A stretch of DNA of 33,105 bases, taken from the NCBI GenBank assembly GCA_031276725.1, contig JAISMM010000004.1, forward strand, positions 1 through 33,105, in the 5' to 3' direction. The notes beneath the pieces are model-generated. The model saw only the letters and a program-made list of their open reading frames with translations, made no database searches and was not told where the DNA came from. The translations under genes and the position numbers were made by a program. Below are positions 1 to 33,105 of this stretch, piece after piece. Each line of letters begins with the position of its first letter. The first letter of the stretch is position 1. This stretch comes from Clostridiales bacterium (lineage in GTDB: Bacteria; Bacillota; Clostridia; Christensenellales; Pumilibacteraceae).

Positions 1-43
1 CGTTTGACGGCTCGGTTCGTGGCACGTAGTGCCGGGGTGGTCG
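1..43 (-). repeat. Truncated copy of the palindromic repeat (family 1)
   Basis: The window opens inside a minus-oriented copy. The segment GTTTGACGGCTCGGTTC is followed by the hairpin GGCAC-TAC-GTGCC and then GGGGTGGT. The same elements occur at 2176-2200, 18100-18142 and elsewhere. Only the 3' part is visible, so its full size is unknown. With the 1754-2655 cluster it brackets the AT-rich genes in between. Confidence 0.85.
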
Positions 44-98
44 ATAGTTAACCGCCAAAAAGATTCCGAAAAAAATTCAAAAAACATTATAAAATTGC

Positions 99-127
99 TT
101 GCCAAAATCGCAAAAACGGTGTATAAT
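99..127 (+). promoter_or_regulatory. Sigma-A-type promoter (TTGCCA-17-TATAAT)
   Basis: A -35 box TTGCCA (99-104) and a perfect -10 box TATAAT (122-127) are separated by 17 bp in an AT-rich stretch. Transcription would start near 134. A terminator-like hairpin at 233-264 lies before the first gene, so the promoter could drive a short RNA of about 130 nt, or the gene at 312 through an attenuator. Confidence 0.65.
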
Positions 128-232
128 AAACATATGGTCAAAATGGCAAAAATGCAAAAAGTAAACACGGAGTTCAGCGGGGGGGGGTACATTTAGAAGT
201 ATCCTCATTTTACCCATAGTTTACGCATAAGT

Positions 233-264
233 CGAGCGGCGATTTTTTGCCGTTCGGCTTTTTT
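233..264 (+). terminator. Rho-independent terminator-like hairpin
   Basis: An inverted repeat CGAGCGGC (233-240) and GCCGTTCG (249-256, one G-T pair) encloses an 8-nt loop and is followed by a run of six T. It lies between the promoter at 99-127 and the gene starting at 312, so it either ends a short transcript or acts as an attenuator. Confidence 0.6.
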
Positions 265-311
265 GTACGCAAAAAACCAAAAAAATTTTATTATAAAAGG
301 AGAACAATTTT

Positions 312-833
312 ATGGAATACTGGTTCAAAAAGGCGGGTTATAAGGGACATCCGAATGGTTTTGACTTTGAGGTAGCGGAAAAATACGGTTGTTGCTTTTG
401 GGAGCCCCGTGATAGTACTTATCGCACTAGAATTTATTTCGGAGCTAAGCCGAGGGATTTGCGCATAGGCGACATTTTGATTCAAGAGATTTCGTCGTGC
501 AGGTCGGTTCAAGAGAGCGCCGTTATAGGAGTGTTTAAGTGCGTTTCGGAATTCAAACTTGCCGAGGACGGATTTGGTCCGCATGTCGGCGAGTGGGATA
601 AAGGCAAATGGAAAAATTATATTGACGTGGAAAATTTAACGCCAAAATTCGGCAGCGATGCAAAGAAAAGCTTAGAGCAAAATCAACAAACGCGGCTTTA
701 CCTAAAAGAGGAATGGAAAAAATTGAAATACGGAAAATTTCCGTATGTTCATCGTGGCTGGGCTAAAATTGAGGCAGATAAAGCGAAAAAAATTATTGAG
801 AAAATAGAATGTATAGAAAAGCAACTTACATAA
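312..833 (+). CDS. Hypothetical protein, possibly EVE/PUA-like
   Basis: This is a 173-residue soluble protein with no signal peptide or membrane segment. The ATG has a good ribosome binding site, AGGAGA at 298-303, eight bases upstream. The middle of the protein (GDILIQEISSC, then VIGVFKCVSEF) resembles the layout of EVE/PUA-fold domains, in which a GD-[hydrophobic] strand precedes a GVFxVxSE strand. The C-terminal 40 residues are a Lys/Glu-rich helix. I do not recognise a specific family and the EVE idea rests on pattern alone. Base composition is clearly AT-richer than the housekeeping genes after 2.7 kb, as for its downstream neighbour, so the two may have arrived together. Confidence 0.7.
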   Translation: MEYWFKKAGYKGHPNGFDFEVAEKYGCCFWEPRDSTYRTRIYFGAKPRDLRIGDILIQEISSCRSVQESAVIGVFKCVSEFKLAEDGFGPHVGEWDKGKWKNYIDVENLTPKFGSDAKKSLEQNQQTRLYLKEEWKKLKYGKFPYVHRGWAKIEADKAKKIIEKIECIEKQLT

Positions 834-870
834 TTATGCGCGGCGATAATGCACAATATTCGGAGAAAAT

Positions 871-1742
871 ATGAAACTGATAAGAAAATACGAGGATAAA
901 CAAATTTACCACAATTTAAGAATTGCACGCAAACTGTCTATTGTATCACTCGTAGTAGGACTAATTGGTCTTATCGGAGCGGGATTTGCGGGTCATCTTT
1001 TACCGCGGGGGGGTATGATGAGGGTGATGCCTTTCCTGCTGTCATTTATGCTGCTATATTTATTTGTCTTACTCCTATTAGTGTTATAATAGATATTCCA
1101 AGTGCCGAAAAGATAAGAAATGTGAGAGAAACAGAGCGTAATAATGATAAAGTAAGATTAATTTCAGTCATTAGAAGCTCATGTGTTGGTCAATTAATGT
1201 TCCCTTTAATGGATTGTGTTATGCGAGTTTTCATACTGCACCCAAAAGATATTAGTTTTCTTTCATATCTCCTTAATTTTTTGTATTGTCTTGGACAAAT
1301 GATTCCGAATTATATATTTCTTTGGATCGCATTCAGTTATATTTCTAGAGCATGCAAATTAATTAGTCAAGAGTATGTTAAAAATCCGCCGGCTTACATA
1401 ATTTTGGCAAATAAAGCAAAAGAGGCGCAACGCAAACAAGAAAGATTCGCTTTATATCAACAAATGATTAACGTTGTCGGCAATAAATTTTTTGTAAAGT
1501 ATTACTATCAATTACGCGATATGATAGCGGCGGATATTGTGGATATTATTCAAGAGGGCTATTCGTTTAGCGAAAAACAAGCAAGAATCAACGGCGCAAA
1601 AAACATATTTGCAAACGGCTTAGCACGCACGGCGCTGACGCAAATTTTGCAATCGAATACCGCCGCCGTGGGTCAAGACCTTAAAGATTCCGCGCTTGCC
1701 ATTTTGCGCGACGAATTCCCGAATCAAAGCGTCGATTTGTAA
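871..1742 (+). pseudogene. Frameshifted membrane protein gene (poly-G slip)
   Basis: The frame opened by the ATG at 871 (MKLIRKYEDKQIYHN) carries one hydrophobic helix and reaches a run of seven G at 1007-1013. Staying in frame gives a short Met/Leu-rich tail ending at 1089. Shifting by -1 at the G run gives an uninterrupted reading to the TAA at 1742, with a second helix (IYAAIFICLTPISVIID), two further hydrophobic stretches around 1250-1350, and a charged helical C-terminal half of about 120 residues. The sensible protein is therefore about 290 residues with roughly four membrane segments, split by the loss of one G. It may be a sequencing or assembly error, a real mutation, or a phase-variable tract. 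I recognise no family. It is AT-rich like the gene at 312. Confidence 0.7.
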
Positions 1743-1753
1743 GGGAGAACGGC

Positions 1754-2655
1754 AACCACCCCGGCACTACGCGGCACGAACCGAGCCGTCAAACGGCGAA
1801 GCCGTTTGCAGGGCGAGTCCACACATTTTCAAGCGGCTAAAAGCCTAATAATTAAACCACCCCGGCAACTTCGTTGCCACCCCTCCATAGAGGGGAATTC
1901 AAGGGATATGCCGTTGGCGGCGGACGGAACCACCCCGCCGCCAAAGGCGGCACGAACCGAGCCGCCAAACGGCGAAGCCGTTTGCGGGGCGAGTCTACAC
2001 ATTTTCAAGCGGCTAAAAGCCTAATAATTAAACCACCCCGGCAACTTCGTTGCCACCCCTCCATAGAGGGGAATTTTAGCAATTTCCAGATAGCGGCGGG
2101 CAAGCCGATAAAAACTAATGCAATATAGTTTGCTTGCCGCACTCGGCATATTATTTGAATTCCCCTCCGGGGAGGGGTGGCACGTAGTGCCGGGGTGGTA
2201 AGGGTCATTGCAGGCGGTATATCGGGCGGCAGTACGTTCGACATTCAACGCCTCTACGAACCGCCTGCAAAAACAATCAACCACCCCGGCACTACGCGGC
2301 ACGAACCGAACCGCCAAACGGCGAAGCCGTTTGCAGGGCGAGTCCACACATTTTCAAGCGGCTAAAAGCCTAATAATTAAACCACCCCGGCAACTTCGTT
2401 GCCACCCCTCCATAGAGGGGAATTTTTGGGATACGCCGAGTGCGGCGGACGGGCAACCACCCCGGCACTGCGCGGCACGAACCGAGCCGCTAAACGGCGA
2501 AGCCGTTTGCAGGGCGAGTCCACACATTTTCAAGCGGCTAAAAGCCTAATAATTAAACCACCCCGGCAACTTCGTTGCCACCCCTCCACGGAGGGGAATT
2601 TTTGGGATGTGCCGAGTGCGGCGGACGGGCAACCATCCCGACGGCGCGTGCGCGG
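1754..2655. repeat. Tandem cluster of palindromic repeat family 1
   Basis: Four near-identical plus-oriented units start at about 1754, 1928, 2279 and 2455 (spacing 174-176 bp for adjacent pairs). There is one minus-oriented core at about 2158-2200 and a decayed start at 2631-2655. Each full unit has AACCACCCCG, a short hairpin, CACGAACCGAGCCG, the hairpin AAACGGC-GAA-GCCGTTT, a linker containing CACATTTTCAAGCGGC, then a second core with hairpin GGCAAC-TTC-GTTGCC and the hairpin CCCCTCC-loop-GAGGGG followed by AATT. No gene is credible inside. Most frames happen to lack stop codons, which produces several spurious short ORFs. The stretch from 2080 to 2157 is unique, non-repetitive sequence. 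Confidence 0.9.
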
Positions 2656-2682
2656 AGTTTCACGGCATCGACCGCGACGATG

Positions 2683-2711
2683 TTGCGGAGATAATAATGA
2701 AATAATATAAT
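2683..2711 (+). promoter_or_regulatory. Promoter for the flippase gene (TTGCGG-17-TATAAT)
   Basis: TTGCGG at 2683-2688, a 17-bp spacer and a perfect TATAAT at 2706-2711 predict a start near 2718, 22 nt before the ATG at 2740. The -35 box lies just beyond the decayed end of the repeat cluster. Confidence 0.65.
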
Positions 2712-2739
2712 TTTTGAATAGTTTAGGCATACTAGCGGT

Positions 2740-4383
2740 ATGAGAGGGTTTTTTAAGGGGGCGGGGATACTTGCGGTGTGCGCGTTGAGCGCGAAGATGA
2801 TAGGGGCGCTTTATAGGATTCCGCTTACGAACATTGTCGGGGCGGAGGGTATGGGGCTGTATCAGATGGTGTTTCCGCTTTACACGGTGCTGTTGACGAT
2901 ATCGTCGGGGGGCTTGCCCGTCGCGATTTCAAAGGTGGTCGCCTCTAAAATCGCGCGGCGCGACGAGGGCGGGGCGCGGCGGGTGCTGTTCGTTTCGCTT
3001 GTGTCGCTGACGGCGGCGGGCTTGGCGGCGTCGCTTGCCGTAATAATATTCCGGGGGCAAATCGCGTCGGTTCAGGGCAATCCGGCGGCGGGGATTCCGT
3101 ATTTGGGCATAGCGCCGTCGCTCGTTTTGGTGGCGGTGATTTCGTGTTTTAGGGGCTACTATCAGGGCTTGCAGAATATGCTGCCGAGCGCTCTCAGTCA
3201 GCTTATCGAGCAGGCGGTAAAGCTGGCGGCGGGGCTGTTTTTCGCGCGGATATTTTTAAGATTTTCGTTGGAATGGGCGGTTTTCGGCGCGCTTTTGGGC
3301 GTGTCGGCGTCGGAGCTTGTCGCTATGCTGGCGCTGCTGTGTCAATTCTATTTTACCGACCGGCGATTCCGTCGGCGCTCGCGGATCGACGCCGTTTCGC
3401 CCGTATTCGAGGCGGCGGCGGAGGCGGATTTTAGGGCGTACAGACCCGTCGGGGCGCGTTCGACGCTACGCGAGATTTACGGCGTCGCGATTCCCGTAAC
3501 GCTCGGGTCGCTCGTTATGCCCGTTACGGGGGTTATCGACAGCATACTCGTCATAAACCTGCTCGCGGCGGGCGGCTTTTCGCGCGGGGCGGCGACGTCG
3601 CTGTTCGGGCTTGTAACGGGGCCAGTAAACTCGCTTATCAATATGCCCGTCGTCGTTACGCTCTCGCTCGCGGCGGCGCTTTTGCCTAAGGTCAGCGAGG
3701 CGGAGCACGCCAAAACGAACCCCGCGCCCGATATAGCGCGGTGCCTTAAAGCGAGCCTTATAGTCGGGGTTTTTTCCGCGCTGTTTTTGGGGCTTTACGC
3801 CGATTCGATATTGTCGGCGCTCTACTCGAAGGGGCTTTCGGCCGCCGAGCTTAGAACGGGCGCGGCGCTTTTGAGTACGGGGAGCGTTTCGGTGTTCTAC
3901 GTCGGCGTTTTGCAGATAGCCACGTCCGCGCTTCAAGCCGCCGGTCAACCCCACAGACCCGCGCTAAACCTTCTTTGCGGCGCGGTGTTAAAGGTCGTTT
4001 TGACGTTGCTTTTGTTGCCCTATATAGGCGTGGCGGGCGCGATGGCGGCGACCGTTTTGTGCTACGGTTTGACCTGCTTTTTGGACGTTCTGTCGATGAA
4101 AAAGTTCTATTCGCCGCGCCTTAAATTCAAGGAATTCATAGCCGCTCCGCTCGCCGCGTCCGCGGGATTTTGCGCGGCGGCGTTACTTACCAAGGGAACG
4201 TTTGCGGGCGTTTTAGGGCCCGCTCCGGCGTTTATAGCGTCGTCCTTTTGCGCGGCGGCGGCGTTCGCGCTTTTATTGGCGCTCGCGGGCGGCGTAAAAC
4301 GCGCGGAATTGGCGGCGGTTCCCGTGGTCGGGCGGCTGTTTAGGGGCAAGAAAAAAATAGACCGAAATAAGGTGTCAAAATAA
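2740..4383 (+). CDS. SpoVB/YtgP-type MOP-superfamily lipid flippase
   Basis: This 547-residue integral membrane protein belongs to the polysaccharide-transport branch of the MOP superfamily, which moves lipid-linked wall or capsule precursors across the membrane. The opening (KGAGILAVCALSAKMIGALYR, about residues 5-25), followed by TNIVGAEGMGLYQMVFPLY and SSGGLPVAISKVVA, is the conserved N-terminus of clostridial SpoVB/YtgP proteins. About 14 hydrophobic helices follow, and the tail is basic (KKKIDRNKVSK). The central Arg-rich loop (RRFRRRSRID, near residue 210) is cytoplasmic by the positive-inside rule. The length is typical for the family. Which family member it is (sporulation SpoVB, YtgP or a MurJ-like protein) cannot be settled from sequence alone. 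It ends 36 bp before serS. Confidence 0.88.
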   Translation: MRGFFKGAGILAVCALSAKMIGALYRIPLTNIVGAEGMGLYQMVFPLYTVLLTISSGGLPVAISKVVASKIARRDEGGARRVLFVSLVSLTAAGLAASLAVIIFRGQIASVQGNPAAGIPYLGIAPSLVLVAVISCFRGYYQGLQNMLPSALSQLIEQAVKLAAGLFFARIFLRFSLEWAVFGALLGVSASELVAMLALLCQFYFTDRRFRRRSRIDAVSPVFEAAAEADFRAYRPVGARSTLREIYGVAIPVTLGSLVMPVTGVIDSILVINLLAAGGFSRGAATSLFGLVTGPVNSLINMPVVVTLSLAAALLPKVSEAEHAKTNPAPDIARCLKASLIVGVFSALFLGLYADSILSALYSKGLSAAELRTGAALLSTGSVSVFYVGVLQIATSALQAAGQPHRPALNLLCGAVLKVVLTLLLLPYIGVAGAMAATVLCYGLTCFLDVLSMKKFYSPRLKFKEFIAAPLAASAGFCAAALLTKGTFAGVLGPAPAFIASSFCAAAAFALLLALAGGVKRAELAAVPVVGRLFRGKKKIDRNKVSK

Positions 4384-4384
4384 G

Positions 4385-4413
4385 TTGCGTTATTTGCAAA
4401 ATTTTGCTATAAT
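4385..4413 (+). promoter_or_regulatory. serS promoter with predicted +1 at the start codon
   Basis: TTGCGT (4385-4390), a 17-bp spacer and a perfect TATAAT (4408-4413) lie immediately before serS. Seven bases after the -10 is the A of the ATG at 4420, so the transcript would have no leader. AAGG at 4414-4417 is only two bases from the ATG, too close to act as a normal Shine-Dalgarno sequence. Confidence 0.65.
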
Positions 4414-4419
4414 AAGGTT

Positions 4420-5682
4420 ATGCTCGATATACGGTACGTTGTGGAAAACGCCGGGGCGGTCAAAGACCGTCTTGCGTTAAGGAGCGGTTCCTACGACGTC
4501 GACGCGGTTGTACGCGTCGATGCGCTTCGCCGTAAAATCCTCAAAGACGCCGAGGCGTTGCGGGCCGAGCGCAACCGCGTGTCCGACGAAATCGCGCTCT
4601 TGAAGCGCGAAAAAAAGAACGCCGACGCGCAGATCGCGGCGATGAAAACGAATAACGAGCGCATAAAGGCGCTTGACGAAAAGCTCGACGCGCTCGAAAA
4701 AGAGGAACGCGCCGCGCTTCTGTCGATTCCGAATCTGCCGCACGGGTCGGTGCCGCCGGGCAAAACGGGCGACGACAACAAGGTCGTGCGCGTGTGGGGC
4801 GAGCCGCGCAAATTCGCCTTTACGCCGAGGGCGCATTGGGAAATCGGCGAGGCGCTCGGGATACTCGATCCCGTTACCGCCGCCAAGATTACGGGCGCGC
4901 GCTTTACGGTTTATAGGGGCGCGGGGGCGCGTTTGGAGCGGTCGCTCTTCAATTTTATGCTCGACACGCACGCCGAAAACGGCTACGTCGAAATTTTTCC
5001 GCCGTTTATGGTCAACCGCGAAAGTATGACGGGTACGGGTCAGCTTCCCAAGTTCGAGGAGGACGCGTTCGCCGTTAAGGACACCAATTATTTTCTTGTT
5101 CCGACCGCCGAGGTTCCCGTTACGAATATGCACCGTGGCGAGGTTATAAGGGAGTCGGATTTGCCGATCCGCTACGCCGCCTACACGGCTTGTTTCCGCG
5201 CCGAGGCGGGCAGCGCGGGCCGCGACACGCGCGGACTTATACGTCAGCACCAGTTCAACAAGGTGGAGCTTGTCAAGTTTACTACGCCGCAATCGAGCTT
5301 CGACGAGCTCGAAACCCTTACCGCCGAGGCGGAGCTTATTTTGCAAAGGCTGAATTTACCCTACCGCGTGGTAACGCTCTGTACGGGGGACTTGGGCTTT
5401 TCGTCGGCTAAAACCTACGATATAGAGGTTTGGATGCCCAGCTACGGCCGCTACGTCGAAATATCGTCTTGCTCGAATTTTATGGATTATCAGGCGAGGC
5501 GTATGAATATTAAGTACAAGGAGGAAAACGGCAAAACCGCGTTTTTGCACACGCTCAACGGCAGCGGACTCGCCGTGGGCAGAACTACGGCGGCTATTTT
5601 GGAAAATTTCCAGAACGCCGACGGCACGGTAACGCTGCCCGACGCGATCGCGCCTTACGCGGGGGTCGGTATAATAAGATGA
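4420..5682 (+). CDS. serS: Seryl-tRNA synthetase
   Basis: This 420-residue class II aminoacyl-tRNA synthetase charges tRNA-Ser, and tRNA-Sec where present. The N-terminal 110 residues form the long antiparallel coiled coil that grips the tRNA extra arm, with many Lys, Glu and Ala (for example [20 protein letters not shown]). The catalytic domain has motif 2 ([21 protein letters not shown], from about residue 258) and motif 3 ([16 protein letters not shown], about residues 380-395). The serine-binding TAEVP and EISSCSNF segments are intact. The length matches the family. The ATG sits at the predicted transcription start, and the stop codon overlaps the next gene's ATG by four bases, so the two are translationally coupled. 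No T-box leader fits upstream. Confidence 0.97.
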
Positions 5683-6695
5683 TTATAAAAGCGGTAACCT
5701 CTATATTAAGGTTCGTAACGGACGTGTTTTTGGCGGTCTGCGTGTTCTTGCTCGCAAGGCTCGGGCTTTGGGTTCCGGCGGTCTATTCGCTCGTCTACGT
5801 CGTAATTTGCGCCCTGTGCCGAATCCCGTTGCAGGGGGCGGCCGTTACCGTCTATTTGATAGGACTCGCTTTGTCGTTCGCCGTGTCCGTGCTTTTGACG
5901 TACCGCCTTATAGAACGCGGGCGCGAAAACCGCCGCTCCGGTAAGAATTCGGGCAACCTTTCAAGGGTGCAAATGCGCGGGGCGGAGGGCTACGCGCCGC
6001 AGTATTACCCGCCGTTTTCGCAGTACTGTATGCCGCCGCAAGCGCGGGAACAGCCGCAGTTCCAAACCGTTTCGGCGCCGCCGCAGGGGGCGTATCAACC
6101 GCCCCAACCGCAGTTTCAAAGCCCCGTAGCGCAGAGTCAAGGTGCGTATCAGCCGCAACAATTCGCGTCTACGGCGCAGAATCAAGGCGCGTATCAACAA
6201 CAGCAATTCGCGCCCGCGCCGCAAAGTCAGGTCGCTTATCAGCCGACGCAAGGGGTGCATCAACAGCAATTTCCGTCGGCTTCGGCGGCGCAGAGTCAAG
6301 GGGCGTATCAGCAGCCGCAAGGCGTGTATCAGGCGTGGCAAACGCGTTACGACGACTATTCCGACCTTAATCGCAAATATTTTGACGGCGCCGCCGCCGT
6401 CGCTCCGCCGCCTCCCGCCCGGGACGCTTTCGACGCGCACGGCGTTCCCGTAAGCGCGAGAGGACTCTCGCCGCTTACCGCCGCCGAGCCGCCGCGGGCT
6501 TTGGACGAGTCGCGGTTCGATTTGGAGCGCCGTCTTTTTGGCGTTCAAAACGAGGAAACGCCTATGGTTTTTGCCACGCGCCGCGACCCCGACGTACTCG
6601 TCTACGAGTACAGCGACCGCTTAAAGTTTTACAAAAAGACCAAAAAGGGGCTTGTGCATATTTCGACCGAATACAAAAACGGCGCCGGGGTTTAG
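5679..6695 (+). CDS. Membrane-anchored Pro/Gln-rich repeat protein
   Basis: The protein has 338 residues. The N-terminal 80 residues contain about three hydrophobic helices. An Arg-rich stop-transfer segment ([14 protein letters not shown]) follows. Residues of roughly 100-230 are low-complexity Pro/Gln/Tyr sequence built on an imperfect repeat with the recurring block [11 protein letters not shown] (at least five copies of QGAYQ or a variant). The final 100 residues are ordered-looking, with [21 protein letters not shown] and [12 protein letters not shown]. It overlaps serS by four bases (ATGA), which fixes the start. I do not recognise a family. The layout suggests a membrane protein with a flexible cytoplasmic linker carrying a small C-terminal domain. 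Confidence 0.75.
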
Positions 6696-6700
6696 AACGC

Positions 6701-8635
6701 TTGGACATCGGGCACGTAAGCAACGTAGTTAAATCTATGACCCTCGACGAAAAAGCGGCGCTGTGCGGCTGTCCGTTTTCGTTTTTGACGGCCGCCGTAC
6801 CGCGCCTTAAAATTCCGTCGGTCGATTTGGGCGAGGGGCTTTGCTCGGCGAGTCCGCAAATGTCGGGCTACGCCTGCGCCTTCGACGGCAAGCTGTTCTT
6901 TGAGCTCGGCAAAAAAGCGCTTTTAGACGCTCTAAAAAATAACCGCGCCGTAACCGCCAAAATCAACCTCGGGCTAATGCGCGAGCCCTTTACCGAAGGC
7001 TCCGAAAAATTGTTAAGCGAGGAACCCGCCGTCGTCGCGGCGCTCTATGAACGGTTTTTGTGCGGGGCGGGCGGCGGCGCCGTCGCTTGCGGCTTTTTGC
7101 CCGGGGGCGATTTTGACGAACGCACCGTCGACGGACGCGCCCGCGAGGAAATCTATTATTATCCGCTCTACGCCCTTTCGGCGGCTCTTTCGGGCGTGCT
7201 TATCGGCGGCGGAACTCTTAACGGCGAAAAATTAGCAGAATCCAAGGAGTTTTTCCGCTCCGTTACCGCCGCATTGAACGCGGGCGCGGCGGTTTTTCAT
7301 TTGCCCGGCACGGTAGACGATTTTGCGCGTTCGCTCGACGCGGGCGGCGGCTTTTTGCCCGGTATGTCCAAGGCGGCGTCGGAATCCGTAAAACGCGCCG
7401 TCGTCAACGGCACGCTCGCCGAGGCTAAGCTCGACCGCGCCGTTACGCGCACGCTGGCGTTCGTTCTGGAATTTTTGGAGCGGCAAAAAAATCCGCCCGC
7501 CATGACGGCGGACTTTTACGACGCCGACCGCGCCGCCGCCTACAAAAGCGTAGTTCTGCTAAAAAACGACGGCTTTTTGCCGGTTTCGGGCGGCGAGCGG
7601 TTCTTTGTTTGCGGCCGCGTTCCCGCCGATATTAAGACCGCGCTTAAAGAAAAAACTAACGCCGTATTCGCGGCGGAGCCCGCTCCGGGCGTCAAAAACG
7701 TCCTTATAGCCGCCTCGCCGCGCCCCTACGAATTGGGCGATCTTTCCGCTTATTCGGCGGTTCTTTTTGTTCCGCAAATTTTTGAAAACACGCCCGAGGC
7801 GCTTACCGATATTCTTACCGGCAAGACCTCGCCGAGCGGCAAACTGCCCTTTACGTGGGCGGTAAACGCCGACGCTTACCCGGCCGCGCTCAACAAGCGG
7901 GCGAGGGCGCGCGGAACCTTTTGCTACGAGTCCGTTATTAACGGCAGCCGCTATTTTGCGCGGAATCCGCTCGCGGCGGAATTCCCCTTCGGCCACGGGC
8001 TTAGCTACCTTAAATTAGAAATCAAAAAACCGAAGGCCGACCTTAACGCCGAAACCGTCGATTTGGATTTTACGCTCAAAAACGACTCGGAGTTCGACGG
8101 CGACGCGGTTATATTCGTGTTCGACGACGCCGACGACAAGAATGTTTTCGGGCTGACTATGCGCCCCGTCGCCTTCGAGCGCGTCTTTATAAGCGCCAAA
8201 AGCGAAAAATCCGTTGCGGTAAGCGTCAAAAAATCGCTTTTCGACGTCTATTCGCCCGACCTTAAACGACGGATAACGCCCGGCGGCAAGCACACGCTCC
8301 GCATCGGCTTTTCGTGCTTCGACATAGCCGCAAAAACGACCGTATCGTTCCGAAAACCGGACGCGCCGTTCGGCGAAACCCTCTCCAAAAAGGCCCTTCC
8401 GTCCTATTACGCCGACGGAGCCTTCGCCCCCTCCGGCACCGAAATCGAAAGAGTCGTCGGTGCGCCCCTCACCGTAAAGCAACCGCTTCAAGCCCCAAAA
8501 CCCTCCGCAAACAAGGACTCCCTCTTGCGCTCGGTCAACAAAAAAATCGCCAAGCAGCTACGCCGCGACTCGTCATTAGACCTTTCGCACTTATCGTCCT
8601 CCGCCCTCGAAACTATCCTCCGCGACCCCAAGTAA
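6701..8635 (+). CDS. Degenerate glycoside hydrolase family 3 homologue
   Basis: This 644-residue homologue of clostridial GH3 beta-glucosidases has a cut-down catalytic barrel. Recognisable family segments, in order, are MTLDEKAALC, the barrel-end region KRAVVNGTLAEAKLDRAVTR followed by YKSVVLLKNDGFLPV, SPSGKLPFTWA, FPFGHGLSYLKLE, and a fibronectin-III-like C-terminal domain. The early DGPHG substrate loop reads DLGEGLC, no KHF/NNQE segment is seen, and the nucleophile motif VVSDWG is replaced by GVLIGGGTLNG with no Asp. It is therefore likely inactive as a hydrolase, or a binding or regulatory paralogue. The start is a TTG at 6701, five bases after the preceding stop; the first ATG (6737) would remove the helix normally preceding MTLDEKAAL. 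No signal peptide is seen, so it is probably cytoplasmic. Confidence 0.82.
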   Translation: MDIGHVSNVVKSMTLDEKAALCGCPFSFLTAAVPRLKIPSVDLGEGLCSASPQMSGYACAFDGKLFFELGKKALLDALKNNRAVTAKINLGLMREPFTEGSEKLLSEEPAVVAALYERFLCGAGGGAVACGFLPGGDFDERTVDGRAREEIYYYPLYALSAALSGVLIGGGTLNGEKLAESKEFFRSVTAALNAGAAVFHLPGTVDDFARSLDAGGGFLPGMSKAASESVKRAVVNGTLAEAKLDRAVTRTLAFVLEFLERQKNPPAMTADFYDADRAAAYKSVVLLKNDGFLPVSGGERFFVCGRVPADIKTALKEKTNAVFAAEPAPGVKNVLIAASPRPYELGDLSAYSAVLFVPQIFENTPEALTDILTGKTSPSGKLPFTWAVNADAYPAALNKRARARGTFCYESVINGSRYFARNPLAAEFPFGHGLSYLKLEIKKPKADLNAETVDLDFTLKNDSEFDGDAVIFVFDDADDKNVFGLTMRPVAFERVFISAKSEKSVAVSVKKSLFDVYSPDLKRRITPGGKHTLRIGFSCFDIAAKTTVSFRKPDAPFGETLSKKALPSYYADGAFAPSGTEIERVVGAPLTVKQPLQAPKPSANKDSLLRSVNKKIAKQLRRDSSLDLSHLSSSALETILRDPK

Positions 8636-8717
8636 TTGCGCTAAAAATCACCCCCCCCGCGACAGAATTTAACTAATTGGCGCATTGTTAAGATAGAAAG
8701 CGACAGATAAAAAATGG

Positions 8718-8746
8718 TTCACAGTCGAATCGATTTATGGTAGAAT
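8718..8746 (+). promoter_or_regulatory. Candidate promoter (TTCACA-17-TAGAAT)
   Basis: TTCACA at 8718-8723 and TAGAAT at 8741-8746 are 17 bp apart, about 40 bp before a 33-codon ORF. It stands in the AT-rich spacer after the GH3-like gene. Each box departs from consensus by one base. Confidence 0.45.
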
Positions 8747-8786
8747 AAGTTTGAAGGAACAAAATTCACCAAAAAGAGAATTAACT

Positions 8787-8888
8787 ATGAACCGAGAATA
8801 TTATAACACAAAAACGAATATAAGCAACACATTTGCCTATGCGAAAGAAAAGGATAGTGTTGCAAAAGATATGAGAAATAAAGAATGA
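8787..8888 (+). CDS. Small ORF of 33 codons, unknown
   Basis: It reads MNREYYNTKTNISNTFAYAK and ends with KDMRNKE. It is AT-rich, unlike the surrounding genes, and sits behind a plausible promoter, but its Shine-Dalgarno (AGAGAA) is weak. It could be a genuine small protein or the 5' stub of a gene destroyed by the rearrangements that left a pseudogene and an IS30 relic just downstream. It also overlaps, antisense, the end of that pseudogene. Confidence 0.3.
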   Translation: MNREYYNTKTNISNTFAYAKEKDSVAKDMRNKE

Positions 8889-9195
8889 GAAGAAGTCGCC
8901 GGCGACGTTTATTTCTACGCGCTTTGGGCGCGGAGTATAAAACCATTGCTCGTGCGGGTGATAGCGTTCGCTTATAATATGAGCCGCTAATTAGCGGTGC
9001 CTATTAGGTTTCGCGTATCGTCGCGGTTGCCTTCTTCAAAGCCGCCGTCCACGATCAGATCTACCGCCGTTTTCAATTTTATGTCGAGTTCCTTCGCCAA
9101 TCTTCCCGTAAATAATATCACGCCTAAACCCGCCGCCCGTATAGCCGCCGAAAGACCCGAAAGTCTTTGCTACAATATCGGTTTTTCTCCGAGAT
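8885..9195 (-). pseudogene. Remnant of an NrdG-like radical-SAM activating protein
   Basis: Read on the minus strand from about 9195 down, one frame gives GEKPIL-stop-QRLSGLSAAIR, GLGVILFTGRLAKEL, DLIVDGGFEEGNRDDTRNL and IGTAN-stop-RLIL-stop-AN. This matches the C-terminal half of NrdG-type activating enzymes (GGEPlLQ, a V-x-x-x-TG strand, DGxFEE, GSSNQR). Stops at the two GTAN/RLIL positions fall where the family or a C-to-T change would give Gln. A further coding-like tail (VEINVAGDFFSFF) lies in another frame near 8890-8930, so there is also a frameshift. The radical-SAM CxxxCxxC half is missing, apparently lost at the junction with the IS30 relic. Confidence 0.6.
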
Positions 9196-9207
9196 AAGTT
9201 CCAAATC

Positions 9208-9410
9208 CAAGATCCGGAATTGTTGCGGTATATCGAGACAAAAATTATAAAGTATAAGTATTCGCCGGATATGATAATCGGCGAGTTGAAGTTACAAAAA
9301 CATAATTTCAAAGTGTCGGTATGCACAAAAACGTTATATAATTACATAAACGATCTAAAACTCTTTAAGGGCTTTATGAACGGAACAAGGCGCAAGAACA
9401 GAAAGGGGTT
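9208..9410 (+). mobile_element. Relic of an IS30-family transposase gene
   Basis: The translation from about 9211 (DPELLRYIETKIIKYKYSPD, then IIGELKLQ and SVCTKTLYNYINDLKLFKG) matches the middle of IS30 transposases, where WSPEQIxGrL precedes the TIYrYI motif and the DDE domain. The N-terminal helix-turn-helix and the DDE core are absent. Similarity ends near 9400. The same frame stays open to 9654, overlapping the end of rqcH, but that part (for example FNELKFLRKIDPNGIWVKVS) does not look like a transposase and I do not recognise it. No inverted repeats were found, so this is a decayed fragment. Confidence 0.65.
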
Positions 9411-9622
9411 AGTTAGTCGGGTATACAATAGAATTGTCAGGTCGCTTAGAGACGGCGGCGGGTTTTGCGGACTTAAAGAGTTTTCCGACGAGGTTTGCGG
9501 TAAAGACGGCGGATTTAACGAATTGAAATTTTTGAGAAAAATCGATCCGAACGGAATTTGGGTTAAAGTATCCGCCGCAGATAAAGCGGTAAAAAAAGTC
9601 CCAAAACGCTGGGGAATATTAC

Positions 9623-11335
9623 TTACCCTTTTTCGGGCTTTACGATTACGGTAAAGTGATTTTCGTAAAGCGCCTTGCCGGGGGGAGCTTTGCGGGGCTT
9701 AAAGACGTTTTTGGCAAAGGCGTAATCGACCTCGGTTTTGTCGGCGGCGCGGCGCTCGGAATAGTAGGCGGCCAGCGCCGCGGCTTTTAGGAGTACGGCG
9801 TCGGGCGGAAAGTCCGGCTTGCCGTTTTTTATAAGGGTGTGCGAGCCGTGCGCGGCTTTGACGTGCAGCCAAATATCCGTGTCGGCGGCCGACCTCGTAA
9901 GGGCGTCGTTTTGCAGGTTATTCTTGCCCGCAAACACGGCGTAGCCGTCGAACAGGGTCTTGTAAACGCCGCGCAAGGAGTCCGCCGGCTCGGGCTTTTT
10001 TGCGCCGCGTTTAAGGGCCTGGGCGGGCAGAAGTCCGCGCTCCGTAAGCTCCGATTCGATTTGTTTAAGCTCGTCCGCGTTCTCGGCGAGATTCACGGAC
10101 GCGGCGACCGATTCAAGGTAATCGAGCTCGGCGCGCGATTCGGCGTTGCGTTCGGCGTTAATTTGCGCGGCGCGTTTTTTCTTGTTGTAGAGCTTAAAGT
10201 ATTTTTGGGCGTTGGCTTGCGCCGACAGCTTTTCGTCGAGGGCGATTTCGGTTTGACCGCCCGTATAGTAGTCGTCGACCAAAACCGATTTTTGACCCTT
10301 TTCGACACGCCAAACGTTGGCGGTTAATAGCTCGCCCGCTATTCTGTCGCGCTCAAAATCCGCCGCCGCCGTTATGTTTTCGCATTCGGCTTTTATCCGT
10401 TTTTCGTACTTTTGAACCGCGCCTTTAAGAGCGGACAGGAGCTTGTTTTTTTGCGCCGCGAGCTTTCCGACCGCCCCCGCCGCCGAATAATAAGCGTCCA
10501 TCGCCTCGTTGAGCGTTTTGTAAAAGACGTAGCCGCCCGGCGCGGTTTTGTACGGCTCGATATAAAAGTCGGCGGCGGCGGAATCTATAAAGCGCGCGCA
10601 AGGGTTAAGAGCGGGACTTTCGTACATACTTATAAGCGCGTCGGCGACTCTTTCGGCGTCGGCGGTTTTTAGCGGGGCTTGCGGCGCGTCCCCGAGAGCT
10701 TTTGCTATCGCCTCGTTAAAGCTCGCGGGAGCAAAGCCCGAAACGTGTTTTTGCAAATAGCCTTGCAGCGACCCGCCCTCGAAGGCGCTCAAAACGCGCA
10801 AAAGCTCCGTCTTTGAGCCTAGTCCGATTTTGTCGGGCGCGGGCGGCGGCGAGTAGACAAGCCCGGGAAACACCGTTCTTTTAAGTCCCTCGGCGGGGCT
10901 TGCGCGGTGCAGAGAGTCGCTTATGACGCCCCGCGCGTCCGTCAATATCAGGTTGGAGTGCCGCCCCATAATTTCGGCGGCGAGCGTTCGCGGAGTTTTT
11001 AGGCGCAGCTCGTCCGAGCACATTACCGATATATATATCACGCGCTCGTAGGGCAAGGTAGTTATGCCCGAAACCGTCGCGCCGTTTAGATATTTTCGCA
11101 AATGCATAAGGAACGGCGGCGGCGTCGGCAGGCTTTCGGGCGCGGCGGCGGTAAGTCGGCACGACGCCCCCGCGGGCGAAAGATTTATATACAGCTTGCG
11201 GTTTTCGCCTCTTACGCGTATATGCAAAACAAACCCGTCGTGCGCGGGCGCCGTGATTTTTTCGATTCTGCCGCCCGTAAGAACCGAATTTAATTCGGCG
11301 GCGGCGTGCTTGTAATGTAGTGCGTCGGCGGGCAT
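9623..11335 (-). CDS. rqcH: RqcH / NFACT protein (ribosome quality control)
   Basis: This 570-residue protein is the bacterial counterpart of Rqc2/NEMF. It binds 50S subunits carrying stalled peptidyl-tRNA and recruits tRNA-Ala to add C-terminal alanine tails; older annotations call it fibronectin-binding protein A. The NFACT-N domain covers about residues 1-200 (HYKHAAAELNSVL, FLMHLRKYLNGA), followed by helical and coiled-coil regions (about 280-430, rich in Lys/Glu/Ala). The NFACT-R domain near 470-560 carries the hallmark DIWLHVKAAHGSHTLIKN. The family's Asp-Arg pair at positions 97-98 is Glu97-Arg98 here (YERVIYI). Length and architecture are normal. The upstream AGAGGT lies about 14 bases from the ATG. 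Its 3' end abuts the IS30/NrdG wreckage. Confidence 0.94.
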   Translation of the reverse strand: MPADALHYKHAAAELNSVLTGGRIEKITAPAHDGFVLHIRVRGENRKLYINLSPAGASCRLTAAAPESLPTPPPFLMHLRKYLNGATVSGITTLPYERVIYISVMCSDELRLKTPRTLAAEIMGRHSNLILTDARGVISDSLHRASPAEGLKRTVFPGLVYSPPPAPDKIGLGSKTELLRVLSAFEGGSLQGYLQKHVSGFAPASFNEAIAKALGDAPQAPLKTADAERVADALISMYESPALNPCARFIDSAAADFYIEPYKTAPGGYVFYKTLNEAMDAYYSAAGAVGKLAAQKNKLLSALKGAVQKYEKRIKAECENITAAADFERDRIAGELLTANVWRVEKGQKSVLVDDYYTGGQTEIALDEKLSAQANAQKYFKLYNKKKRAAQINAERNAESRAELDYLESVAASVNLAENADELKQIESELTERGLLPAQALKRGAKKPEPADSLRGVYKTLFDGYAVFAGKNNLQNDALTRSAADTDIWLHVKAAHGSHTLIKNGKPDFPPDAVLLKAAALAAYYSERRAADKTEVDYAFAKNVFKPRKAPPGKALYENHFTVIVKPEKG

Positions 11336-11370
11336 AAAACTTATTTGTTACCTCTTGTAAGCCTTGTCTA

Positions 11371-11447
11371 GGTCGGTGAAAAATCCCGTTATAGCGAACG
11401 AATACGGAACCCGCCTTTGTCGCTCCGACGGGTTTTTGACCGACCTT
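11371..11447 (-). terminator. Hairpin region between the MFS gene and rqcH
   Basis: A long imperfect inverted repeat has AGGTCGGTGAAAAATCCCG at about 11371-11389 opposite CGGGTTTTTGACCGACCT at about 11430-11447. Read in the direction of the MFS gene, the inner stem ends CGGGATTTTT, as in an intrinsic terminator. The outer arm overlaps the MFS stop codon. The symmetry means it might work in both directions. Confidence 0.55.
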
Positions 11448-12642
11448 AAATTAGGGTCGTCGTTTTCGGTTTCCCCGCCTTCAAAATATATAAATGGCAC
11501 AAAAAGGCGGTGAATGGGATAACGGATGAAACGGCTACGGCGTAGTTAAGACCGATCGACTCCGCCATAAAGCCCGTGAACATGGGCGCGGCGGCGGCGC
11601 CGAAATCGCCGCAGACGGCCAAGGCGGCGAATATCCAAACGCCGGAGCTAGGGTACCTTGCGCTGACTACGGCGAGCGTTCCCGGCCAAAGAACCGACAC
11701 GGCGGCGCCCGCCAAAACGCAGGCGGCGAGCGCTACGGCGCGGACGGGAATAAGCCCCGCCGCAAGGTAGAGCGCCGTGGCGGCGAGCGCGCTCACGACA
11801 AGCACCTTGCTAAGGTCCGCCCGCCCGCCGAGGCGCGAGTGCAGCAGCCGCCCCGCGCCCAAAAGGAGCGCGAACAGCCCCATACCCGCGATGTCGCTCG
11901 TCAGCTGGTCGAACCCGAGCGACAAGCCCGCGAAGGTGGCGACGTATTGGTTCATAACGACCTCGGCGGAGCCTCCCGCGGCGATTCCCAAAGCGGCGGC
12001 GGCGAACGGCCCCGACGCCCAAACCTTTGAGCGCGGTTTTTTGTCGGGTATCTTTTTGTCGAGCGGAGCAAAACAGAACAGCGCCGCCCCGACAAGCGGC
12101 ACGAACAGCCAAACGAACACCGCGATATTCCACCGCTCGAACCCGAGCCAAAACAGCAAAAGCGCCGTTACGACGACCGCCAAAACCTGCCACCACGCGT
12201 AGAACGAATGGACTAGACTCATAACGGCGCCTTGCTTTTCGGGCGGGCGCGGCATATTGTCTATAATCGGCGAAATCAAGACTTCAAGCATTCCGCACGA
12301 GAGCGAAAAAATTCCCGTCGCCGTCATTATGCCGAGGAATATATCCTTTTCGGCAAAAATGTACGGCACGCAGGCAAAAAACGTCAAGCCCGCGAACGAC
12401 AGCAACAGCGCCGTCAGCGCGAGCGGGCGATAGGGGAATCTGTCGACTATAAAGGTCAAAACTACGTCGGCTAATAGCTGAAAGCCGAAGCTGACCGCGA
12501 CCAAAACGCCCAGTTGCCACACCTTAAAGCCGTAGAGCGAAACGAACGGCACAAAAAGCACCGCCGTAAGCGTTACCACGACCGCTTGATTAAATATTCC
12601 GGCTATCCCCGCCGCGAATGTAAGCTTGTAATTCTTTTTCAT
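11446..12642 (-). CDS. Major facilitator superfamily transporter
   Basis: This protein of about 398 residues has about 12 hydrophobic helices in two halves joined by a basic cytoplasmic loop (DKKIPDKKPRSKVW, near residue 210). The overall plan and segments such as CGDFGAAAAPMFTGF resemble the sugar-permease (FucP/GlcP-like) branch of the MFS, but the substrate cannot be read from sequence. A GTG at 12657 would add five residues. I prefer the ATG at 12642 (MKKNYKLTF) because the -10 box at 12658-12663 predicts transcription beginning near 12651, which places the GTG upstream of the transcript. No clear Shine-Dalgarno is present and the leader would be only about 9 nt. It is divergent from the repeat cluster that follows. 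Confidence 0.88.
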   Translation of the reverse strand: MKKNYKLTFAAGIAGIFNQAVVVTLTAVLFVPFVSLYGFKVWQLGVLVAVSFGFQLLADVVLTFIVDRFPYRPLALTALLLSFAGLTFFACVPYIFAEKDIFLGIMTATGIFSLSCGMLEVLISPIIDNMPRPPEKQGAVMSLVHSFYAWWQVLAVVVTALLLFWLGFERWNIAVFVWLFVPLVGAALFCFAPLDKKIPDKKPRSKVWASGPFAAAALGIAAGGSAEVVMNQYVATFAGLSLGFDQLTSDIAGMGLFALLLGAGRLLHSRLGGRADLSKVLVVSALAATALYLAAGLIPVRAVALAACVLAGAAVSVLWPGTLAVVSARYPSSGVWIFAALAVCGDFGAAAAPMFTGFMAESIGLNYAVAVSSVIPFTAFLCHLYILKAGKPKTTTLI

Positions 12643-12657
12643 CCGACTACCCGACAC

Positions 12658-12686
12658 AGTTTAACATATTTTTTGCCGTTAGTCAA
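12658..12686 (-). promoter_or_regulatory. MFS gene promoter (TTGACT-17-TAAACT)
   Basis: On the minus strand a -35 TTGACT (12686-12681) and a -10 TAAACT (12663-12658) are 17 bp apart. The predicted start near 12651 leaves a leader of about 9 nt before the ATG at 12642. Confidence 0.6.
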
Positions 12687-12743
12687 TAATTTTTTTGAAC
12701 GGCTTGCCAAGGCACGATTATTAATAGATGATAGCCGCTAAAA

Positions 12744-12910
12744 AATTCTCCTCCGGGGAGGGGAATTTATGGGACACGCCGTATAGCGGCGGACAGGACG
12801 AGTACAAAAAGAGTCGGGGAACCACCCCGCCGCTATGCGGCACCCCTCCATAGAGGGGAATTCACGGGACGCGCCGGACAAAGGCGGGCGAGCCGCAGAG
12901 GGGAATTTTT
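12744..12910. repeat. Palindromic repeat family 1, mixed cluster
   Basis: It contains a minus core hairpin (CTCCTCC-GG-GGAGGGG at about 12748-12763) and then a linker resembling those in the other clusters (GGGACACGCCG, GCGGCGGAC). Next comes a plus-oriented core with AACCACCCCG, the hairpin GCCGCT-AT-GCGGC, CACCCCTCCATAGAGGGGAATT, and a further GAGGGGAATTTTTGGGATAT tail. The cluster separates the divergent MFS gene from the Lys-rich gene and contains no credible gene. Confidence 0.85.
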
Positions 12911-13009
12911 GGGATATGCACAAGAAAGGGGCAGTGCATTAGAGGGTGGGCGGTTACGCGGCGGAATAGAAACATATTGTTCGGCTCATACTGTAAGTAT
13001 GGATAAGGA

Positions 13010-13015
13010 TATAAT
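13010..13015 (+). promoter_or_regulatory. Possible -10 box of the Lys-rich gene
   Basis: A perfect TATAAT lies 17 bp before the ATG at 13032, but no good -35 is found at the correct distance (CATACT is the best). It supports the downstream ATG rather than earlier ones as the start. Confidence 0.35.
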
Positions 13016-13031
13016 TTTAGAGGGGAGCGGT

Positions 13032-13409
13032 ATGAGGGCGGCGGACGACGATAAGCTCGACGGCGAATACTTTGATAGGGTCGCTAAGTCGTACGTCGGC
13101 AAGCCGGAACCGAAGGAAAAGAGCGGAACGCGGTCGGCGAAAAAAAAGCCGAACAATAAGGTGCAAAAACCGCTCGCGGCGGGGGATAAGGATAAGTCCG
13201 TAAAAAACGCCGTTAAAAACAAGAACGAAAGGGCGCGGGCGGCGGAGGATAGGGCGCAAAAGAAAGACGAACCCCGAAAAGAGGACAAAAACAAAAAACC
13301 GAAGGCGCAACCTAAAAGGGGCGCGTTGGGTTACGAGGATATGGCCGAATATATTATGGTGCCGCCCTCCGACGCGGACGACTCGATTTTTCCGATGAAC
13401 GGGTCGTAA
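13032..13409 (+). CDS. Lys-rich hypothetical protein
   Basis: This 125-residue, highly charged protein begins MRAADDDKLDGEYFDRVAKS. It has a long disordered-looking Lys/Ala/Glu/Arg middle (about residues 30-95) and a short conserved-looking end (LGYEDMAEYIMVPPSDADDS). The ATG at 13032 has an overlapping purine-rich site, GAGGGGAG. The same frame is open back to 12909, but the added part is partly repeat-derived and lacks a ribosome binding site. There is no signal peptide or membrane helix. I recognise no family. The composition would suit a nucleic-acid-binding or ribosome-associated protein, but this is a guess from charge alone. Confidence 0.55.
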   Translation: MRAADDDKLDGEYFDRVAKSYVGKPEPKEKSGTRSAKKKPNNKVQKPLAAGDKDKSVKNAVKNKNERARAAEDRAQKKDEPRKEDKNKKPKAQPKRGALGYEDMAEYIMVPPSDADDSIFPMNGS

Positions 13410-13426
13410 AATTGCCGCCCATGGGC

Positions 13427-13579
13427 GTCGTCGATTAAGCGGATATAAATTTAAGGCGCGTCTTTTTTGCCGGAAAACCGCCTTATTTTTTTGCCGATAG
13501 CGCCGCTATTGTCTGCAAAAATAAGTCGATTTTCATCTAAAAAATCCGTTGCCTAAAATTCATCCCTTTAATCGACGGC
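13427..13579 (+). repeat. Repeat family 2, copy A (terminal inverted repeats)
   Basis: This element of about 153 bp is shared with 15528-15680. Conserved blocks include CGCGTCTTTTTTGCCG, ATAGCGC-GCTATTG, CTGCAAAAA, TCTAAAAAATCCGT and CTAAAAT. Its ends are inverted repeats (GTCGTCGATTAAGCGGAT against ATCCCTTTAATCGACGGC). The centre holds the small palindrome ATAGCGCCGCTAT. It looks like a MITE or REP-type element and carries no coding sequence. Confidence 0.75.
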
Positions 13580-13669
13580 ACCCTACGCAAATCTGCGCTA
13601 CGCTTGCAAAAACCGCGCTTTTGCGCCCGGCTTGACCCGATTTGGGCGGACTTTGATAAGGCAAAAAAC

Positions 13670-13703
13670 AAACGGCATAATACCGCAGGGTATTATACCG
13701 TTT
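13670..13703. other. Near-perfect 34-bp palindrome
   Basis: AAACGGCATAATACC, a GCA loop and GGGTATTATACCGTTT form a stem of about 15 bp with one mismatch. No T-run follows on either strand, so it is not an obvious terminator. The rest of the gap from 13580 to 13810 is GC-rich unique sequence with no credible gene. Confidence 0.6.
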
Positions 13704-13813
13704 GCCGTCGGTTCCCCGCGCCTTTTGCAAGCAAGGCGCTCGCCGCCGACTAATGAAAAGCGTAGTTTTTTTGATTCTGAATTTATTTTCTTGTTGTTGC
13801 CTCTCCCGTAAAA

Positions 13814-13841
13814 TTTACATAGACTTTACGGCGATTTTACA
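13814..13841 (+). promoter_or_regulatory. Pho-box-like array (three 11-bp repeats)
   Basis: TTTACATAGAC, TTTACGGCGAT and TTTACATAGAT follow one another, starting at 13814, 13825 and 13836, exactly 11 bp apart. Together they end about 11 bp before the -35 box of the Na+/phosphate cotransporter gene. Direct TT(A/T/C)ACA hexamers repeated every 11 bp are the binding pattern of PhoP in Bacillus and relatives. The gene's function fits control by phosphate. Confidence 0.6.
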
Positions 13842-13852
13842 TAGATATTTAT

Positions 13853-13882
13853 TTGACAGCGGGGGCGGTAATGCGTTAAAAT
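13853..13882 (+). promoter_or_regulatory. Na+/Pi gene promoter, predicted +1 at the ATG
   Basis: A perfect TTGACA (13853-13858), an 18-bp spacer and TAAAAT (13877-13882) put transcription start at about 13889, which is the A of the ATG. AGAGG at 13883-13887 is one base from the ATG, too close for a standard Shine-Dalgarno. This is the same geometry as the serS promoter. Confidence 0.65.
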
Positions 13883-13888
13883 AGAGGT

Positions 13889-15538
13889 ATGGAAATTTTA
13901 TACGGTGTGTTGTTGTTATTGGCCGGCTGCGGCGTGTTTATGACGGGTATGCAGCTTTTGAGCGACGGGCTTGAAAGCAGCTCGGGCAAGGGCATTCGCA
14001 AAATGTTCAACAAGATCAGCGACAACCGCTTTGCGGGCGTGAGTGTCGGCGCGGGCGTAACGGCGATTATTCAAAGCTCGTCGGCTACGACCGTTATGGT
14101 TATCGGCTTTGTCAACGCGGGCGTTATGACGCTTATTCAGGCCACGGCGATAATTATGGGCGCGAATATCGGCACGACCGTAACGGGGCTTTTGGTTTCG
14201 TTTTCCGCGTTCAAGATAGGCAAATTTTTGTCGGCGCTCGCGCTTGTCGGCGTGTTTATGATGATGTTCTCTAAAAAGGACGCCGCCAAGAGCGCGGGCA
14301 GCGTTATGACGGGACTCGGAATGATATTCGTGGGACTCGACCTTATGGGGAGCGCGTTCGACACAAGCGGGTCTTTGGGCGGCGTGTTTACCGAAATGTT
14401 CGGCAACGAGGCCATGCGCTTTCCGCTTTTGCTGATTCTTTTGGGAACGGTTTTGACGGCGATAGTCCAAAGCTCGTCGGCCGTTACGGGCGTTATCATC
14501 ACTATGGCGGGGGTCGGAATTTTGCCCGTTTTGAGCGCGTTCTACATAGTTTTGGGCACTAATATCGGCACGTGTATAACGGCGATTTTGGCGTCCGTCG
14601 GGGCGAGCACAAACGCCAAACGCGCCGCGCTCATTCACCTTATTTTCAACATATTCGGTTCGGTTATATTCGCCGTGCTACTGGCGCTGGTCGGCAAATT
14701 TTTTGTTTCGACTCTGCAAATTTTGGCGCCGGATATTCCCGCCATGCAGGTCGCTTATTTCCATATATGTTTCAACGTCGTTACTTGCGCCGTGCTTTTG
14801 CCGTTCGTAAAGCAGCTTACGCAGCTTGCCACAAAAATTATCAAGGATAAGCCCGATGACGGCGCGGTCGAAAAGCTCTATTTTATAGACGACCGCATAC
14901 TGCACACACCCGCCATCGCCGTCGCCCAAGTCCTTAAAGAGGTCGAAAATATGCGGCTTATCGCCAAAAATAATCTCGACCGCTCGATCGGCGCGCTTTT
15001 GAGCGGCGACCTTAAAGACAAGGACAAAATCGCCCGCGACGAGCGGCGGCTGAACTTTATCAACAAGGGTATAGCGGGCTTTTTAATCAAGATTTCGGCG
15101 CTGTCGCTCAATATGGGCGACGAAAAGTTGGTCGGCTCGCTTCACCACGTCATTTCGGACATCGAGCGCATAGGCGACCACGCCGAAAACTTCTTCGAGG
15201 AGGCCGAGACGATGAAGGAACGCGGCGTAACGTTCTCGTCCGAGGCCGAGGCCGAGCTTAAAGCGATGTACGAAACCGTTTCGCTCGCGTTTGAAAAGTC
15301 CGGCGACGTGTTCCGCTACCGCGACCTTAAAGGCATTAAGGACGTCGACGTTTTAGAGGCCAAGGTCGACGCTATGAAAACGGAATTCCAAAATAACCAT
15401 ATCGCGCGGCTTAACGCCGGTAACTGTTCCGTCGAGTCCGGCTCGCACTTTTACGCCGTGATTTCGGAGCTTGAACGCGTGGCGGATCACCTTGTCAATA
15501 TCGCGTACAGCATTAGGCCTAGGGGGGACTCCGGTTAA
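13889..15538 (+). CDS. Na+/phosphate cotransporter family protein with PhoU-like tail
   Basis: This 549-residue protein has two inverted membrane repeats, each with the hallmark QSSS signature (IIQSSSATTVMVIGF near residue 60 and IVQSSSAVTGVIITMA near 193), which form the Na+/Pi binding site in the SLC34/NptA family. Each is followed by a GANIGTT or GTNIGTC motif. From about residue 330 a soluble helical domain resembles PhoU (DIERIGDHAENF and ELERVADHLVNIA). It should import inorganic phosphate with sodium, with the tail regulating it. A Pho-box-like array precedes the promoter. The last residues and stop codon lie within the end of repeat family 2 copy B, so that element's arrival may have set the C-terminus. 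Confidence 0.92.
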   Translation: MEILYGVLLLLAGCGVFMTGMQLLSDGLESSSGKGIRKMFNKISDNRFAGVSVGAGVTAIIQSSSATTVMVIGFVNAGVMTLIQATAIIMGANIGTTVTGLLVSFSAFKIGKFLSALALVGVFMMMFSKKDAAKSAGSVMTGLGMIFVGLDLMGSAFDTSGSLGGVFTEMFGNEAMRFPLLLILLGTVLTAIVQSSSAVTGVIITMAGVGILPVLSAFYIVLGTNIGTCITAILASVGASTNAKRAALIHLIFNIFGSVIFAVLLALVGKFFVSTLQILAPDIPAMQVAYFHICFNVVTCAVLLPFVKQLTQLATKIIKDKPDDGAVEKLYFIDDRILHTPAIAVAQVLKEVENMRLIAKNNLDRSIGALLSGDLKDKDKIARDERRLNFINKGIAGFLIKISALSLNMGDEKLVGSLHHVISDIERIGDHAENFFEEAETMKERGVTFSSEAEAELKAMYETVSLAFEKSGDVFRYRDLKGIKDVDVLEAKVDAMKTEFQNNHIARLNAGNCSVESGSHFYAVISELERVADHLVNIAYSIRPRGDSG

Positions 15539-15680
15539 GCGTAACCGCTTTAAGCCGCGTCTTTTTTGCCGTTAAGCCGCTTTCTTTTTTTGTCAATAGC
15601 GCTGCTATTGCCTGCAAAAACAAATCGGTTTCCGTCTAAAAAATCCGTCGGCTAAAATCCGTTCCGCTTAATCTCCGTCC
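15528..15680 (+). repeat. Repeat family 2, copy B
   Basis: This is the second copy of the element of about 153 bp at 13427, in the same orientation. The ends are inverted (CCGGTTAAGCGTAAC against GTTCCGCTTAATCTC) and the central palindrome reads ATAGCGCTGCTAT, where copy A has C for T. A fragment of another end (GATTCCGGTTAAGCGGAGCC) follows at about 15688-15707. The left end supplies the TAA of the Na+/Pi gene. The two copies enclose that gene as direct repeats. Confidence 0.75.
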
Positions 15681-15736
15681 CCCGGGGGATTCCGGTTAAG
15701 CGGAGCCGTGTTAATTCACACACAGGAGGTTAATTT

Positions 15737-16735
15737 ATGATATACGTACTCGGGTCGCTAAATACGGATTTGGTGTTCGACGTGCCGTATATGCCGAGGG
15801 GCGGCGAAACGCTTGCCGCAAATAGCTTCGGCGTGTTCTACGGCGGCAAGGGCGCTAATCAGGCGGCCGCGCTCGCAAAGCTGTCGAGCGCCGTCAAGAT
15901 GATAGGCGCGGTGGGGCGCGACGGCTTCGGCGAGGCTATGATTAAGAATCTGACCGCTTACGGCGCGGACTGCTCGAACGTCGTTAAGCGCGGAGAGGAT
16001 TCGGGGCTTGCCGGAATTTTGGTTGAAAACGGCGAAAACCGCATCATACTGTCGGCGGGCGCGAACGGCCGTCTTACGAACGCCGACGCCGACGCGGGAC
16101 TTGCGGGCGCAAAGGCGGGCGATATTCTTTTGACGCAGTTAGAGGTTCCCGCCGCCGTCGTCGCCCACGCGCTTAAAACGGCTAAGGCGAGGGGGCTTAT
16201 TACCGTGCTTAATCCCGCGCCCGCAAAGCCGCTCGACGCCGGAATTTATAGGTACGTCGACATTATTACGCCCAACGAAAGCGAAACGCTGATTTTGACC
16301 GGAACCGACCCCGCCGACGCGGAAAGTATAGAGGCGGCTATAAACAAGTTCTATTCGTTCGGCGTAAGGGCCGCCGTAATCACGCTCGGTTCGCGCGGTT
16401 CGGCGGTCGGCGCGGGGACGTTTTCGACGGACGGCGGCGGCGCGGGGAGCGATGCGGTTGACGGACAGGGCGCGGAAGTATTTTCGACGGACGGCAAGTG
16501 CGCGGGGAGCGGCGTTACCTTAATTCCCGCGCGGAGGGTCAAGGCAGTCGATACCACCGCGGCGGGCGACACCTATGTGGGCGCGCTCTGTAACCGCCTC
16601 GAACGCGGCTTTAATATTGTCGACGCCTGCCGTTTTGCCACAATCGCCTCGTCGTTGACCGTTCAAAAACGCGGCGCCGCCGAATCCATTCCGAACATTA
16701 ACGAGGTCGAAAGCATTTATAAGGGACAGCCGTAA
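15737..16735 (+). CDS. rbsK: Ribokinase (PfkB family)
   Basis: This 332-residue PfkB-family sugar kinase phosphorylates ribose to ribose-5-phosphate. It has the N-terminal signature (GSLNTDLVFDVPYMPRGGET), the substrate loop GGKGANQAAALAKL (about residues 36-50), NPAPAKPL, ITPNESE and the C-terminal catalytic motif AVDTTAAGDTYVGAL (about residues 270-285), whose Asp is the general base. A strong ribosome binding site, AGGAGGT, lies ten bases before the ATG. Between the strand TLGSRGSAV and the ATP-site motif is an insertion of about 25 residues encoded by a 60-bp tandem duplication (FSTDG-x-x-AGS twice), not expected in the family. The upstream GTGTTAATTCACAC is a weak operator-like palindrome. 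Confidence 0.93.
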   Translation: MIYVLGSLNTDLVFDVPYMPRGGETLAANSFGVFYGGKGANQAAALAKLSSAVKMIGAVGRDGFGEAMIKNLTAYGADCSNVVKRGEDSGLAGILVENGENRIILSAGANGRLTNADADAGLAGAKAGDILLTQLEVPAAVVAHALKTAKARGLITVLNPAPAKPLDAGIYRYVDIITPNESETLILTGTDPADAESIEAAINKFYSFGVRAAVITLGSRGSAVGAGTFSTDGGGAGSDAVDGQGAEVFSTDGKCAGSGVTLIPARRVKAVDTTAAGDTYVGALCNRLERGFNIVDACRFATIASSLTVQKRGAAESIPNINEVESIYKGQP

Positions 16736-16770
16736 CGCAAAAATTCCTTACGGAAAACTCCGAATAAATT

Positions 16771-16814
16771 CAAGCGAATCGGCGGCACCCACGTTAATTC
16801 GCTTGCGTTTTTTT
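16771..16814 (+). terminator. Rho-independent terminator after ribokinase
   Basis: CAAGCGAAT (16771-16779) and ATTCGCTTG (16797-16805) form a 9-bp perfect stem followed by GCG and seven T. It closes the ribokinase unit. The -35 box of the serC promoter is built into its right arm. Confidence 0.85.
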
Positions 16815-16831
16815 GTTAAAAATTATATAAT
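16803..16831 (+). promoter_or_regulatory. serC promoter (TTGCGT-17-TATAAT)
   Basis: TTGCGT (16803-16808) and a perfect TATAAT (16826-16831), 17 bp apart, have exactly the same boxes as the serS promoter. Start is predicted near 16838. The AAGGAG at 16851-16856 and the ATG at 16864 give a normal short leader. Confidence 0.75.
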
Positions 16832-16863
16832 GGTAGGGTAATATTTTTTTAAGGAGTTACCGT

Positions 16864-17940
16864 ATGAGAAACTACAATTTTTCCGCAGGGCCGTCGATGC
16901 TTCCGTTAGAGGTTTTGGAGGATGTGCAAAGGGAGCTGCTCGACTACGGGGGGACGGGTATGTCGGTTACCGAGATGAGCCACCGCTCTAAGGCTTACGA
17001 GGCTATTAACGCCGAGGCCGAGTCGCTTTTGCGCGAGCTTATGGGCATTCCCGACGGCTACGACGTCATATTCGTTCAGGGCGGGGCGTCGCTGCAATTC
17101 GAGGCGGTGCCGCTCAACCTGTGCGTTAAGAAGGCCGCCGACTACGTGGTAACGGGCAATTTTTCCGGAAAGGCGTTCAAGGAAGCGCAAAAGTACGGCG
17201 ATATGGTTTGCGCCGCCACAAGCAAGGACAAAAATTTTACGTACATTCCGCGCCTTGACAAGTCCTCGTTCCGCGAGGGGATCGACTACGTTCATATCTG
17301 CCACAACAACACCATTTTCGGCACGCGTTACGACTATATACCCGACACGGGCGATACTCCGCTCGTCGCCGACATTTCGTCGAGCATTTTAAGTCAGGAA
17401 CTCGACGTAACCGAATTCGGCGTGCTGTACGCGGGCGCGCAAAAGAATCTCGGCCCCGCCGGAGTTACAATCGTTATAGTGCGCCGCGACCTTGCCGACC
17501 GCGCCGACCCGCTTTGCCCCACTATGATTAAGTGGGCGACCCAAATCGCCGAGCACAGCCTTTATAACACGCCGCCCGCGTTTTCGACCTACGTCGTTAT
17601 GAAGGTTTTGCGCCACCTAAAAAAGAACGGCGGCGTCAAGGCTATGCAAAAGCGCAACGAGGAAAAAGCCAAGCTCCTCTACGACTTTATCGACAATTCC
17701 GACTACTATACAAACGCCGTCGAAAAGCGCAGCCGCTCGCTTATGAACGTTCCCTTTGTAACCCCGTCCGAGGACGCCGACGCCCGATTCGTAACGGCCG
17801 CCGCCTCGAACGGTCTGGTCGCGCTAAAAGGTCACCGTCTTGTGGGCGGTATGCGCGCCAGCATCTACAACGCTATGCCGTTAGAGGGCGTTAAGAAATT
17901 GATCGAGTTTATGAAGAAATTTGAAAAGGAAAACAAGTGA
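16864..17940 (+). CDS. serC: Phosphoserine aminotransferase
   Basis: This 358-residue class V PLP aminotransferase converts 3-phosphohydroxypyruvate and glutamate to phosphoserine, step two of serine synthesis. Family landmarks are NFSAGPSMLP at the start, GGTGMSVTEMSHRSKA, FVQGGASLQFEAVP, the PLP lysine in YAGAQKNLGPAG (Lys about 194), HNNTIFGT and the C-terminal GHRLVGGMRASIYNAMP. The length is normal. The ribosome binding site AAGGAG is seven bases before the ATG. serA, the preceding pathway step, lies downstream in the same direction but is separated by a 464-bp gap filled with repeats and a structured leader. Confidence 0.97.
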   Translation: MRNYNFSAGPSMLPLEVLEDVQRELLDYGGTGMSVTEMSHRSKAYEAINAEAESLLRELMGIPDGYDVIFVQGGASLQFEAVPLNLCVKKAADYVVTGNFSGKAFKEAQKYGDMVCAATSKDKNFTYIPRLDKSSFREGIDYVHICHNNTIFGTRYDYIPDTGDTPLVADISSSILSQELDVTEFGVLYAGAQKNLGPAGVTIVIVRRDLADRADPLCPTMIKWATQIAEHSLYNTPPAFSTYVVMKVLRHLKKNGGVKAMQKRNEEKAKLLYDFIDNSDYYTNAVEKRSRSLMNVPFVTPSEDADARFVTAAASNGLVALKGHRLVGGMRASIYNAMPLEGVKKLIEFMKKFEKENK

Positions 17941-17962
17941 ACGGATATTCGTTCGCCGTAAA

Positions 17963-18236
17963 AACCACCCCGGCAACTCCGTTGCCACCCCTCCATAGAG
18001 GGGAATTGCCGACCGCTTAAAAATTCCCCTCTGCGGAGTGCCTCGCCCGCGTTTACGGGCTTAGCTCGCAAGCTCGCACGCCCTACAAACGGCTCCGCCG
18101 TTTGACGGCTCGGTTCTTGCCGCCTTTGCCGCCGGGGTGGTTGCCCGCCCGTCGCACGTTGCCCGCCCGTCGCACTCGGCGAATCGCCGAAATTCCCCTC
18201 TATGGAGGGGTGGCGGCGAACGCCGCCGGGGTGGTT
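17963..18236. repeat. Palindromic repeat family 1 cluster between serC and serA
   Basis: A plus core lies at 17963-18007 (hairpin GGCAAC-TCC-GTTGCC). A long minus unit lies at about 18020-18142, with hairpin AAACGGC-TCC-GCCGTTT and the stem GCCGCC-TTT-GCCGCC region. A minus core lies at 18189-18236 with the perfect hairpin GGCGGC-GAAC-GCCGCC. A short direct repeat (GTTGCCCGCCCGTCGCAC) is found twice near 18140-18178. No gene is credible here. The cluster interrupts what is presumably an ancestral serC-serA operon. Confidence 0.88.
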
Positions 18237-18262
18237 AATCTCAAAAAAAACAATAATAAAAA

Positions 18263-18404
18263 AAGGAGTGTAAGAAAGAACGGTCGCGCCGCAGACGGGC
18301 AACGGTCGACTTGCCGACGACGGGAGCGTACTTCGCGTACGTAACCAAGAAGGCGGGTCAAACGTAGCCCGTATCCGGTTGCGAATGTTCTTTCGCAAAC
18401 AATT
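18263..18404 (+). ncRNA. Structured leader between the Shine-Dalgarno and AUG of serA
   Basis: AAGGAG at 18263-18268 has no usable start codon near it; the serA ATG is 136 bases further on. Between them, GAAAGAAC-GG-TCGC (18274-18287) pairs with GCGA-AT-GTTCTTTC (18381-18394), a 12-bp helix with a 2x2 internal loop. It encloses three small hairpins: GGCAA/TTGCC (18298-18315), CGTAC/GTACG (18327-18341) and CGGG/CCCG (18354-18371). The fold is a four-way junction. It would bring the Shine-Dalgarno to about 15 unpaired bases from AUG. I do not recognise it as a known riboswitch. Confidence 0.45.
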
Positions 18405-19568
18405 ATGCGAAAAATATTAAAACTAAACGAAATCAGCCCCGTGATCGGCGACGTGTTTGACAAGAATTACAGCGTCGAAAAGGCGTGCGAAAATCCGGAC
18501 GGAATCATTTTGCGTTCGTTCGATATGCACGGCTACGCCGTTCCTCAAAGCGTGCTGTGCGTGGGCAGGGCGGGGGCGGGCACGAACAACATTCCCGTCG
18601 ACGAGCTTGCCGAAAAGGGCGTCGTCGTCTTTAACACGCCGGGGGCGAACGCGAACGCGGTCAAGGAGCTTGTGCTGTGCGCCATGTTCCTGTGCGGCCG
18701 CAAGATTTTGGACGGAATCAATTGGACGGCCTCGCTTAAAGGCAAGGGCGCGGAGGTCGCAAAGCTGGTCGAGTCCGGCAAAAAGGACTTTGTGGGCGGT
18801 GAGCTTATGCGCAAAAAACTGGGCGTTGTGGGTCTGGGGGCGATAGGCGTTCACGTCGCGAACGCGGCGGTCGATTTGGGGATGGACGTTCGCGGCTACG
18901 ACCCCTACATTTCCATTAAGGGCGCGTGGAACCTTAACCATCACGTCATAAAGCAAGACGACGTTAACGAGCTGTTCCGCGAATGCGATTACATAACGCT
19001 GCACGTTCCGTTAAACGACGCCACGCGCAAGCTGATTAACCGCGACACAATCGCGCTTATGAAGCCCGGCGCGGCGGTTATAAACTGCTCGCGCGGCGAG
19101 CTTGCCGACAACGCCGCCGTTATCGAGGCTGTCGCAAGCGGCAAATTATCGCGCTACGTTACGGATTTTCCCGCCGACGAGCTTATCGGCGTCAAGAACA
19201 TTATCGCCGTTCCGCACTTGGGGGCAAGCACGCCCGAGGCGGAGGACAATTGCGCCTATATGGCCGCCAAGCAAATGGCGGACTTTTTTGAGAACGGCAA
19301 TATTACAAACTCCGTCAACTTTCCCGCCTGCTCGCTGGCAAAGTCCGGCGTTCAGCGCGTAACCGTCATTCACAACAACGTCAAAAACGTGTTGAGCAAA
19401 ATTACCGAAACGATTTCCGGTCAGGGCATAAATATATCTGGCTTTGTTTCTCAGTCCGAAAACCGCCGCTTCGCCTACGCCATTATCGACGTCGACGAGG
19501 CTTTAACCCCGTCCGTAATCGAAAAAATCCGCGGCTTCGAAAACATAGTAAAGGTTCGGGTCATATAG
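18405..19568 (+). CDS. serA: D-3-phosphoglycerate dehydrogenase
   Basis: This 387-residue enzyme oxidises 3-phosphoglycerate to 3-phosphohydroxypyruvate, the first step of serine synthesis. The substrate domain opens with LNEISPVIGDVFDKNY and contains VGRAGAGTNNIPVDE. The NAD-binding Rossmann core has LGVVGLGAIGVHVANAA (about residues 138-155), the catalytic Arg in INCSRGELAD and the catalytic His in VPHLGAST (about residue 270). A C-terminal ACT domain follows (VTVIHNNVKNVLSKITETI, from about residue 320), usually the site of serine feedback. No in-frame ATG, GTG or TTG occurs between the ATG and an upstream in-frame TAA at 18342, which fixes the start. No Shine-Dalgarno is adjacent; see the structured leader. 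Confidence 0.96.
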   Translation: MRKILKLNEISPVIGDVFDKNYSVEKACENPDGIILRSFDMHGYAVPQSVLCVGRAGAGTNNIPVDELAEKGVVVFNTPGANANAVKELVLCAMFLCGRKILDGINWTASLKGKGAEVAKLVESGKKDFVGGELMRKKLGVVGLGAIGVHVANAAVDLGMDVRGYDPYISIKGAWNLNHHVIKQDDVNELFRECDYITLHVPLNDATRKLINRDTIALMKPGAAVINCSRGELADNAAVIEAVASGKLSRYVTDFPADELIGVKNIIAVPHLGASTPEAEDNCAYMAAKQMADFFENGNITNSVNFPACSLAKSGVQRVTVIHNNVKNVLSKITETISGQGINISGFVSQSENRRFAYAIIDVDEALTPSVIEKIRGFENIVKVRVI

Positions 19569-19615
19569 GGCTTTACCTTTTAGGGCTTACCTCTTGCGCC
19601 GATTTTTTTACATCC

Positions 19616-20470
19616 TTATTCCCGCTCTTCGCTTTCGGCAAGGGCGGGTTTTTTGGCGACCTCTAACAGGGCTTTGTCGGTCGCGTTTAGGGGGCTGATT
19701 ACGGTGCGGCCGAGGCGCTTTTCAATGTCGGAGCGGGTTTTTTTGGCTACGGCGCCGCCGTCCTTTGCTATGCGCTTGCTGTGCCCGAAGGTTTTGGGGC
19801 GTTCCTGCTTTGACAGCGCGGTCGTCGTAACCTCGGCAAGCTGATTGAGCGTCAATTCAATATCGGTCATATTGTCGCGCAGATTTTCTTTTTTAAGGTC
19901 TTTTAGTCGCTTGTACTCTTGAACGCTCATTCCGCTCCACGCCCTCGTCATTTCGTTCGTCAAAATGGCGTAATCCTTTTCGCTGTCGATGCCGCGCTCC
20001 TTCCATTCGTCGGTAAGTTTTTTGCGCATCTCGATAGTTTGCAGACGCTGATTTATCCAACCCTCGGTGTAACCCTTAGCCCGGTAATAGTCCGCGCCGC
20101 GCAGGATAGCCTTTTCGGGGTCGGCGACCTCGTCGAGCCGATCGCCGCCGACTTGGGCAAGCCACATTTTGAACGGCTCGGCTTTCGGCGACGGCACCGA
20201 CTGTATAAGGCGCAGAACGCCCTTGGTGTCGAGCACGTCGGTCATATAATACTTGCCGTCGGCGGATTGCATTTTCAGTTGGTGACAAATTGTCACCAAC
20301 TCGCTGCCCTCGGCGTTTAGACGCTGTTTAAGTTTGTTCCAGTATTTGCGCGCGTCAACGCTGCCGGTCAGCACGCCGCACACGTCCACAACCGAAAACC
20401 ACCAATCTTGCTTGTCGGCGTCCCACTCGGCGCGGATTTTTTTGCTTTCAAAGATTTTAATGTTGCTCAT
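19616..20470 (-). CDS. BRO-N domain protein (antirepressor-like)
   Basis: This 284-residue protein begins MSNIKIFESKKIRAEWDADK and contains WWFSVVDVCGVLTGSVDARK, YWNKLKQRL and MTDVLDTKGVLRLIQSVPSP, the pattern of the BRO-N domain (about residues 5-115) found in phage antirepressors and BRO proteins. The rest is helical and basic (for example RPKTFGHSKRIAKDGG). It stands alone with no phage genes around it, a common situation for this subfamily in gut Clostridia and Bacteroidota, where the role is unknown. AGGAG lies seven bases before the ATG. It converges with serA (47-bp gap, no clear hairpin) and diverges from the DUF559/giant-protein locus. Confidence 0.85.
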   Translation of the reverse strand: MSNIKIFESKKIRAEWDADKQDWWFSVVDVCGVLTGSVDARKYWNKLKQRLNAEGSELVTICHQLKMQSADGKYYMTDVLDTKGVLRLIQSVPSPKAEPFKMWLAQVGGDRLDEVADPEKAILRGADYYRAKGYTEGWINQRLQTIEMRKKLTDEWKERGIDSEKDYAILTNEMTRAWSGMSVQEYKRLKDLKKENLRDNMTDIELTLNQLAEVTTTALSKQERPKTFGHSKRIAKDGGAVAKKTRSDIEKRLGRTVISPLNATDKALLEVAKKPALAESEERE

Positions 20471-20558
20471 AAACGGCTCCTGCTTAAATTTTTATACTAA
20501 CAGTATATAACAAATATGGGGAATAGTCAAGTTAATTGGGAAATTTTTGGGACGGTTT

Positions 20559-20590
20559 GGGGAATAATAGGGAATAATGGGGGAACGGGG
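20559..20590 (+). other. Putative G-quadruplex motif
   Basis: Four G runs, GGGG-AATAATA-GGG-AATAAT-GGGGG-AAC-GGGG, fit the canonical G3+N1-7 rule. A further three runs (GGGG, GGGGG, GGGG spaced by TAAAA/TAAAAA) lie at 20622-20645. Both are in the AT-rich gap between the divergent BRO-N gene and the 20705 promoter. That gap (20471-20704) otherwise holds no gene. Confidence 0.5.
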
Positions 20591-20704
20591 CGTGAAAGTT
20601 CATAAATATGGCGTCTAAAACGGGGTAAAAGGGGGTAAAAAGGGGAATTTTGCAAAAAAACCCAAAAAAAGTTTGAAAAAACTTAAAATATTTATGAAAA
20701 ACGC

Positions 20705-20733
20705 TTGACAAAATATGAATTAACTGTTAAAAT
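20705..20733 (+). promoter_or_regulatory. Strong promoter (TTGACA-17-TAAAAT)
   Basis: A perfect -35 TTGACA (20705-20710), a 17-bp spacer and TAAAAT (20728-20733) give a predicted start near 20740, about 90 nt before a 17-codon ORF. The leader contains ACGGTAA-ACA-TTACTGT followed by six T (20764-20785), a weak attenuator-like hairpin. It is the only clear promoter upstream of the DUF559 gene and the giant protein. Confidence 0.7.
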
Positions 20734-20830
20734 TAAGGAAATTATGAATATTTTGTTGCAATTACGGTAAACATTACTGTTTTTTGCGACAAATAGACGT
20801 AATTTGAGATTATTAGAGAGGTAAACAGAA

Positions 20831-20884
20831 ATGAGAAGTGTTAGAGGAAGACGAAGGCACAAGCAGGAAAGACGAAAGAAGTAG
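20831..20884 (+). CDS. 17-residue basic peptide, possibly a displaced signal-peptide start
   Basis: It reads MRSVRGRRRHKQERRKK then TAG, with a good ribosome binding site (AGAGAGGT, eight bases before the ATG) and the strong promoter at 20705. Ten of 17 residues are Arg or Lys. Such a run is what a long secretion-signal n-region looks like, and the giant protein's hydrophobic segment at 22274, 1.4 kb downstream, lacks one of its own at that ATG. Alternatively it is a regulatory leader peptide. Confidence 0.4.
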   Translation: MRSVRGRRRHKQERRKK

Positions 20885-20903
20885 GGTGTTGGGTAACGCC
20901 GAA

Positions 20904-21057
20904 AATTCCCCTCTATGGAGGGGTGGCGGCGAACGCCGACGGGGTGGTAAGGGAATTACCGCCGAGGACGGCGGGAGCGACCTGCAAAGACAAACAACCA
21001 CTCCGGCACTACGTGCCACCCCTCCACAGAGGGGAATTACCGCCCCGCAGAGGGGCA
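20904..21057. repeat. Palindromic repeat family 1, inverted pair upstream of DUF559
   Basis: A minus core lies at 20904-20948 (CCCCTC-TATG-GAGGGG, GGCGGC-GAAC-GCCG). It is followed by the linker AAGGGAATTACCGCCGAGGA...GCAAAGACAAACAACCA and then a plus core at 20996-21038 (hairpin GGCAC-TAC-GTGCC) with a short GCAGAGGGGC remnant. The same linker recurs at 21928-22015 and 22119-22165, so the core-linker-core block is a higher-order unit. Confidence 0.88.
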
Positions 21058-21092
21058 TAACCGCAATGGAATTCAAAAAAAAGGAGAACAGT

Positions 21093-21479
21093 ATGAATCG
21101 CAACATTAAGGCATATCAAGACCTGCCGTACAACGTCCAATTAAAGGGTCGGGCGGCGGAGCTTAGAAAGGCGGGCAACTTATCGGAAGTGTTGCTGTGG
21201 CGTCAGATAAAAAGCGGACAGATTAACGGCTGGGACTTTGACCGTCAAAAGATAATCGGCGATTACATAGTGGACTTTTACTGCGCGAACTGTCGAACGG
21301 TAATCGAGATTGACGGCGAGAGCCACGATTACAAGGGCGAATACGACGAAAGACGCGACGCGTATTTGAAAAAGCTGGGATTGAATGTAATACATATAGA
21401 CGACAAAGAGATAAAGAGGAATTTAGACGGAGTTATTGAAATGTTGAAGTGTTATTTGAGCGAGAAAGAGATCGAGTGA
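21093..21479 (+). CDS. DUF559 (Vsr-like) endonuclease-fold protein
   Basis: This 128-residue protein of the DUF559 family has the compact PD-(D/E)XK fold related to the very-short-patch-repair endonuclease. Landmarks are RAAELRKAGNLSEVLLWRQI (residues 20-39), WDFDRQKIIGDYIVDFYC (47-64) and the catalytic-type strand VIEIDGESHD (70-79). The candidate metal ligands are Asp61, Glu72 and Asp74, with His78 and Glu32 also conserved-looking. AAGGAG is six bases before this ATG. The same frame is open back to 20838 through the repeats, so a longer repeat-encoded N-terminus is possible but less likely. Palindromic repeats lie immediately on both sides. The role of DUF559 proteins is not established. 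Confidence 0.85.
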   Translation: MNRNIKAYQDLPYNVQLKGRAAELRKAGNLSEVLLWRQIKSGQINGWDFDRQKIIGDYIVDFYCANCRTVIEIDGESHDYKGEYDERRDAYLKKLGLNVIHIDDKEIKRNLDGVIEMLKCYLSEKEIE

Positions 21480-21482
21480 GAG

Positions 21483-21569
21483 GAATTCCCCTCCGGGGAG
21501 GGGAATTGCCGAGTGCAAAGAAAGGCAACCACCCCGCCGCTAACGCGGCACCCCTCCATAGAGGGGAAT
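21483..21569. repeat. Palindromic repeat family 1 downstream of DUF559
   Basis: The hairpin TTCCCCTCC-GG-GGAGGGGAA begins four bases after the DUF559 stop codon. A linker (GCCGAGTGCAAAGAAAGGC) and a plus core with the hairpin GCCGC-TAAC-GCGGC, ending GAGGGGAATG, follow. The 21570-21640 stretch is AC-rich unique sequence ending in a ribosome binding site (GAGGT) for the ATG at 21641. Confidence 0.88.
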
Positions 21570-21640
21570 GTAAGTGTAAAAGGATTAACCGACCGACCAA
21601 GACAACAAGAACAAGAATACTAAAAACGAGGTACATAACA

Positions 21641-24600
21641 ATGAAAGACAAAATGGTAAAGAAAGGCACAACCACCCCGGCGCTGAAGGCGACACGAACC
21701 GAGCCGAGTGCAAAGAAGGGCAACCACCCCGGCACTACGCGCCACGAACCGAGCCGTCAAACGGCGGAGCCGTTTGCAAGGGCGTGCGAGCTTGCGAGCA
21801 AAGCCCGTCAAGAGGCGAGGCACTCCATAGAGGGGAATTTTGGCGCGGAGGACTGCTCCATAGAGGGGAATTTGGCGACCGTTAATGAATTCCCCTCCGG
21901 GGAGGGGTACGCGATAGCGGGGGGTGGTAAGGGAATTACCGCCGAGGCTTGTCGTGTGCGCACTACAAAGACAAACAAGCGCGGCGATAAGCGACCTACA
22001 AAGACAAACAACCACCCCGGCACTACGTGCCACCCCTCCATAGAGGGGAATTTTGGCGCGGAGGACTGCTTGAAAAATTCCCCTCCGGGGAGGGGTGGCA
22101 GCGGAGCTGACGGGGTGGTAAGGGAATTACCGCCGAGGACGGCGATGTGCAAAGACAAACAACCACCCCGTCGCCGTTCGGCGACACGAACCGAGCCGAG
22201 TGCAAAGAAGGGCAACCACCCCGTCGCTAACGCGACACCCCTCCATAGAGGGGAATTTTGGCGTAGGGTTGGAATGGCGGCGGCGTTGATGCTGTGCTTG
22301 TGCATAGGCTTGGCTACGGCTTTTGGGGGCGGGGTTCAAGCCCCCGGGGTGGCGCCTGTGCAGAAAGGGCAAAGTGAAACGCAAAGCGGAACGAGCGGCG
22401 CGCCGGTTATTAACGGCATCGACGTGGCGCAATTAGGGGCTGCTCAATCGGTCGGAAGTTGGACGGGCAATATGAATAATGCCGTAAACCCCACCGTTAC
22501 ACTTGAAGTGGGTTACATATATTATTTTCAAGTGTACGGCGGACAAGGCGGCAATAATTCTAGTTCTAACGGTAAGGGCGGTTATTCACACGGCTATTAC
22601 GATATGACAAGCCGCTCCGCCCAAACGGCATATATTTATGTCGGCGGGCAAGGTACAAAAGGTAGTTATGGCGGCGGTGGCGGTGGTGCTTCGGACATAC
22701 GTATAGGCGGCACCGCGGTAGGAAATAGGGTAATAGTCGCAGGGGGCGGCGGCGGCACTGGTTATGTTAGTGGTAGTTCTACATATGACGGTGCTCATGG
22801 CGGCGGTGCTTCCGGAAATAATGCTACCGCTAACTATGGTTACGGTGCAGGGGGTAAAGGCGGCAATCAAAATAAGGGTGGCACCGGTGGAGTTAAAACA
22901 AACGGCAGTGGTCAAAATGGAAAGCCTGGAACAAACGGTACTCCTACAAGCGGCGGTGGTAATTCTACCGGTTGGGGCTGGGGTGGCGGCGGCGGCGCAA
23001 CGGGTGCCGGAGCAGCCGGTGGCGGCGGCTATGGCGGTGCAGGGGGTTGGAACGGCGGTGGCGGCGGCGGATCTTACGGCGGCGGCGGCGGCGGCGGATA
23101 CTACGGCGGCGGCGGTGGTACCACATTGTCCGCCGGCGGCGGCGGTTCCGGCTATATAGGCGGGGTCGTAAACGGCGCAACGAGCATAGGACAACGTGCC
23201 GGTAACGGCTATGTTACTATTAGCAGATACGCCGCAATAAGATTGGCGGCGACGACGCCCACAAAGGAGGGCGGACGGGCGACGCCGAGCATAACGTTAC
23301 CGCTAGCGGAAATCGCGACGGAGGCGGTAAGCGGAGCTACGCTTAACTACACTAACGCGGCTAACGGCGAGGCGATGACGAACGGAGCTATTCCGCTATA
23401 TTTGGATCAGGCTTGCACGCAGAGCGCGGACAATTACGCCACGGCTACGGCGAGCGGGACGGATCTTTTGATTACGCCTAAAATCACGTTGACCGAGCAA
23501 ACGTTCTATGTGCTGGTGCGCAACAGCAGTCCCCTGTTTACACTCGGGGCGCCGTTTAAGATTACCACGACAAACACGGCTTGGGTAACGCCCGCGACGG
23601 CGGACTTTAAGACGAACGACGCAGGCGTATACAACGCAAGCGGAACACAGGTAGGCAAGTACGGACTGTCGGCTATAACGGCGCCGGGGGCGGGTACGCC
23701 CGACACGTGGGCTATATACAACCCCGGCGGAGAGAATATAAGGACGTTGTTCGTTTACCGACCGATCGGGTTGACGAAATCTTTGACGATTCCGGCGACA
23801 TTCTTTGCGACGGACGCGGACACCGCCGCCGACAGGGTGGCGTTCAGGCTTAACAATCACAATATGAACGGCGTAACCGCGTATACGGTTGATTATACCG
23901 GAGAGGTTACAACGGATCACTATTCCAACATAGTTATAAAGCCGTTAAGCGTGATAAATACCAACTATTTGCGGCTGTCTTTGACGGTGCGCAACTTCGA
24001 GAACAACGTAGATCCCACGCTTGACACGGAGAACGGCTACTACGGGCGGAACGAGTTTGCGACAATGTCGGTGGATATAGTATTCCGACTCGACAACACG
24101 CGCCCGTACTTTGCGGGAATGAACGATAATTTGACGACGAATATGGCGGAGCCGCACGCGGTGGTTACTACGGGCGGCACGGCTAAGATTTACCTTAGCA
24201 ATATCGCAAAAGACCCCGACGCGAACGGCAACAGTATACCGGATCACGCTACGGCGGGTACGATTGTTTTGCCGACGCACGAGTACGTGAGCGTGGATAA
24301 GTACGGCGTAGCCGTCGCTATGAAAAGCGGTTCGGCTTACGGCGGGTACGTGAGTCGGGTCGACGCGGACACCTCTGCGGGTACGGTCAAGACGGCTATG
24401 GCGACCAAGACGGACGCGAACAAGACCGGGTTCTCCCCCGATTTGTTGCTTAACCGCAACGAAACCGACCCCAACCTCGATAACCGCGATTTTGCCGTGG
24501 CGAGCGTTACCACGGGGCATGACACGACGGGATACTACGTTCAGGTAGAGGGCTTGCGCGCGTCGGTCGATTCGTACGTGGGGCGCAAAAAGAATAACGC

Positions 24601-27600
24601 TTCGGCTTATGAAAAGCGGCTCGGACACTTCTATATTTTGGTGCGCGTAGTCGACGAGGGCGAGAGCGAGGACGCGGGTATTTATTACCCGGTGGCGATT
24701 ACGGTTAAGCCGGCGGCTCCCGTTAAGACGGCCGCCGCAAGGATAGCGGCGGGCGCGGGGACGCGCGGAGCGGAGTTTATATTTTCGCCCTACGCGGTTA
24801 AGCTCGACAGCGACAGCGAGCCGCGCGCCGTGGGCAGTATGAATTCGGACGCCCTAAACGTTAAGAATAACGGTTATCACGGCAGATATTTGAACGACTC
24901 GGGAGCTCCCGTAACGACGGCCGCGGGGCGCATTAAGTACCTTGCGACCGACGCGGACACGTACATTTATACGCGCGAAACCGCCATAACCTATATGGGC
25001 TGGGGCAACACGACGGGCGAGTACGGCGCCGAGAAAAATCATATTACCTTGCCGCAGAACGACCCGACGTTTATAAGGGAGTCCGACAACAACAGAAATA
25101 TGGTTTTGCTGGACAGGTCTACGGATTCCAACTTCGGCGAATTCTTTGACGTGCAGTTTATCGACTTGTTTATGCCCGCTACGGCGTACAAGTATTTGCC
25201 CAACTATCAAGCGCTTAAAGCCGAAGGTTATATAACGGAGGTTAATGCCGACGTAGTCAAAATCAAGGGCATCAAGGTTACGGTTTTACGCAACACCTTG
25301 GGCAACTATATCGAATTCGACGTCGAGATGATTTCGTCCCGCGCGGTGGGGCTTAACGCGACGGGCGACGTTCCCGAGGCGCACCCTTCGGTTACGTCGC
25401 AACGCGACGCGGCGGCACAGCCTACGTCGCAGGCGCAGATTAAGGGCGAAAACAACGATTTTGGTTACAAGACGAATACCGCGACGATCGGGTCGTTTAT
25501 TCAGAGCCCCGAAAGCGGCAATTTGAAGGTTGTGGACACTCACGGGACTTACTCGTTGGAGGTTCGCCGCAATCAGACAGTTTATATTACGCCGTACGAT
25601 ATTTTGGAGGACGGCGACACCGTCGCCGCGCCCGCGGGTTCGACTAACCCCGGCAATAATTTGGCGAGTCCGCGCGCCGATTTTGATGAGTTCCAAAAGA
25701 AAACGAACGCGACTAGCGTCGTCAGAGTTACGGGCTCGGCGGGCGGCACGGCTACGGTCAAAACGGATATGAGGCTCGACCGCCTGCACTTCGGGCATAT
25801 CGGCGACACCGCCAATAACCATACCGAGCTTGTAATCGCAACGTCGACAATCAACGGCAAGACCGACGGCACGGGCGGGCTGCCGGGCGTAGAGGGCGGT
25901 CGCCAGATCGACTTTATAGCCGTTACCGGGCTGTCGAAGTCCAATATAACCGCCGAAATTCAGCTTGTCGCTTACGACAGCTACGGCAATTCGCACGCGG
26001 TAACCTTGCGGGTCAAGGTTATCAATTCCGCGCCCGCGCTTTCGACTATGGTCAAGGCAAGGCTCGCAAAGGAGATGGTTACCGATAACGGCATAGATTC
26101 GCAGCCGCGTCCCGCCGGGGCGTTCTATCTTAGGGCTACGCCCGAGAGCGGAACAAGCTCCGATTACGAGAATCCCGCCTCGTACGACGGAACGAACGAA
26201 AAGACGCATTTTAACAACAATATGTACAACGTGCGCGAGTTCGCTCCCTTTGAATTGCTCACCGACAACGACCCCGACGACGTACAGATGAGCAGATTGC
26301 GGGTTGTGAACAACTCGTTTAAGTACCTTACAAAAACCGCCGCCGACGGCGAATTCGTCGAGCTTAACGGCAGGTATATAGAGGCGAGCATCGAGAACGG
26401 CACGGGCAAGCGCAATTCGATTTCGGAGGTTTTGCGGGTCAGGGGACTGTCGAGCACGCAGGGGCTTAAATACGGTTTGTGGCTGCAATTTACCGCCACC
26501 GACGGCGCTACCGCCGCCGAGCTCAGAATTCCGTTCGAGGTTATCGAGACGGCTCCCGCCGTCAATACCCGGGCGTTAGAGCCGGCCGAAGACGGCGACG
26601 CAAACGAGTACAAGTGGACGATCGAGTTTACCGACGCCACCGAGAATTCCGCGCGTTACTACGTTTCGAGCGAGGCTATGGGTCAGATGATTCTTAGGAG
26701 CTTGGATCTTCCCGCAAATACCACGGGCGTTTACTACGTAATCGCCGCCGAGGCGGACGCTAACCAACGCCCCGTTCCCGTTACGTTCGGTTCCGACAAA
26801 ACCGCGCTGCCCTTAGCGCAAAGCGGTTGGATTAATTCCGCCGCGATAGCGTCGAGCGCCAACGGCTTTAAGAACGGCACGACCAACGCGACGGGCGGCA
26901 AGGGCGTTGCGGTGTGGATGTCTAATCCTCTGCCGGACGAAAACGGCGGCCCCGCCGAATTTGTAAAGGGCGGCAAGCCTTACTTGTCGCTTACCTACTA
27001 CGACGCGGCGAAGGTCGCTGCGCCGGGTACGGATTTTAGCACGCCGGATATTCAAATCGACAATACGCAATTGAGCGGCGAATGGAAGGACGTTCTTAAA
27101 TACGAGTGGGCGATCGCCGTCGATATGACGCGCGGCGGCACGAATCCGGTCGTTCATATGAGCTTTGTTTCGTCCGACCGCGCCGCAACCGCCAAGGACG
27201 GGGACGGCAATCCGGTAAATGCGGATATAGGCACGGAGGGCGGCTTCGGCAACCTCTATACGGGCGGACGACCCGTCGCGGCCGTTAAAAACAACGACGT
27301 TCTTACCGTCAGCGTGGCTATGAAAAAGCTGCCGCGCAACCTTATTAATAACTTCGAGCGCGAGATCGACACGGTCAACAACAGGACGTACCCCACATAC
27401 TCTATTACGCCGACGGCCGACGGCGACCCCGACAAGGGCAAAACGCTGTTTTCGGCTTTCGAGTACAAGCCGCTTGTAATCGGGCCGACGCCGATCAAGG
27501 TTCCGCTGTCGTACTTTGCAAGCGTGCCCAGCTCGCCCAAGAATCCCGCCGACGCCACTTCGAGCATAGGCTATCCCAGATACGAAAGCGCGGGGTATCC

Positions 27601-30600
27601 GACGGTGTTCAACAACCCCCCCGACCTTAAACACGAAAACGCTATGCTTAACGCGCTTTCTATAAGCGACGGCTACCACACGTGGACGGGCGCGACGGGG
27701 CAATATCAGTTCAAGAATAACCCCTACATCAAGGTCGAGCTTGCAAAACGCAATGATAATCTTGCCGATTCGTCCAATATCTACTATAACAAAAACCGCT
27801 ACGTCTTGGCCGAGGGTAAGGCCGAGCTCGCGGGCGGGACTTACGTCGAGGACGCCGCCGGCATAGTAATCACCAAAAAGAGCGCGCGCACAAGCGGCAA
27901 CGTTACGTTCAGCATAAAGCTGCGCCCTTGGAACGGCTTGGGCGGCCCCGGCGCCACCGACGAGGCGGACACGCTTAATTACGGTCTCGACGGTTACGCC
28001 GCCGAGGCGAGGGATCTTACCGTTTACGCGCCCATTGTAGTTCAAAACGCGCGCGTGTCGCTAACGAACGATCCGACCGCCTTTACAAGCGATTTGACGA
28101 CGACGGCGGGCAGCCGCAACTCGTATATCTACCTGCAATCTAAGGGAATTAACGAGCAGCCTATCGCTCCCGCCGGAACAAGCAGCTATAACGATAACGC
28201 CGCCGCAAACGTTACGATCGCCGTAAGCGACGACGACAACGTAAACCGCCATATCAAAACGGGCGCGAATACGGGTTACGAAAGCAACCACGGTTACACC
28301 GAGGCGGACTTGCTCCGCTACCGCGATAAGGCGGCGTTCTCGGTAAAGTCGCTGTATATGGGCGACGCCGTCAAGGGTTACACGCAGAACGAGCTAGACA
28401 AGCTGCACGCTATCGCGCTTACGGCTAACACGTCCAAAATCGAGGATCTGTTCGGCGACGCGTTCACCGATTCGGATAAGGGGCCGTTCATCGCGGCTAC
28501 CGTGCTTAACCCCGGGTTTGAAAACTTCTTCGCCGTAGAGCCGAACCGCGACTCGGGTATGCTGACGCTTATCCCCAAGCGCAAAACCGCGCTCGATATG
28601 GGCTGGCTTAACGCTTACCGCACGGCTAATCCCGCGCTGTTCACGGGCGCTACGGGCAACACGCCCGAGGAGCTCGATAAGGCCGCTCAAAAGTTCAATT
28701 TGCGTTACGACGCCGTTAAGGGCGCCAAAACCGTCAGCGGCGTTACCGAGTACACCGACGCGGGTTTCTACTACGAATTAAAGCTCCTCGCTTACGACTA
28801 CTTCGGCGGTTCGGACTTTACCGACGGCACCGTCGACGCGGTCAGAATCCGCGTGTTCATCAACAACAATCCTATGAAAATCAACAATATGGCGATCGAC
28901 AGCGTACAGAAAGGAGATTTGCCGGCAAACTACAAAACAGTTTCGCTAAGTCTTCCCGTGGGCAGCGTCGACCGCTCCGTTACCGGGTTTGTTACCGATA
29001 CCGATATGGAGTTTGTCAGCGACACAAGCAGCGACTATAAAACCGCCGCCGCGCTCGCGCCCGCTTCTTGGGCGGGAGTATCCTACGCCGACGCGCTTAA
29101 AGTCTTGACAAAGGACTACATAGGCGACATCGAGGACGTTACCGCCGCCGGCGACAAAAAGCCGAATTTGGCGGAGATTACGTGGGACGCCGCCAATGCA
29201 AACCTTACAATCAACGTTAAGACGCGCGACCTGTCGGTTCCGAAGGGAACGCCGAGCCTTATTATCGACATAGCGTTCCGCGACAACCACAAAACTGGCG
29301 CCGGCGCCGCCAACTACGACTGCGTTATAAGGTTCAAAATCGAAATCCTTAACAGCGCGCCCGTCATAGCGCCGGACGTAGCCCTAGCCTCGCTCGAAAA
29401 TCAAACTATTACTATGCGGGCGGGCGACTCGTTCACGCTGTTCGCCACCTCGTACGCCGAATTCGCCAAGGGCGAGTCGGCATCCCCCGCGTCCACCACG
29501 TGGAGCGATTGGCAAACCCGAAACAACGACACCAACAGCAACAGCAACAAAATAGGGGCGCCGACGCTCCCCGGCGGCGCGCAATACTCCGACGCCGACG
29601 TCGGCAACGCGCCCGCGTCCGCATTCGTTAAGGACGCCACCGCGTCCGCGTTCGCCGCCTCGGGCAAGACGCACTTAGGGTATCTGTCCGTGTTTAAGGA
29701 CGAAACGCCTTGGGCTTTAAGATTCAGCTCGGGGACGAGCGGCAACAATGAGCTCGTGGCTTGCGACGCCTATCTTTCGATCCGCCGCGAGGGCAATGAA
29801 AGCATAGAGCTTATGGCTCCCGTAGCGTTCGTCTTCACCGCCAAAGGGCCCGCCGAGTCGCTTCCTATCAGCGTTTCCGTTTACGACGAGTCCACAAGCT
29901 CGACGGCTTCGTTCACTATGTTCGTTACCGTTAAGAGTACGCTGCCCACGGCGCTTACGCCCGGCGACGACGAATTCGACCGCGAGGACGTAGAGTACAT
30001 TCAAAATAGCAGTCTCGAAAGCTCCAAAAACGTCTATACCTACCGCGCCTACGTTAAGGTCGGGCAGGCGGTCGACTTTGAAGTTAAAGACTTTGCAAAA
30101 GACCGCGACGCGGGCGGCAACGACAAAATGCAGATCAAGCAAAACGGCGGCGTTTCGTTCCGCTACGTTACCGACGCCTGGAACGGCGACAACCTTTCGG
30201 CGCAAAGCGCCAACAACGCGGCGGGGCTTATATCGGTTACGCGGGCGGGTACTACCCCCGGGTTTAAGGTTCGCGGCGTAAACTTCGCCGCGGGCACCGA
30301 TTCTAACCGCGCCGTCAACACCGTTACGCGCGTCGCGTTCGAGGTTATGGACGGCGACGGAGCCGTTCCCGACGCGGCCGCCAATCAGCGCAACATAGTC
30401 GTAGTGTTAGAGGTTATGGTTATCGCCTCGGATATCGAGCTTACCGCAACGGGCAGCAACACCGTAACGGCGGAGGTTAAGTCGCTCTACGACTACTTGG
30501 ATAACGGCGGGGCAAGCGCGTTCAATACGGTGCGCGCCGCCTCCGACAACACCACGGCAGCCGTGTTTAAGGATAACGACTTCGGCGCGCAAAACGCCAA

Positions 30601-33105
30601 ATACTCCGTTAAAATCTACACTATGAGGGGCGAGTCTAACGGCACGGTTATCGATACCGACTACAAATTTACGACGCTGCCCGCCGACAGAAAGCAGGCG
30701 TTCCTCGCCGTAAACTTCGATCCGTCCAAGGCGGCAAGCGCGGCCGCAACGGTCTCGGCGGGGGGCGGCTCGAACGCCGGCGCGTCGGCCCTGTTCGGTA
30801 AAGGCACAAACGCCAATATCGACGGCCTCGCCGACTATATCGACCCCGAAAGTCTGGCGTTCTCGCCCGACGGCACGGTAATCCGTTTCGTTCCCAAAAT
30901 GGCCACCCTCGACGGCGCCGTTCCGCTCTACGCCGAGGTCTCGAAGGCGGTCTACGCCGAATACGGCTCGAATAACCCCGAAGCCGACGGCTACACGCTT
31001 ATCGAGTCCGCGTTCGGCGGCCACCGCACCGTCGATAAAGCCGTAAAGGCGACGTCATTCAAGCTGCGGGTGGCAAACTCCGCGCCCACGGCCACCGCCA
31101 ACACCAACTCCAATAAAATCGGCGACGCCGACTTCCTTACGTTTAACGCCTACCGCGGCGACACGCGCACCTACGTCGTTTACAATCAAGACGCCGTCGA
31201 CGACAAGATTCTGTTCGGCGACCTCGACAAAAAGGACGTTCTGACTATCAATGCGGAAAAGTCCGGCGTGCGAAAAATCGGCGACCAACTGCAAATCTAC
31301 AAAATGAGCGGCACAAAGGTTTACGAGGGCTTCGGCGACGCGGCGTTGTATTCGCTCGACAAGGGCTCCGTGTTTACGGCGGAGCCGGGAGTCGGGCCGG
31401 ACGGCGTTCCCACCTTGGAATTCGAGGTTTTGCGCAACGTTGAGTACACCGGAACTAACGCCGAACTCAAAAAGAAGCCCACCTACGTCGAGTACGAGAT
31501 TTTCGTTACCGATAAGGGCGGCAACGAGGCGTCCACGGTGGTTACGCTAGTAATCAACAACTCCAAGCCGTCGTTCAAGGTTCCCGCCGCCAATACTCTG
31601 CCCGCCAACGCGGTTATGACCCAAAGCGGCGGCATATTCGAGCTTGTAATTACGCTCGAGGCCGGAAAGCCCGACACTCTTATCAAGCTGACCGATATTT
31701 ACGGCGACCGCGACTATGTTCCCACCATCGCGTCGATTTCCGATACCGCAAGGTTTGTCAGCGCGGGCGCGATGGATTACCGCGACGTCTTCCCGAGCCT
31801 CGACCCCGTCGGCGCGGGCGGCGAGCCTACCCGCAAGCCGTCTATGACGGCCGAGATCACCGATATGGAGCACGGCTTACTCTTTACCGTAACAAGCCCC
31901 GAGCGCTCCAACGCGCGTCTTATATTCAGGGCCGTGCCCGACAACTTTAACCGCGGCGCAACCGTTACGCTTCCCGTCAAAATCGAGGACGCCTACGGCG
32001 AGGTCTCCGCGCTCCTAAAAATCAAGCTCGTTACCGCCAACACCGCGCCCGTCTCTAAAAACGCCGCCAACAACGTTATCTACATTATGGGTAACGCCGC
32101 CGCGCCAAAAAGAGACGACGACACGCCGGGCGGGCCCGCTACGGGTTCCGGTTCCGGCAAGGAGGACTCCGCCAACCTCGACACGTTCGAATACGACGTT
32201 TACGACTACATTTTCGACCCCAACGGCGGCGATATGGACTACGGCAAGGGCGAAACCTATATCCGCGATCACGGCGCGGTCGCCAAGGATCCCACGGTCA
32301 AAAAGATTTACGGCCCCAATTACGGCAAGGACGGTAACACTCAGCTGTTCGACGTCATTGTCGCCGACGATTCCGAAAACGGCGCGCTTAAAATCCGCAT
32401 CACTCCGTTCGCCGGAATCTACGGCTACCAAAAGATTAGCATCAAGCTGACCGACGGCGTTTACAGCGTGGGCGATACCAAGGAATACTCCCTCGATATT
32501 ATGGTCTACATAACCAAAAACCCCGCCGACGTCGAAATTCAGTTGATCGAACTCGCTTATATGAAGAGCGTCGAGATTACCGCCGACCTGCTGTTCCTCA
32601 ATAAGCAGACGGGCGAGAACGAGGGCGAGGGCTTCGCCGTTCAAAGCGTTTCGTTCGCGGGCGTCGAGCAGGGCGCCAAAATCGTCAAGATCGAACCCGA
32701 CGCATCCGTCAAAAACGCGGCGGCGGTCGGGGCGGCAAGGTGGTTCGTTCAGTCCCTGTCCGAAAGCGGCACTACGGTCGAGTTCTTCGCCGATATAACC
32801 GTCATAGGCGGCGAGGCGAACACCGCCGTAAGGCGCACTTTCGCTATTAAAAGCATCGACAACCTTAAACCCGTCTTAACCGGCAGATACGCCCTTTCGA
32901 GCGTCCTGCTTTCAAAAGAGGAGCTGACTAACGGCTCCACCTACCGCATTCCCGTCAACAGCGGCGAGTCGGGCAACAATATGGTAATCGATCCCGAAAA
33001 CGACAAAATTACGCTCCTAAACGTAAAAAGCTCCAAGTCCGTTATCGTGGACGCCACCATCGACCAAAACGCGCAGGCCGTCGTCCTTAACTTCAAAAGC
33101 AAGGG
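21641..33105 (+). CDS. Giant secreted Gly-rich, cadherin-like surface protein (partial)
   Basis: One reading frame is open from 21440 to the window end, giving at least 3,821 codons from the ATG at 21641 (GAGGT eight bases upstream). Codons up to about 210 are palindromic-repeat DNA. A signal-peptide-like core (MAAALMLCLCIGLATA, ATG at 22274) follows. Residues of about 285-528 form a glycine-rich domain of the ALK/PF12810 type: GGGGGGASDIRIGG, VIVAGGGGG, YYGGGGG, SGYIGG, GNGYVTIS. After that, long beta-rich modules recur, many ending in a V-x-N-[ST]-[AR]-P step (near 24095, 26025, 29350, 31075, 32040; variants near 28865, 31555, 32865), as in cadherin-like repeats. Asp-rich calcium-type loops occur (DPDANGNSIPD near 24215). 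It is probably a cell-surface adhesin. The start may instead be 22145 or 22274. The C-terminus and anchor lie beyond the window. Confidence 0.85.
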   Translation, partial: MKDKMVKKGTTTPALKATRTEPSAKKGNHPGTTRHEPSRQTAEPFARACELASKARQEARHSIEGNFGAEDCSIEGNLATVNEFPSGEGYAIAGGGKGITAEACRVRTTKTNKRGDKRPTKTNNHPGTTCHPSIEGNFGAEDCLKNSPPGRGGSGADGVVRELPPRTAMCKDKQPPRRRSATRTEPSAKKGNHPVANATPLHRGEFWRRVGMAAALMLCLCIGLATAFGGGVQAPGVAPVQKGQSETQSGTSGAPVINGIDVAQLGAAQSVGSWTGNMNNAVNPTVTLEVGYIYYFQVYGGQGGNNSSSNGKGGYSHGYYDMTSRSAQTAYIYVGGQGTKGSYGGGGGGASDIRIGGTAVGNRVIVAGGGGGTGYVSGSSTYDGAHGGGASGNNATANYGYGAGGKGGNQNKGGTGGVKTNGSGQNGKPGTNGTPTSGGGNSTGWGWGGGGGATGAGAAGGGGYGGAGGWNGGGGGGSYGGGGGGGYYGGGGGTTLSAGGGGSGYIGGVVNGATSIGQRAGNGYVTISRYAAIRLAATTPTKEGGRATPSITLPLAEIATEAVSGATLNYTNAANGEAMTNGAIPLYLDQACTQSADNYATATASGTDLLITPKITLTEQTFYVLVRNSSPLFTLGAPFKITTTNTAWVTPATADFKTNDAGVYNASGTQVGKYGLSAITAPGAGTPDTWAIYNPGGENIRTLFVYRPIGLTKSLTIPATFFATDADTAADRVAFRLNNHNMNGVTAYTVDYTGEVTTDHYSNIVIKPLSVINTNYLRLSLTVRNFENNVDPTLDTENGYYGRNEFATMSVDIVFRLDNTRPYFAGMNDNLTTNMAEPHAVVTTGGTAKIYLSNIAKDPDANGNSIPDHATAGTIVLPTHEYVSVDKYGVAVAMKSGSAYGGYVSRVDADTSAGTVKTAMATKTDANKTGFSPDLLLNRNETDPNLDNRDFAVASVTTGHDTTGYYVQVEGLRASVDSYVGRKKNNASAYEKRLGHFYILVRVVDEGESEDAGIYYPVAITVKPAAPVKTAAARIAAGAGTRGAEFIFSPYAVKLDSDSEPRAVGSMNSDALNVKNNGYHGRYLNDSGAPVTTAAGRIKYLATDADTYIYTRETAITYMGWGNTTGEYGAEKNHITLPQNDPTFIRESDNNRNMVLLDRSTDSNFGEFFDVQFIDLFMPATAYKYLPNYQALKAEGYITEVNADVVKIKGIKVTVLRNTLGNYIEFDVEMISSRAVGLNATGDVPEAHPSVTSQRDAAAQPTSQAQIKGENNDFGYKTNTATIGSFIQSPESGNLKVVDTHGTYSLEVRRNQTVYITPYDILEDGDTVAAPAGSTNPGNNLASPRADFDEFQKKTNATSVVRVTGSAGGTATVKTDMRLDRLHFGHIGDTANNHTELVIATSTINGKTDGTGGLPGVEGGRQIDFIAVTGLSKSNITAEIQLVAYDSYGNSHAVTLRVKVINSAPALSTMVKARLAKEMVTDNGIDSQPRPAGAFYLRATPESGTSSDYENPASYDGTNEKTHFNNNMYNVREFAPFELLTDNDPDDVQMSRLRVVNNSFKYLTKTAADGEFVELNGRYIEASIENGTGKRNSISEVLRVRGLSSTQGLKYGLWLQFTATDGATAAELRIPFEVIETAPAVNTRALEPAEDGDANEYKWTIEFTDATENSARYYVSSEAMGQMILRSLDLPANTTGVYYVIAAEADANQRPVPVTFGSDKTALPLAQSGWINSAAIASSANGFKNGTTNATGGKGVAVWMSNPLPDENGGPAEFVKGGKPYLSLTYYDAAKVAAPGTDFSTPDIQIDNTQLSGEWKDVLKYEWAIAVDMTRGGTNPVVHMSFVSSDRAATAKDGDGNPVNADIGTEGGFGNLYTGGRPVAAVKNNDVLTVSVAMKKLPRNLINNFEREIDTVNNRTYPTYSITPTADGDPDKGKTLFSAFEYKPLVIGPTPIKVPLSYFASVPSSPKNPADATSSIGYPRYESAGYPTVFNNPPDLKHENAMLNALSISDGYHTWTGATGQYQFKNNPYIKVELAKRNDNLADSSNIYYNKNRYVLAEGKAELAGGTYVEDAAGIVITKKSARTSGNVTFSIKLRPWNGLGGPGATDEADTLNYGLDGYAAEARDLTVYAPIVVQNARVSLTNDPTAFTSDLTTTAGSRNSYIYLQSKGINEQPIAPAGTSSYNDNAAANVTIAVSDDDNVNRHIKTGANTGYESNHGYTEADLLRYRDKAAFSVKSLYMGDAVKGYTQNELDKLHAIALTANTSKIEDLFGDAFTDSDKGPFIAATVLNPGFENFFAVEPNRDSGMLTLIPKRKTALDMGWLNAYRTANPALFTGATGNTPEELDKAAQKFNLRYDAVKGAKTVSGVTEYTDAGFYYELKLLAYDYFGGSDFTDGTVDAVRIRVFINNNPMKINNMAIDSVQKGDLPANYKTVSLSLPVGSVDRSVTGFVTDTDMEFVSDTSSDYKTAAALAPASWAGVSYADALKVLTKDYIGDIEDVTAAGDKKPNLAEITWDAANANLTINVKTRDLSVPKGTPSLIIDIAFRDNHKTGAGAANYDCVIRFKIEILNSAPVIAPDVALASLENQTITMRAGDSFTLFATSYAEFAKGESASPASTTWSDWQTRNNDTNSNSNKIGAPTLPGGAQYSDADVGNAPASAFVKDATASAFAASGKTHLGYLSVFKDETPWALRFSSGTSGNNELVACDAYLSIRREGNESIELMAPVAFVFTAKGPAESLPISVSVYDESTSSTASFTMFVTVKSTLPTALTPGDDEFDREDVEYIQNSSLESSKNVYTYRAYVKVGQAVDFEVKDFAKDRDAGGNDKMQIKQNGGVSFRYVTDAWNGDNLSAQSANNAAGLISVTRAGTTPGFKVRGVNFAAGTDSNRAVNTVTRVAFEVMDGDGAVPDAAANQRNIVVVLEVMVIASDIELTATGSNTVTAEVKSLYDYLDNGGASAFNTVRAASDNTTAAVFKDNDFGAQNAKYSVKIYTMRGESNGTVIDTDYKFTTLPADRKQAFLAVNFDPSKAASAAATVSAGGGSNAGASALFGKGTNANIDGLADYIDPESLAFSPDGTVIRFVPKMATLDGAVPLYAEVSKAVYAEYGSNNPEADGYTLIESAFGGHRTVDKAVKATSFKLRVANSAPTATANTNSNKIGDADFLTFNAYRGDTRTYVVYNQDAVDDKILFGDLDKKDVLTINAEKSGVRKIGDQLQIYKMSGTKVYEGFGDAALYSLDKGSVFTAEPGVGPDGVPTLEFEVLRNVEYTGTNAELKKKPTYVEYEIFVTDKGGNEASTVVTLVINNSKPSFKVPAANTLPANAVMTQSGGIFELVITLEAGKPDTLIKLTDIYGDRDYVPTIASISDTARFVSAGAMDYRDVFPSLDPVGAGGEPTRKPSMTAEITDMEHGLLFTVTSPERSNARLIFRAVPDNFNRGATVTLPVKIEDAYGEVSALLKIKLVTANTAPVSKNAANNVIYIMGNAAAPKRDDDTPGGPATGSGSGKEDSANLDTFEYDVYDYIFDPNGGDMDYGKGETYIRDHGAVAKDPTVKKIYGPNYGKDGNTQLFDVIVADDSENGALKIRITPFAGIYGYQKISIKLTDGVYSVGDTKEYSLDIMVYITKNPADVEIQLIELAYMKSVEITADLLFLNKQTGENEGEGFAVQSVSFAGVEQGAKIVKIEPDASVKNAAAVGAARWFVQSLSESGTTVEFFADITVIGGEANTAVRRTFAIKSIDNLKPVLTGRYALSSVLLSKEELTNGSTYRIPVNSGESGNNMVIDPENDKITLLNVKSSKSVIVDATIDQNAQAVVLNFKSK
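21670..22257. repeat. Palindromic repeat family 1 array inside the giant ORF
   Basis: At least five plus and three minus cores alternate here, with the stem variants GTCGCC-GTTC-GGCGAC, GGCAC-TAC-GTGCC, GTCGCT-AAC-GCGAC and CAGC-GGA-GCTG and the hairpin AAACGGC-GGA-GCCGTTT. The linkers GAGTGCAAAGAAGGGCAACC and AAAGACAAACAACCACC recur. All of it is in the open reading frame of the giant protein. Confidence 0.9.

Follow-up and report, generated by a model that had tools for sequence, protein, structure and literature searches.

How did a block of palindromic repeats carrying a nuclease gene come to lie downstream of a promoter and small basic reading frame, and ahead of the hydrophobic segment that opens a giant surface-like protein? 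The question is raised by the window, that is, the whole 33,105-nucleotide stretch of Clostridiales bacterium DNA that was analysed, in which the following features were annotated.

20705..20733, + strand: sigma-70-like promoter, TTGACA-17-TAAAAT, with 11 of 12 consensus positions matched
20831..20884, + strand: 17-residue basic ORF with translation MRSVRGRRRHKQERRKK, from ATG at 20831 to TAG at 20882; by its putative function, possibly the orphaned n-region of a signal peptide
20902..22259, no strand assigned: composite repeat block with outermost inverted arms AAAATTCCCCTC... and ...GAGGGGAATTTT at 20902-20928 and 22233-22259
20902..20948, + strand: full two-hairpin unit, core-first, facing the DUF559 gene
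20994..21038, − strand: degenerate unit in the orientation opposite to 20902-20948, with which it forms an inverted pair
21093..21479, + strand: intact DUF559 (PF04480) nuclease gene, 128 aa (PF04480 E-value 1.5e-28)
21484..21507, no strand assigned: symmetric solo palindrome AATTCCCCTCCGGGGAGGGGAATT, of the same form as a Chryseobacterium empty site
21528..21566, − strand: full unit, core outward, 3′ of DUF559
22011..22048, − strand: full unit
22080..22119, + strand: full unit
22215..22253, − strand: full unit at the right end of the block, where the frame of the giant gene reads NHPVANATPLHRGEF
22274..33103, + strand: giant glycine-rich surface-like protein, with the hydrophobic segment MAAALMLCLCIGLATA straight after ATG 22274

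The promoter, the ribosome-binding site (an RBS-like GAGAGG precedes the ATG) and the 17-residue basic peptide at 20831 that a preliminary description of this locus had reported are all present, as are the palindromic repeats plus DUF559 gene between the basic ORF and the giant protein, and the hydrophobic segment starting at ATG 22274. A total of 19 palindromic cores were counted in the window vs 0.01 expected. The 27-bp outer arms of the block are 96% complementary, the units at 20902-20948 and 20994-21038 make a doublet that has a 45-bp spacer and no DUF559, and the gene at 21093-21479 is the only standalone DUF559 gene in the window's genome. Upstream of its ATG, the frame of the giant gene runs without a stop across the repeats as far as 21449, and the reading frame of the unit at 22215-22253 is that of the HsdR insertions described below. 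Searches of the window returned zero matches in Rfam and nothing beyond weak matches in PADLOC, and the window genes that were scanned include no methyltransferase.

The block is probably (at a probability of about 0.6) a DUF559 cassette together with non-autonomous copies of its own terminal repeats, that is, a mobile element resembling REP/RAYT in which a restriction-fold nuclease replaces the HUH transposase. We infer that DUF559 drives the movement.

The repeat unit has the form AATT-CCCCTC(C)nnnGGAGGGG-TG-hairpin2-CGGGGTGGT, and each unit contains two hairpins. Approximately 390 cores were found genome-wide in the window's genome, and the reversed control gave 0; full units (CCCCTC-nnnn-GAGGGG-TG-hairpin2-CGGGGTGGT) numbered 115 in 395 kb of this genome, a sample of stretches picked partly for holding cores and not at random. 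Within these 115 units, hairpin2 takes 41 different sequences, nearly all of them with a stem (mean of 4.3 pairs vs 2.5 when shuffled). Hairpin2 varies through compensatory pairs: when the arms were re-dealt, the observed pairing exceeded the average of the re-deals in each of six length groups, and in five of these it exceeded every single re-deal. Of 89 distinct units, 54 have a hairpin2 loop that reads GNA or GNNA from core to tail, and none has TNC or TNNC (P value=5.6e-17 for the strand bias assuming independence, the units being not fully independent); the closing pair is C-G in 112 of the 115 window-genome units. As a DNA hairpin loop, C(GNA)G is exceptionally stable. The bias points to a strand-specific folded form of the unit, which may be DNA or RNA alike, and the strand-specific C(GNA)G loop would make single-stranded DNA the form most likely to be recognised by DUF559. 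Where units form core-out pairs in the window's genome, a spacer of 48-51 bp is preferred (11 of 20).

To examine the association of DUF559 with such repeats, 80 loci from over 10 phyla were gathered by DUF559 protein similarity alone, the nearest being 57-70% identical to the window's protein. The preliminary description had asked whether DUF559 genes lie near palindromes beyond chance, and they do: a GC-rich hairpin was found within 300 bp upstream in 66 of the 80 loci, vs 36 of 418 control ORFs of the same loci (P value=1e-41), and on neither side in about 10 of the 80, which speaks against the preferred explanation. Flanking inverted repeats were detected at 30 of 70 DUF559 loci vs 2 of 267 controls, by a test that skips past the stop codon and misses fused cases; the hairpin test was used instead. 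Of 88 units near DUF559, 72 were oriented core-out and tail-in (P value=1e-9), and near-identical units accompany DUF559 homologues of 57-70% identity in very distant phyla. The analogy once drawn with RAYT and REP palindromes gains from this recurrence of the same repeat, inverted and core-out, beside close DUF559 relatives across phyla. The pairing of gene and hairpins extends to at least a dozen phyla of bacteria. CGTC-type repeats (ATTGCGAG) were not common near the DUF559 genes of the 80 loci. DUF559 was found in 35 of 72,556 plasmid records and 2 of 50,697 phage records; given such rarity, carriage there is not the main route.

Hairpin classes were set by regular expression on 450-bp flanks, with five labels assigned manually to class D ahead of any reading of the tree, thus individual labels may be in error. 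When the classes were placed on a tree of 108 DUF559 domains, 25 changes were required vs 49.6 when labels were shuffled (0 of 200 shuffles were as low), a test in which neighbouring rows share labels partly through descent. One region of the tree consists mostly of class A, yet the hosts of this class span over 10 phyla (Bacteroidota, Bacillota, Pseudomonadota, Thermodesulfobacteriota, Spirochaetota, Cyanobacteriota, Acidobacteriota and others). This comparison shows the unit class, as read from sequence, following DUF559 phylogeny and not host. Furthermore, genomes of Flavobacterium, Muricauda, Weeksella and others harbour just 1-5 class A cores, 1-3 of which lie within 600 bp of DUF559 (~0.001 expected); with their few units located at DUF559, repeat and gene therefore arrive together.

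Among the 74 genomes of the window's family, two have a class A DUF559, and both contain the class A core (390 and 26 copies); so do three others (39, 24 and 2 copies), whereas 69 have no such core. Other DUF559 genes of the family have different hairpin classes beside them. G025, G020 and G021 have class A cores but no class A DUF559, a point against the preferred explanation; a DUF559-like match in G025 was considered as a window-type DUF559 and rejected, as it belongs to another subfamily. That G020 and G025 harbour units in this way would suit a scheme in which DUF559 is cargo, the units being moved by another enzyme (RAYT or another transposase) and the gene riding between two of them, and some unit-rich genomes (G006, G102 and G127) do have Y1_Tnp genes. 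However, no PF01797 (Y1_Tnp) match was found in the window's genome despite its ~390 units, G108, G116, G098 and G099 likewise have no Y1_Tnp, and cargo status leaves the tracking of the DUF559 tree by unit class across phyla unexplained. We thus consider it rather unlikely that the gene is a passenger.

Palindrome plus DUF559 was found in frame within HsdR, between HSDR_N and the helicase domain, at four loci (L094, L102, L104 and L106), and further insertions of this kind in a type ISP C-terminal domain, methylase ORFs and HsdS, and at LipA and QueG ORFs. The Muricauda-family relatives of HsdR have an uninterrupted linker (AVESTLRATGY-TAEKPMPISMA-MEDPANYG) at the point where L106 has ~155 extra residues, and the HsdR of L104 harbours, in frame and at other points, more units that have no DUF559 and are missing from those relatives. 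At one Chryseobacterium site the cassette is present in 20 species and empty in 6, the empties retaining a symmetric palindrome that is clear or has degenerated slightly (L196, L206 and L189), a more decayed palindrome (L201 and L200) or a larger deletion (L203). As these empties are isolated tips, repeated loss is the simpler direction. Comparison among the species shows that the cassette can be lost and the flanking site restored, with one symmetric palindrome usually left. An in-place inversion was also found between Chryseobacterium species, and tandem copies at L145/L151. No target-site duplication was evident at the window, HsdR or Chryseobacterium site, and no intron or intein at the loci read. 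The close pair G078/G079 was considered as a case of gain or loss and set aside, their difference being an ordinary gene with no repeat. The view that a repeat-bounded DUF559 cassette acts as a unit is upheld by inverted core-out repeats across phyla, in-frame insertions and loss at the palindromes. Plain recombination between two 17-bp cores could produce the Chryseobacterium loss enzyme-free, a point against the preferred explanation.

It may be asked whether hairpin-prone DNA might have been spread and lost altogether enzyme-free, via replication slippage, template switching and core recombination, with DUF559 being a host nuclease that accumulates nearby. The empties do look as expected for recombination between 17-bp direct-repeat cores, and the tandem copies at L145/L151 and the in-place inversion between Chryseobacterium species are consistent with such events; yet near-identical units beside 57-70% identical DUF559 proteins in very distant phyla, and genomes whose only few units sit at the DUF559 gene, argue against it, rendering this explanation unlikely.

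The protein itself offers a further line of evidence for a DUF559 cassette that moves with its own repeats. An AlphaFold2 model of the window's DUF559 was obtained at a pLDDT of 90.7, and its best matches among solved structures are NGO0050 (3hrl) and I-Bth0305I (3r3p), both well above Vsr. For I-Bth0305I, Foldseek gave an E-value of 2.3e-4 and a TM of 0.81 by target with the model, and the profile match to DUF559 had an HMM E-value of 0.002. Among 46 DUF559 proteins, E32, D61 and E72 are invariant and D74 and H78 nearly so; in the 3r3p chain, the residues aligned with D61 and D74 are A and N, respectively, the first of which speaks against the preferred explanation. The predicted fold matches that of EDxHD homing endonucleases, a group to which a DUF559 gene had already been assigned (PMC9403480). 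No strand-transfer activity is known for this nuclease fold, which also counts against the preferred explanation.

A Caulobacter DUF559 has been called Vsr-like, with VsrA linked to DNA damage (PMC12907096), and in E. coli ycjD is located at one place in 3363 of 5426 genomes and appears fixed (strains without it have an efflux operon at that place, therefore no clean empty site is available in E. coli). Both would be in keeping with a host role, in which DUF559 is a Vsr-like repair or hairpin-trimming nuclease and the palindromes are terminators or translation controls of its gene. Such a regulatory element, however, would neither be read in frame inside HsdR, LipA and type ISP genes nor reach hundreds of copies away from DUF559, and Foldseek puts Vsr well below the homing endonuclease; a host role is accordingly quite improbable.

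At the window itself, it is plausible that the repeats split one signal peptide, because in related giant proteins the hydrophobic stretch immediately follows a short basic n-region. The search in related genomes for an empty site of the giant gene, as the preliminary description had suggested, found no orthologous one: the same-genus genome G001 has no giant gene at the locus, after the PGDH gene, and thus offers no empty site. A search with the joined signal peptide found no orthologue, its best match (L238 of G001) being an unrelated lipoprotein that was rejected. The two copies of GTAGGGT are indeed located at 20881-20887 and 22263-22269, but as a target-site duplication they amount to a chance-level match, with a 7-mer being shared by 7.1% of random 32-bp window pairs and by 8.9% of shuffles of the two flanks. 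They fall 14 and 3 bp, respectively, beyond the true repeat ends (20902 and 22259), and excision between them breaks the frame, as had been pointed out, while also yielding AAG TAG, a stop. Although a basic ORF with promoter and RBS upstream, an h-region without basic residues downstream and the joined n- and h-regions of related giants would all suit one 1.38-kb transposition into a signal-peptide codon with GTAGGGT as its target-site duplication, a 7-mer match that 7-9% of such flank pairs would show and that falls outside the repeat ends, the stop left by excision, and the several units that make the block composite and not a single clean landing render that version most improbable. On the preferred explanation, the element and units arriving later have accumulated in the stretch that separates the promoter and its small basic ORF from the hydrophobic beginning of the giant protein.

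If DUF559 does move its own terminal repeats, it would recognise the folded unit, likeliest as single-stranded DNA, and would cut at or near the core; strand-annealing repair would then copy or insert the cassette, and doublets plus single units would move in trans, potentially giving rise to hundreds of copies. Tentatively, DUF559 elements might constitute a pan-bacterial mobile class. A nuclease of EDxHD/Vsr fold would recognise the unit of its own element as a folded single strand, made up of core palindrome and C(GNA)G hairpin, and would copy or insert this unit, keeping the frame where required; such nucleases would serve as the enzyme side of many orphan palindromic repeat families. This wider proposal is possible but somewhat doubtful. 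Short palindromic repeats are among the commonest bacterial repeats, and many families have no known enzyme. DUF559 is a concrete and testable partner, as its phylogeny matches repeat sequence across over 10 phyla. The proposal, if true, would account for peptides inserted in frame into restriction enzymes and metabolic genes, would give DUF559 a function and would suggest a compact nuclease-hairpin pair, the specificity of which merits laboratory testing. The literature searched (open-licence papers only, hence weak evidence of novelty) had no text tying DUF559 to palindromic repeats.

Compared with known systems, DUF559 elements share with the EDxHD homing endonuclease I-Bth0305I a fold and selfish in-frame insertion into genes, but they show no intron or intein at the loci read, are translated through, have their own terminal repeats and encode a small single-domain protein. 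Vsr, which nicks T:G mismatches and has a cytosine methyltransferase as its partner, is of a related nuclease fold (1vsr; TM of ~0.5 with the model), and DUF559 is often annotated as Vsr-like, yet the DUF559 neighbourhood consists of palindromic repeats at nearly all loci examined. NGO0050 of Neisseria gonorrhoeae (3hrl) and E. coli YcjD are likewise standalone DUF559 proteins with hairpin repeats adjoining both genes, although of another hairpin class (CCCTCTCCC type). Terminal inverted repeats are shared with MITEs and cut-and-paste transposons, whereas the short target-site duplication of these was not evident at the window, HsdR or Chryseobacterium site. CGTC REPs, which have no dedicated transposase, and Rickettsia palindromic elements are similarly palindromes found in several phyla, some in frame in genes (PMC3733652); the CGTC REPs differ in having a stem of 8-9 bp that begins with A-T pairs, a CGTC tag and a CCA tail, as opposed to the CCCCTC(C) core of DUF559 units (PMC3733652). 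Unlike REP/RAYT, the enzyme is a PF04480 restriction-fold nuclease and not a PF01797 HUH Y1 transposase, and the units are without the GTAG tag and have two hairpins each; as both Y1 transposase and GTAG tag, two of its defining features, are absent, the elements were not filed under REP/RAYT. Like REP/RAYT, they have one enzyme gene between inverted palindromes and many non-autonomous copies, are chromosomal and not plasmid- or phage-borne, and, as in REPIN-RAYT, form doublets whose spacer is fixed (48-51 bp for 11 out of 20 core-out pairs).

Among Chryseobacterium species, the DUF559 cassette (the nuclease gene plus its flanking palindromic two-hairpin units) is bordered by the same genes but lies in opposite orientation between two sets of species (loci L132, L135, L145 and L151 versus L141, L149, L150 and L153). 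Tandem cassette copies were found in this genus at L145 and L151.

A second cluster of units is located in the window, and a BRO-N domain protein is encoded directly upstream of the promoter at 20705..20733:

1771-2598: second unit cluster
19616-20470, minus strand: BRO-N domain protein

The cluster includes a 176-bp tandem duplication, each copy of which contains one unit. The BRO-N domain protein is possibly phage-derived.

Cores of class A, the hairpin class of the window, were present in two relatives from the same taxonomic family (24 in G020 and 39 in G025), in neither of which was a class A DUF559 gene found. Possible explanations are that the gene was lost, that the genome is incomplete or that these cores have a different mover. 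Small nucleases other than DUF559 may serve the same role: at L104, the HsdR gene (ORF 8519-12925) carries an inserted GIY-YIG domain, and the same gene holds DUF559 and several solo units (units without DUF559). At another locus, L125, the region around 9900-10600 has the terminal part of the upstream gene (GTPEEIIKIKKSYTAQFLKKEL), which we take to resemble the UvrA C-terminus, both before and after the DUF559 element.

Other repeats also occur near DUF559 genes. At L112 and L113, a CGTC-type REP (ATTGCGAGGAGCGAAGCGAC...), degenerate in the L113 copy, is located upstream of DUF559 and within the ORF that bears the DUF559 insertion. In E. coli (L178 and L179), Box-C-like repeats (CCCCTCTGGGGAGAGGGTTAGGGTGAGGGG) lie 3′ of ycjD, a standalone DUF559 gene, and strains devoid of ycjD harbour an RND efflux operon at its position. 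One paper on Legionella (PMC12308824) describes repeated segments with a DUF559 gene and a transposase as recombination hotspots.
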